This document shows positions 1-64,000 of a stretch of 64,000 bases of DNA, piece after piece. The notes beneath the pieces were generated by a model. That model was not told where the DNA came from. It was given only the letters and a program-made list of their open reading frames with translations, and ran no database searches. The position numbers were made by a program, and so were the translations under genes. The DNA is from Hexactinellida sp. DTS-2022. Lineage: Eukaryota; Porifera; Hexactinellida. The stretch lies in assembly GCA_028753945.1 (NCBI GenBank), contig JAPNXP010000001.1:14374501-14438500 (forward strand). The letters run 5' to 3'. The stretch's first letter is position 1. Every line of letters begins with the position of its first letter.

Positions 1-595
1 ATAGGTAAACAAGTTGGCTGATTTCGAGTTTCGCATTTACAGGTTTCTAATCGAAATATTTTTTGTTGTTGTTTAAAAAACGAGGTAAAAATATCTGTTA
101 TAATTCAAAATAAACTAGTGACTAACTTCCAAATGCTAGATATTGTAAACAAGTATGTTGAATACAAATTAAATTGTTTCAAAACTTTTAATGTAATTAT
201 TTATTGTTAATTGAAAAAAGCGGTTGAATAATCAGTCGTGAAGCAACCGACACAGAAGGACTCGTAATGAAAATGACTTAATCTTGGCTCATTTGACCTC
301 TAATACGTGGTGATATCCGTGTCATACAACATAATGTGATAATAATTTGTGAGGAAATCGATGCACTCTTTTTCTCAAATTATTCTACAGTTAACTTTCC
401 AATTCCAGAATGTTCACAAACCATTATTTGAACTTAGAGTTAACTAATTTATTCTCATTGAACAATATCGGCTTACAGAGATAATACAAACAACACCAGA
501 AGGTCCATACTATAATGCATTTGCTTTGATTAGTATCTAACCAGTGTATACCGATGAACCAGACCGTAATAAGATTATTTTGATGTGGACTTGTA

Positions 596-773
596 TACAA
601 TGAACTTCCGTTATAACGAATTGCTTGGGACCTGTAAATTTCTTCATTATACCGGATATTCGTTAGAAGCGGATAATAATTAATGCATTGAGTGTTCTGG
701 GGGAAGAATCTCCAATTGAATATAAGCAATTATTTCGTTATATCCGACTTTGTTATAACGGGAGTTCACTGTA
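596..773. mobile_element. pogo-type MITE, GTTATAACG family
   Basis: Starts TACAATGAACTTCCGTTATA and ends with the inverted form TATAACGGGAGTTCACTGTA. TA flanks and CAGT termini fit the Tc1/mariner-pogo superfamily. The same element lies at the orthologous place in copy B (42373-42550), so it predates the duplication. It has no coding capacity; the minus-strand ORF reading through it is chance. Confidence 0.75.
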
Positions 774-885
774 TTATCTACCGAAATCATTCTAATGAAA
801 TAATAGTTTAAAGAATATTTATAGGGAACAGATCCACGGACCATTTTTTCGAGTTAATAATTTAATCAAAATCTTTCGTGATTCC

Positions 886-1073
886 TACAGTAGAACCTCG
901 TTAATACAAACACCAAGGGACGGTAAAAATTTGTCCGCTTTATCCGGAGTTCTGATTAATCTGAGTAATACCCATTGAATAGCTATTGTAGGGACCTGAT
1001 TTTGTCGAACTGTTTGTTCGTCTTATCCGGAAATTCGTATTAATCGTGTTCGTATTAACGAGGTTCTACTGTA
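886..1073. mobile_element. pogo-type MITE, CCTCGTTAATAC family
   Basis: TIRs TACAGTAGAACCTCGTTAAT and GTATTAACGAGGTTCTACTG at the two ends, about 188 bp. Present at the same place in copy B (42662-42849). Related copies lie at 62774-62916 and 63600-63769. Confidence 0.78.
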
Positions 1074-1859
1074 TTTGGCAACAGTTGTGCATTAATAGCT
1101 TTATTACTTTAATATTTATGTACACTGAAAGTTTACAGTTACTTTGTTGAATGCAAGTAACATATTTCATGCAAAATTAAGTGTATCCAGAATAGTTTAA
1201 ATAGTAATCGTTCCAATTATTAATTGGATTAAACTTGATTTACAAATAGGATACGAACAAGTGCCAAATTACAAGGCCGAGCAGATAAATGTATACGTAT
1301 ATTCACAAATTCTATTACGATCTCCGAATATTCTAGTAGGATCTTGTCAAATCAACTGATGATCTAACATCGCATAGGCGTAGCACGCGGTCCGGCAGGT
1401 CCGGCCATCGCCGGAACAGTTTTCATTTATTCTACTATATTTTATAGGAGGTTCCGGTTTTGGCCGGACCACTTTAACTCTTTGGCCGGAGAGTTTTCAG
1501 AGCTTGCGACGCCCGTGCATCGGAGATTAGATAATACTCTTATTAATTGGTTTATAGGATAATTCCAGTTTGGTTCAGGGTTCCATTCAGTTTGAATTTG
1601 GGTCTATATTTTGATAATTTAAACGTTGATAGTTATACAGTTTGAATTTATTCAACTCCTTTGGTAGGGCAGTGTATAGGAGATATGTAGCAAAAGGAAG
1701 CTCGCAGACAATGTGAATCAAATTCAATAATTTATTAAAATGCATGAAGTACTTATGTGTCGGATGAATAATTAACGTCTGTTCAAATATAAACTATTTT
1801 ATGCATCGCCCAATCAGATTAAGGCTATTTCACTTCATATTTTTAATGGATCTGAGACT

Positions 1860-2032
1860 GAAATTTCATTGGTTGTGGATCTGTTAGAACGTATAGGCTT
1901 ATATAAAAAGGAAATCTTTAATCAGAAATATAAACGATTATTATTTGTGTTGTTTAAACAGAATATCCCATAGAATCTATTCTATAGATTCATTTCGAAT
2001 ATCAACATTTCAGAGAAACAGATCAAGTGAGT
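1860..2032 (+). promoter_or_regulatory. Candidate promoter and leader exon with splice donor (copy A)
   Basis: An ATTGGTT (inverted CCAAT) lies about 27 bp before TATATAAA (1900-1907). About 120 bp further on is a good splice donor, GTGAGT (2027-2032). The same order of signals recurs at 44130-44285 (copy B) and, more diverged, at 41300-41475. I infer a TATA promoter with a short non-coding first exon, possibly for the downstream NLR gene. No transcript evidence is available. Confidence 0.45.
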
Positions 2033-2039
2033 TTCAATT

Positions 2040-4450
2040 ATAGTTGCTAAATTGACATACGTATATGTATACAAACTCTTCCATCAGAGTGCCAAACCAT
2101 ATTAAATTCGGTTCTAACGTACCCCTTCTGCAAAAGAAAATTGGTTACAACTTACAAGATTGTAACTACTTACACTACATTGAAATAAGCACATATTATG
2201 TGGCAGCACATCTTGTGCGGGACGTGCGGAAAGCTCTGTACTACTTTTTAAAAGAGAAACTTCTAAGTTTCGGCATAGAGTCATCTGATTAGCGAGAAAA
2301 TCTTATCATAGAATCGGTTGTGTATTGTGGCCGCCATGTTACCTCCATACAGGTCGAAAAATCAATTAATTCCTATTTACAGTTTGGTAGTAAAATGAGT
2401 CACCCTATATAATGAGTCAAATTCGGCTAGCGAGTGTGACAATTCTATCCATAGAGAGAGACAATACCAAAGTTACGAATTTTGACAAAATTATCAATGG
2501 CTTTGAGGTTATGAATTCAAGAAAACTTTTTTATATAAATGTAAAATGTATTAAAAAGTAGTATTATTATCATATTATCTCACGCCTGGGTAAGGGGGAG
2601 GAATTTTGTTTTTATTATTATGAACATAACTATAAACTTGTGTAAAGTACTCCTAATATAGCAAATTTTAATTAATCTTGTATTTAGGGCATTACTATCA
2701 TTATTTTGGCATTGGCATGTGATTTTATATTTAATTTAATTATTAATATTTATTGTTTGGCATAGGATAATGTTATTTGCATATTAATGGAAATAAAAAT
2801 AAATTCCCGTCCGCCATCCGTATTTCTAAAGAAATCCGGATGATAAACAATTAATTTATTTTACCTGGCCTTAGTATTACAATCTGTATCAGCTCTGTGG
2901 CACAGTTCAATGTGCCACGTGCTACGCTACTTATAATGCATAACTTGTGAATAAGTATGCAGATACAGCCATAGCTCTTAGTGTATACTGAGTATAAGAA
3001 TACTTAGATTAATAGTAGTCATAAAATACTAATCGCTAATTCAACTGTAACAACAAACTCAAACAATAATAACAATTCAATAACACTGCTTGAAACGATC
3101 TACTACATTAGAAGTGAGATTTGTATACGAACTGTGCACAATGTGAGTTAAATATGTAGATATTATTGTCAGTTTTAAGTTAACAAGCCTATTTCCTGGC
3201 TGTAGTTTGATTAAACTATTTGTAGTTCCCTTGATAAAATCATTTCCGTACCTTTTCCTTCTTCAAACTTGAAAATATATTTTAATGAATCAATTATGAT
3301 CAACTTGTAATGTTTTGCTGTTCAGCTTAATTGGGTCATTTTTCGCTGTAGCAGAATTATAGTTAAAAGGATAGTAGTAAATGGGAAGAAATTTCAGGTT
3401 TTTACATAATTCAAACTTTGCTTTAGTACATACATACATCAAAGTTTGGTTATTCGTGTCCATATTTGGTTACTCTAGGGATATATATATATTATATAAA
3501 TTTGTTATTTTGTATTATGTAATTCAATCTAAGATTCTGTAAATTCACGGTAATTGTGTCAAAGTACTTACTCAAATATATGGATGTATCACTCGTTTAT
3601 TGAATATTATTGCTCACAAGATAGCATATTTCGGTTTACTGGTCGCTTCACCGCACTACTACCTCTGAATTAACTATAGATATAGTTATCATTCGAGCTA
3701 CCATATAATTACATGCTGTAGAAGAACGTAACTTGTAATACATTGAATGAGCTCACCAAAGTGTAGTACACTAAATAATTATTGACATCGATACACCGTT
3801 GGTATCAAATTATTCTACGTAATGAACTTTGCAATTCCAGAATGTTCTTAGACAATTATTTCAACTTAGGGTTCATTAATTTATTCTCAATGAACTATAT
3901 CTTCTTACAGAGACTAGTACAAACAACTCCAGTAGAGTCTATAACATGCTTTTGAATTATAGCTATTCTAATTACTGCATTCCTATGAACCACATCGTCA
4001 CTTAGATTATATTTTCCTAATTGCATTAGACTAATGGATAAACAAGTGTATTTAAATTTAGTATCATTGAGAAATATAATTTAGGCGAACACTTCCAAAG
4101 ACTATTTAATGTAAATTAATCCACTCCATTAAATTATGAAACAATCTCAACACTTTTTGTCTTCTGTTATTTTTATGTTTATTGACATCATCTATGCATT
4201 TAATTTATGTCGCATTATTGAATGCTGATTTTCAAAGTTGTAAATTGATTGAACATCACTTATGTCACGGGCATTAATTATACAAAACTATAGAACAGAA
4301 TTACAATTGAGAGTATATTCCTGTAATATGAAATAACTGCATTATTTACAAAGATTAATTTTTCTTTAAGAATTGATTTTATAGATGAACACTTGACTAT
4401 TAATTTGTGTCAGCTAATTATTATTAACATTATATTATTGCTTGTATCTA
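2040..4450. other. Non-coding stretch of copy A
   Basis: AT-rich with no convincing gene. Further GTGAGT/GTGAGA donor-like sites occur at 3114-3119 and 3143-3148 and are conserved in copy B. The 75-aa ORF near 2065 is disrupted in copy B, so it is not under protein-level constraint. Confidence 0.6.
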
Positions 4451-4457
4451 TTTGTAG

Positions 4458-4556
4458 AATAAAAGAATCAATCAATAACCGAGAATCGAGAATCAATTCA
4501 TTCCAAATAACGCAGAACTAACAATTGACTGCTGTGAAGTATTATCTGAATACAAA
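4458..4556 (+). other. Candidate non-coding leader exon, copy A
   Basis: Bounded by an acceptor-like CTATTTGTAG and a donor GTGAGT (4557-4562), length 99 nt. The copy B equivalent (46700-46799) keeps both splice signals although the interior carries substitutions and a 1-nt length change, which argues for an untranslated exon. Inferred to be part of the NLR leader. Confidence 0.4.
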
Positions 4557-4857
4557 GTGAGTTAGTATTTGCATTAGCTTCGGTCTCGTTGGCTTGCTAC
4601 GGGTCATTCAATTGCTACATGTAGTGTCGCTTTGTTGACAATTTGTTAATAGACTCTAAAATAACGTTATTGATATTTCGGCAAATTTGGTGCCGTACAA
4701 ATGTTAAGTAACTTAAAGTCATACGAATATTTACACCCCCTTCTTATTCATGCTTTACTATTTTGTAAACAAAAGTATTATATTACACACATTAGTCAAC
4801 TCCATCCCCTTTGAAAAGGTTTATTGATATTTAACTTTCTATCGCATTATTTTGTAG

Positions 4858-4917
4858 AATCGACTCAATCAAATACTAACAAACTCCGAGACGAACACAC
4901 CACACATTCTGTATCAA
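4858..4917 (+). other. Second candidate non-coding leader exon, copy A
   Basis: Acceptor TTATTTTGTAG before it and donor GTGAGT (4918-4923) after it, length 60 nt. Its copy B counterpart (47101-47159) keeps both signals and differs by 1 nt in length. The following intron would run to the acceptor at 11068, just before the NLR1 ATG. Confidence 0.4.
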
Positions 4918-4938
4918 GTGAGTTATTATTGAGTTGAG

Positions 4939-5666
4939 TACAGTGGATACCGGTTACCGAATATAACAACCAATGAGCATTTTAATATTCGTTTGAATTG
5001 ACAAGATTCCGGATTTAAGAACATTCGATTTTTGGAACATTTTAGCAGTGATGCAATTCGATTTCTTTGAATAGAATCTCTTTAGCTTTGTTCCTAGTTT
5101 ATTTATAACCGATAATGAGACAGTAAAGCTTTTTCGCCTGTGTTAGTCAAACAGTCGAATGTTACTGTATTGTAGATCAGGGGTTTATCTAGGATTTTCG
5201 TGGCAGGCACTTTATTATGTAGGTATAAATTTCCGTCACCCTAAATGTATTAGCCATAATACATAATCAGTATAATTCAATGATGCGGCACTATTTTAAG
5301 GAGGTAATTGCAACGGTGCACAAACAGTTGATTATCCAAGCATTTCTGGACCAGAAAATCTGGTGCCATACATCATTTCTGGACCAGAAAATCTGGTGCC
5401 ATACATGTGCCATTCATCCGGCACATAATTAAGTGCCTACCCGGCACCTAAATCGAATCGCAATTCACGAACTTTTTCACCACAACTGATGCCTGGCTAA
5501 AAGTGCCGGCCATGCACCTAGATAAAGCCCTGTTGTAGATCCATATACTATGTTCATAAATACTGATTAACATTACGTAGTATAGAATACTATACTGTTT
5601 ACAAGAACATATTGGTTATAAGAATATATCTGTGATAATATTTTCTCTAAACCGGTATCCACTGTA
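4939..5666. mobile_element. pogo-type MITE, GGATACCGGTTA family, with nested hAT MITE
   Basis: Begins TACAGTGGATACCGGTTA and ends AACCGGTATCCACTGTA. Copy B has it at 47181-47693 without the nested hAT element but with about 150 bp of other sequence near 47300-47460. Internal sequence has repeated AAGAACAT motifs typical of this family (other copies at 35965, 50696, 63295). Confidence 0.7.
5178..5532. mobile_element. hAT MITE, copy-A specific
   Basis: TIRs CAGGGGTTTATCTAGG and CCTAGATAAAGCCCTG, flanked by the perfect 8-bp target duplication TTGTAGAT (5170-5177, 5533-5540). Copy B is empty at this point, so it inserted after the segmental duplication. It holds a 30-31-bp direct repeat around 5340-5404 containing CTGGACCAGAAAATCTGG. 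Confidence 0.9.
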
Positions 5667-5669
5667 TTG

Positions 5670-8440
5670 TGTAGTTTGTGAATTAATTATACCTGCCAAC
5701 CCTACAGCATATACGCTATTTGACCAGGGATTTAGTTATTTTAAACAATCTGTGTTTGAATTTCACGCTCCTGAAATTAGTTGTATACACTAACCCGGCA
5801 AAAAGTATTTGAACTACAATAATTTAAATAAAACTATGCTTTGGTATAATAAAATAGCAAAATATATGAATTTATATTTCTATGGAGGTGTTACACTCAT
5901 TAACTAATAATGATCTAATTAAATATATAATTTCTGATCATTTTGAGGCAATTGAATTATACCTGTAATTCTGATTTCAGATTTGAATACCACATTGTCG
6001 AATTGCTATAGGTACAGAATTTCTAATCCATGCCATAATTTTCCACTGAGCTACAGCCCATTCCCTAATGTGCCACTTGTGCCCAAAGTGTCACGTGCTA
6101 GTGACACTAATGCCACTTCATGAATATTGAATATAAATGACTTAAAATCACAATTTTCTGAAATGTATAATTAGTGTAAGATATTTAATTAAAGACATGT
6201 AAATAATAAGGACTTGTTTAAACAGAGTTAATGCGAAACAAGAAATTTGTGTCTGGAATAAAATTCCTATGTTTTAAATACTTTTGTCCGGTTAGTGTAC
6301 ATATCGCTTCGTGCAAGTAAACTTTCCAGCAATCCCTGGACATGTTCCACCATAGAAACATAATTGAAAGATATTCTTCAAATTAATCACATTCCTAAAC
6401 ACATTCATTATGTGATCACTAATAATGACATCGAGCCTGTATTGCAAGCAAGCGAAATTTCAATTCCTCGAGCCATAAGAAATGTGTCCAGGGAATTCTT
6501 GGCATCCATTGATTTGTCTTGACTATGTTGGCAGGTATTATATTTTATACATGTATTTCCAAAGTTAATATCTTTGCTAACTAATGATAGCAATTATTGC
6601 ATTTTCCTGCGAATTTTAACAGTTACAATGGGATCAAATTTAGCTAAACTGTGTGCCATTAATATTTAATACATTAGAACTCGGTTATAACGTATCTTCG
6701 GGAATAGTACTAACCGAGTTTACGCTCATAGAAATAAAAATGTTGTTTGGATAAAATAGTAGTAAATACTAAGGCAAAGTAGGTACTAATCCAGGCACGT
6801 TATATCCGAGTTCTACTGTATACCCGTATTGATTAATTCTGCTATCGAATGTATGTAAACAACATGTTGATTCAAGATTTAACATATTTAACTAAGAGCT
6901 AAATTTACAGTTAAACTAAACAAGTAGAGAAAATTATCTAACACTCATTCTAACAAAATACTAATGGAGTGGATAGCTATAACTAGTTCCGCACATATTA
7001 ATATATTTCAAATTGAGCAAGAGCTAAACGACGCTCCCTTGAATAATTATACTCTCTTAGTCTCTATTTCTGAGGGGAGGCCTCCTATCCCTATTGTATC
7101 TCCTCTGGTATAGTCTGTCTGCATGGCTTCCTATTCGGTATGTTCCTCTTAGCAATTCCGTTTCAACACTTATTAAAGTGAGCAACCTTGCTTCCTTTCA
7201 TTAATCTGGATCCTACGTTAGCACCCAATCGCTCTTTGATAGGATAATGCCATCGAAACAGGATTCTTCTGACCGATGTTCATTTTTCAAAACAACTGTG
7301 ACTCTTAACTGTACATCTTTAATTGTTTCAATCCTGGAATTTGGAGTTGTGAGATTGGAATTAGCCTTTCTATTCACTGGGAATCGCGAATAGTTGACTT
7401 CTTGCAGTAGTATAACCTCAGTATCATAGTTCGGACCAGGCAAGTAAGCCACGCAATGAAATAAAACTAGTTATCAGATCGAACAGTGTGTTGTTGTTTA
7501 CCTTTTTAATGCACTCTGCATTTGGTGTAGTACCAAAGGGAAATATCAACGTTATCCGAATGCATTCACATGTCATCTAAATAGGGATGGCAATCTCATC
7601 TCCACTTAAATCTTCATCCTTGAGCCTCGTGTATATCGCGTGTCTGCTACAAAGACATAATGCCACACTGCTCTCGTTGCCAGAAAAGAATCTTTAAGTT
7701 GAATACGTCAAGTTTGAAGAAAAGGACAGGTCCGTATAATATTCACAGTCTTTTGAGTTCGGCATAAGCACGCATCTTCTGTGATGAATCGCGGTCCATA
7801 GCCATTCCCTCCGAGCGCTCTGATTCACTGGATGAGAACTCTTGGTGTAGAATCCATGTTTCCTCATTAATGTGATGGCTGGTGTATTTTTGTTCTCAGC
7901 GAATAGCCAGCAATATTCACCCGAAGGTTCGCATATTCGGCTAGCTCGGTATTAACTTGAAGTTTAAATCCTAATTCGCAGATTGTGTTGTATTTAGTTA
8001 CAGATAGTCCAGGATAGCGGTGTTCCTCCAATGTAAGAAAGAAACCCATTTCTCTCGGTGTCTATCTCTCCCAGTTCTCCATCAATAGCTCTCCTGCTGA
8101 AGCAGGCAACAAGGAATTGGTTTGCTTTTTTTTATACCCAATTCCTTTTCATAGATATAGCTTTTCATAGATTTGCTGGCCACTGCCTGGGAAAAGACTT
8201 TTCCATTCTTCTATACTAATTCCTTCTGTGTGTAGGAATTATTGATGCAACACACATCAATGTTCTTTCCTAGAAATACTACTTAGTAGCATAACATTTC
8301 GGATAGTCGTGGTAGTTAATCATGCTGCTATGCTTTACAGGAAAATAATGTAATAGTCAATTGCTCATCTAAAAAAAGTAATAAATTATTGCTTATTAGT
8401 CTAGTGCATAAAGATAAAACAAGTAACTAATAGCATAATC
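5670..8440. other. Non-coding stretch of copy A
   Basis: No convincing gene. It contains a pogo-like MITE (6670-6820). From about 7040 there is sequence shared with copy B 49050-49640 and 52752-53150, likely degraded retroelement 3' sequence. The target point of the 3.1-kb copy B insertion corresponds to about 7580 here. Confidence 0.5.
6670..6820. mobile_element. pogo-type MITE, AACTCGGTTATAACG family
   Basis: Left end TACATTAGAACTCGGTTATA, right end TTATATCCGAGTTCTACTGT. Copy B has the left end near 48712 but has lost the right end. A more complete relative is at 22024-22471. Confidence 0.6.
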
Positions 8441-8449
8441 TAGCATCCT

Positions 8450-10320
8450 TTGTGATAACTTATTACAACCCTCCCCTCCACGTTGTTGGACGATCTAATC
8501 TGACTGGACTGATCAAAAGGCTTGCTTGTTCTGTTGGACCGACGCAAGGGTTGCGTCAGCTCTTCCATTTGAATCTCCCCTCACCGGTTCTCCATTGGGT
8601 CAGGATTTGGTTATACGAATTTATGTGGGGTGGAAACAGTCCAACGAGAGTCCTTCTTGTATTCCTTGAAACTGTAGATGATCTATAGAGGGCGTACCAT
8701 CACCCATTCTTTAACATAACATATAATCACTGGAAAACCCATCTGTCGCGTACAAGACTAGCGAAACCACTTCATATGAGGAGAAATATCCCAAAATTAT
8801 ATCCAACCCCTTTTGTCATGTCCTCCTTTTGAACTTCTCGTTTGTTAACCACTTGACTCGTACCCGAGAGAAGCTTAAATGTAACTTGAGCTTCCTGTCC
8901 ATCATGAGCACCTCGTTTGATATCCCTGTAGTACTGTGAGGCTTAGTACTGTAGTTAAAGTAAATTTGGAAACCATTGTCTCTATAGAACCTGTGTTTGT
9001 TTTCTTAATGGCCTCTATGAATGTTGTACTAACTTTTAACTTGGCCGTTAGAAGAGGGGTGATATTGCGCTGCCCGCTTTTCCAAATGCCGTTTCGCTCG
9101 GTAATGTCGCAAATACTGTGCTTGTAAATTCTTTCCCATTATCCACATTAAATTATTCGGAAGCACATGAGTGGAATAATTATCCGAAACTTCTCAACTG
9201 GCGAGTGTGTGGTTGCTGAGGTCACTACTGCACTTCCATGCATTAAAATTCGTATCTACGTACTACTTACTACTAATCGTACATTTTCTATTTGAGTATT
9301 AATCATGCATCCGAGTCCATGTGTACAGGGCAGTTCCCAAGGGTGTAAGGGAACCTTTGGCGGTGAATGTCTGGAGGCTGTCATATTTGACATCCTTGAG
9401 ATACCTGGATGGCTTTCATGAAGTATGTATGTCACTACGGCTTCGCGTCCTATTGAAGGCACCACTATCTTGTTGTCCCAGAGGAAACAGCCATGTTGTA
9501 CGGTTAATTTACCACTTCTAGTTATACATTCGGACGGAAAATACCATTCCTCGGACCAAATAGTCCGCCCCTATAATAACTCTGGTAGTTTGTTGGATAA
9601 TACTTGATGTCGATCAGTCGATTTTTGCTCCGAATGCAAATGGGACAATCTAATATACTCCATCATCAAAATTAGTTCATTCGGTAAGGAAACAAAATTT
9701 GATGCTTCGTATATGTGTGGACGGCTCTAAAAATCTATTGTCCATTTAATTCCTTCTTTTGAACTGATCCGGTAACTGTGCGCTCCAAATAATAGTGCCC
9801 ACCTTGTAATCTTGCCGACGCCTTCTGTTTCGACGCCTTACTATAATCAGCTTGTGAAAGGGCTGTCCTAGAGAAGTGATCAAACTTTCTACATGCAAGT
9901 TTGGGTGTTAATGGTAGCTAATAAATATGCATGATCTTGTTCAAGTTTGGAAAGTAAATCGTTGATAAGGGGAAAACGCTTGTATAGACTTGTGCATACC
10001 GGTTAACCATCACCTTATAGCCCCACAAACTCGTATTGACCAGTCACATTTCACAATCGGAACAATTGGTGCTGCCCAGTCGGAATAATATACCCGTTCT
10101 ATAACTCCTTGAGTTACTAGTCGTTCATGTTCACTTCCACCTTTTCTGAATCGAAAGTTGTAGTGTTCTTGCATCGTAGTACTTTTGGAAAAGCTGTCGA
10201 TATAATGGTAATAGTCGCATTGCCACCTGTCGTACAAACGGATTCTTTTTAAATAATGTCCCAGAAGTTCCTGGAGTTAATCTATTATACGAACCTGGCA
10301 GAGATCTGTCCAACGCAGTT
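8450..10320 (-). pseudogene. Ty3/Gypsy retrotransposon pol remains
   Basis: Reading the minus strand from 10313 downward, a reverse-transcriptase N-terminal part is clear: residues like LVTQGVIERVYYSDWAAPIV (about 10060-10130), matching the Gypsy pattern of a 'VxxGVIExVxxSxWAAPIV' loop. Integrase N-terminal sequence follows at about 9390-9510 (GCFLWDNKIVVPSIGREAVV, then a HPGISRM motif), and around 9300-9340 the typical VPLHPWELP. Near 8460-8570 the frame reads LRRSNRTSKPFDQ, the usual basic C-terminal tail. Stops and frameshifts throughout and missing RT core and RNase H mean it is dead. LTRs were not identified. Confidence 0.8.
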
Positions 10321-10329
10321 TGATAGCAA

Positions 10330-11068
10330 ATCTGAGATAAAAGAACTTTAGAGACTCCTGAGTTTATGTTCCCTCCTCCTGTCTGTTGGACTCTTCATGA
10401 ATTGGATTGCATACGTTTCGAATATCAAGTGGCAATTAGTGTTGCGTTGCTTAATGGGTGTATTACCGCATGGTTTGATGCATCAAAGTCTGTAGTAAGT
10501 TAGTACAGTTAGTATCTCGTGACTGTGAGTCAGTGGGATTGGAAATAATATGTGTATTAAGCTAGGCAATAGTTAACTAAACAACCGACTAATCAATAAT
10601 CATATATAACTAATGTCATACAAGTATATCAATCATATTACCTAAGAGCATGTATAGTGTGATAACACGACTGTATAGTCATCCAAGTGCGTGTTGTCCG
10701 CGGCCACCGGGATCCATAGACCCCCGATTGGTGCTCCACTCATTAATTCGGAAGAATGCCCAGATCAAATATAGGTAAAGTGAACTGTAGTATAAATAGA
10801 CAATATTACTAAATACGTACTTATTTTCAATCTTTACCGGATTGGCATAGCATGCGTTGTGTATCGAGGAGTGTAAACATATTATGACTGTTATTAATTA
10901 ATTTAAATAACGAAATCAAAATATAATAATGTGAGAAATATTGTTGTTTAAAAGCGCGATTTATTCAAGTTCCTCTTAAGCGTCACGTCCCAATAAATGG
11001 CGCACATTTATAGATACATAGTATTCAATTAGGGGAGACATTTGTATTCCAATATCTCTTATTTATAG
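10330..11068. other. NLR1 upstream region
   Basis: No gene seen. It may hold the 5' end of the Gypsy remnant and the end of the NLR1 leader intron. The last bases before 11068 (ATCTCTTATTTATAG) form a good splice acceptor. Confidence 0.4.
11054..11068 (+). other. Predicted splice acceptor before NLR1 ATG
   Basis: Pyrimidine-leaning ATCTCTTATTTATAG ends 5 nt before the NLR1 start codon. NLR2 has TTCTTTTACAG 6 nt before its start although the surrounding sequence is not alike, so the arrangement looks functional. Confidence 0.5.
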
Positions 11069-11073
11069 TTAAA

Positions 11074-14000
11074 ATGGAGAAAGTGAATATTGCGGAAATT
11101 AAGTCTATGAACGAACTTGCAAAAACGCTAACGCCAGAGAATGTCCGCACGTTGCAAGACATACTCGGGATTCCGTCCGGAATTGTGGAACGAACTAAAA
11201 CCAATCCATACGATTTCATTAATTCGTTGAAATTCAGATTCGGGGCTTTGGATCCCAAAAGATTCCACAAAGCGCTAGAAACCATAGGGAGATCCGACCT
11301 TATACCAATAGCCAATAAGATCGACAGGCTCAACATCACCTTCGCAGGGCCTACATCCAAAAGGGATAGCTCCCCTTCAGTAGAATCATTCGTGACCTTA
11401 CTCAGAAATGAAATGACCATTGACCAATGGAAAATGATATTAGGCGGTGGAACGTCGCAAGAGGTTTCGACAGAAATAGAATTCGATTCAGCATTTAAGT
11501 TGTGCATTGAAGGAGGTTTGATCAGCCAAAATATGGAAAGTTTAAGCGAAATGATGCAAGCTGTAGATCGTGAGGATCTAGCTAAAGAGATGAGAAAGTA
11601 TTCACCAATATTTACGAATATGAATGAATCCGATTTCCAAAGCAAAATGATAGTAGAATTGCAATCCAACGAAACAAAGGATCAAGAAGACTGGGTAAAG
11701 AGACTGAGAGAGTATACCATCCAGCAAAATGCAAATGTGTACATACACTTTGATGATGAGGAGAGCACCACATTAGAATCCGTCTATACACCACTAACCA
11801 TTGTGGAAGAGGAAATAATGAGAGTTAAGGAAAATGAAGAGACCAGCCTAAACGAAATAGCATTCCTAAGGTCGATGAACCAAAAAGATAAGGCATTAAA
11901 AGTAGTTGATTTCATTGACATTATATCCCAGCGTGATCCGACTAAACCCAAAGTATTTTGTCTGATAGGGAATCCTGGTTCTGGAAAAACATTCCTATGC
12001 AAATACCTAGCCCTCCAGTATGGAAATGGCACACACACTAATTTCAGTTTCGTCATATCGATACAGTGTCGCAGTGAGGAGTGGCACGGCATGGAGAAAA
12101 CGAGACAAGACGCTGAGAAAGTTATCGACGAAGAATTCATCCAAGAATGGTTTTCCCATGCACTGCCAATGGGCATTAAATGGTCGAAATCCCTAGCGAA
12201 ACATCTGACAAAGACAGGAGGAGAAGGTCTCCTAATAATCATTGACGGGGTGGACGAATTCATCAAGGATGTTCCATTCAAAACGACACTGCTGTACTTC
12301 CTGCTGCAGAAACGTGTGCTTAACCGCGCAACGCTACTCGTGACCAGCAGGCCCGGTGCGTGGAATGACATCAGAGAGGAACACGGTCAGGCCTTGAGCG
12401 TGGACTCCAGCTTCCAGGTGCTGGGGTTCTCTCCCCAAGACAGAGACAGCTACTTTGAGAAGAGGATTAGCACGGTTGATAAACTGAGAGACACAAAGGA
12501 GCTGTTCTTCCGACACGATGAAATCAATCAGTTGTCTCTAGTGCCAGTTAACGCTAGTCTCTTCTCGTCGCTATTTAACGCCACAAACAACATTCTATCT
12601 CAGACACTGACACAGCTCTACTCCGCACTGATTGTGTACATAATAAGGCGGCAATTGCATCGCATGGGACTGAAGCGACTAACGCGGGTAGAGCACATGG
12701 CACAATTCCATCCATCCATCCTAGCCTGCATAGACTGCATAGGAAAGGAAGCCTACGAAGGCATATTCCACAGGGAGCTCAGCTGCAGAGAAGAGGATGT
12801 GTCGATTCGCGTAGACTCCCGAGACCACAAAACTGAGCGACTAGGCATTATGCAGGTACAAGTGAAGGTTCTAAAGCTAGGCCAGAAAGTGAATGTTTGG
12901 ACCTTTGCACACTTGACACTGCAAGAATACATTGCTGCAGTGCACCTTAGCAACAAGACATGGACAGTAGAATGCATAATAGTTCGATTCATCGTGAGTA
13001 GTGAGGAGGTGTTCGCAATGTATAGGATGGTAGTGAGGTTCTTATGCGGTCTGCTATCGGATAGAGCTGCCTGTCTCATGCCCATTATCTGCGGGAATAT
13101 TATACCAGATACAATGCCACTAATCGGTATGCCTATGATCCATCAACTCAGATACTTAAGTAATATCATCGATGTCTCTGACTGGATTCAATTTACTCAG
13201 GTCTATCTACTCATTTGCACACTAATTGTGGAAACCAACTCTCGCTCAATGAAAGAGTATTTTGAATGTTTCATTAAATTGTTGGCAGAACATGTGAACT
13301 TCATTTTCGATAAATCTATAGCACCAAACGAATTCCATTGTTTTCTGCTATCACTGAATTACTTCTTCCAAATAGAAATCCTATATATTTCGACATATTT
13401 AATTAATCCTAACCAGTTCAGTCTACTACTGCATCAGCTCTCCTCCTGCAGCCTACACTACCTAGCCATTGCATTCTATGGAACAGATACAGAGCCAATC
13501 CAATCGTATACGACCCTCCTATTCTCTGCTGATACACCAATTAACTATAAGATCAGTATTAGCCTCAGAGACTGTGATCTAACAGAGAGTTTGCATTCCA
13601 ATCCTCTCTTCCTAACAACAAGCAATACATTGACTGGAAGCATTAGGCTATCCCAATCCGCAATATCCAATGAAATGCTGATACATTTGACCAATCAGTT
13701 TGCTAGCTTTGAGAATCTATTCTATGTGCCCAAATCAGATGATTCTGATTGGTCTATTCTGCTGCCACTGATATCCAACAACAGAGCTATTCAGGGGCTG
13801 TCCATAAGGGATCCTAAATCATACCTGCCAGAGACAACAGACATACTATCAGGCCTCTCCTCCCTGGAAGAGTTATTCTTGTTCAATAAGGATCCCTACG
13901 CTGCCCTACCTAACCTACAGACTAACTACAGTCTCAGTTCTCTATCGCTAATAGCATCTGATGTGCCTCCTCTTAGGGAGAATTACCAAGACCTCCTCAT

Positions 14001-14475
14001 TAACCTCATTGCTAATAATACTACTTCATTGAGGGAAATAAGCCTAAATTGTTTACCATCAGTCGGATTGAACAGCTGTACCAGCATCTTATCCCCAATC
14101 CAATCCTGTTGTAATCTGGTATCACTAACGCTAGCTGCTATTCCATTCACCTCAGATGATATCAGCTGCTGGGACACTGCTATCCCCTATCTTCAGTCTC
14201 TTGTGGAATTGCGTCTCGTATCTATCCCCTTGCAGGACACAGGACTAATGGAACTGTGCAAGAGTCTGTATAAACACCCAGCTATTCGTAGCTTGAGGAT
14301 CCATAATTGCAAACTAACTTCCGACTCGTGTGAGCCTATTTTCATGCTTATTCACACACTCCCGTATCTACGCCTACTTACGCTATACAAGCCTGAGCTC
14401 TCTCTCCCCGATCCCAGCCCGCTACAGCTACTCCAGCAAACAGCAGAGCTATTCTCTGTTAAAGTGCAACTGTGA
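11074..14475 (+). CDS. NLR receptor 1: tandem DED-like, NACHT, LRR
   Basis: 1133-aa single-exon ORF, a predicted intracellular sensor that would oligomerise on ligand and recruit partners through death folds. Residues about 10-82 resemble a death-effector domain, ending in the typical LETIGRSDLIPIA; residues about 105-178 look like a second one (FKLCIEGGLISQNM, MMQAVDREDLA). NACHT: Walker A GNPGSGKT (299-306), Walker B LLIIIDGVDEF (387-397), sensor-like LLVTSRPGAW (421-430), winged-helix signature FAHLTLQEYIAA (611-622). From 794 on there are about 12 LRR strands, the last at 986, 1015, 1044, 1072 and 1100, with a 28-29-residue ribonuclease-inhibitor-like period. There is no signal peptide or membrane segment. 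The ATG at 11074 aligns with that of NLR2 and sits just after a predicted acceptor. The DED assignment rests on by-eye pattern; DD or CARD is possible. Confidence 0.92.
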   Translation: MEKVNIAEIKSMNELAKTLTPENVRTLQDILGIPSGIVERTKTNPYDFINSLKFRFGALDPKRFHKALETIGRSDLIPIANKIDRLNITFAGPTSKRDSSPSVESFVTLLRNEMTIDQWKMILGGGTSQEVSTEIEFDSAFKLCIEGGLISQNMESLSEMMQAVDREDLAKEMRKYSPIFTNMNESDFQSKMIVELQSNETKDQEDWVKRLREYTIQQNANVYIHFDDEESTTLESVYTPLTIVEEEIMRVKENEETSLNEIAFLRSMNQKDKALKVVDFIDIISQRDPTKPKVFCLIGNPGSGKTFLCKYLALQYGNGTHTNFSFVISIQCRSEEWHGMEKTRQDAEKVIDEEFIQEWFSHALPMGIKWSKSLAKHLTKTGGEGLLIIIDGVDEFIKDVPFKTTLLYFLLQKRVLNRATLLVTSRPGAWNDIREEHGQALSVDSSFQVLGFSPQDRDSYFEKRISTVDKLRDTKELFFRHDEINQLSLVPVNASLFSSLFNATNNILSQTLTQLYSALIVYIIRRQLHRMGLKRLTRVEHMAQFHPSILACIDCIGKEAYEGIFHRELSCREEDVSIRVDSRDHKTERLGIMQVQVKVLKLGQKVNVWTFAHLTLQEYIAAVHLSNKTWTVECIIVRFIVSSEEVFAMYRMVVRFLCGLLSDRAACLMPIICGNIIPDTMPLIGMPMIHQLRYLSNIIDVSDWIQFTQVYLLICTLIVETNSRSMKEYFECFIKLLAEHVNFIFDKSIAPNEFHCFLLSLNYFFQIEILYISTYLINPNQFSLLLHQLSSCSLHYLAIAFYGTDTEPIQSYTTLLFSADTPINYKISISLRDCDLTESLHSNPLFLTTSNTLTGSIRLSQSAISNEMLIHLTNQFASFENLFYVPKSDDSDWSILLPLISNNRAIQGLSIRDPKSYLPETTDILSGLSSLEELFLFNKDPYAALPNLQTNYSLSSLSLIASDVPPLRENYQDLLINLIANNTTSLREISLNCLPSVGLNSCTSILSPIQSCCNLVSLTLAAIPFTSDDISCWDTAIPYLQSLVELRLVSIPLQDTGLMELCKSLYKHPAIRSLRIHNCKLTSDSCEPIFMLIHTLPYLRLLTLYKPELSLPDPSPLQLLQQTAELFSVKVQL

Positions 14476-15680
14476 GGAGACAGCTAGTGCTATGAGTAAC
14501 CCATCCTCCCAATCTAGTTATTCTATTTATGATTAACTTTATTCACGTGTATTGTATATACAGACTCTATAGATTTAGAATTGTAATATTCCTGTGCATA
14601 TTTCTTCAAAATTCACATAGAAAAAGGGCATATAGCGATATAGCGATTAACGTAGTAAAAGGGCATATAGAGATTTTATTACTCTTGAATATTTACTGAA
14701 AATAGTGAAATATTTTTAGGATTCTTATTATTCATCGCTTAATTAGAGGGGGAATTAACATGTAATAATATATTTATTTTAATACACGTATCTATTCTAA
14801 TATATATTAAGGCAAAATATATTAGTCTTTTTTGAATCATTTATCATGCATTATAAATCAATTATTCTATAAGTGAGCTAATTATATTATCTATCTACTC
14901 GATATACGTTCACCCTTGCTAACCGAACGAATGTATTCCTATTCATTAAATTTGCTCCGATTAGTGAGATAATTCGGATTAGTAATCACATAGACCTTCC
15001 GAGATCCGGACCTCTCAGATCCGGTTACCTACTTCAACCGGGCACACTTGTTGCTGTAAAGTCAAACTAAATATGGATTTATATAAGGCCCTGTTTGTTG
15101 GAATTTTGTTTCAGCTCCCTCGACGCGTCAGATTTCACTACCGCACGAATATTGTTATTATTTCCATTATTACACTTACATTTCAAAGTAAGGCCACTGT
15201 TCGTTGCCAATTTTACGGTAGGACACACTCTAAAATAGCCATAATTTGCTAGCAACAAAATCAGAACCTATAACAAGCATTATTACCCAACGATTGCATA
15301 TTATCAATAAGCACTCACAAATTAGACTATTTGCTCAAATAATTATTGACTATCTCGTCATCAAATAATAGATAAGATAATGAGATGCCGCCCGCCCGAA
15401 TCTTCTGATAGACTTCGTGTGGAGCTGAAACAATATTACCATTAACACCAATAATGGAGTTCTATGACGAATTATATAACAAATGCACATTTTAAATTAA
15501 CCACATTCCGTTAACAACATAAATTTTGATTTTTGTATGAAACCACAAAATATGTATTAGACACTTTGGAATCGCATTAGCCATTGTCTGAGACCCGTGC
15601 AAATTCCCAGTTACGGGCACCCTCCGGACGACAGTGTCCGAATAATGGAGGTTTGAATGCACCTTTTTAATAAATATTAG
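14476..15680. other. NLR1 3' flank and non-coding spacer
   Basis: The first roughly 170 bp matches the 3' flank of NLR2, including the phrase AGAAAAAGGGCATATAG, and probably holds the 3' UTR. Beyond it I see no gene. A stretch at 15360-15455 (GACTTCGTGTGGAGCTGAAA and neighbours) recurs in part at 44062 and 62335, so it is an interspersed repeat. Confidence 0.5.
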
Positions 15681-15699
15681 TAATCTTATATACTACGTA

Positions 15700-15900
15700 A
15701 ATATCTTATATATTAAATCACAATGATTTGTTTTTGTTTTTGTTTGTTCGAAATTGATTGAGGAACTAGTAAGAGCTACAGACTTGAAATTTGGCAGGGG
15801 GATGGGAAATAATGATTCTAGGAACAAGTTCTAATATCTAAGAAAAATATTCATGTCTTCCCTCTCAAAGGTGTCAAAACTATCAGTTGTTAAGTATGCA
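15700..15900 (+). repeat. Helitron-like 5' segment
   Basis: Holds the family phrases GAAATTGATTGAGGAACT and AGACTTGAAATTTGGCAG, followed by a run ending in a 'GTGTCAAAAC' motif. Related segments are at 17281-17425, 59445-59700, 32640-32800 and, in a terminally defined Helitron, 24958-25200. Confidence 0.55.
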
Positions 15901-16239
15901 TTATAGGAAGCCTAACAGAGACTGCAAATTAATTGGCTGAAAAAATAAACACAAATAATTCTGGGTCAAATCCATTTGACCAATAAATTTTACCCTATAA
16001 TTTAGTACTTCAATATTCCCATTAATTGCATAAATAGTATAATTTTGTAAAAGTTAAACCTTTCATTCCACCTTATAAACTCTTCATTTCCAAACTTTTG
16101 ATTAATTAATCAATTAGATTTCAGATTCGCTACTCATAAACCCGAAAAAAGATATATTTGTCAGTTAAGAATAATTTTCGTATCAATGACTTTCTTTAGC
16201 AAGAATTAACGTATTAATTTACCGAGAATCATGAGCATA

Positions 16240-16699
16240 TACAGTAGAAGCTCGCAAACCGGGGCACCTTGGCGTTTCTGAAATATGCCCCACTTTGGGA
16301 GAGTGCCCCGGTTTGCGAGCTTATCTACAAAGCTAAAAATACAAATATGAAAACAAAGTAACAAATCAATGAAAAAGAGTGCCCCGGTTTGCGAGCTTTA
16401 CCCCGGTACGAGAGCGGAATTTATACAGTCAACTCCGCTTAATTGGGACACCGGTTAATCGGTTTCTCCGCTTAATCGGGTCAAAATTTCACAGGATTTA
16501 TAGGACAGAATTACAGTTTGGCTTACAATATTTTCGGTTAATCGGTTTCTCCGCTTAATCGGGTCAAAACAACCTGGTCCCGATGTGACCCGATTAAGCG
16601 GAGTTGACTGTATATGATAAAACCAAATTCGGAACTATCTGCCCCGGTTTGGGAGGTGCCCCTGTTTGCGAGTGCCCCGGTTTGCGAGCTTCTACTGTA
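16240..16699. mobile_element. pogo-type MITE, GCTCGCAAACCGGGG family, with nested MITE
   Basis: Outer TIRs TACAGTAGAAGCTCGCAAAC and GTTTGCGAGCTTCTACTGTA. The phrase TGCCCCGGTTTGCGAGC is repeated inside. The element at 16424-16612 has inserted into it. Confidence 0.8.
16424..16612. mobile_element. pogo-type MITE, CTCCGCTTAATTGGG family
   Basis: TIRs TACAGTCAACTCCGCTTAAT and ATTAAGCGGAGTTGACTGTA. A second copy lies at 36658-36832. Internal sub-repeat GGTTAATCGGTTTCTCCGCT occurs twice. Confidence 0.85.
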
Positions 16700-16789
16700 T
16701 TATTATGATTTAGTCTAAAAGTTTGAGCTGTTTACTTTCTTTCTGAAGTAACAAATTTGTCTAATCTAATTAAGGAATCAAATTGTTAT

Positions 16790-17425
16790 AAATACACGCG
16801 AGGGCCGAAGGCAAAAGAATAAGTTGCGCGTAGTTCGGACGATCAACTTAAATAGACTGCTTAGGGGCCACAGCTCAATAAGGTTGGGTTCTGCTATACA
16901 TACTGTCAAGTAGAATCTGCGAAAGGTTACTCTATAGTCTATACAACGGTCATTTGTACATAGGCTAGCGGCCAGCTATTATAATTCCTGAATGATTTCC
17001 CGTAATATAATTAACCTACGTATGAGGCCTTCGAACGTTACGTAACGCTTTGGAGGGGGGAGAAGGATTACGAATGTCACAGATCGTACTTTTTATCCCA
17101 AAATGGCAAAAAATTGACCTAAGAAAAGGGATGTATAAATATAGTTAATTTTCCGTTACATTTCACAGTATTTAAATACAACCGGCATAATATTTGAAAA
17201 GGTATTTGCCATGAATACAAGCGAGGGCCGCAGGCCCGAGTGCAAGTTGTAAGAACGCCCGTAGCGCGGACGAGCAGCTTGTATATATTAAATCACAATG
17301 ATTTGTTTGTTTGTTTGCTCAGAATTGATTGAGGAACTCGTGAGACTACAGACTTTAAATTTTGCAGTGGTTTAGGGAATATTGTTTCTAGGAACAAAAG
17401 TTCTAATATCTAGAAAATATTCACA
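16790..17425. repeat. Helitron-like terminal segments
   Basis: Two related GC-rich hairpin-prone motifs, 16797-16850 (GCGAGGGCCGAAGGC) and 17219-17282 (GCGAGGGCCGCAGGCCCGAG), look like Helitron ends. The second is followed directly by another copy of the AATTGATTGAGGAACT segment (17281-17425). Confidence 0.4.
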
Positions 17426-17498
17426 TTAAATCAAAAGGATTCAACACATGTGAAAAGTTATGACGCTATTTCCATAAACCACAATGTGATCTGTGGTT

Positions 17499-17910
17499 TT
17501 AATGTGACATCTCATCCGTCAACCTGAATTCACCGCAAAGAAGGGTTGGAATGCCGCCCATGGGTTTCTTGAGACTTGTTATGTCCTGCAGGGTCCGATC
17601 GAGAGCCTCAAATGCAGATCTGTGGGTCATGGCGCCTCGCCACGATGATGGCAGCTGCACAGGGATGACCTTTGCCAAGCGTGAGTTGCTAGTGATGCGG
17701 CAGGTGGGCTGGTCCATCCTGTGTGTGTCCAGGGCACCTTGAATGTGCTGTGGAGTGTTCTTCCGCCTTGTAGGAGGGTGGCAGCAATACCGCTAGAGGC
17801 TGGTGCCAGCACGATTTGCCTTGAGACCTGATCTTGGAGAGGATTAGGTTGATGAGGTACGTCTTGCCGGTCCCGCCCACAGCATCGAGAAACATGTTGT
17901 TGTCATTGTG
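17499..17910 (-). pseudogene. Helitron Pif1-like helicase, distal part
   Basis: The minus strand reads a helicase Walker A, NMFLDAVGGTGKTYLINLIL (near 17890), then, with two frame changes, ASSGIAATLLQGGRT, HSTFKVP, ITSNSRLAKVI, APMTHRSAFEALDRTL and PMGGIPTLLCGEFR. These are the ordered motifs of Helitron RepHel helicases, which unwind DNA during rolling-circle transposition. Frameshifted and cut off at 17499, hence non-functional. The matching upstream part lies at 20930-22000, separated by a LINE. Confidence 0.85.
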
Positions 17911-20740
17911 TTGTTCTTGTTGTTGTTGTTGAAGCAGCATCAGCGTTTGATCTAGGTAATCCAGTTCGGGTATGCCTTTCTCAGGAACGCTACCACCTTG
18001 TCTGAGTCTTCCCATAGTGATTATGGCCCTTGCGCGACCGTACCCCAGTGATGTGAAATGAGTGGACAGAATGCCCAGTGTAGATTGTCGTTATCAGGAC
18101 AGCTCTTGCAGACCTGGCATAACGGACTGTCTGCTTTCCCAATTCTGTGGAGGTAACTCTGCTTTTGATACAGTGACCTGTTCTGAGTTGACTAATGGCA
18201 GTCTGTTCCCTCTTTGTCCATGTCCTTTCAGTCCTTCTGTCTATTCTTGATCTGTATACTCCCTGTAGGACTGGGTGACATATACCGGGATCTGCAATCT
18301 TCTTGGTGATGATGTGGAACTTCTTGTTTTGGTAGTTCACTTGCTTCTATCACTGACACAAGTGCACTCTCGTCGCCTTTGATTCCTGTGTGTCACAGTA
18401 TCCACTGTAAGTAGAGATGGCCTTCAGTTTGTTGGAGCATGATGTTGAGTTGAGAGAAGCCTTGGCAATGTTTTTAGCATAAGCTTGCTGTCTGTTAATT
18501 TCAGCACTCGGGTCCAGGCTCTGCCTTCAGCCACTCCAGCGCCAGTCTTAGAGCGTTAAACTCTGCTTGTAAAGGTATAGTGACTTGTCCAGCGGGACAT
18601 TTTAGCTCTGTCACTTCCTCCCGGTTGCCATTGCAGATCACTGAGGCGCTGCCTCCCCTAGTGGATCCGTTGCGTGCAGAGCCATCTGTATATATTAGAT
18701 AGTCTAATGGGAAGTGACTATTCTCGATCTCGGTGCTCCATCCCTGTAGCTCTGGGTTTCTCTCTTTACGAAATCGGTGTTGATGTTAACGTTGGCGAGG
18801 TTGGAGTCTGTAAGCCAAGATGGATGAGTTATTGCTAGCATTAATTCCTCCCTGTTGCATTCATTGATGTTCATTTCCTTTGCGCGTTCTCTGCTGTCGT
18901 TTGCCCACTCGGCCTTCTTTCTTAATCTGTTTCTAGGAATATTTTCAGTCAAGTGTCTCCTTGGGTTGTTCGCGCTTAATCACACGGATTTCTCCCAGGC
19001 AATTGCAGAAGCTCTTGTCCCGAGTGTCTCCACCGATGTGAGGTCTGCCTCGATTTGTAACGCTTCTATCGGGGTAGTCAGTAGAACTCCTGACATTCTC
19101 CGAGCTGCGTCCCTCTGGCTCTTTCTAGTTTGTCGCTGTTAGTTTCAGAGAGCCAAGGCTGCCACGCAGAACTACAATATCCGAGGATCGGCCTGCACAT
19201 TGTCTGGTACACCGTCCGGAGTTCGGCAAGTTTCCACCCCCAGTCAGTGCCGGATAGCTAACTAAAAATGCAGTTTCTTCTCTTGATCTATTCTGTGATT
19301 CTCTTTGTATGTTCGGTGAGGTTAGTGACCTGTCGTAAGTCACTCCGAGGAAGGTAGGATTTGGGTTCCACGTTAGACACTTGCCATTAATCTGGAGATT
19401 CGGCTTCCATCGGAACTCTCACGGATCCTTGGTAGGAAGTATGGATTCGCATTTGTCGGGGTTTAGTTTAATTTCCCATCTGATGCTCCATTCTGCCACC
19501 TTGTCAATTGCATTCTGGACCTTACTGGTGACTGCTGTTTTGTCTCTGTGTGCGTGGCCCAGCACGCGATGTCGTCTGAGAACATACTGGCCTGTAGGCT
19601 TCCTTTTCCAACTATGCTTCTGTAACGTCGTTTATAAATACGATAAATAGTAGTGGGCTGAGCACTGCTCCCAATTGTACGCCTTGGGCAAATTTCCTTG
19701 ACTTGCTTAAGCTATTGCCGACTCTCACTAGGATTTCTGGTTTCTAAGGAACCCTCTTATCCAGGTTGTCATCCTGTTCGGGATTCCGAGCTTTATTAGC
19801 TTGTTAATCAAGCCAGATCTCCAAACCTTGTCGAAAGCGTTGCTGAAGTCCAGCAGTGGTAGGACAGTACTCCCATAAGGTATATTTTGAAAGCCACTGT
19901 GTACCAGTTGTGACAATTTGATGGTTTGTTCTTCTGTGGAGTGTAGGGCTCTGAAGCCTGCCTGGTTCGGATTTAGTTTTCCGTTCTCCATAATGTGCAT
20001 AAGTCTCATGACCACCATCCTCTCCATCACTTTTCCCAGACATGCTGTTAAGCTGACAGGTCTATATGACTATATCTTGTCAGCATCCTTATTCTTCTCT
20101 AGTGTAGGAATGAATCGAATGATGGTTGCTCTCCTCCAAGATGTTGGTGTGTATCCCTGGTTCCAGGAGCAGTTGATTATCATCAGTAATCTTTCTCGTG
20201 CTGTTGTGGGGAGGAACGTGATAAATCTCGGAGCTATCTCATCAGGACCGCCTGCCTTGGTGACTTTTTGTTTGCTAATAGCTTGTTCCAATTCAGTTCC
20301 TATGAAGTCGTGGCTTTCGATCCCCTCAACTGTTGGGGTGAAAGGAATTTGTAGTTGTCTTTGTGTAGAAATCTGTCATCTCTGTTCTCTTTCAAAGAGC
20401 TAATTCCTGCGTAATGGGTGATGAATGCGTTGGCTTTGCTCCTGTCTGTAATTCTTTCTATGTTGTTGTGACGCAAAATTTTATTATTGGTCTTTGTATT
20501 GTCCTCACTCCTGTTTTGCAGCCTGTGCAGGCATGCCCTTGATTAGTTTCTATGTTCCCAGCCTGTTTGATTAGCAGGCAGTGGAGGTAGGCGGATCTCC
20601 TCCACTGCACCCGAAAACTCTGATTTTCTGAAGTGTGGTCACCCCCAGCCCAGAATCCTCTTTGAGGAGTAGCGACTGATGGTGCTGAGTTCCTCTCCTT
20701 AGTGTATCTACGGGGCACCGCGAGGAGGTGGAGAGGATTG
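17911..20740 (-). mobile_element. LINE retrotransposon inserted in a Helitron helicase gene
   Basis: Read on the minus strand from 20740 to about 17911. Order: a degenerate start motif (AGNIETNQGH, 20533-20559), reverse transcriptase (20290-19728), RNase H (IYTDGSARNG near 18690, AEFNALRLALEWL near 18545, then TDSK), and a C-terminal Cys/His knuckle (HRIGKADSPLCQVC, near 18110). The 3' end carries (CAA)n. RNase H plus knuckle points to the I/Jockey/LOA side of LINEs. Both ends sit against AAC/CAA-type repeats (20742-20912 and 17910-17930). Confidence 0.8.
18040..20560 (-). pseudogene. LINE reverse transcriptase/RNase H ORF, broken
   Basis: RT blocks are visible: KAGGPDEIAPRFITFLP and WNQGYTPTSWRRATII (about 20130-20260), SLTACLGKVMERMVV (about 20010-20050), NPNQAGFRALHSTEEQ and LLDFSNAFDKVW (about 19810-19970). 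RNase H and zinc knuckle follow downstream. Several stops and frame changes break it. Only about 240 nt separate the N-terminal motif from the RT, so the usual roughly 700-nt endonuclease domain is missing. Confidence 0.8.
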
Positions 20741-20741
20741 G

Positions 20742-20774
20742 CCCGTTGTTGTTGTTGTTGTTGTTGTTATTGTT

Positions 20775-20816
<42 letters not shown>

Positions 20817-20912
20817 GGTCTTGTTGTTGTTGTTGTTGGTCTTGTTGTTGTTGTTGGTGTTGTTGGTGTTGTTGGTGTTGTTGGTGTTGGTGTTGGTGTT
20901 GTTGTTGTTGTT
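20742..20912. repeat. (GTT)n microsatellite
   Basis: Long impure GTT/TTG run with interspersed GGT units. On the minus strand it reads as a poly-Asn/Thr tract continuing the Helitron frame after NAFLEMLDTDYDSNKN. The apparent Leu, Cys or Asn homopolymer proteins here are artefacts of the repeat. Confidence 0.95.
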
Positions 20913-20929
20913 TTTATTGGAGTCGTAGT

Positions 20930-22000
20930 CCGTATCAAGCATTTCAAGAAATGCGTTGTACACCTGGCGCTGCTCGTTGGTATCCAGCCTGGATTGCTAA
21001 CTCCTCTTGGTCGTATTCCACCTCTCTATGGTACTCTCTTGCATGGTGGTCCTTGGCTACTCTCTCAGGGCCAGGCACGCCAAAAACTGGCAGTAACTGA
21101 CGATCCATTTAAAGCCACCTTGTACTCCAGTGAGCAGAGCACCTAAATGGTGAGAAGATCAAGAATATGTCCAGCGTGATTATTTGGATCGAGAGATCAC
21201 CGGAAAATGATGCTCACATAACTGGCTGTATATTTCATTATTGCAGTTTGCTTCTTGTTTGTTGATACTGCGCCTGTGCTGGTGGAGAAGTCCTCAGACA
21301 GCTGTCCGTGAAGAGGTTCCGCATTTCTCCAGGATTGCTGGGCTGCATGTGGAGAGGATGATGGCTAAGAGGCTCCTTAGGTTGGCAGGAGACTGGGTGA
21401 CAGTGGCCTCCTCCATTGCCAGGCTCAGGTGTTGGTCGTTTCCAGGAGTCCTCTGACCAGGCAGGATTCCCGGCTTCCGTTGTTGACTGTTCTGAGGTCC
21501 TGGAAAGAAGTTGGGCCGTTGAGCAAGATACGCATTCTCCTGCTCTGAGACTCTGGGTGGAGTATTAAAAGCATAGGGGCAACGCTTCCGGACATTTCCG
21601 GGCACCCGGGGGGTTACGACGCCTATACTCCGGGCTTCTGTCATCTCGGATCACGATCTTTCGCTCTTCGATGTTTCCCTCATCGATTATTTCCTTTGCC
21701 GTCTTGAGCTCACGAACCTAGTGTTGTTGTGGTGGAAACAATCGGTGAGGTTTCTGATGATCTCTTGACTGAGGACTCGTACGCCCCCAACTGAAGCCTG
21801 TTCTGTGAAGCTTTCCGAAAGTAGACCTGCGGAAACTTTGGTTGAGCTTCCTCAGTTGGAAGAAGGCTGCCAATACGGTGAAATACCTGCAAAATAATAG
21901 TAATCATGTTCGGGAACGTGACGTAATGATCGTACCTGGCCTTGAATCCTGAATCTGGGGTTCCAGCCCTGTACGGAGGCATCCTGGTGGCCGAAGCTAG
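20930..22000 (-). pseudogene. Helitron helicase, proximal part
   Basis: Minus-strand frames carry fragments typical of the Helitron region before the helicase Walker A: FPQVYFRKASQNRLQLGAYE (about 21770-21840), TVTQSPANLRSLLAIILSTC (about 21330-21420) and TNEQRQVYNAFLEML (about 20930-20980). The last normally lies just before the GGTGKT loop, which is found at about 17880 beyond the LINE. Multiple stops, so a dead copy. Confidence 0.65.
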
Positions 22001-22023
22001 TCATAGAGAAGCAGCCGTTGTAC

Positions 22024-22471
22024 TAAAGTAGAACTCGGTTAAGACTGGGAGACAAACTGGGAGACAAAGAAAGTACGTACTAACCGAGGTACGTCTAATC
22101 CATGTGAATAATTCAGAAGTCGAAATACTGACTTAGTCAATGATATGAATACGATGTATGTTATACAAGTACATAACATACTTAATGATATGATTAAAGT
22201 ATTTAGTTGTCACCTACTCACTTAAACCAAATAATAACTGAGTTCTGCTAATACTTCTCTAGAGTACGTACTATCCGAATTAAAATACATACGTTTAGTA
22301 ACTTGGGAACAGAAATTGGTACGTCTTATCCGAGGTACGTCTTATCCGAGTACGTATTAATCGAATCATTTATAATGGATCAGATAGGACGAAAAATCGG
22401 TTATTAGAAAACAGTACGTAATATCCGAGGTACTTCTTAAGCCGAGTAGGTACTAAGCAAGTTCCACTGTA
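22024..22471. mobile_element. pogo-type MITE, AACTCGGTTAAG family
   Basis: Left end AAAGTAGAACTCGGTTAAG, right end CTAAGCAAGTTCCACTGTA. The interior repeats TACGTCTTATCCGAGGTACG-like units several times. Confidence 0.55.
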
Positions 22472-22479
22472 TATACTAT

Positions 22480-23590
22480 TTGCTGTGAACTGCTTGCTCA
22501 TTGGGCTCAATGGCGGCGCCAGGGGGGGCCATGGCCCCCACTTTTGAGGCTGGCCCCCCTAGAATAACAATGTTGTACAGTCATTGTTATTCCCAGAGCT
22601 CCCCTACCTAAAATCCTGGCGGCACCTCTTATTGGACTCTCTGCCTTCACCTCAGAACAGCAGATGCCTAGAGTCTCATCCTCTAGTCTTTTTTCCTTCA
22701 AATGATTTAAACCTTCATCATTGAATTGATTTGCAGGAATAGATAGTCATAGATACCAGTATAGCCTTATAGTGGAAGGCAATTATAGTACCGTCAATCC
22801 AGTTCTTTCCCTGTTCCTTCTAGGCGACTCTTCTCTCCTCCTCGCTTCGCTGCTATGAATTGTTGCAGATTTTCTGTAGATATCCTTATGCTTTCGAGCC
22901 GCAGCAATGATAATGAGTACAATTAGTGGTCTAGGTAAAATCTTCCAATTCGTTATAGGCGGGTATTTGTTATATCCGACTTCGTTATAGCGGATTTTCA
23001 CTGTATGCAATTTACCAGAATGTGTTCAAACAAATATATTATCCTCAATTCTATAATATTGCAACATAGAGGTTCATCCACATGTACTTCTGGTTATTAT
23101 CCACTTATATAGTGGGTCTGGGATATTTATGGTAAATTATCTAACAACATTTCCTTACCTAACGTGTCTTATCAGCAGCTATCATTACATTCTAATTGGC
23201 TCAATTTCAAAATATACTCTTTTGCCAAAGCAGAATTAGTAATTTGCAAATCTAAGGTACAATCCTGCAAAATTGCTTAATCCAAGTTGTTTATGTTGAG
23301 TCTACATTTAATTTCTCAAATGTGCCTTAATTACACATCTTGCACTAAATACTTGGAAATTGGAATCATCAATGTTTCTGCGCGCCAAGAATAATTCTGT
23401 TGAATTTAAGAGCTTAAAAGCTTGAGCACGCGCCAATTAATATATATTTTTCCTCAGCTAGCTATTCCCAACACTTATGATAAATTAATGACTCGCAAGT
23501 TTCACATAGTATCTATTGATAATGCTTTCATTATCCGTGTTCTTATCATACTACATTACTATCCATTAAAAGTAATAGAATGACCCAATA
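22480..23590. other. Non-coding spacer with MITE fragments
   Basis: A GC-rich block at 22505-22640 has imperfect inverted ends (ATGGCGGCGCCAGG and CCTGGCGGCACC) and is probably a MITE. A pogo right end (CGGATTTTCACTGTA) closes at 23005. I see no gene. Confidence 0.4.
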
Positions 23591-23598
23591 AAGCCATG

Positions 23599-24074
23599 CG
23601 TGACCTACGTTATAATAAGGCCTGTTCAATAGTGTTAAGTTTTGGACCATGGATGTCGTTTAAGTCCATTGATTCTTTTTAGAATAAATGTTATAGTCAG
23701 AGATAAAAACCAAGTAGTAATCCAGAAGAAGTAAAATATTATTGGGCTTAATACCAAGCACATTTGAGGTAAATGAATGTTGTAATAGTACAAAATATTA
23801 AATAAGACCTGAAAGTGAATATAAGTTTTTAGCAAATAAACATTTGAAGAATAATATCAACTAATTGGGTTTAACTTTCTTTATTTTTTCGAGAATTTTC
23901 GACATGAACCGACTGCAAAGGTTGCAAGGCATTCATATTTTTTGTTCTGGATTACTACTTGGTTAATTATCTCTGACTATAACATTTATTCTAAAAAGAA
24001 TCAATGGACTTAAACGACATCCATGGTCCAAAATTTAACACTAGTGAACAGGCCTTATTATAGCGTAGGTCACG
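23599..24074. mobile_element. Palindromic TIR element, about 476 bp
   Basis: Long inverted arms of about 130 bp: the left begins CGTGACCTACGTTATAATAA and the right ends with its reverse complement apart from a few changes (23599-23731 and 23940-24074). Both arms contain GGACCATGGATGTCGTTTAA. The 66-aa minus-strand ORF here is arm sequence. Superfamily not clear. Confidence 0.75.
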
Positions 24075-24957
24075 AGGCATGATATTGAATAGAACACATA
24101 TAGCATCATTAGGACTAATATATACTCTAATCTACCTATCTGAATTACAGACCTACCTATACTGAGATATTACCAAAATACTGCCCAGCTAATATACTGA
24201 TTATAGTCTAGATTAGTGATTACTTCTTAATTATAGTCTGAGAGCAACAGATGTATCTTTAGCCACTTATGCAGGATGCTTTTGCATCCACTGCAGCCTC
24301 TTACAGCCACTTATGCAGGATGCAGATTTAGACCTACAACGCAAAGCATGCCTTTGATATAATATAACATAATCTACACATTATAAAGACTATAGAAAGT
24401 TATTCTGATCGCCAGGATTATTGAATAACGACGTAAGGACCTACCATTGGCAACGATAAACACAGTCCTGATATTCCTTGTCGTCACTAGAACAGATAAA
24501 AATGCATTAATCATAGACAGATGAACATAACTACTATACTATGATTTGTCAATTACCCAAGAGTTATCGAGTCCATTTCATTGTCACGCGTATATTCTCT
24601 CACTCTTCCTTCTTCCCTACAAACACAAGTAGAGCAGCGCCGCTAAATTAGGCATCCTTAAAGTGCAAATTTATTGCACTTTTTCTTACATGTTTTTCAT
24701 TCTGTAAAGGAGATCATGGGAATTGCGTTTTGTTCGTACGTTATATTGAACAGATTAATCGAGAGCACGAATGCAGTAGTTGAGAAGCATTCTGCAATTA
24801 CCATACGAGCCCTTGGGTATCAATGGTATCAATATCAAGCATACTAAATCAATCTATCCAAATTATTTTATGAACATGGCAGTTAAAAGCAGTTTATGTC
24901 CCAAACTAGATTTTGATATGTTTAGATTATTCATATCTCCTTAAGAATGGGACAGAA
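24075..24957. other. Non-coding spacer
   Basis: AT-rich. A direct repeat containing AGCCACTTATGCAGGATGC occurs twice (24256-24278 and 24304-24326). A small hairpin AAGTGCAAATTTATTGCACTT lies at about 24660. No gene seen. Confidence 0.4.
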
Positions 24958-25699
24958 TCTATATATATATATATAAAAGACAATGTCTGTCTGTATGTCC
25001 TCACATCTCTGAGATGCCTGATCCGATCTCTGCCAAATTTTGCATATTATCTAGGAATTACCTGACCACTCCAGAAAAGGAATTTTTAAGAAAAATATTA
25101 ACATCTTCCAACCCCAAGGTGACAAAACCTTTAACCAATTAAATTCGAGGGTTGTCTCAGTATGGATTAGCATCTAGCATTCAATTAGTATAGATGATTT
25201 TTATGTCTCTATCAATTGTTAAATGTGTAGTATAGAATGCCCAACTGAGACTGTAATTTAATTGGGCGAGAGTAAATTAATTCTTCCAATCAGTTATTTG
25301 TGTTCCGTTTGTACGCATAGCTGAACATTGTATCCCTATATGATTTCCCATATTATAAACATACATTGAATATACATATACGCAGACCAATAAAATTCAA
25401 CATTACATTTATGTTGTTGAAAACAATTTAATAGTATTACCTATTGCTATATATAGATCGGGTTGACAAATTTTTGCCAACCTCAGTCATAATTGACATA
25501 CTAAATCCAAACCTGTTATTCAACTATTACTTATGCCACTTAAAAAACGTTCGCGTGTTGGTAATGATTGTAAACAAACTCCCAATACAGCGAGAAAGCG
25601 ATTAAAACGTGAAAATGAAACTGACCACCAAAGACTAAGCGTAGAAAAGCGTAGTAAACTAGCAGAAAAACGCCGCCCCGAGGGCGGCTTTTCGGCTAG
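24958..25699 (+). mobile_element. Short non-autonomous Helitron
   Basis: Begins TCTATATATATA after an A, ends in a GC hairpin GCCGCCCCGAGGGCGGC followed by TTTTCGGCTAG and then T. A|TC...CTAG|T is the Helitron terminal signature, with no TIR and no target duplication. Length 742 bp. It retains the first part of a Helitron protein ORF (25533-25703). Confidence 0.85.
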
Positions 25700-25703
25700 T
25701 TAA
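25533..25703 (+). CDS. Truncated Helitron Rep N-terminal ORF
   Basis: A 56-codon ORF starting MPLKKRSRVG and reading on to KRLKRENETDHQRLS and EKRSKLAEKRR. It is strongly basic and of the RRENE(T)xxQR type found at the N-terminus of Helitron Rep-helicase proteins. The frame runs through the 3' hairpin and stops at a TAA supplied by flanking DNA, so this is a 5' ORF piece fused directly to the Helitron 3' end. Probably no independent function. Confidence 0.6.
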   Translation: MPLKKRSRVGNDCKQTPNTARKRLKRENETDHQRLSVEKRSKLAEKRRPEGGFSAS

Positions 25704-25977
25704 CCATAAATGTCCAACTCCCAGGAACCTTCCCTCATCTCTGCTCTAGACAGGAATAGTAGGAATTTTGTATACTAAATTACAGGTTGAGTTTCTAACA
25801 TATTACATTAATCAATACTATTCAAAACTTATTTGTATAGTGAATATTTGTTTTTAACTTATCCTTGTATTATGCGTAGTAAATATAATCAAATTAAAAG
25901 TTTGTAACTCACAATTCACGATTCCTTGCCTCTTCTAAACGAAAAAATCATAAAATTATACAACACACGTGAGTATT

Positions 25978-26144
25978 GTATATGTTATGGGCCAATATGC
26001 GAGATTTTTTAATAGGAGCATCTAAGGCGATTATAAAGTCGAGTTTTTTCACTTGTATCGTTACAAACGCTTATTTATATCCAATATGCGAAATTGACCA
26101 TCATGCATTGTGCCCAATTTCGCATATTGCCCAAAACATATATA
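25978..26144. mobile_element. MITE with CCAATATGCGA arms
   Basis: Inverted arms TATGTTATGGGCCAATATGC and GCATATTGCCCAAAACATA. About 167 bp, no coding capacity. Confidence 0.6.
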
Positions 26145-26316
26145 TGTCACAGGTTATCCCTGGTCCTCGGGAGTGTGTAATTGGGAGCCCTGCATAAGTT
26201 GGCCTCACAGCATTTCTACATACGGTAGATACCTTGTAATATTTTCTGTTGCCTTTGGAAAGCACACACGGACAGTAGGGTATAGGTAACATGGTATCTA
26301 CGGCATACCATGGTTG

Positions 26317-26408
26317 CAGTGGCGTAGCCAAGCCCGGGCCTGGGAGGCACAGGCCCGGGAAACTTCTCTCTGTGCCCGGGCAATCACTCGGGGCTGGCTA
26401 CGCCACTG
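26317..26408. mobile_element. hAT MITE, 92 bp
   Basis: TIRs CAGTGGCGTAGCCAAG and CTGGCTACGCCACTG. Flanks CATGGTTG and CATGGGTG form an 8-bp target duplication with one mismatch. GC-rich interior with CCCGGGC motifs. Confidence 0.85.
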
Positions 26409-26459
26409 CATGGGTGTCAAAGTTACTCTCCTGATGAGTCCTGATATTTATGAGGATAG

Positions 26460-26776
26460 ACTCAGGCATGGGACCAAGCCCCAAAGGGCTTAAGCCCATT
26501 TTTGAGAGCTTAAATCCGGACTTAAGTCCTCCTTTAATAAAAGGGCTTAAGTCTGGACTTGGACTTAAGCCCTTTATAGATGAACTTCAAGCCCTTTTCA
26601 AGGCACTTATTAAATAAAATACGGTATGGATTTCTAAATAATTATAGTAAAGACTTAAGTCCAGACTTAAGCCCTTTATTAAGGGCTTATGCTTAGGCTT
26701 AGGCCCTTTTTTCAAGAAAGGCTTAGAAAAATGGCTTGGACTACAGCCCTTCTGAAAGGGCTTGACCCCATGTCTG
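26460..26776. mobile_element. hAT-like MITE with GGGCTTAAG sub-repeats
   Basis: Ends CAGGCATGGGACCAAGCCC and GGGCTTGACCCCATGTCTG are inverted repeats. Flanks GAGGATAG and GAGGATAC are a near-perfect 8-bp duplication. The interior repeats (G)GGCTTAAG(T)CC about ten times in both orientations. Confidence 0.7.
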
Positions 26777-27227
26777 GAGGATACCACTCTTATACAGGGA
26801 TGGATCCAGCACAAAATATCTGGGGGGGTGCAATGCCCAGGGTTGGGCCTTTGAATTGTAGACGCCGTAGGAAGCGCCCGCGGGTCAAATGAGCCAGTAT
26901 TTGGAGGTTCTTTTTTTAAGAACAGCAATGAGAAAGCAGCTTTCAAGAAAGTTGAAATATATTTAATATACGTCAAAGAAATCTATTCTAAATTCATACA
27001 TAACTATAAATTAATTATTAATTAATTAAACTATCAATTAACCAACAATCACAATGAATCAATAGTTAACGATTTTTCCTGATATTTGATATACAACGTT
27101 CCCAACAGTACTCACAGAAAAGATAGGGAAGAGAAATCTCATATATTTCTCTTAACCAATCTCGGAAATTGTGCCAGTCCCTAGATATAATTTTCGATTA
27201 TATTATCATATTCTTGGGCGGGGTGGG

Positions 27228-27516
27228 CAGTGGCGTATCCAGGATTATCGTGAGGGGTCGCTTCGGAGCGGGAGAAGCGAGCAACGGTAAGGGGGGGGGG
27301 GGATCTTGGGGACACCCCCCAGAATTTTTTTGAATCTTAGACGCTCAAACATCGATGTACAGCTATTCATGTCACATAGTAGGAGGAGTGTAATATTGTG
27401 CAGTTGTACCAAAGGTGTTTAGATGTTTAGGCATTATAAATAACAACATATCCCTTTTGGAAACTAGTTATGAAGGGGGTGTTTGAACACCCAAATCCCC
27501 ACTAGATACGCCACTG
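27228..27516. mobile_element. hAT MITE, GTGGCGTATCC family
   Basis: TIRs CAGTGGCGTATCCAG and CTAGATACGCCACTG in a G-rich target, so the 8-bp duplication is only approximate (GGGGTGGG / GGGGGGGG). Confidence 0.75.
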
Positions 27517-27519
27517 GGG

Positions 27520-28560
27520 GGGGTTCGCACTCCCCCTGAGCCATTTGGGTTTAAAAATAATATTGGAATAACATTTTCTATAGGCTATGCAAAGTTGCCA
27601 AATTTGACAATCTTTAGCATCCATTGGTGTTCGTATTAACGAGTTCTACTGTATACATGTTTTTTGGGGTGAAGAGGATTTTCATATATCATTGAATATT
27701 ACTAAGCTAAATAATTGTAAGACAACAATATTTTATTGATTTTAGGGGAGATAAAAATATGAGGTGCACGAATAATGGGGGCGAAATGATACTCTCGCAG
27801 CTATATTGACATTGGTGGGGAGGGCAAATGCCCCCCCCCATTCGTGCCGTCTTATTGTATGTTGTGTTATTATCTGAAATTGTGAGCGAATCGAATAAAA
27901 ACTGAAAGAGTTATTCCCAAATATGGGCCTTTATGACGTCATAATCCCGTTATTTCGCTTAGAAAACCAATAGATCGTTGTCAGCGTATAAAATTACCGC
28001 TGCATGCCAATTTTCAGATCTCTAGAGCCTATGGTATTTCCTATTAATTCTGGACAAACACACACACACACACACAAAAAAAGTTTAGACTAAGATCGCT
28101 ACATCTTAACACAACATCATATTTTCCAAATTCTTGAAGGGAGGTATCCCCCCTGTATTCTTTAACAATGTATATTTAATATTTAATATTATATTAGTGA
28201 TATTATTGGTGTATACAGTAAACATTTGAATTAAGTACTTGTTACTTACTATGCCTTTAAATTATTATCTTAACTCAGCACCAATGGTTTAATTGAAATA
28301 ATATTTGCTGACCTATCTATGGACGAGTATACATTTCGAACTTTGTTAAAACGATATGTAGATAAATAAACCAATTGCTTAGCGACCCAGTCATTTATTC
28401 TTTTTAATCCCATTGCAATTTTTGCAATTTGAATTTTTGCAACCCATTGCAATTTGAACCCCGAACTATTAATTATGATCACAGTAAGATCTTGCATGTA
28501 ATTGATCTTTTCATTATCCAAAAATTGCAACCTATTCAATTTTGGTAGACAGTTTAAACC
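27520..28560. other. Non-coding spacer upstream of actin
   Basis: From 27650 to 27850 there is a segment related to 60110-60260 (both contain GGTGAAGAGGATTTTCA and TAGGGGAGATAAAAATATGA). An (AC)n run lies at 28056-28075. The 98-aa minus-strand ORF at 28270-28566 is not recognisable and I do not call it. Confidence 0.4.
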
Positions 28561-28573
28561 TACCAAATTATTA

Positions 28574-28629
28574 CCATATAAGGAGATAATTTATCTCAAT
28601 CGATGATTCTCGTTTTCTCCATATATAGG
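28574..28629 (+). promoter_or_regulatory. Actin promoter with CArG boxes
   Basis: A perfect CArG box CCATATAAGG at 28574-28583 and a CArG-like CCATATATAGG (one base longer in the core) at 28619-28629, about 200 and 155 bp before the actin ATG. CArG boxes bind SRF/MADS factors and drive actin genes in animals. The second box may also serve as a TATA element. Confidence 0.6.
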
Positions 28630-28749
28630 CATTTTACTGATGATTGAGTTCTCCCAGCTCTATTATATTAAGCCAGAAATCTGGGTGGTTCTATAACTTC
28701 CATTATCTCAGAAATTCCGTTAGCAAATTCGAACTTTATTCTTCGCTAA

Positions 28750-29910
<1,161 letters not shown>

Positions 29911-30145
29911 CCGCCCTGCTTATGCTTGTGTGTTACCTGTACTTATTGGTTATTACTTCCTCTCGTTTGTGTATAATTGTTAGGATTATGTATGTTAGTT
30001 GTGTCAAATTAAAGATCCAAATGACCTTCTCAGTTCTTAATTAATAAATCAATATTAATTAACAGAACATATTTGTCCTGTATTTTTATCAACTTCAATC
30101 CTGTGGTATTATACTAAACTTCATGTCGACAATTAATTAATATAA

Positions 30146-30254
30146 AAAATTGCACCCTGTGCCGACGCATGTTCCTTTGGTGGCACTATATTTTGTTGGT
30201 TGTTTATTGATAGTGCCTCCAAAGGAACATGCTGTCGGCGCAGGCTGCAATTTT
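30146..30254. repeat. Perfect-hairpin element, copy 1
   Basis: Arms AAAATTGCACCCTGTGCCGA / GTCGGCGCAGGCTGCAATTT fold over a roughly 20-nt loop, with GCATGTTCCTTTGGTGGCAC and its complement inside. Copy 2 is at 30970-31090. Confidence 0.75.
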
Positions 30255-30259
30255 GGATT

Positions 30260-32225
30260 TTTTTTTGCCAAGTCATCAACGCCCAAGGTGTGAAGAAGCA
30301 TTTGTTAATTGGTCCGAGTCACAAGGAACGGTAGATAAATTTGAAGTTTGTTTCTATCTTAAACCATCTTGAGTCCATTCATTCATTATGTATTGATAAT
30401 AAATTATATTATTAGTTATTTATCTTAGCATTGTTATCCACGGTTGAGTTGAATTAAGTCAACAAATTCCTTATATTATATTATTTTATTTAATCCATTG
30501 TATGGTAAATTAAATAGAAGCCAGCTGCAATTTATAAGTTAAATCAATTTAATTATCGCAAGTTGAATCAATAGAGTAAGATTTAACAAGTTAAATCAAT
30601 ATAATTATTACAAGTTGAAACAATGGAATTAGATTTAACAGTTATACTGAAACTGAAGTGTGAGTAAACAAAGAAATTTCAACTCCCATTTATGGCAGAA
30701 ATAAAACTCTTTATTGAAAGTTTTCTTCTCCCATCAGACGCGGAATTTTATGGTGAATCCAAATGTGAAATAAAATTTGGGGGTTTAGTAAAACATATTT
30801 TGTGTTATGGACCAGACAAATTTTGAAAGGTGTTAAAGATGTGTCAAAAATTTCTTAATCAAAAATCGTTACCCCAGGTGCAAATTAGACGGTCCCATCG
30901 CACCTACATGCAAAGTTTAAGCCCATCAACTATAAAGCTCTGGCCAGGGCACCGTATACGGAGAAAAAAAATCCAAAATTGCAGCCTGTGCCGACACATG
31001 TTCCTTTGGTGGCACTATATTTTGGTGGTGGTTTATTGATAGTGCCTCTAAAGGAACATGCTGTCTGCACAGGCTGCAATTTTGGATTTTTTTCGCCATG
31101 TCATCATCACTATGAAGGTGTTAAATTATTTCAGAGAGGTGTTTCGGAAGACAACCTCCCTTAGAGTGGTGGAAGTTTCGTTTTAGCTCACTTAATTTCA
31201 GAGTTATTCAAGTTTTCAGTCAATGTAATAGGTGATGAGTTAGCATTTTTTATGTGCGTGTTGGGTGATCACCCAAAACCAACCGACCCCTTTGAATTAT
31301 ATAATTCACAAAATTGTGAAAACACATTTTTTTTACGATGTCATCAACTCCTCAAGGTGTCAAGACACATTTGTAGTGGTGCTAAGTGGCATAATGATCA
31401 ATTGATAAATTGGAAGTTTGTCTCTATCTTGTATAATCTCTGAGATAAATGAAATTTAGATAATTAGTATAAATATTTACATAATCTATTAATAATTTAA
31501 CACCAATATTATGTACATCAAATCAATTAAGTTAAATTATTTGCAATAATTATTAATCTAAATTGAATTTCACTATCATATTTGAATTAAGCGCACTCGA
31601 TAACCCCAATAATCTATTTGGAACCATCTCTATAAGTTAAACACACAGCGAATTAATTAGAATTAAATATGCCATGTATCCATTGTGCAAGAATATTCTA
31701 AGCAGAAGTAAATATAATCACATAATCAGTCGTTGTTGTGGAATGTAAAATCTTAGTTTTCAAATAGAAAATAGAAGCCAGCTCGAATTCACAAGTTAAA
31801 TCAATGTAATTATCGCAAGTTAAACAATAGTGAAAGATTTAACAAGTTAAATCAATAAATATATTACAACTTGAAACAATAGAATTAGATTTAACACTTT
31901 CATTGGAACTGAAGTGTTAGTAAACAAAGGAAACTTGCAACTCTATTGTGACACTAACGAAACCCAATTTAAAATTTCGTGCACTGTGATTTGGTGTAGA
32001 ATTTAATTCTCTATCTGTACATGTAAATTTTATCAAGCTCAATATTAATTATTTCATGTTATGAGCCATAATTAGTTTAAATAGGTGTTGAAATCATTTG
32101 ATAAAAAATCGTAACCCCAGGTGCAAATTAGACGGTCACTCCGAAACTACATGCCAAGTTTCAGCCCTCAATGTATACAGGTGTGGCCAGGCTACCTGCT
32201 ACGGAGAAAAAATAAAAATAAAGGC
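30260..32225 (+). repeat. Two-unit tandem repeat, non-coding
   Basis: Unit 1 (about 30270-30980) and unit 2 (about 31330-32225) share, in the same order, TCATCAAC...CAAGGTGT, GAAGTTTGT(T/C)TCTATCTT, a CAAGTTAAATCAAT stretch twice, and CCCAGGTGCAAATTAGACGG near the end. Spacing is about 1.1-1.25 kb. All ORFs here are short and not shared between units. Confidence 0.65.
30970..31090. repeat. Perfect-hairpin element, copy 2
   Basis: ATCCAAAATTGCAGCCTGTG pairs with CACAGGCTGCAATTTTGGAT, and CATGTTCCTTTGGTGGCACT pairs with AGTGCCTCTAAAGGAACATG, leaving a short loop. It sits between the two units of the tandem repeat. Confidence 0.8.
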
Positions 32226-32365
32226 AGTGATTCCAATACTGGGCCACTATACTATAGTATAGTCGGCACAGTAATAACATTATAAACTGTGTCTCATCTA
32301 TCTATCCATCTACGTATCTACGTAAATATTAAAAGCGGAATTGTTGTGTGTTTGTGTGTGTGTTT

Positions 32366-32645
32366 CACGGTACATGGTATACCGATGGTATAATTAGGTA
32401 TAATTAATTATACCTAATTAGGAATTGTTCGGTATAACATTCTAAACTTCCATTGTACAATTAATATACCTACATCTATACAACCTTAAATACTCGAAAT
32501 ATACGTGGTATATTGTGGTATAATCTAGGTGTAATCTAGGGAAAATTGAATAAAATTTTAAGCATAAGGTAATATACCGAAACTAGACACTAATTTGGTA
32601 TAATTGGTTATACCTCATTATACCATCGGTATACCACGTACCGTG
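32366..32645. mobile_element. TIR element, CACGGTAC family, 280 bp
   Basis: TIRs CACGGTACATGGTATACCGA and TCGGTATACCACGTACCGTG, followed inward by repeated GGTATAAT. It splits a Helitron-like (GT)n/CCAGAATTGATT segment, showing insertion into it. Confidence 0.8.
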
Positions 32646-32822
32646 AGCCTGTGTTTGTCCAGAATTGATTGGAAAGACTACGAGTCTCCGAATGCTGAAA
32701 ATTTGTATACAGGGGTAATTTTGTACTGCGACAACGATCTATTGGTTTTTGAAGAGAAATATTCACATTTGAAGGTGACAAAATATGTTGGCCAATTAAA
32801 TTCGATGATTTGTTAGTATGGA

Positions 32823-33543
32823 CATGGCCTACTTAATATACGGCTATATATGTTCCCGAGAAGGCCAAGAAAGAAGAAGGCCAGTTTCTAATTTTCATTT
32901 TAGGATAAACTATGCCTCCTATTGTTGTTATTTGGGTTGTATATGGGGTAATCAACCATTGCGGGTCCAATGGAACCACTTTTGATAATCTCAGATTTGT
33001 GGTTAAGCTGTTTAGGCGCAATTTAATGATGACACCACAAATATACAAAAATATAAAATTTGAGTCTAAAGAACTGCGAGAAAATCAAAATAATTTGCTA
33101 ATATACTTCGAATACATTTTCCGGATATATAATTATAATGAATATATATAAACCAGCAATTATATACGTTTTATGTACGAAAATAGTAAGTTTTAATTCG
33201 GATACTACTTGTATTTTAGCATGTGGTTGCTTTATTTTTTTTAGATTGTCGCCATTTTGTGATTTAGTAGCCTTTGGGGTAGGAAATATATCCCTATATT
33301 AGTATTCCTATTATAAAATTATTAGAAAGTAGGAAGAAACTGAAATTTATGATATTTGAAAAAAATTCATTTACCATAAATTGTTACCGTCATCATTAAA
33401 CTCGCAATGGTTGATTACCACATATACAACCCAAATAACATCAATAGGAGGCATAGTTTATCCTAAAATGAAAATTAGAAACTGGCCTTCTTCTTTCTTG
33501 GCCTTCTCGGGAACATATATAGCCGTATATTAAGTAGGCCATG
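32823..33543. mobile_element. TIR element with about 140-bp arms, 721 bp
   Basis: Left arm 32823-32965 begins CATGGCCTACTTAATATACG; the right arm 33410-33543 is its reverse complement with few changes. Both contain GGATAAACTATGCCTCCTAT. The 450-bp interior has no credible gene; the small ORFs on both strands are arm sequence. Confidence 0.8.
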
Positions 33544-35660
33544 CCTCAACCCAGGCAGCTATCCAGGCGGACACACACACCTCCTCAACGACCTCCGGAC
33601 ACGCCTGCGCCAGGGTAACCTAGTCTTCCCTCCGCCGATAGGGCCCCGGCGCCTGTCTCCTCCCCTCTCACCTGTTGACACCATCTACACACACTACTTA
33701 GAGAGATGCTCAGCCCAACCCGCCTCCCCACAGCAGTACCTCAGACGATTAATCGCCCTCAAGGTGGCCCTCGTCATACAATGCTCCGGTGTAGAAATCG
33801 GCCCTCGGTGTGATGACCGCTGCCCTAAACTATACTTCAATATCAAGTGTCACAAAGACCAATTCCAACAGCTATTAGTACCTACGGACGCCCCCCACAT
33901 CTTTTGCGTCCCGTAGCCGCAGCCACCGCAGCCGACAGCCCCAACACCTGGCACCAATCCCCACCTCTTAACCTCCCTAGTGAGACCGACTTTGAATCAC
34001 TCCCATAGCCTGACAGCACTATGCTCGTTGTATCTGCGCCGCCACATTACCCTCCTGAAGGACGCCTTGGACCGCATTGATTTGTACGGACCTCCCGAAC
34101 GAATATACACGACCGACCTTGTCCAATTATATCCCTCCACGCCTCACCGCGCCGTCCTCGATGCCTTCCTTTGCTATTCCCGGAGGAGAAACTGGCATTC
34201 CAACTGCTGTGCGGCCTCCTACAATTTAAATATGCGACGAACGGGCACAAGGTATATCACCTGGGCAGCTGTGGGATTCCAATGGGCCTCCCTCTCGCCC
34301 CAGAACTGGCACGGCTAGTCACCTGCTTCCTGCTACGCACCTCCAGACCACCGCCCCTCGGCGTATTCACTATTTATTTCGACGATTTGGCGACCAACTT
34401 CCCTCTAACACCGGAGCACCTCACCCAGCTGCCAGCCTGTACATGATCACCCTGACGGAGGATAACCGAGCCCAGGACGGAGTACCTCCCAGACAGGAAG
34501 GCATGGATTCCACGTGTACAGCAGCACCAGCCTCCTCTACCCGTAGATGCAGCCTCCTTTCAAGTCTCCCGCCACCTTATAGAGAATGCTCACATGGGGA
34601 CAGCTCATCGCATGGCCGGATTGCGACCTACCCGGCGGATGCCCTAAACCATTTACTACAACATTATTCCAGCCTTGGTTGACATCTGTTATTTCCCTGT
34701 CAATAAGGAGCCCTGGAAGATACACAAACCCGTGCCGACACTACACTACAAATTTAGCACACGCAGGCCCACCTACAAAAGCCTCTCCAAGTGCACAAAG
34801 CCAGAATATCGACCTGTTCCTGAACGCGTCCGCAGCCACCTCCTCCTGCCCATTTACACATCCACGTACCGCTCGACGAGGATCCCGACCACGACCCCTG
34901 CGGCACCACCCCTACTAGTACCTCGACCTCGAATCACAGGCTACCCGACACACCTAACGATGTGGGCACTCTCAGCGGACCCAGACGACTCCGACACCGA
35001 CTCATCTGCAAATTAAAGCTGAAAGGTGTGATGGAGATGGCGCCCCTGAAAGCCCTCCACGCTTACACGAAGCCGTTTCCAAGGGTTCACCACCACCACC
35101 ACCACCAGCCCAGCCGCCTATCCCGAGAGGCAACCCATACCCGAAGCTGACGCAACGTCGCTTCGCCGCGGCCCAGTTCTATCTTTCCCTCCCCGACTAC
35201 GTGCAGAGGAGCCCAGCGTACCACGCGCCAGGTCCTACCATCCTCCTACACCGAGACTCCCCCTCCGCCGCCCTGTCTCTTGGGCTCCAACTACAGGGAA
35301 TTTATTCCTGCACGGCTCATGACACCCCTCATACCCTGTACATACCTCAAATATTGCTACTATTGACATGGGAGCAGCCACGCGATCCAAGCAACCTACG
35401 CACTTCTACGTGGGCAAAGCTAACCATTTGGGAGGCAAGCTCACCGATCTGAAATTTCGACACTGATCATTCGTGATCTCTCGCGAAATCTCCTCTACAT
35501 GCAAATCCTGGCCCTCTATCCAGCAAACTATCAACTCGAGGCCGGCCAGGTGGATGCCCTTGTTATACGATGGATCGATAAGCTTCTCCGACACTATCCT
35601 CAAGGCCACTGTTATAATTTCCAGGAATTAAATCAATTCTATAGACAGGCGAAGCACTAG
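33542..35660 (+). pseudogene. GC-rich reverse-transcriptase island
   Basis: Distinctly C-rich compared with AT-rich flanks. Frame 33542-33916 is open for 124 codons and contains a Cys/His cluster (QCSGVEIGPRCDDRC...KCH). From 33980 the next frame carries RT motif A, RIYTTDLVQLYPSTPH; after a +1/-1 shift near 34175 come motif B, SCGIPMGLPLAPELARL, and motif C, FTIYFDDLAT, so catalytic aspartates are kept. Downstream open frames (34675-35016; 35450-35660 with YMQILALYPANYQLEAGQVD) suggest 500 or more further residues. Motif spacing recalls Penelope-like rather than LTR elements, but I do not recognise the family. Frameshifts and one stop break it. Confidence 0.6.
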
Positions 35661-35964
35661 CATCTATGTTTACATTACAACCACTCACTAGCATCGACTT
35701 TTCTACTACTAGATCCTCTTTAGTATCCTTTCGCTCCTTTTTTGTTTTTGTTTTGTTAGTACTGTTGTATGAGATTTCTACTACCATGAGATTCTTACTA
35801 CTTTTAATACAAGGACCAATAGTGACCAATATCAAAATGCAACCTACTCGATTTTTAAATCCAGCAATAATTGGCAATGTTTATTCCACTCGCCTTGAGT
35901 CTATTGAAATTCATGGGAACAGTTTTTTTTTCTAGCAATATCTGCTATATTCGGAAAAATACAC

Positions 35965-36440
35965 AACAGTAGATGCCGGTTATAAGAACATCGTCGGGAA
36001 CTGCATATCAAGGCTGGTTTCGGTTATCGTTGCTAATATCGGTTAGCGGTTACAGAATTCGTTAACAGTTTTCCGGTCTGTTAAAATCAGCATATTTCTT
36101 GGAAATTATTGAACAAATAATTAAAATTATCTGAATTGTGTTAGAAAATGATATCATAAATCATAAATCCATTTCCCATCACGGCATCACCAAATAATAT
36201 GTATTTTCTTTTTAACTTACCCAAATTATGAAATGCATCAATTAATGTACTATTTTTGGGTAATACTTTTTAAAGCTGAGTCTTATTCAGTAGTATAATC
36301 TGGATTTTCTAGAGGATTAGTTGTATTGAGTAGCATGGGCGGTTAATCGATTAACCATGTCGAGAAATCAAATCACAACAGTAGCTTAAAAACGGTTAAT
36401 GTTCTTATAACCGGCGTTCTTGTATACAACATCTACTGTA
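35965..36440. mobile_element. pogo-type MITE, GATGCCGGTTATAAG family
   Basis: Ends CAACAGTAGATGCCGGTTAT and AACATCTACTGTA, with the shared inner phrase GAACATCGTCGGGAACTGCA that also occurs at 50725 and 63320. Confidence 0.75.
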
Positions 36441-36657
36441 CTATATAAAGAAATACAGATTCATTGGAATACAAGGAGCTGAATTTATTTGCCTTACTTG
36501 GAAGTCAAGTTAGTGGACACTCACCAACAGAATATCTTCTGAATACTCAAATGGATTATAATCAGATTTTGGCAACCGATATACAATTAGTGGATGATTC
36601 GTGCTAATTATAATTTCAATATAATGAAAACGTGGAGAAAACACCAACCAAGCAATA

Positions 36658-36832
36658 TACAGTCAACTCCGCTTAATTGATCGGTTTCTCACTTAATCGG
36701 GTCAAGATTTCACAGGATTTATAGGCAGAATTACAGTTTGGCTTATAATATTTTCGGTTAATCTGTTTCTCCGCTTAATTGGGTCAAAACAACCTGGTCT
36801 CGAGGTGGCTCTATTAAGCGGAGTTGACTGTA
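36658..36832. mobile_element. pogo-type MITE, CTCCGCTTAATT family
   Basis: Second copy of the element at 16424-16612, ends TACAGTCAACTCCGCTTAAT and TTAAGCGGAGTTGACTGTA. Confidence 0.8.
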
Positions 36833-37665
36833 GTTAGCAAATTTGGATCACCATTTTCAGCCTGTTACTGATCTCATAAATGGTCGTTAACCTTCATATT
36901 TTACGAATTACAGTTTAGTAATGTATATATTTGCAATCAAAACTCTTTTGTAATCCTTTTTAGAAATTAGATAGTAACTAAATAATACTAATTCTATTAG
37001 CAATTGGAATTTATTTCATTACAATATCACAATTAAATTCTAGCTATTCCTTTATAAATTGGTTATTCATGCGGTTTCCACTCAATTGCATTGAGAATAG
37101 ATCTTGAGAAAATAGGTGAGAAAGAATAACAAAGGTAGTAAGAATCTCATAGCAATTTGTCATCCATGGTCCTTGTATTAAAAGTAGTAAGAATCTCATG
37201 GTAGTAGAAATCTCATACAACAGTACTATTAGTTTCCCCTCTATTTATTAGTTGTTGTTGTTGTTGTTGTTGTTGTTCATAGCTTGTATGACATACCCTT
37301 AATGAAGATACACGATTAGTTTATACTTTGCTTTTATTAGTTTTAAACACATATTCACTTACAAACCAATCAATAACAGTAATGGCAATATAGTCATAAT
37401 TATGTATATGTTCTATAGTATTCAGTATACTATAGAGTAATTACAATATGGGATACCGACATTTCGTTACTGCGACATTTCGTTACACGACAGTTTGTTA
37501 CACGACACTTCGCTACTAATTTGATTCGTCAATTTTAAACACTTGATGCCATTGATTTTAATCATATTTTAGCTGCTAGAATGATATTATTGAATAATGT
37601 AACATACTACACTAACATAAAAGTAACTATTAAATATAACAACTAGTTAGCATCCATACTGAAAT

Positions 37666-37869
37666 CAGGCACGTAGCTACGGGGGCTCGAGGGGGGGCGA
37701 ATGCCCCCCCAAAAGTACTTCTCGCCCCCCCCCTCCCAAGATAATTTAGGAAGTGTTCGTTATAGTAAATAGAGTGATTCGTCCCCCCTTGCCCCCCCGA
37801 CTCCCTGCACTTGCCCCCCCCCAACATAAAACTTGCCCCCCTGAATTACATACTCTAGCTACGTGCCTG
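37666..37869. mobile_element. hAT MITE inside the MULE
   Basis: TIRs CAGGCACGTAGCTACG and CTAGCTACGTGCCTG, with CTGAAAT repeated on both sides (7 of 8 bp of a hAT-type duplication). It has split the C-terminal codons of the MULE transposase after FHRWAAHHFS. Confidence 0.85.
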
Positions 37870-39303
37870 CTGAAATGGTGTGCAGCCCATCTATGAAACT
37901 CCATTCTGGGACGATATAAATAACTAGTGATGAGTTCTTTCAAAGCTTGTTCGCTAGCTTGTGACTTCACCCGTTTAGGTGGCTGAGCTCCTGCAATGAA
38001 CTTAGCTTGTCGCACCTCGACCAGTCCTTGTTCACATTTTAAGGAAGCTATAAACTTACAAATTGTAGGATGATTGCACCCAACAGTTGCATTAAAGGAA
38101 CGGTGCCATGCTTCAACAATATTAGTTGTCCGGGGTAGTCCGAATGGGGTGTCGAAATGGTAATTCCATTTTTTCAATGGGAAACAGCGCCTCCTGGTAA
38201 GTGCCGCCTGGTAGTGTTCGCCCGATATAGGTGTTCTCGAAATATAAGACCAGACCGGTTGCTTGGGACATGGGAAGTTGTTGTACAACATCGCCAAATA
38301 GATGGGATACCTCGTGGGGTGCGGCGAAGGCGAGGGCTGGCAGCAGGCGGATGCGGATTGCCAGTTCTGCATCCTGATTGTAATCTGATTGCAGTCCCTC
38401 AGATTGTACTTTACGCCAAACGTTTTGTGTCAGATGGAAGAAGCAACACTTTACAGATGTGACAGGCCATACATGCTCAAAGCTGTTGATTGCAGCCTTT
38501 TCGAAGTCCATGATCATCTGGTTTGGATGGGCGTTAGTACAAAGAGTTTTAATTTGTTGCCACATTCTCGTGTAGGTAGTCTGAGTTTTGTTGGGTAACA
38601 AGACGAACAAGCTTGGTAACAGGTGCCCATTCTGTAGAGGGTCAGGTCCTCCTCGGAGAGCATGTATTACATAGACCTGTAGGAATAGTTCGGGAGAAGT
38701 TTTGAAGGTCCCATCAGCAAGCCAGTATTGGGATGATTCCAGCATCTCGAGGTTGCGTTGCGTCCCAAATATGAGAATTCTATCTGGTCCAGAGCCAGAG
38801 TCGTGGAAAAGGAAGTTCTCCCCCTTAGCTGTCTGTTGGTATTCCGGGGGAAGGATGAGCTCCTCCAGGGTAAGAGGCTGTGCTGGTCTGCAAGTATTCG
38901 CTCCCGTTGACGCTGAATAGTGCGCTTGAGGCTGGTTAACTTGGGGAGCTTAACTGAAACTCCGTCGGAGTCAGTGAGGAGACTATCGCCTACGATGAGA
39001 TGCGAACAATCCTGCGTTTCACTCGCCTTTCTCTTCACGCCTATTTTTTACCTCCTGACAAGTAACTGACTCTTCATCTGGTTCATGGAGATGCTCGTTA
39101 GTGCGCTTAACTATCTGCGATCCCTTCGTGTGAACTCTGGCTTTGCAAACCCCTCTCCGCTCACATTGCCAATGTACCACTTCCCCTACTCTCCTCTGTT
39201 GCCCATAAATAAATCCTCCTTCAATCAGCTTATTACCTCCTTTTGATGACTTGATGAGGGTAAATGACTGATGATTATTTTCTGAAATTATTGTTATTGC
39301 CAT
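37870..39303 (-). pseudogene. FLYWCH zinc finger and MULE transposase, broken
   Basis: The first 94 codons from 39303 form a FLYWCH finger: IEGGFIYGQQR, then VVHWQCERRGVCKARVHTKG and the closing His motif NEHLHEP. The transposase core follows: YWLADGTFKTSPELFLQVYV (first catalytic Asp), PNQMIMDFEKAAINSFEHVW (second Asp, then the Glu region), VKCCFFHLTQNVWRK, and PRTTNIVEAWHRSFNA near the end. It would cut and paste the element between TIRs. Three frame changes (about 39030, 38890 and 38165) and the MITE insertion make it inactive. Confidence 0.88.
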
Positions 39304-39582
39304 GTGTTGCGAATTATGAAATATGAAATTTTTTCCTATTTATTTCCACAATAAGTGATGGAAGAAAACCTTTAAATTTCATCAAAGGTAAACATGACCT
39401 TATTCAATAACATTCTAGCAGCTAAAATATCATTATAAACAATAACATTCAGGTGTTTAGAATTAACCAATGAAATTAGTAGCGAAGTGTCGTGTAACAA
39501 ACTGTCGTGTAACGAAATGTCGCAGTAACGAAATGTCGTGTAACGAAATGTCTGTAACGAATGTCGGTATCCCTTACAATAT

Positions 39583-41300
39583 GGAGATATATTTTCAATA
39601 ACTAATTCGAATTATTAAAGAGTCACTGGATAAGAACACAAATTTCGATTTAACTGACGAATGAAAACGAAATTGAGAAATCGGGCATAGAGGTGCACAT
39701 CTCCAGGAAATTCTATATCTCCTATCTAAATGAGAAATCTCTATCACCAATGGTCTAGTCAGGCCATCGCGTACGGCCGGCCGGCCGGAAGTCCGACAGA
39801 GGTAAATTTAGAACTGTGCATCTTAAAGTATAAAACTATAGTAGGATCCTGCTATAGCGTTATTTACTAGAAGAAGCACACTAAAAATGTATGTACACAA
39901 ATGTCGCTGTACACAAAAATGACTGTACATAGATGTCGCACAAAGTTGTACACAACTGTCGTTTTTCGTCTAAATTATGGTAGCTAGGCTTACTCTCCTC
40001 TGTAAAATAGCTCTGTAAAATTGATAAATAATCCATTAGAATTTGAAATTCCCATATAGTCGAGGAATACTACATATACGTATAGGGAATGCAAGGCAGA
40101 GATGGAACCGGTCGGGATTTTCATGACCCGATCCGACCGGCCGGTCGACCGGTAAATCATAGCTAGCAATAATTTTTAAATAATAGAATAAGAATCTACT
40201 GTAGTGTCATGTCATATAATTTAGGAATCAATATTATGGCCGTTGACCATTTAAGGAAGCCTCCTTTAAGCTCTCAAGGGCTATTGGAGCCAGATTCAAT
40301 CAAAACAAATTATGTTATTTTGATATCGAATAGATCAAATAGAGATCTCGACCGGCCGGTCAAGGTTCCGACCCGACCCGACCCGATCCGACCGGTACAC
40401 GACCCGATCCGACCCGACCCGACCCGACCCGACCCGACCCGACCCGACCCGACCCGACCCGACCCGACCCGACCCGACCCGACCGGTACACGACCCGATC
40501 CGACCGGTCTACCGGTTCCGTCTCTGATGCAAGGCCTGAAATCCAATTTTAATATTAACACCAGAGTGAATAGCGAAGTCATATACAGTCAAGTGAAGCG
40601 TATGCATTGTTATTTTGATTGATTAACAGAAAAATGTCTCGAAGTGATACATTATAGGTATATTAACTTATCAATGTCAGGGAAAATGTGAATTCTTACG
40701 ATATGAAATTATATATTGCTTGTATTTTACCTACCGGTTTCTCTTTACCTACCGGGTTGACTGTCCCTGTACACAACAACTGTACATAGATGTCGTACCC
40801 AAGTTGTACACAACTCTTTCTCTCCGATAATACTTATCGTATGATTGAGAAAAATATCTGATACGGAGTCATTCTTTTCAAATAATCCAATTGAATATCT
40901 TCACTGTCTGTGGTAAAGTGATTAGGCTCCTTTAAGCAGATGTGTGTGTTAATTAATAGATAATGTATATGGTAGTTCTTATGTTAATTAATTAAGCTAA
41001 ATTAAACTAAGGAGTCATCTCAAAGGAACAGACAGACATATTTGAAGTGTAGCAATTAACTATTGACATACTACGTAGCAGTTTAACATAGCGGGTGAGT
41101 TATGGAATATCCTTAATAAAGCATTCCCTTTCTACCACTTTCATAATTAAACATTTTTTGAGTTTGTATGTCGAATAAACAAGTAAATATTTAATGTGTC
41201 CCTATCGTAATGATACATTGTCAACAGGTTATTAGCCAACAAGATTAGAAGGTATCAATATACGTCAGTTTGAATGGCATTTGAGGCTGCAATTTAATTG
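39583..41300. other. Non-coding spacer with repeats
   Basis: Direct repeats containing TGTACATAGATGTCG and AGTTGTACACAAC at 39915-39960 and 40783-40820 suggest a repeat unit about 860 bp apart. Holds the hAT MITE 40097-40526. No gene. Confidence 0.5.
40097..40526. mobile_element. hAT MITE with (CGACC)n core
   Basis: TIRs CAGAGATGGAACCGGT and ACCGGTTCCGTCTCTG with a perfect 8-bp duplication ATGCAAGG (40089-40096, 40527-40534). Inside, a pentamer array CCGAC runs 40401-40484. The Arg-Pro-Asp repeat ORF here is this array, not a gene. Confidence 0.92.
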
Positions 41301-41475
41301 GTTAGGACTCTGTAAAATATAATAGGCTTATATAAATAGAGTTGTTATTCATAATTGTGAAACGATTATTATTTGTGTTACTTGCAAAGGGAAAATTATT
41401 TCAGATTTATTCTAGAGATTTATTGAATAGCTTTTTACATCAACATTCCAAAGAATCATACCAGTGAGTTTCTAT
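41300..41475 (+). promoter_or_regulatory. Candidate TATA promoter and leader exon, third copy
   Basis: ATTGGTT, then TATATAAA (41329-41336), the phrase ACGATTATTATTTGTGTTA and a donor CAGTGAGTTT near 41463-41472. Same order as at 1860-2032 and 44130-44285 but more diverged, so it is a paralogous module about 2.8 kb upstream of the copy B one. Confidence 0.4.
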
Positions 41476-42372
41476 GATAGTTGCATAAATTAACATGAAT
41501 AAATTATCCTATTTAATTGCAAATTGTTACTACAGTATTTGATTTCTTAATACTACAGTTGAATTATAACGTACACCCCCTAGTCGCTAGGTACTATGAG
41601 AAAATAAGTACAAATTATATGAGTGTTAGCTAATCAGTGCATCGCTATATAGCTATTAGTAACCGAGTTGACCCAGTTACCTAAACTACATAGAATACAT
41701 ACGTACATTTAAATATGGAAATAGAAACTGCATTTATAATTGCGATAGAGACTTCCAATTTCAATGGTAAATAATAGGTAAACAAGTTGGCTGATTTCGA
41801 GTTTCGCATTTACAGGTTTCTAATCGAAATATTTTTTGTTGTTGTTTAAAAAACGAGGTAAAAATATCTGTTATGATTCAAAATAAACTAGTGACTAACT
41901 TCCAAATGCTAGATATTGTAAACAAGTATGTTGAATACAAATTAAATTGTTTCAAAACTTTTAATGTAATTATTTATTGTTAATTGAAAAAAGCGGTTGA
42001 ATAATCAGTCGTGAAGCAACCGACACAGAAGGACTCGTAATGAAAATGACTTAATCTTGGGTCATTTGACCTCTAATACGTGGTGATATCCGTGTCATAC
42101 AACATAATGTGATAATAATTTGTGAGGAAATCGATGCACTCTTTTTCTCAAATTATTCTACAGTTAACTTTCCAATTCCAGAATGTTCACAAACCATTAT
42201 TTGAACTTAGAGTTTATTTATTTATTCTCATTGAACAATATCGGCTTACAGAGATAATATTACAGACAACACCAGAATGGTCCATACTATAATGCATTTG
42301 CATTGATTAGTATCTAACCAGTGCATACCGATGAACCACACCGTAATAAGATTATTTTGATGTGGACTTGGA

Positions 42373-42550
42373 TACAGTGAACTCTCGTTATAACGAATTG
42401 CTTGGGACCTGTAAATTCCTTCGTTATATCCGGGTATTCGTTAGAAACGGATAATAATTAATGCATTGAGTGTTCTGGGGGAAAATCTCCATTTGGATTT
42501 AAGCAATTATTTCGTTATATCCGACTTTGTTATAACGGGAGTTCACTGTA
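42373..42550. mobile_element. pogo-type MITE, GTTATAACG family (copy B)
   Basis: Copy B counterpart of 596-773, with a cleaner left end TACAGTGAACTCTCGTTATA. Confidence 0.78.
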
Positions 42551-42661
42551 TTATCTACCGAAAATCATTTTAATGAATTAATAGTGTAAATAATATTTAA
42601 AGGGATCAGATCCACAGAACATTTTTCGTTAATAATTTAATTAAAATTTTTACAATATTCC

Positions 42662-42849
42662 TACAGTAGAACCTCGTTAATACAAACACCAAGTCACGGT
42701 AAAAATTTGTTCGCTTTATCCGGAGTTCTGATTAATCTGAGTAATACCCATTGAATAGCTATTGTAGGGACCTGATTTTGTCGAACTGTTTGTTCGTCTT
42801 ATCCGGAAATTCGTATTAACCGTGTTCATACTAACGAGGTTCTACTGTA
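42662..42849. mobile_element. pogo-type MITE, CCTCGTTAATAC family (copy B)
   Basis: Counterpart of 886-1073, ends TACAGTAGAACCTCGTTAAT and ACTAACGAGGTTCTACTGTA. Confidence 0.78.
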
Positions 42850-43068
42850 TTTGGCAACAGTTGTGCATTAATAGCTTTATTACTTTAATATTTATGTACA
42901 CTGAAAGTTTACAGTTACTTTGTTGAATGCAAGTAACATATTTCATGCAAAATTAAGTGTATCCAGAATAGTTTAAATAGTAATCGTTCCAATTATTAAT
43001 TGGATTAAACTTGATTTACAAATATGATACGAACAAGTGCCAAATTACAAGGCCGAGCAGATAAATGC

Positions 43069-43578
43069 AGAGCATTAAAGGAGCGCGCTCCAAAGAGCGC
43101 AGCTCCTGGTGCGCGCTCCATTTTTCAGGAGCGCAGGCTGGAGCGCGCTCTTTGTAAAATTGAGGAGCGGGAGGTGGAGCGCCGCTCCAATTATTGAGGA
43201 GCGCGCTCCTTTTTTCTTAGATTGTTGCAAAACATCTAGTACATTTATTCACAGATAATTTCCTAATTATGTCCATAATTCATCAAGATTTGAAGCAAAT
43301 GTGAATTGGGGAGTTACGAGATAAAAAAATTCTGAAAATCACCAAATTTTATATTTTTGCCCTAAAAAGTACGTAATTCTGACGATTTACATATTTTTTT
43401 CATTTTGAAAGGTGTGAAAAAGGAGCGCAAAATGAGCGCGCTCCAATTTTTCAGGAGCGGGAGCGGGTGTGCGCTCCTTTTTTTTCGGAGGAGCGAAAAC
43501 AGGAGCGCCGCTCCTTTTTATGATTAGGAGCGCGGAGCGGGAGCACGCTCCAAAAAACTAGGAGAGCTTAATGCTCTG
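43069..43578. mobile_element. hAT MITE rich in GGAGCGCGCTCC, copy-B specific
   Basis: Ends CAGAGCATTAAAGGAGCG and GAGAGCTTAATGCTCTG, perfect 8-bp duplication GATAAATG (43061-43068, 43579-43586). Copy A is empty at 1285-1292, so insertion followed the duplication. Carries about ten copies of the palindromic GGAGCGCGCTCC motif or its variants. Confidence 0.93.
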
Positions 43579-44129
43579 GATAAATGTATACGTGTATTCA
43601 CAAATTCTTCTACGATCTCCGAATATTCTAGTAGGATCTTGTCAAATCAACTGATGACCAAACATCGCATAGGCGTAGCACGCGGTCCGGCAGGTCCGGC
43701 CATCGCCGGAACAGTTTTCATTTATTCTACTATATTTTATAGGAGGTTCCGGTTTTGGCCGGACCACTTTAACTCTTTGGCCGGAGAGTTTTCAGAGCGT
43801 GCGACGCCCGTGCATCGAAGATTAGATAATACTCTTATTAATTGGTTTATAGGATAATTCCAGTTTGGTTCAGGGTTCCATTCAGTTTGAATTTGGGTCT
43901 ATATTTTGGTAATTTAAACGTTGATAGTTATACAGTTTGAATTTATTCAACGCCTTATTATTCCACTGTTAGTAGGAATCTTGTTAAAGTTCCACCGCCC
44001 GTGTCAGATATCATTCAATCGAAATTGTTATCAAAGTAATTATTCTCGCATCCTCAGATATATTTCGTGTGGAGCTGAAACAATATTACCATTAAGGCTA
44101 TTCACTTCATATTTTTAATGGATCTGAGA

Positions 44130-44285
44130 CTGAAATTTCATTGGTTGTGGATCTGTTAGAACGTATAGGCTTATATAAAAAGAAAATCTTTAATCAGAAA
44201 TATAAGCGATTATTATTTGTGTTGTTTAAACAGAATATTCCGTCTCGAATATCAACATTTCAGAGAAAAAGATCAAGTGAGTTTC
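44130..44285 (+). promoter_or_regulatory. Candidate promoter and leader exon (copy B)
   Basis: Counterpart of 1860-2032: ATTGGTT, TATATAAA (44172-44179), GTGAGT donor at 44277-44282. A 22-25-nt deletion in the leader relative to copy A leaves the signals intact. Confidence 0.45.
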
Positions 44286-46699
44286 AATTATAGTTGCTAA
44301 ATTGACACATATGTATACAAACTCTTCCATCAGAGTTCCAAACCATAGTAAATTCGGTTCTAACGTATCCTTCTGCAAAATAAAATTGGTTACAACTTAC
44401 AAGATTGTAACTACTTACCCTACATTGAAATACGTACATATTATGTGGCAGCACATCTTGTGCGGGACGTGCGGAAAGCTCTGTACTACTTTTTAAATGA
44501 GAAACTTCTAAGTTTCGGCATAGAGTCATCTGATTAGCGAGAAAATCTGATGATACAATCGGTTGTGTACTGTGGGCCCATGTTACCTCCATACAAGTCG
44601 AAAAATCAATTAATTCCTATTTTACCGTTTGGTAGTAAAATGAGTCACCCTATATAATGAGTAAATTCGGTTAACGACTGTGACAATTCTATCCATAGAG
44701 AGAGACAATACCAAAGTTACGAATTTTGACAAAATTATCAATGGCTTTGAGGTTATGAATTCAAGAAAACTTTTTTATATAAATGTAAAATGTATTAAAA
44801 AGTAGTATTATTATCATATTATCTCACGCCTGGGTAAGGGGGAGGAATTTTGTTTTTATTATTATGAACATAACTATAAACTTGTGTAAAGTACTCCTAA
44901 TATAGCAAATTTTAATTAATCTTGTATTTAGGGCATTACTATCATTATTTTGGCATTGGCATGTGATTTTATATTTAATTTAATTATTAATATTTATTGT
45001 TTGGCATAGGATAATGTTATTTGCATATTAATGGAAATAAAAATAAATTCCCGTCCGCCATCCGTATTTCTAAAGAAATCCGGATGATAAACAATTAATT
45101 TATTTTACCTGGCCTTAGTATTACAATCTGTATCAGCTCTGTGGTACAGTTCAATGTGCCACGTGCTACGCTTCTGATAATGCATAGCTTGTGAATAAGT
45201 ATGCAGATATACCCATAGCTCTTAGTGTATACTGAGTATAAGAATACTTAGATTAATAGTAGTCATAAAATACTAAACGCAATTTTAACTGAACAACAAA
45301 CTCAAACAATAATAACAATTCAATAACACTGCTTGTAACGATCTACTACATTAGAAGTGAGATTTGTATACGAACTGTGCACAATGTGAGTTAAATATGT
45401 AGATATAATTGTCAGTTTTAAGTTGACAAGCCTATTTCCTGGCTGTAGTTTGATTAAACTATTTGTAGTTCTCTTGATATAATCATTTCCGTACCTTTTC
45501 CTTCTTCAAACTTGAAAATATATTTTAATGAATCAATTATGATCAACTTGTAATGTTTTGCTGTTCAGCTTAATTGGGTCATTTTTCGCTGTAGCAGAAT
45601 TATAGTTAAAAGGCTAGTAGAAAATGGAAAGGAATTTCAGGTTTTTACATAATTCAAACTTTGCTTTAGTACATACATACATCAAAGTTTGGTTATTCGT
45701 GTCCATATTTGGTTACTCTAGGGATATATATATATTATATAAATTTGTTATTTTGTATTATGTAATTAAATCTAAGATTCTGTAAATTCACGGTAATTGT
45801 GTCAAAGTTGTTACTCAAATATATGGATGTATCACTCGTTTATTGAATACTATTGCTCACAAGATAGCATATTTCGGTTTACTGGTCGCTTCATCGCACT
45901 ACTACCTCTGGATTAACTATGGATATAGTTATCATTCGAGCTACCATATAATTACTTGCTGTATAAGAACGTAACTTGTAATACATTGAATGAGCTCACC
46001 AAAGTGTAGTACACTAAAATAATTATTGACATCGATACACTGTTGGTATCAAATTATTCTACGTAATGAACTTTGCAATTCCAGAATGTTCTTAGACAAT
46101 TATTTCAACTATGGGTTCATTAATTTATTCTCAATGAACTATATCGTCTTACAGAGACTAGTACAAACAACTCCAGTAGAGTCTATAACATGCTTTTGAA
46201 TTATAGCTATTCTAATAACTGCATTCCTGTGAACCACATCGTCACTAAGATAATATTTGCCTAATTGCATTAGACTAATGGATAAACAAGTGTATTTAAA
46301 TTTCGTATCATTGAGAAATATAATTTAGGCGAACACTTCCAAAGACTATTTAATGTAAATTAATCCACTCCATTAAATTATGAAACAATCTCAACACATT
46401 TTGTCTTCTGTTATTTTTATGTTTAGTGACATCATCTATACATTTAATTTATGTCGCATTATTGAATGCTGATTTCCAAAGTTGTAAATTGATTGAAGAT
46501 CACTTATGCCATGGACATTAATAATACAAACTATATAACAAAATTACATTTCAGAGGATATTCCTGTAATATGATATAACTACATTATTTACAAAGATTA
46601 ATCTTTCATTAACAATTGATTTATAGATGAACACTTGACTATTAATTTGTATTAGCTAATTATTATCAACATTATATTATTGCTTGAATCTATTTGTAG
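44286..46699. other. Non-coding stretch of copy B
   Basis: Near-identical to copy A 2033-4457, with no gene. The ORF that is 75 codons in copy A is frameshifted here. Confidence 0.6.
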
Positions 46700-46799
46700 A
46701 ATACAAGAATCAATCAATAAGCGAGAATCGAGAATCAATTTCATTCCAAATATCTCAGAACTAACAATTGACTGCTGTGAAGTATTATCTGAATACAAA
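46700..46799 (+). other. Candidate non-coding leader exon (copy B)
   Basis: Acceptor ATCTATTTGTAG before, donor GTGAGT (46800-46805) after, 100 nt. Pairs with 4458-4556 in copy A. Confidence 0.4.
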
Positions 46800-47100
46800 G
46801 TGAGTTAGTATTTGCATTAGCTTCGGTCTCGTTGGCTTGCTACGGATCATTCAATTGTCACTTGTAGTGTCGCTGGTTTATAATTTGTTAATAGACTTTA
46901 AAAAACATTAATGATAATTCGGCCAATTTATTGCAGTACAAAAGTTAATTAACTTAAAGTCATGCGAATATTTACACCCTCTTCTTATTCACGCTTTTTT
47001 CTATTTTGTAAACAAAAGTATTATATGACACACATTAGTCAACTCCATCCCCTTTGAAAAGGTTTATTGATAATTATCTTTTTATGGCATTGTTTTGTAG

Positions 47101-47159
47101 AATCGACTCAACAAACACTAACAAACTCCGAGACGAATACACCACACATTCTGTATCAA
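47101..47159 (+). other. Second candidate non-coding leader exon (copy B)
   Basis: Acceptor TTGTTTTGTAG before, donor GTGAGT (47160-47165) after, 59 nt. Pairs with 4858-4917 in copy A. Confidence 0.4.
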
Positions 47160-47180
47160 GTGAGTTATTATTGAGTTGAG

Positions 47181-47693
47181 TACAGTGGATACCGGTTACC
47201 GAATATAACAACCAATGAGCATTTTAATATTCGTTTGAATTGACAAGATCCCGGATTTAAGAACATTTGATTTTGGAACATTTAAGCAATGATGAAATTC
47301 GGTTAACAGGTTAACCACCGATACTATACAACAAATATAGTAGTGTAGAACATTATTAATTTTCTACAGAATAAAATAGAGCAACACAACGTATTACTTA
47401 ATCCATAACTACAATAATTAACCCACAAGGACATTACCTATACATTTTATACAGCTGAGTTAATTTGATATTTTTAGTTAAGAATCTCTCTAACTTGGTT
47501 CCTAATTTATTTATGCCGACAGTGAAACAGTAAAGCTTTTTAGCCTGTGTTAGTCAAACAATAAAGATCCATATACTATGTTCTTAAATCCTGATTAACA
47601 TCACGAAGCATAGAATACTATACTGTTTACAAGAACATATTGGTTAAAAGAATATATCTGTGATGATATTACTTTAAACCGGTATCCAACGTA
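47181..47693. mobile_element. pogo-type MITE, GGATACCGGTTA family (copy B)
   Basis: Counterpart of 4939-5666. Right end decayed to GGTATCCAACGTA. About 150 bp at 47300-47460 is not present in copy A. Confidence 0.65.
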
Positions 47694-47699
47694 TTGTGT

Positions 47700-49637
47700 A
47701 GTTTGTGAATTGTATATACCTGCCAACCGTACAGGTCATACACTATTTTTCCATGGATTTAGTTATTTTAAACATTCTGTGTTTGAATTTCACGCAACTA
47801 AAATTAGTATGTATGCACTAACCCGGCCAAAAGTATTTGAACTACAACAATTTAAATAAAACTATATGTTGGTTTAATAAAATAGCAAATATATGAATTT
47901 ATATTTCTATGGAGGTGTTACACTCATTAACTAATATTGATCTAATTAAAATTATTAAATATATAATTTCTGATCATTTTGAGGCAAATGGAATATATAA
48001 TTATGATTTCAGACTTGAATGCCACATGGTCGAATTGCTATAGGTACAGAATTTCTAATCCATGCTATAACTTTCCACAGAGATACAGCCCATTCCCTTA
48101 TGTGCCCCTTGTGCCCAAAATGGCACGTGGCACGACACTAATGCCACTTCATGAATATTGAATATAAATTACTTAACAAAATCACAATTTTATGAAATGT
48201 ATAATTAGTTTAAGATATTTCATTAAAGACATTTTAATTTGACCAATTTATACAGAGTTAATGCGAAACAAGGGATTTGTGCCTAGAATTAAATTCCTGT
48301 GGTCTAAATACTTTTGTCCGATTAGTGTACATATCTGTTCGTGCAAGTAAACTTTCCAGCAATCCCCTGGACATGTTCCACCATAGAAACATAATTTAAA
48401 GATATTCTTCAAGTTAATCACATTCCTAAACACATTCATTATGTGTTCATTAATAATGACATTGAGCCTGTTAGCAAGCAAGCGAAATTTCAGAGCCTCG
48501 AGCCTGTAGAATTGTGTCCAGGGAATTCTAGACATTCATTGATTTGTCTTGACTAAGTTGGCAGGTATTATATTTGATGTATATTTCAACTTATATTTCC
48601 CATGATAATGTGTTAGCTAACTAATGATACCAATAATTGCATTTCCTGCGAATTTTATCAGTTACAATGGGATAAAATTTAGCTGAAATGTGTGCCATTA
48701 ATATTTAATACATCAGAACTCGGTTATAACGTATCCTCGGAAATAGTACTAACCGAAGTTACCCTCATAGAACTAATACTGTTGTTTGGATAAAATAGTA
48801 GTGTACATACTATGGCAAAGTAGGTACTAACCCAGGAACGTTATTACCTGTATTGATTAATTCTACAATCGAATGTATGTAAACAACATGTTGATTCAAG
48901 ATTTAACATATTTAACTAAGGTCTAAATTTATAATTAACTAAACAAATAGAAAAAATAATCTAACACTCATTCTAACAAAATACTAATGGAGAAGATAGC
49001 TATAACTAGTTCCGAACATGTTAATATATTTCATATTGACCAAGAACTGAACGACGCTCCCTTAGAATAATTATACTCTCTTAGTCTCTATTTCTGAGGG
49101 GAGGCCTCCTATCCCTATCGTATCTCCTCTGGTATAGTCTGTCTGCATGGCTTCCTATTCGGTATGATCCTCTTAGCAATTTCGATTCAACACTTATTCA
49201 AGTGAGCAACCTTGCTTCCTTTCATTAATCTGGAACCTACGTTGGCTCCCAATCGCTCTTTGATAGGATAATGCTAACGAAACCAGGATTCTTCTGACCA
49301 ATGTTCATTTTTCAAAACAACTGTGACTCTTATCTGTACGTTTGTTGTGGGAGGCTACTTCTTTAATTGTTTCAATCCTGGAATTTGGCGTTGTGAGATT
49401 GGAATTAGCCCTTCTATTTACTGGGAGTCGGGAATTGTTGACTTCTTGCAGCCATACTTGAGTAGTAACCTCAGTATCATAGTTCGGAACAGGCAAGTAA
49501 GCCATCCAATGAAATAACACTAGTTATCAGATCGAACAGTATGTTGTTGTTTACCTTTTTAATGCACTCTGCATTTGGTGTAGTACCAAAGGAAAATATC
49601 AACGTTATCCGAATGCATTCACATGTCATCTAAATAG
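47700..49637. other. Non-coding stretch of copy B
   Basis: Matches copy A 5670-7580. No credible gene; short ORFs differ between copies. Confidence 0.55.
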
Positions 49638-50695
49638 GATGGAGGAATTCCATGTCAAATCAACCAGTCATTTCACCACTATCAATCGATTTGTCTGTAA
49701 ATTGCTGTGTGACGAGCTACTAGCAAGTCTAGACTTTCCTCAAAATCTTAGACCAATCGGTTGAGTGCTTTTTGAATTATGACGTCACAAAATTACCTTT
49801 ATTTGTTGATTATCCAAACATTTTTCAAAATGTTGAAGCACCATCTCACTTCAAACTCGTATAACTTTTGATATAATTATCCAATTCTTTTACTAATTGC
49901 TATACTTATGTTTTAATATATGGAGAATTCAAATCAGATGGATATATTAAGTTATCAGTTGTTTTATTAGTGAAAATTAGAACTGAAACCAATACCGGAA
50001 GTAGAACCGGAACCATGACGTAGCAAAAATGTATATTTTCAGATCTCTTTTATTTTTTGGTAATTTATTGTATGTAGTCTTAAGTCATTGTGTAGAAAAT
50101 TTCAATATGGTTTCCATCTCTTCCCAATGAGTTATTCACATTTTTGTTCCTCTAAACGCTTTTTATGTGATGCTACAATTTATTAATGTTTTTATAAAAC
50201 ATCATACTGGCTAAAACCATACTCTATTTCTATCATATTGATAGATATTTCCTATTTTTATAATTATTATCACCAGTGTATTATACAGCCATTTGTAAAT
50301 ACGCTCCAATCCTGGTTTGATGCAATTTTTATACGCCAAAATCACAAATCAATGTTACCGTATAGGAGAGGATTCCAGATTTTCGCGCTCCAAGATCAAA
50401 TTTTCCAAAAATCATACTCCAAAAGGACCGTCTCGCGCTCCTGAATAATTCGTGATTATCACTAATTCCAACAGCATTATACAATTGATATATACATCAG
50501 AAATTTGTGGTTTGTGGTATGTTTGACCTCAGATACAGTATACTTGTAGTATCTTAGGTGCATTAGTATTGTTGCTATGTTTAATAGGAATGCAATAGAT
50601 TAAACTAATGAGCTGTGAACTTACTTACGATAACTAATAGTTGTGTCACACTGTTTTTGGCCCTACTATAATATAGCTTATAATTCATTATTTGA

Positions 50696-50871
50696 TACAG
50701 TGGATACCGGTTGTAAGCACATCGTCGGGAACTACATTAATGTGCTTATAACCGCATGTTCTTATAACCGACATAAATTATACAGGGTATATGGCAACCG
50801 TTTTCCAACATAGTGTGCTTATATCCGATATGTTCTTATAACCGGTGTGCTTATATCCGACATCTACTGTA
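50696..50871. mobile_element. pogo-type MITE inside the long-TIR element
   Basis: Ends TACAGTGGATACCGGTTGTA and ATCCGACATCTACTGTA; interior repeats GTTCTTATAACCG. Confidence 0.8.
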
Positions 50872-51210
50872 ATTGTCTTTGATGTAATATTCATATATAT
50901 TTCCAAATGAATTAAGTACGTTATTTATATATAATTTAATAACTTGATACATTTGAAAATCAGTAATGAGATTTTTGAACTTCCTTGCACGTTTTGAAGA
51001 AGGTTTTGGAGTGAGTATATAGTCTATTACATTATTTTGAGGGACATAACAAACGTATTCAGTTGAGGACCAATATAAACTATTTTCAGGACGCCCTGGT
51101 CCTTTTGAATGCATAAAGCTGACCTTTATATCACGATAATCTTCACAGACTTCTTTAATCACACCAATATACCAATATTTGTCATACATACGTACTTGCG
51201 ACATAATCAC
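50851..51210 (-). pseudogene. Possible transposase C-terminal remnant
   Basis: 119-codon ORF in the middle of the long-TIR element. It reads YDKYWYIGVIKEVCEDYRDI, then VSFMHSKGPG and LYWSSTEYVCYVPQNNVIDY. From memory this WYIG...FMH.GP...YW...C(Y/W)VP module sits at the C-termini of many transposon-linked proteins in invertebrates; no search was run. It lacks any catalytic domain and its end runs into a pogo MITE, so it is a remnant. Confidence 0.45.
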
Positions 51211-52755
51211 GTATAGTTAGGTAAGGCAGCTGTGTAGATTATATAGACTTTGTCACACGATTTCCTTTGAATTCCTATGTTATTGTGTAATCTAATTGGT
51301 CACTAATTTGCTTTGCTCCTATAAATGATGCACTTATTGGAGTGTATTTATGGTAGATACATGTCCATGGTATAGTTTTGATGTTATCTTATCTAAAACA
51401 GAATTAAATGTACTACAACATAATTTAAGAGCTTTATCTATTAAGCATTTAACTCAATTTGTTTTAAATGTCTCTCGCAAATGAGACACTTTATGTTTGG
51501 AAATGAAAAAAAATTTTGATGGAAAAAGACTTGCGCTTGGAGTTGTCGAACTAAAGTTAAACATTTGAATAGGTGATAATATATGACCTTCTTTTGGTCG
51601 CTGTAAACTTGTTCAGGCGATAACTCTTTTTACTGTACCTCCAATGCCATCACAAGTTGATTTTCCGTGGGAAGTAGAGAAAGAAATTGATTTCAAATTT
51701 CAGATTCGATGTGATGCAAATAAATAGATAATAATCAAGCTAAAACACTTTATGCTGTATCTGTAATATTAACTTCACAGCTCATTAGTTTAATCTATTG
51801 CATTCCTATTAAACATAGCAACAATACTAATGCACTTAAGATACTACAAGTATACTGTATCTGAGGTCAAACATACCACAAACCACAAATTTCTGATGTA
51901 TATATCAATTGTATAATGCTGTTGGAATTAGTGATAATCACGAATTATTCAGGAGCGCGAGACGGTCCTTTTGGAGTATGATTTTTGGAAAATTTGATCT
52001 TGGAGCGCGAAAATCTGGAATCCTCTCCTATACGGTAACATTGATTTGTGATTTTGGCGTATAAAAATTGCATCAAACCAGGATTGGAGCGTATTTACAA
52101 ATGGCTGTATAATACACTGGTGATAATAATTATAAAAATAGGAAATATCTATCAATATGATAGAAATAGAGTATGGTTTTAGCCAGTATGATGTTTTATA
52201 AAAACATTAATAAATTGTAGCATCACATAAAAAGCGTTTAGAGGAACAAAAATGTGAATAACTCATTGGGAAGAGATGGAAACCATATTGAAATTTTCTA
52301 CACAATGACTTAAGACTACATACAATAAATTACCAAAAAATAAAAGAGATCTGAAAATATACATTTTTGCTACGTCATGGTTCCGGTTCTACTTCCGGTA
52401 TTGGTTTCAGTTCTAATTTTCACTAATAAAACAACTGATAACTTAATATATCCATCTGATTTGAATTCTCCATATATTAAAACATAAGTATAGCAATTAG
52501 TAAAAGAATTGGATAATTATATCAAAAGTTATACGAGTTTGAAGTGAGATGGTGCTTCAACATTTTGAAAAATGTTTGGATAATCAACAAATAAAGGTAA
52601 TTTTGTGACGTCATAATTCAAAAAGCACTCAACCGATTGGTCTAAGATTTTGAGGAAAGTCTAGACTTGCTAGTAGCTCGTCACACAGCAATTTACAGAC
52701 AAATCGATTGATAGTGGTGAAATGACTGGTTGATTTGACATGGAATTCCTCGATG

Positions 52756-54155
52756 GCAATCTCATCTCCACTTAAATCTTCATCCTTGAGCCTCTTGTAT
52801 ATCGCGTGTCTCCTACAAAGACATAATGCCACACTGCTCTCGTTGCGAGAAAAGAATTTGTAAGTTGAATACGTCAAGTTTGAAGACAAGGACAGGTCCG
52901 TATATTATGCACAGTCTTTTGAGTTCGGCATAAGCAAGCATCTTCGGTGATGAATCGCGGTCCATAGCCAGTGATCCCCCCGAGCGATCTGATTCACTGG
53001 ATGAGAACTCCTGGTGTAGAATCCATGTTTCCCATTGATGTGATGGCTGGTGTATTTGGATTCTCACGAATACCCAGCAATATTCATCCGAAGGTTCGTA
53101 TATTCGCCAAACTCGGTATTAACGAAGTTTTATTCCTAATTCGCAGATGGTCTTGTATCCAGGTACAGAGCTACCAATTCTGAGTCCGGGAACATCTGTC
53201 AACTACGATTCTAGGGAACCACTTAGTAAGCGAAGAAATTACGTATTCGAGACATTATTATGTCATCTACGTGAATCTCCACATTGTCTAGCTGGCCGAG
53301 TGCTTGGCTCATCAAACTTTTGCATGCTGCCTGCCTGTTACAGAGTCCAACCACATTACGATCATTCCAACAGGCCGCGAGGAGTGTGGTACGCGGTTAT
53401 TTCTATATCTCGTGAACGTATCGGAATCGTCCTGTACGCGAAAGCCATATATAGTTTGGAAAAGTATACTCTTCCCTTTACACTATAATAGATGCTTTGG
53501 GGTTGGGTAGCCTGTATGCGTCCCGCATGGTAACGGCATTTAGTCAGCAATAGTTAACTGCGAAACGAAGGCTGCCGTCTTTCTTCTTCACTAACACTGC
53601 ATCCGCCCATGGTGAAGAGCTGGGTCAGATAATCGGGGTTCTGTTGCGAGCATCTCCCTTAGTTGCCTATTTATTCTTACCATTTAGGGGGCACACTTCA
53701 GGAAAGACTTCTCAGGTTGCGATCCCCTGTTATAATATGGCGTGTTGCCCGATATATGTAGTCCTTGAGGACTTCTTGTGGTCTTATGCGTACGCGTGTT
53801 CGAATAGCTGGGTCAGCTTCTATAGTTGTTTATGCTCAACCTCTGGTAGTTCGGGATTCACCTGAAGCACATGTGCTTCATTGTGTCTAGGGTATCTTTT
53901 TCCTTGGCAACCTGAGAGCGTGCCAGAGGCGATGCCCACATTACTGTTGCCTTGTAGATTTCCCACGCGTTCCCCATTTTGATTCTTCTACTCAACAGGT
54001 CAATGTGATACCTCCTAACTGTCTCAATAGCTGGCGTCCTAATAAGATCGTTGGCTCTTCGATATTGTATAACTGATTCCCGAGATCCACGCTGATACTT
54101 GCTTGTGCATATCCTAATACTGGGCCATTGTTCCTTCTTCTAAATACCGGGGGAG
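52756..54155 (-). pseudogene. Ty3/Gypsy retrotransposon remains (copy B)
   Basis: On the minus strand at about 53555-53615 the frame reads ADAVLVKKKDGSLRFAVNYC and then LNAVTMRDAYRLP, the Gypsy RT palm pattern (V(K)KKDGSxRFCVDYRxLN). Flanking frames carry further fragments but many stops. The 52756-53150 part is shared with copy A 7581-7980; the RT part is not, and copy A instead keeps another RT and integrase piece. Confidence 0.7.
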
Positions 54156-54391
54156 CAGGCCTTCATCTGGGTGCGCGGCGCGCACCCAGGGGTGCGTGAT
54201 TTTTAAGGAAAATGCTGGAAGGGTGCGTGGAAATGGAATTAATTGGGTGCGCTATGCGCACCCAGAGTATTTTTAATACTAAATTTGGTCTTTTTTTGGT
54301 AAATATGCTATTTTTGGTTTATTTGGGTGCGCGATTGTAAAATAAACATTTCCTAGGGTGCGCGGATCTCTTAGGGCTAGATGAAGGCCTG
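54156..54391. mobile_element. hAT MITE with GGGTGCGC motifs
   Basis: Ends CAGGCCTTCATCTGGG and GGCTAGATGAAGGCCTG, perfect 8-bp duplication CGGGGGAG (54148-54155, 54392-54399). The interior repeats GGGTGCGC about eight times. Confidence 0.92.
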
Positions 54392-54399
54392 CGGGGGAG

Positions 54400-55740
54400 G
54401 AAATCCGAAATCATTTCCAAAAGGGACCATGGCATTTCCCTATATCTCTTCGTTGCGGCGAATTCATCGACTTATGGATTCAAGTAGTTATGAAGGCCTC
54501 CTCTAGCTACTGCTTCCCTAACGATTTCAAAGCGACTCTACGCTCTAGTTCAGGTAGGCTGGTAGCAGTCTTATTGTCGCTCTTTGTCCTCGTTCGCTTT
54601 GGCTTGTGTTGACACGGCAGCTTCGAAAAAGGGACGCCAGGCATTGATTATCCCTCTTTAGCGTTTGGGTGGAAAGCCAACAGAATAGGAGTTGCCATTC
54701 ATTGGTTCCGATAATTATGTATTTATGTTACAGGTTTGGTAAACTCTAATAAATAGAAAATACAACCAAGTATGGCCACCTAGTATCTAATCTACAATAA
54801 GTGAACATTATAAATTCTAAAGCCTATGGTTCGATATAGTTTCTTGTCCATAATTTAACTAGATGCATTTAAGTAGATTATTGGGAGGATGAATATATTT
54901 GAAAAAAATCGTCACAGCTGACGTTCTGAAGCCGCCTCCTTAGATGTGTTTAGATTCCATACATACCTTAGATATATTTCAATGGAATAGTTTTGGACAT
55001 AACGATTTACTAATATTTAACATTTCTAACAAATTTGCTATGTTATGAAAACACTCTATAATTCGCCTGAAAAATAACAAATACGTCACTGGAATTGCTT
55101 TATTATCAATTTCCCTATCAGCAACATTGCTCTATTAGCAACTTATTTTAGTTCACATGCGAGCTTTTAATGTTATTTCTGTTCCTCCAAAAGAAACTTC
55201 GCCAATTAGCAACCAAATTTCATGCAAAATGCGAGTTGGTATTAAAGCGATTCCTATGTATATCACAATCCTGAAGGGTGCCAGAAATACATTGATATAA
55301 TAATGTTCATATATAGTAAGTAGAATGCAGTTATCAGGTTATCATAACTAATTATTGGAGATAAAGACAAAATAAGTTTCCTATTTATCAATGCCCTTTA
55401 AGTAATGTATGATTCGGAATGATGTTATTGCATTATATAAAGAAGGTCACATTTAATCAATAAAATTCAGAAGAAAAATGTAATTACCGTATTTTCCTCG
55501 AATAAGAGCTTCAGACTTGAATAAGCACCGTGTCAAAAAAATGGTATTGATATGAAGAATTATAGCACATTAATTGATAACTAAGTGTAAATCCAATGAT
55601 TTGGGATTTATACTGTGGGAAAAATATTAGAACCGACGTAATATCATATTTTGATTTACAAAAATAAATCATGAATAATTGGGCTCACGAAAACAATAAG
55701 CGCCGGGGCAATTATTCGTCCAATGCGGTAGTTTAATTTA
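54400..55740. other. NLR2 upstream region
   Basis: No gene. GC-richer retroelement debris to about 54700, then AT-rich. It ends in the predicted acceptor TTCTTTTACAG (55744-55754). Confidence 0.4.
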
Positions 55741-55743
55741 TGC

Positions 55744-55754
55744 TTCTTTTACAG
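55744..55754 (+). other. Predicted splice acceptor before NLR2 ATG
   Basis: TTCTTTTACAG ends 6 nt before the start at 55761, mirroring NLR1 (5 nt). Confidence 0.5.
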
Positions 55755-55760
55755 AACGAA

Positions 55761-58700
55761 ATGGCAAAAGCACGCATTCAAGAAATGAAATATATGAATG
55801 AGTTGGCAAAATCGTTGACACATGAAAATATTCGCACTCTACAAGAAATACTGGGTATTCCGTCAGCAATAATCGAACAAACTGGAACGAAACCGATCGA
55901 TTTCCTAAATTCGCTAAAATTCAAATTCGGTGCTTTTGATTTGCATAAATTTATCGAAGCGTTACAAACCATAGAAAGACCCGACCTAATTCCGCTAGCA
56001 AGCAATATAAGTTGGAACAAAACTAGCGATGCCCATCGAAGCGCAAACACGGAAGATCCCCAATCAGCTAAATCACTGGTAAATTTGCTAAGAAGTGAGG
56101 TAGAATCTACTCAGTGGAAAATTATAGTGAGCACTGGACTGGGCAAAGATGTTTCAACGGAAATAGAATTCGATACAGCATTCCAACTGTGCATTGAAGG
56201 AGGGTTAATTAGCACGAATATGGAAGACTTATGCGAGGTCATGGAAGCTGTAGATCGTAAGGATCTAGCGACCAAAATTAAAAAATATTCACCAATTTTC
56301 AAGAATATGAATGAAACCGAATTTCAAAGCAAAATGATGGAGGAATCACAATCCAATGAAATTGAGGATAAGGAAGACTGGGTAAAGAGATTGAGAGAGT
56401 ATACCATCCAGCAAAATGTAAATGTGTACATACACTTTGATGATGAGGAGAGCACCAAATTAGAATCCGTCTATACACCTCTAACCATTGTGGAAGAGGA
56501 AATAATGAGAGTTAAGGAAAATGAAGAGACCAGCCTAAACGAAATTGCATTCCTAAGGTCGATGAACCAAAAAGATAAGGCTTTGAAAGTAGTTGAGTTC
56601 ATTTCCATTATATCGCAGCGTGACCCGACTGAACCCAAAGTATTTTGCCTGATAGGGAATCCCGGTTCTGGAAAAACATTCCTATGCAAATACCTAGCCC
56701 TCCAGTATGGAAATGGCACACACACTAATTTCAGTTACGTCATATCGATACAGTGTCGCAGTGAGGAGTGGCATGGGTTGGAGAAATCTAGACAAGACGC
56801 CGAGAATGAAATCGACCAAGAATTCATCCAGAAATGGTTTTCATATGCAATGCCAATGGGCATCAAATGGTCGAAATCCCTAGCGAAACATCTGACTAAG
56901 ACAGGAGGAGAACGTCTACTAATAATCGTTGATGGGGTAGACGAATTCATCAAGGATGTTCCATTCAAAACGACACTGTTGTACTTCCTGCTGCAGAAAC
57001 GTGTCCTTAACCGCGCAACGCTACTCGTGACCAGCAGGCCCGGTGCGTGGAATGACATCAGAGAGGAACACGGTCAGGCCTTGAGCGTGGACTCCAGCTT
57101 CCAGGTGCTGGGGTTCTCTCCCCCAGACAGAGACTGCTACTTTGAGAAGAGGATTAGCACGGTTGATAAACTGAGAGACACAAAGGAGCTGTTCTTCCGA
57201 CACGATGAAATTAATCAGTTGTCACTAGTGCCAGTTAACGCTAGTCTCTTCTCGTCGCTATTTAACGCCACAAACAACATTCTATCTCAGACACTGACAC
57301 AGCTCTACTCCGCACTGATTGTGTACATAATAAGGCGGCAATTGCATCGCATGGGACTGAAGCGATTAACGCGGGTAGAGCGCATGGCACAATTCCATCC
57401 ATCCATCCAAGCCTGCATAGACTGCATAGGAAAGGAAGCCTACGAAGGGATATTCCACAGGGAGCTCAGCTGCAGAGAAGAGGATGTGTCGATTCGCGTA
57501 GACTCCCGAGACCACAAGACTGAGCGACTAGGCATTATGCAGGTACAAGTGAAGGTTCTAAAGCTAGGCCAGAAAGTGAACGTTTGGACCTTTGCACACT
57601 TGACACTGCAGGAATACATTGCTGCTGTGCATCTCAGCAACAAGACATGGACAGTGGGATGCATAATAGTTCGATTCATAGTGAGTAGTGAGGAGGTGTT
57701 CGCAATGTATAGGATGGTAGTGAGGTTCCTAAGCGGTCTGCTATCGAATAGAGCTGCCTGTCTCATGCCCATTATCTGCGGTAATATTATACCCGATACA
57801 ATGCCACTAATCGGTATACCTATGGTACACCAACTCGGGTACTTAAGTAATATAATCGGTGTCTCTGACTGGAGTCAATTTACTCAGGTTTATCTACTCA
57901 TTTGCACACTGATAGTAGAAACTAATTCCCGCTTAATGGAAGAGTATTTCGAATGTTTCCTTAATTCTTTGCCAGAACATGTGAACTTCATTTTCGCTAA
58001 ATCAATAGCACCAAATGAATTCCATTGTTTTCTGCAGTCACTGAATTACTTCACCCTAATAGAAGTCCTATATATCCGGACATCTCTAATTATTCCTATC
58101 CAGTTCAGTTTACTACTGCATCAGCTCTCCTCCTGCAGCCTACACTACCTAGCCATTGAATTCCTTGGAAAAGATACAGAGACAATCCAATCGTATACGA
58201 GCCTCCTATTCTCTGCTGATACACCAATTAACTATAAGATCAGTATTAGCCTCTTTCAGTGTGATCTAACAGAGAGTCTGCATTCCAATCCTCTCTCCCT
58301 AACAACAAGCAATACATTGATTGGAAGCATTATGTTATTCCAATCCGAAATATCCAATGAAATGCTGACACATTTGACCAATCAGTTTGCTAGCATTGAG
58401 AATCTATCCTATGAACCCAAATCAGATGATTCTGATTGGTCTATTCTGCTGCCACTGATATCCAACAACAGAGCTATTAAGGGGCTGACCATATCGGATT
58501 CTGAATCATACCTGCCAGAGACAACAGACATACTATCAGGCCTCTCCTCCCTGGAAGAGTTATACTGGCGCAATGAGGATCCCTACGCTGCCCTACCTAA
58601 CCTACAGACTAACAACAGTCTCAGTTCTCTTGCGCTAATAGCTTCCTATGAGCCTCCTCTTAGGGAGAATTACCAAGACCTTCTCATAAACCTAATTGCT

Positions 58701-59165
58701 AATAATACCACTTCATTGAGGGAAATACGATTATATAATTTACCATCAGTCGGAATGAATAGCTGTACCAGCATCTTATTCCCAATTCAATCTTGTTATC
58801 ATCTGGTATCACTATCGCTGGCTGCTATTCCATTCACCTCAGATGATATCAGCTGCTGGGACACTGCTATCCCCTATCTTCAGTCTCTTGTGGAATTGAG
58901 TCTCCTTGATATCCCCTTGCAGGACACAGGACTAATGGAACTGTGCAAGAGTCTGTACAAACACCCAGCTATTCGTAGCTTATGGATCCTCCTTTGCGAA
59001 CTAACTTCCGACTCGTGTGAGCCTATTTTCATGCTTATTCACACGCTCCCGTATCTACGCCGACTGAAGTTATACAAGTCTGAGCTCTCTCTCCCCGATC
59101 CCAGCCCGATACAGCTACTCCAGCAAACAGCAGAGCTATTCTCTGTTGAAGTGAGGTTGAGTTAA
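55761..59165 (+). CDS. NLR receptor 2: tandem DED-like, NACHT, LRR
   Basis: 1134-aa paralogue of NLR1. An in-frame ATG at 55740 exists, but it lies inside the predicted acceptor TTCTTTTACAG, and residue 8 of that frame (ATG at 55761) aligns exactly with the NLR1 start, so I choose 55761. Domain order is the same: two DED-like folds (about 10-82 and 105-178), Walker A GNPGSGKT, Walker B LLIIVDGVDEF, LLVTSRPGAW, winged-helix FAHLTLQEYIAA, then about 12 LRRs (from about 58135). By eye about 64% identity to NLR1 in the first DED-like fold, about 95% over the NACHT region and about 84% in the C-terminal half. Predicted cytosolic immune or danger sensor. Frame intact, no internal intron. Confidence 0.92.
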   Translation: MAKARIQEMKYMNELAKSLTHENIRTLQEILGIPSAIIEQTGTKPIDFLNSLKFKFGAFDLHKFIEALQTIERPDLIPLASNISWNKTSDAHRSANTEDPQSAKSLVNLLRSEVESTQWKIIVSTGLGKDVSTEIEFDTAFQLCIEGGLISTNMEDLCEVMEAVDRKDLATKIKKYSPIFKNMNETEFQSKMMEESQSNEIEDKEDWVKRLREYTIQQNVNVYIHFDDEESTKLESVYTPLTIVEEEIMRVKENEETSLNEIAFLRSMNQKDKALKVVEFISIISQRDPTEPKVFCLIGNPGSGKTFLCKYLALQYGNGTHTNFSYVISIQCRSEEWHGLEKSRQDAENEIDQEFIQKWFSYAMPMGIKWSKSLAKHLTKTGGERLLIIVDGVDEFIKDVPFKTTLLYFLLQKRVLNRATLLVTSRPGAWNDIREEHGQALSVDSSFQVLGFSPPDRDCYFEKRISTVDKLRDTKELFFRHDEINQLSLVPVNASLFSSLFNATNNILSQTLTQLYSALIVYIIRRQLHRMGLKRLTRVERMAQFHPSIQACIDCIGKEAYEGIFHRELSCREEDVSIRVDSRDHKTERLGIMQVQVKVLKLGQKVNVWTFAHLTLQEYIAAVHLSNKTWTVGCIIVRFIVSSEEVFAMYRMVVRFLSGLLSNRAACLMPIICGNIIPDTMPLIGIPMVHQLGYLSNIIGVSDWSQFTQVYLLICTLIVETNSRLMEEYFECFLNSLPEHVNFIFAKSIAPNEFHCFLQSLNYFTLIEVLYIRTSLIIPIQFSLLLHQLSSCSLHYLAIEFLGKDTETIQSYTSLLFSADTPINYKISISLFQCDLTESLHSNPLSLTTSNTLIGSIMLFQSEISNEMLTHLTNQFASIENLSYEPKSDDSDWSILLPLISNNRAIKGLTISDSESYLPETTDILSGLSSLEELYWRNEDPYAALPNLQTNNSLSSLALIASYEPPLRENYQDLLINLIANNTTSLREIRLYNLPSVGMNSCTSILFPIQSCYHLVSLSLAAIPFTSDDISCWDTAIPYLQSLVELSLLDIPLQDTGLMELCKSLYKHPAIRSLWILLCELTSDSCEPIFMLIHTLPYLRRLKLYKSELSLPDPSPIQLLQQTAELFSVEVRLS

Positions 59166-59440
59166 GAAAATGACCTAATGTTATGAGTGATGCATCCTCC
59201 CAATCTAGTTATTCCAGTCCTGATTAACTTTATTCACGTGTATTATATATACTGACTCTATAGATATAGAAATGTATTATCTGTGCTTATATCTGTTTGA
59301 CTTAGTTAATTAATAATGTCACAGTGTATCTCAATTATCACATAGAAAAAGGGCATATAGGGATTTTATGCTCTTTAATTTATCTGTAAATTGTGAAATC
59401 TTGTACCTATATGAATTAGCGATGGTTATTATTATTATTT
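59166..59440 (+). other. NLR2 3' flank
   Basis: Probable 3' UTR. CATCCTCCCAATCTAG and AGAAAAAGGGCATATAG are shared with the NLR1 3' flank, marking the end of the duplicated block near 59300-59370. Confidence 0.5.
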
Positions 59441-59444
59441 TTTG

Positions 59445-59700
59445 TTATTTTTTGTTCGGAATTGATTTAGGAACTGGTAAGAGCTACAGACTTGAAATTT
59501 GGCAGGAGGATGGGGAATATCATTTCTAGGAAGTAGTTCTAATATGCTAGAAAAATATTAACATTGACAAAAAGGTGGCAAAACCTTTCGCCAATTAAAT
59601 TCGAGGGTTGTTAGCAGCTAGCATTCAATTAGTATAGAAGTGCATTTTAGAATAGCTCAACTGAGACTTTAATTTAATTGGTCGAGAGTAAATTAATGCA
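59445..59700 (+). repeat. Helitron-like 5' segment
   Basis: Contains GGAATTGATTTAGGAACTGG, AGACTTGAAATTTGGCAG and the CCAATTAAATTCGAGGGTTG phrase also found in the Helitron at 24958. Confidence 0.6.
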
Positions 59701-59901
59701 TCTAATCAGTTATTTGTGTTCCTCTCTAAGCAATACATTTCGACAGGAATTATGGGTCCCACAGTCTCACAGTGTTCCACAGTGTCTGCCCATACTGCTA
59801 CCTATACAGGGGCGTCGATTTGAAAGCAGATTGGCGGGCGAACATTATATGGTCTATCTCATTAGGATGAAAAGCGTCAGTATGTAATATCACAGTTAAT
59901 C

Positions 59902-60075
59902 TACAGACAACTCGTTATAACGAAATGCTTGGGACCTGTATATTCCTCGTTATATCCTTATATTCGCTAGAAGCGGATAATAACTAATGCATTTAGTGCT
60001 CTGGGGGAAATATTAATTTCGTTATAAGCTGGTATTTCGTTATATCCGACTTGGTTATTACTGAAGTTCACTGTT
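59902..60075. mobile_element. pogo-type MITE, GTTATAACG family
   Basis: Ends TACAGACAACTCGTTATAAC and GAAGTTCACTGTTA; the inner phrase GCTTGGGACCTGTA is shared with 596-773. Confidence 0.7.
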
Positions 60076-60365
60076 AAACTAAGTATACATGGATTTCATA
60101 GACGAGCGAGCGCAAAATTTTTTGGGTGAAGAGGATTTTCAAAAATCATTGAATATTACAAAATAATTTTAAGACAACAATATTTTACGGATTTAGGGGA
60201 GATAAAAATATGATGCGCACTAAATATGGGGGATACTATCGCCCCATATATTGACATTGGGGCAAGGGCGGCGGAAGCAGGGGGGCTAGGGGGGCTATAG
60301 CCCCCATAGTTTTTGAAATAGGGGGGCTCAGCCCCCTACTTCCCTCCTCATATACATTATACTAA

Positions 60366-60958
60366 TCTATACTATTAATAGAGCAGTATCTGTGTGTGTG
60401 TGTGTCCGCAACCGATCTCAAATCGCATTTTGATTGGCCCAATTCAACCACTAATATTTATCTCTTAATATGCATTGTTGACATTCATTTTTTGAATATA
60501 TAACATATATGGAAACAAAATCATTTTGTTAAATATTTAATGCAAGTTTTTACAAACCCGGGCAACTCATCAAAAATACCACATAGACCTAAGGAAATGT
60601 GTGCCATAAAGCGTTTATGGGGCAATAAAATGTTGAGAAGAAAAACACGCCTTAATCCCGAAGTTCGCGAGCTGATAATGCCTCCAATAGAAATAATCAG
60701 AAAAGGAGACGCCTTGATCCTGAAGTTCGCGCAGCTGAAAATGGCTCAGATAGGGAGCACTAATGTAAAATACACCCGAAATGTAGTATACAAAGAAGTT
60801 TTGTAGGTGGGCTTGCGATAATGACTGATATGTATAAATTGTCAGTAATCTGTACATAGCCACCTCTTAGTATATATTCCCGCTATATAATATCCATATC
60901 AAATGTATCATGAAAATATTTCCATATTACGTCAGCAAAGCGACGGGAAATTGACTAG
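60366..60958 (+). mobile_element. Short Helitron with degraded ORF
   Basis: Starts A|TCTATACTATTAATAGAGC, a (GT)n run follows, ends TTGACTAG|T with a weak hairpin GACG/CGTC just before. The 88-codon ORF at 60540-60806 (RRKTRLNPEVRE, then KFAQLKMAQIGSTN) looks like decayed basic Rep N-terminal repeats. Confidence 0.6.
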
Positions 60959-61062
60959 TTTAAATAATACTAGTAAAGGACATTTCAGTAATTATCTGCG
61001 TTAGTGAGTGTCACCAGCCACTTGATATTCAATTTTGTATTATTTGTTGATGTTGTTTTTTC

Positions 61063-61475
61063 TAGGGCTGAAACGAATATTCGAAATGTAACGAACGAAC
61101 CTTTTTCTAAACGAACGAATATTCGAATATTCGTTCGTTTGGATGACTAAGCATTAAATCAATTTCAAGAGACAAAATACTTTGGAAAATAGGTTTTTGA
61201 TAATGTTAGAATGGTATAATAATAGTCACAAAGTGTATTATACACAAGTTAACTAATAATCAGCTAGTTTAAGTGGGAATATATATTTACAATATTTCTC
61301 AGCTATACAAAAGTCTTGTTGTTGCCCAAAATTAGTTAACGAATATCCGTTTCAATCTAATATTCGTCCAAACGAATATTCGTTTCGTAACGAATATTCG
61401 TTTGCAAACGAACGAATATTCGTTCAATCATTTCGAACGAATATTCGAATATTCGGTATATTCGTTTCAGCCCTA
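61063..61475. mobile_element. hAT MITE with AACGAATATTCG repeats
   Basis: Ends TAGGGCTGAAACGAATATTC and ATATTCGTTTCAGCCCTA, perfect 8-bp duplication GTTTTTTC (61055-61062, 61476-61483). Interior built of the palindromic CGAATATTCG. Confidence 0.92.
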
Positions 61476-62132
61476 GTTTTTTCAATACTTCATTTATTTG
61501 GAAAATGACTTAGATATATGGAAATGACTTGAAAATTTATTCAAATTAATTTATGTTGTTTTTAGAATTTATTTGACGATTTGTTATTTATTTGAATGAT
61601 CTGAGAAATTAATTGAATATTGAAATTTTGTAATATCACTTCATTCACCATGAAACTATAATATGACAAAGAAATGTCAGTCCTCGCTTTGATCTTGGAA
61701 TATTTATTATTTAAGCAATGGTAAATACATAGATATACTTAATGTAGCAAATATTTATTTTGAATACTAATTGTGATTTTGCTGCCAATCGTAAGATTTA
61801 CAATACTCATAGAGTCCTAGTCATAGAGCATATATATCGCCCAAATATTTCGATTCTCCTATTTGAATGTGCACATAGTTACACAGGTTAGCCCTCCTAG
61901 TTTTTATTAGCTTCCGCCGCCACTGCATTGGGGGCAAATTTCCTCCTTGCCCCTCCGAGAAACCTATGGCCTCTCCCAAGGACCAAACTCCCAAGGACCA
62001 GGGATACTCATAACACTCTAAATAGCATTTTAACAAATAGAGAATCTCTTTTGTGCTGGTACAAAATAGAAATTATGACAAGCATTTTATCCAGCGATTA
62101 TATAATTCATCAAAAAGCACTTACATATTATT

Positions 62133-62304
62133 ATACAGTCAGGGCTACTTATTATAAAAACTTTTTATTATGAACAAGCCCTATGATCCCAATTTAACAA
62201 CTTAGATAGGATTTGTATTAAGCTGAGTTCGCTTATTATGAAAATTCTCTATCATGAACACAATTTTGGTCCCTTGAATGTTCATAATAAAGAACCTGAC
62301 TGTA
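62133..62304. mobile_element. pogo-type MITE, TACTTATTATAAA family
   Basis: Ends TACAGTCAGGGCTACTTATT and ATAAAGAACCTGACTGTA. Confidence 0.75.
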
Positions 62305-62479
62305 TTTCCAAAGCGAATTATTAAACTATGACATCATCAGATAATGATAATGAGATGCAGCCCAGCCGTATCCCCAGATAGACTTCGTGCTGACCTGGTT
62401 AAATATATCATCCTGAATTAATACTGGCAATAAAGGCTATTAACGTGTTCAAATAGTCGCTTGACCATTATAGTATACC

Positions 62480-62655
62480 TACAGTGAACTCCCGTTATAA
62501 CGAAATCGGATATAACGAAATAGCCGCTTATACCGAATGGAGATTTCCCCAAGAGCACTAAAATGCATCAATATTACCCGCATATAACGAACATCCGGAT
62601 ATAACGAAGTAATTTACAAGTCCCAAGCGCTTCGTTATAACGAGAGTTCACTTTA
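62480..62655. mobile_element. pogo-type MITE, GTTATAACG family
   Basis: Ends TACAGTGAACTCCCGTTATA and CGTTATAACGAGAGTTCACT. Interior order is inverted relative to 596-773. Confidence 0.8.
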
Positions 62656-62773
62656 TGCTATTATGTAACGTAGAAACACAATATCGTAAATTATACCGAT
62701 TTTAAATTTAAATCTTTTCAATTCTTAAACAAATTTTCAAAAAGGATCCGCGACCGACTGACCCATTTCTATA

Positions 62774-62916
62774 TACAGTAGAATCTCTTTATTACGGACA
62801 CAATTTCAGTCCCCTTCAGAGGCTTTCAATACAAATGATATTGGTTTAATACGAATTAAGAATAAGGCGAACACATGACGGTCCCCTGGTGTTCGTACTA
62901 ACGAAGTTCTACTGTA
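62774..62916. mobile_element. pogo-type MITE, TCTCTTTATTACGG family
   Basis: Ends TACAGTAGAATCTCTTTATT and ACTAACGAAGTTCTACTGTA. Confidence 0.75.
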
Positions 62917-63179
62917 ATTGGTTAAACGTACAAGTTACCAGGAATCACTCTAAATTAATTAAGCAAGTAAACTGAACAAATCTAATTAGCTAACAAACAC
63001 ATTGAAAGTATAGTTGAACCATTTGTTGCTAGTATTCAGTGTTCTGTTTAGGAGATTATAACTAGACTACTCAAATTGAAAATGTATATAAACCAATTAG
63101 AGGTATACTTTTATAATAATACTGTTTCTATACTTTCCATTCGAATTGTTGTAAATATAATATTTTATTCATATTTTGA

Positions 63180-63261
63180 ATGGAGCAAAGGAATTTTCTA
63201 CTCTCTGTTTTTCTGTTGCTGCAACTAATGTGCACAGCTACAAATGGATTAGGACAGACAG
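63180..63261 (+). CDS. Signal-peptide first exon of a secreted or membrane protein (partial)
   Basis: ATG at 63180 opens MEQRNFLLSVFLLLQLMCTA and then TNGLGQT: a short polar start, an 11-13-residue hydrophobic core, then small residues fitting signal-peptidase cleavage near TNG. The frame meets a strong splice donor, ACAG|GTGAGA, at 63262, after which the ORF enters a pogo MITE (63295-63441), so the true coding exon should end at 63261 in phase 1. Later exons are beyond the window or not visible in the remaining 740 bp. Identity unknown. Confidence 0.55.
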
Positions 63262-63294
63262 GTGAGAATATACTTATTTTGTACAGAAATTCAG

Positions 63295-63441
63295 TACAGT
63301 GGATGCCGGTTATAAGTACATCGTCGGGAACTGCATATGGTGTTCTTATAACCAACATGTTCTTATAACACACATAAATTATATCGGATATATGGCAATC
63401 GTTTTTCCAATACAATGTTCTTAAATCCGGCATCTACTGTA
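63295..63441. mobile_element. pogo-type MITE in the predicted intron
   Basis: Ends TACAGTGGATGCCGGTTATA and AATCCGGCATCTACTGTA. Confidence 0.8.
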
Positions 63442-63599
63442 TCCGCTTTATAGTGGTTCCGATTAATATTTCTAAGTGTGAATAAGTGGCGTATAAAATT
63501 CAAATTATGGAGTGGGAAAGAATTGTAAATAGGTAGGCACTGAACTATTACGCCCTGGTGTTGATTGATATAACATTTGTTCTTGAATACTAGTTATAT

Positions 63600-63769
63600 T
63601 ACAGTATACCTCGTTAGTACGAACAACAAGGGCCTTCAAAATACGTTCGCCTTATCCGGAATTCGTTAAATATCATTTATATGAAAAGGATTTGAAGGAG
63701 ACTGAAATAGTTGTTCATTTACCCGGAATTTCGTATTAACCGTGTTCGTACTAACGAGGTTTTACTGTG
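63600..63769. mobile_element. pogo-type MITE, CCTCGTTAGTACG family
   Basis: Ends TACAGTATACCTCGTTAGTA and ACTAACGAGGTTTTACTGTG. Confidence 0.75.
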
Positions 63770-64000
63770 CGTTTGTTCTTGAATAGTTGTTGCAATTAAG
63801 CGGATTAGACTGCATTTGAAACATTATATTTGTTGCTGTGTTCTGTTTGTAATTGTTCAATCATTTAATTAATTAAGTATTTTAAGCCTATTTACATCTT
63901 ACGTTAAAACAGAGCAGATACATTATCTATGAATAAATTAACAATGTCGTATTACGCCTTTGGGTTATATAATGTCGCTGGATTCAGACAAAAAGGAACT
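63770..64000. other. End of window, nothing recognised
   Basis: AT-rich sequence without ORF, TIR or splice pattern that I can support. Confidence 0.4.

Follow-up and report, generated by a model that had tools for sequence, protein, structure and literature searches.

The variable residues of lamprey VLRs lie on the strands of the LRR solenoid, and these receptors are assembled somatically from LRR cassettes; ribonuclease inhibitor is a conserved inhibitor without a NACHT domain. The NLR genes described here are whole germline genes. They share with VLRs the placement of the variable residues, as a preliminary description of the locus had proposed, but not a variable number of LRR modules, since 36 intact copies are nearly constant in length (1069-1193 aa from the first Met) and the 13 motif columns can be aligned between clades, D and E having small gaps. 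Their LRRs are like those of ribonuclease inhibitor, whereas the NACHT domain is present only in the NLRs.

In plant hvNLRs, strand-position variation peaks at positions 3, 5, 7 and 8 in one example and at 7-10 in RPP13, where most high-entropy residues are under positive selection, and the hvNLR cut-off is at least 10 positions above 1.5 bits, according to the sections of the source used here (PMC8226289). For the zebrafish NLR-B30.2 family, with nearly 400 NLRs, the portions of the source drawn upon report that gene conversion acts differently by domain, that N-terminal types are assorted among groups, and that B30.2 is positively selected while the LRRs are judged not particularly variable (PMC4852459). 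In fungal NLRs with WD, ANK or TPR repeats, the repeat domain is positively selected on its concave side and concerted evolution is suspected; no LRR motifs were found in them, as stated in the excerpts relied on (PMC4986451). Large bona fide NACHT-LRR expansions, some of near-identical neighbours, are described for the sponges Amphimedon and Dysidea in the part of the source considered (PMC12909245); its main text does not contain the terms positive selection, diversifying, exon, intron or gene conversion, and no report of LRR-strand selection in sponge NLRs was found in the open-licence literature searched.

The window, that is the whole stretch of 64,000 nucleotides analysed, contains two such genes, NLR1 and NLR2, to which the DNA of 45 further NLR loci from the same genome was added. 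Like the plant hvNLRs RPP13 and RPP1, as far as the sections used describe them, they vary at the LRR strands, and positive selection is found there as well, although not significantly by counting in the focal pair. Plant hvNLRs carry NB-ARC and are compared as alleles per orthogroup, whereas the present genes carry NACHT and ribonuclease-inhibitor-like LRRs and are paralogues of one animal genome; no Pfam match to NB-ARC is listed up to E 0.1, NACHT matching instead. The genome itself is probably that of a sponge; querying it with silicatein retrieved cathepsin-L-like genes, of which the two best carry CGSCW, and one of five further exons carries CGSSW. In contrast to zebrafish NLR-B30.2, as portrayed in the portions cited, no Pfam match to B30.2/SPRY was found up to E 0.1 in NLR1 or NLR2, and it is the LRR strands that vary; fungal NLRs vary in repeat number, according to the excerpts cited, while NLR length here is nearly fixed (PMC4986451).

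The focal genes and their LRR domains

NLR1 (11074..14475, forward strand) is by its ORF a single-exon NACHT-LRR gene of 1133 aa, and its paralogue NLR2 (55740..59165, forward), recognised by ORF and by alignment to NLR1, is a single-exon NACHT-LRR of 1141 aa when counted from its first ATG; the relatives L009 and P0003 have starts that match the ATG at codon 8 of NLR2. Both lie in a tandem segmental duplication whose left copy (1..8004) matches the right copy of the flank (41774..53169) in blocks, the main ones 88-96% identical and a single short one 81%. From the N-terminus, NLR1 comprises two six-helix groups, NACHT, a helical region and 13 ribonuclease-inhibitor-like LRR motifs, and ends 24 residues beyond the last of these. 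Pfam NACHT matches residues 294-466 of NLR1 (11953..12471, forward, E 7e-19) and 301-473 of NLR2 (56640..57158, forward, E 3e-19) at 68.7 and 69.8 bits, above the cut-off of 26.7, and the C-terminal LRR solenoid of bona fide animal NACHT-LRR proteins is present. The AlphaFold2 model of NLR1 has a mean pLDDT of 84.8, contains the two N-terminal six-helix groups and matches NLRC4, NLRP3 and NOD2 in the PDB by fold; a model of the N-terminal part folded alone reached a pLDDT of 42.5 and was discarded. Pfam DED scores below threshold in NLR1 and in four of eight relatives scanned and is unlisted in the others, and 8 of 112 database relatives carry a precomputed DED annotation.

The LRR domain was analysed over codons 761-1133 of NLR1 (13354..14472, forward; ribonuclease-inhibitor-like LRRs, dN/dS) and the codons of NLR2 aligned with them (58041..59159, forward). 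Thirteen LxxLxL motifs were placed by their leucine anchors, with positions 3, 5, 7 and 8 tested as strand positions. In NLR1, on the forward strand, these are IEILYISTYLI (13372..13404), LHYLAIAFYGT (13453..13485), KISISLRDCDL (13549..13581), TGSIRLSQSAI (13633..13665), FENLFYVPKSD (13708..13740), IQGLSIRDPKS (13789..13821), LEELFLFNKDP (13864..13896), LSSLSLIASDV (13933..13965), LREISLNCLPS (14029..14061), LVSLTLAAIPF (14116..14148), LVELRLVSIPL (14200..14232), IRSLRIHNCKL (14284..14316) and LRLLTLYKPEL (14368..14400). The 13 NLR2 motifs, of 33 bases each, occupy 58059..59087 (forward) and start at 58059, 58140, 58236, 58320, 58395, 58476, 58551, 58620, 58716, 58803, 58887, 58971 and 59055. 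Repeat spacing in NLR1 is 28-29 residues at motifs 9-13 and 23-32 at the earlier ones, and sequence matches agree with LRRs of the ribonuclease-inhibitor type (28-29-residue LxxLxLxx(N/C)xL). Both ORFs and the peptides quoted in the preliminary description are present, its range 13453-14448 corresponding to NLR1 codons 794-1125; its range for NLR2, 58135-59150, starts out of frame, the counterpart stretch falling within ORF 55740-59165 and the repeat equivalent to that at NLR1 13453 beginning at 58140.

Substitution at the strand positions

NLR1 and NLR2 differ at 57 of 373 LRR residues, and 26 of these differences affect the 52 residues that occupy positions 3, 5, 7 and 8 (hypergeometric p 7e-11), so that the concentration on strand positions noted in the preliminary description is real. 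Within the 143 motif residues there are 41 differences, against 16 in the remaining 230; hence the helix side, initially described as unchanged, is so in the three inter-strand stretches quoted at the time but not throughout. Positions 5 and 7 are each changed in 10 of 13 repeats; LVSLTLAAIPF shows just one T to S change. Position 3 is changed in just 2 of 13 repeats, position 8 in 4 of 13 and leucine 4 in none. For this pair, maximum likelihood gave a dN/dS of 4.59 at strands versus 0.55 elsewhere (p 4e-8), whereas counting methods gave a strand dN/dS ratio of 1.79 (p 0.12), which does not show dN to exceed dS.

For the wider sample, 40 of 42 matched places lack an internal stop; L013 is cut short, and L021 and L022 are two halves of one gene. 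Left out were L002 and L003 as near-identical to L001, L013 as partial, L021 and L022 as gene halves, L027 and L039 for a stop codon, L033, L035 and L038 as near-duplicates in clade D, and L020 and L040 as single relatives. L002 and L003 were nonetheless kept in a 66-pair comparison, L003 in the 11-gene clade A fit, the silent third-base analysis and the M1a/M2a fit, and L035 was used in the D-near set. Clade F consists of six of the nine C16 places whose frames exceed 1100 aa, and the A1 set of 87 of 112 database proteins, 72 of which entered the entropy analysis.

When more paralogues were compared, as had been suggested at the outset, strand dN/dS at positions 3, 5, 7 and 8 exceeded 1 in five clades (A 4.67, C 3.76, D 5.11, E 3.07, F 3.71), versus 0.60-0.87 at the remaining LRR codons; the latter are near neutral in some sets, with 0.87 in D and 1.32 in a five-sequence clade F set. 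If the local neutral rate was left free, strand dN/dS was 3.61 in A (p 1e-9), 2.00 in C (p 0.006), 4.01 in D (p 1e-7), 3.05 in E (p 5e-4) and 3.41 in F (p 6e-6), with strand-codon rate multipliers of 1.29, 1.91, 1.19, 1.01 and 1.08, respectively; that is, clade C requires a 1.9-fold local neutral rate. These values support the diversifying selection on LRR strands that the preliminary description had inferred. The 11 genes of clade A gave 4.71 at strands versus 0.63 elsewhere (2dlnL 183), and M2a was favoured over M1a (2dlnL 297) with a positively selected class at 9.1, 27 of the 31 sites with a posterior above 0.95 lying at motif positions 5, 7, 8 and 9. The LRR tree is star-like and its support mostly weak, and the four-gamete test fails for 7407 of 13366 informative site pairs, so that maximum likelihood on one tree is only approximate. 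By counting, five disjoint pairs gave strand pN/pS of 1.17-2.35, each with p 0.11-0.40 and a pooled p of 0.019.

Among 42 database relatives, positions 5 and 7 have entropies of 2.11 and 2.28 bits, whereas leucines 4 and 6 have 0.48 and 0.39. Counted over paralogues and not alleles, LRR positions above 1.5 bits number 31 in A, 11 in C, 30 in D and 31 in E, and the N-terminal part is richer still in such positions (50 in A, 65 in D). In five clades, then, residues at positions 5, 7, 8 and partly 9 and 10 have been replaced faster than silent sites, while replacement is far slower in the leucine core and over most of the LRR scaffold.

In the AlphaFold2 model, positions 3-6 form a strand in all 13 repeats and position 7 in 12 of 13. 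Among 10 clade A genes, at least four different residues occur in 22 of 94 strand columns, 1 of 140 helix columns and 8 of 139 other columns. Ribonuclease inhibitor provides the nearest solved LRRs by sequence (E 3e-21); we take the hot positions 5 and 7 to align with its ligand-contact residues, and NLR1 motif 12 presumably with the W261/W263 strand of the human protein (residue numbers counted by hand). The placement of the variable sites on the concave face, asserted from the start, is read from predicted strands and this alignment, and the strand residues probably form the lining of a concave ligand-binding face similar to that of ribonuclease inhibitor.

Mosaic structure of the genes

Silent age differs between the N-terminal, NACHT and LRR parts of these mosaic genes, and sequence has therefore been shared out between copies. 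The 5' module of NLR1 (10405..11718, forward), consisting of about 669 bp of 5' flank and the N-terminal part (codons 1-215), has a flank that shares 98% identity with the flank of L004, a gene on another contig, and shows no match to the 5' flank of NLR2, whose N-terminal part (55740..56405, forward) is of the L007-L009 type. Between NLR1 and NLR2, dS is 1.30 in the N-terminal part, and third-base mismatch falls at about codon 200 from 32-68% to 8-18%. Most N-terminal and many NACHT comparisons within clade D come close to silent saturation, while silent divergence of the C-terminal LRR is just 0.06-0.11 in all 28 pairs, and thus the LRR scaffold has been shared or homogenised among genes with old, differing signalling parts, even as its presumed concave face diversifies. 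L004 and L007 share an identical 182-base LRR tract. With regard to cDNA-mediated exchange, BLAST comparison of three clade D pairs gave a first matching piece that stops 31-53 bases past the stop codon, and the pairs do not end together at a poly(A) signal; the L028-L029 pair has further matching pieces, one of 1007 columns at 90%. The mosaic structure had formed no part of the preliminary description.

We consider it probable that the locus belongs to a large, mostly single-exon NACHT-LRR family shaped by diversifying selection on the LRR face together with mosaic exchange between copies. Selection on the strand residues would produce a germline repertoire of intracellular recognition specificities, with recognition presumably by the variable LRR face; NACHT would oligomerise upon binding, and the N-terminal six-helix groups, which are death-fold-like and suspected to be DED, would signal. 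Exchange may carry the LRR scaffold into receptors whose 5' flanks and N-terminal parts are different, and point substitution and short conversion tracts may re-specify the binding face. The zebrafish LRRs were judged too invariant for specific recognition, in the portions of the source cited (PMC4852459), whereas the LRR face here is plant-like, a signature found in five clades of one animal genome; if the reading is true, specific intracellular recognition via hypervariable LRRs has also arisen in animals. The decoupling of silent age among the N-terminal, NACHT and sensor parts would offer a route to rapid rebuilding of the repertoire, and the variable positions mark a testable candidate binding face.

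More tentatively, and with considerable doubt on our side, the C-terminal LRR might constitute an exchangeable cassette pool in the germline intracellular repertoire of an early-branching animal. One scaffold per clade would be held uniform by continual gene conversion or by cDNA-mediated exchange, the latter suiting the single-exon genes and the 3'-weighted sharing; it would span receptors whose signalling halves are silent-saturated and whose 5' flanks are separate, and the binding face would be renewed by selection or by an exchange process favouring diversification, amounting to a uniform chassis with plug-in sensor and plug-in trigger.

An unlikely alternative, albeit one compatible with selection plus exchange, is old variation under balancing selection on a scaffold homogenised by gene conversion, in which dN/dS above 1 would partly reflect old amino-acid sites compared with young silent sites. 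It would account for the strong mosaicism and the shared tracts, for the raised silent differences beside the hot codons (positions 5, 7 and 8), and for clade A 3' flanks that are only 67-86% identical in alignable pieces (one 22-base piece 91%) despite an LRR dS of about 0.1; however, judged by T/C changes the hot codons have young third bases, and conversion would have included or spared all three bases of a codon alike.

Silent changes and the remaining alternatives

The same T/C changes bear on whether targeted hypermutation of strand codons, through a mutator or template-directed exchange and with little selection, generates the variation, which we regard as very unlikely. Many hot codons do vary at bases 1 and 2 (in 0.38 and 0.35 of comparisons, respectively) with the third base fixed, but a fixed third base is expected anyway if mostly silent changes are unselected. 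Silent differences in leucine codons are 0.195 at positions 4 and 6, 1.8-fold above the 0.107 of other LRR leucines (0.149 in NACHT), and third-base purine/pyrimidine changes in two-fold boxes, at 0.104, fall below the 0.184 overpredicted by a selection simulation at dN/dS 6; both would suit hypermutation. In four-fold boxes hot codons show such changes at 0.063, the LRR outside motifs at 0.037 and NACHT at 0.078. Yet T/C third-base mismatch in hot codons is hardly raised (0.077 vs 0.061 in the LRR outside motifs and 0.056 in NACHT), so hypermutation is not the main cause, and a neutral model is the poorer fit in each of the five clades and would require local rates raised 2.6- to 3.9-fold. 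A DGR-like templated mutator, prompted by NNT/NNC/NNG codons, was set aside, as selection covers most of the pattern.

Relaxed constraint, by which strand surface residues would be less important than the leucine core and change near-neutrally, is similarly improbable: none of the strand-only counting ratios is individually significant, but the free-rate estimates are significant in all five clades, the M2a class stands far above 1, and helix columns lack the effect. Neutral drift at strand codons was likewise tested and is disfavoured by the free-local-rate fits and the silent changes in hot codons. An assembly artefact, in which haplotypes of a single locus or collapsed reads pass for separate copies, is most improbable of all, since, even though L002 is near-identical to NLR1 at a distance of 35 kb and L036 and L038 have an identity of 1.00 after rounding, nearly all matched places are stop-free (the short L013 and the L021/L022 halves notwithstanding), and clade A copies are spread over three contigs (C1, C12 and C15) with flanks that differ between copies.

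Two NACHT-LRR genes and their relatives

NLR1 (11074-14475, forward strand) and NLR2 (55740-59165, forward strand) are long single-exon genes with a NACHT domain (Pfam) in the window, C1:14374501-14438500 of a genome of 112 Mb and 18 contigs. Their locus is a tandem segmental duplication in which 1-8004 matches 41774-53169 block-wise, the main blocks being 88-96% identical and one short block 81%. The LRRs of NLR1 are ribonuclease-inhibitor-like. An AlphaFold2 model of this protein (built on 89 sequences; pLDDT 84.8 on average and at least 90 in the majority of LRR blocks) comprises two N-terminal six-helix groups, the NACHT, a helical region and an LRR solenoid, and is matched by Foldseek and VIA-align to NLRC4, NLRP3 and NOD2, so that NLR1 as modelled is an NLR; ribonuclease inhibitor is a further match (VIA-align).

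A profile search of the contigs places NACHT matches at no fewer than 94 genomic sites (at least 94), 75 of which have an open frame of at least 1000 aa, with a stop noted in one of the 75, and a protein search of the genome gave 42 matches, 40 of them without an internal stop. Scoring of the best 7994 database candidates yielded 112 relatives, 111 with the NACHT profile and 91 measuring 1000-1200 aa. The 36 intact copies retrieved span 1069-1193 aa. Loci were grouped into clade A (L001-L012, with NLR1 as L001 and NLR2 as L008), clade C (L014-L019), clade D (L028-L036, L038 and L041, most tests using 8 of these 11), clade E (L023-L026 and L037) and clade F (six LRR stretches on contig C16). 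On C1, the contig holding both focal genes, two copies lie upstream of NLR1: L002 (C1:14350851), which is nearly identical, and L003 (C1:14240251), which is 98% identical. L003 nearly equals NLR1 from codon ~401 on, likely through recent conversion, and differs from it at 10-15% of third bases in codons 201-400. L021/L022 (C1:14321662-14325064) is one clade A copy split over two reading frames, apparently a recent pseudogene.

Strand residues replaced faster than the silent rate

The preliminary description had located the LRR differences between NLR1 and NLR2 at strand positions of the LxxLxL motif (3, 5, 7 and 8), and with the 13 motifs aligned by leucine register this concentration stands, 26 of 57 differences falling within 52 of 373 residues (p 7e-11). 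Ten of the 13 motifs differ at position 5 and ten at position 7; for positions 9, 8 and 3 the counts are 5, 4 and 2, and leucine 4 never differs. Among 42 database relatives (62-70% identical), entropy reaches 2.11 bits at position 5, 2.28 at 7 and 1.36 at 8, against 0.48 and 0.39 at the leucines, and 8 relatives show the same pattern (1.92 at 5, 1.98 at 7). In 22 more remote relatives the background is high and entropy peaks at 7 (2.75), 8 (2.63) and 10 (2.49), with 2.21 at 5.

In the AlphaFold2 model, every one of the 13 repeats has positions 3-6 in a strand, and 12 of them position 7 as well; columns with at least four residues among 10 clade A genes number 22 of 94 in strands, 1 of 140 in helices and 8 of 139 elsewhere. 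Aligned to human ribonuclease inhibitor (1a4y, counted by hand), the position 5/7 pairs correspond to W261/W263, S289/A291 and W318/K320, and W375 to a position 5; all of these except A291 are, we assume, ligand contacts. The predicted concave face may bind ligand.

Counting over the 66 clade A pairs gave dN 0.52 and dS 0.25 at positions 5 and 7, 0.32 and 0.17 at positions 3, 5, 7 and 8, 0.04 and 0.11 in the LRR outside motifs, and 0.024 and 0.143 in codons 216-693, the NACHT-containing middle part. For codon ML the partition of the preliminary description (positions 3, 5, 7 and 8) was fixed beforehand. Strand dN/dS was 4.59 for the focal pair alone (p 4e-8) and 4.71 when 11 genes of clade A were fitted (2dlnL 183 compared with dN/dS 1), and the diversifying selection proposed from the two genes finds support in further paralogues, with values of 4.67 (A), 3.76 (C), 5.11 (D), 3.07 (E) and 3.71 (F), 3.93 in four near members of clade D and 6.37 when five of the six F sequences were used. 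The rest of the LRR gave 0.60 (A), 0.83 (C), 0.87 (D), 0.71 (E) and 0.83 (F), rising to 1.32 when F was reduced to five sequences, so that its overall constraint is weak in every clade but A. In the site models, whose branch lengths were taken from the partition fit apart from a common scaling, M2a improved on M1a by 2dlnL 297 (selected class dN/dS 9.1, 10.6% of codons), and of 31 sites with posterior >0.95, 27 lie at motif positions 5, 7, 8 and 9, two at 10 and 11 and two outside motifs. Strand residues are thus replaced faster than the silent rate.

The rival explanations of strand variation are not all mutually exclusive. Counting inside strand codons only gave a weaker result than ML, with a ratio of 1.79 (p 0.12) for the focal pair and 1.17-2.35 for five disjoint pairs (pooled p 0.019). 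Silent changes are raised near strands, leucine codons at positions 4 and 6 showing silent mismatch in 0.195 of pairs, those elsewhere in the LRR in 0.107 and those in the NACHT in 0.149. Strand codons were therefore given their own neutral rate (multipliers of 1.0-1.9 across the five clades), and dN/dS was then 3.61 (A), 2.00 (C), 4.01 (D), 3.05 (E) and 3.41 (F), each significant. The third base of NNY codons at positions 5, 7 and 8 (hot codons) was taken as the cleanest clock; its T/C mismatch was 0.077, compared with 0.061 in the LRR outside motifs and 0.056 in the NACHT; at the first two bases of hot codons mismatch reached 0.38 and 0.35. Four-fold purine/pyrimidine mismatch was 0.063 in hot codons, 0.037 in the LRR outside motifs and 0.078 in the NACHT. 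Simulation at dN/dS 6 matches bases 1 to 3 of hot codons but misses two-fold purine/pyrimidine changes (observed 0.104, simulated 0.184), so residue preferences, or another factor, also act on these codons. Furthermore, of 13366 site pairs 7407 violate the four-gamete condition, and the observed PHI-like clustering was attained in 4 of 500 shuffles; recombination is rife, and single-tree likelihoods are hence approximate.

Mosaic receptor genes

The NLR genes are mosaics. Clade A has four N-terminal types (L001-6, L007-9, L010-11 and L012), and in the pairs reported N-terminal dS lies at 0-0.17 for members of one type and at 1.18-3.05 or saturation for members of different types, while codons 216-693 stay at 0.01-0.20 throughout; the switch is sharp, at codon ~200, and trees from different gene parts are discordant. 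In the pairs tested, N-terminal type and 5' flank travel together: 669 bp of flank are 98% identical between NLR1 and L004, which lie on separate contigs, and none is shared by NLR1 and NLR2. The N-terminal parts of NLR1 and NLR2 have dS 1.30 despite duplicated flanks mostly 88-96% identical, and therefore the front end of one of them was probably replaced.

In clade D the contrast is stronger. Across all 28 pairs of 8 genes, dS is 0.06-0.11 in LRR codons 816-1133, 0.10 to saturation in codons 216-693 (>0.5 in 24 pairs) and saturated or >2 in the N-terminal part except in 4 pairs, and strand dN (0.31-0.58) exceeds strand dS (0.05-0.21) in all 28. Silent constraint does not explain the low LRR dS, since in between-clade comparisons it was at least 1.47, up to saturation, for six of seven pairs, the exception being L040-L028 (0.67). 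The combination means that the C-terminal sensor was exchanged or recently shared among old receptors and its strand residues then changed. Shared tracts, among them 182 identical bases in codons 854-915 of L004 and L007 (0 of 500 shuffles), are a sign of gene conversion.

Several local irregularities were also seen. In clade A, silent differences are nearly absent at NLR1 codons 436-475 and 516-575 (12379-12498 and 12619-12798), at 1-4% per 20 codons compared with mostly 6-21% in other NACHT windows, which suggests a conversion hot spot or a hidden element; the dip is not clear in clades C-E. Codons 694-760 (13153-13353), just ahead of the LRRs, have a pooled dS of 0.29 between more homogeneous neighbours. 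The 3' flanks of L028 and L029 share ~1 kb at 90% identity from ~330-440 bases past the stop codon, in contrast to a dS of 0.66 in codons 216-693, suggesting a shared repeat or wider exchange.

Possible mechanism and surroundings of the locus

In the proposed scheme the concave LRR face would bind ligand, the NACHT would oligomerise and the putatively death-fold-like N-terminal parts would signal, with exchange proceeding by gene conversion rather than through cDNA. The family resembles plant hvNLRs (PMC8226289) in the way it works and has a parallel in the repeats of fungal NLRs (PMC4986451); it is unlike zebrafish NLR-B30.2 genes, whose LRRs were not judged especially variable (PMC4852459). 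Expansions of NLRs in sponges were already known (PMC12909245); no selection analysis of sponge NLR LRRs was found in the open-licence literature searched.

Between the two genes lies an intact single-exon actin gene (28780-29910, forward strand). Transposon remnants (38122-38745, 19728-20030 and 17689-18015, all reverse strand) include a MULE transposase domain found by domain search and, judged by eye, a reverse-transcriptase-like and a helicase-like P-loop ORF. In the right-hand duplicate of the flank (41774-53169), an inverted repeat (49639-50623 and 51770-52754) with 985-nt arms, 100% complementary and 1146 nt apart, looks very recent. Elsewhere on C1, L054 (C1:17465700-17466000) is a cathepsin-L-like exon whose catalytic Cys is replaced by Ser (CGSSW), as such silicatein-like.
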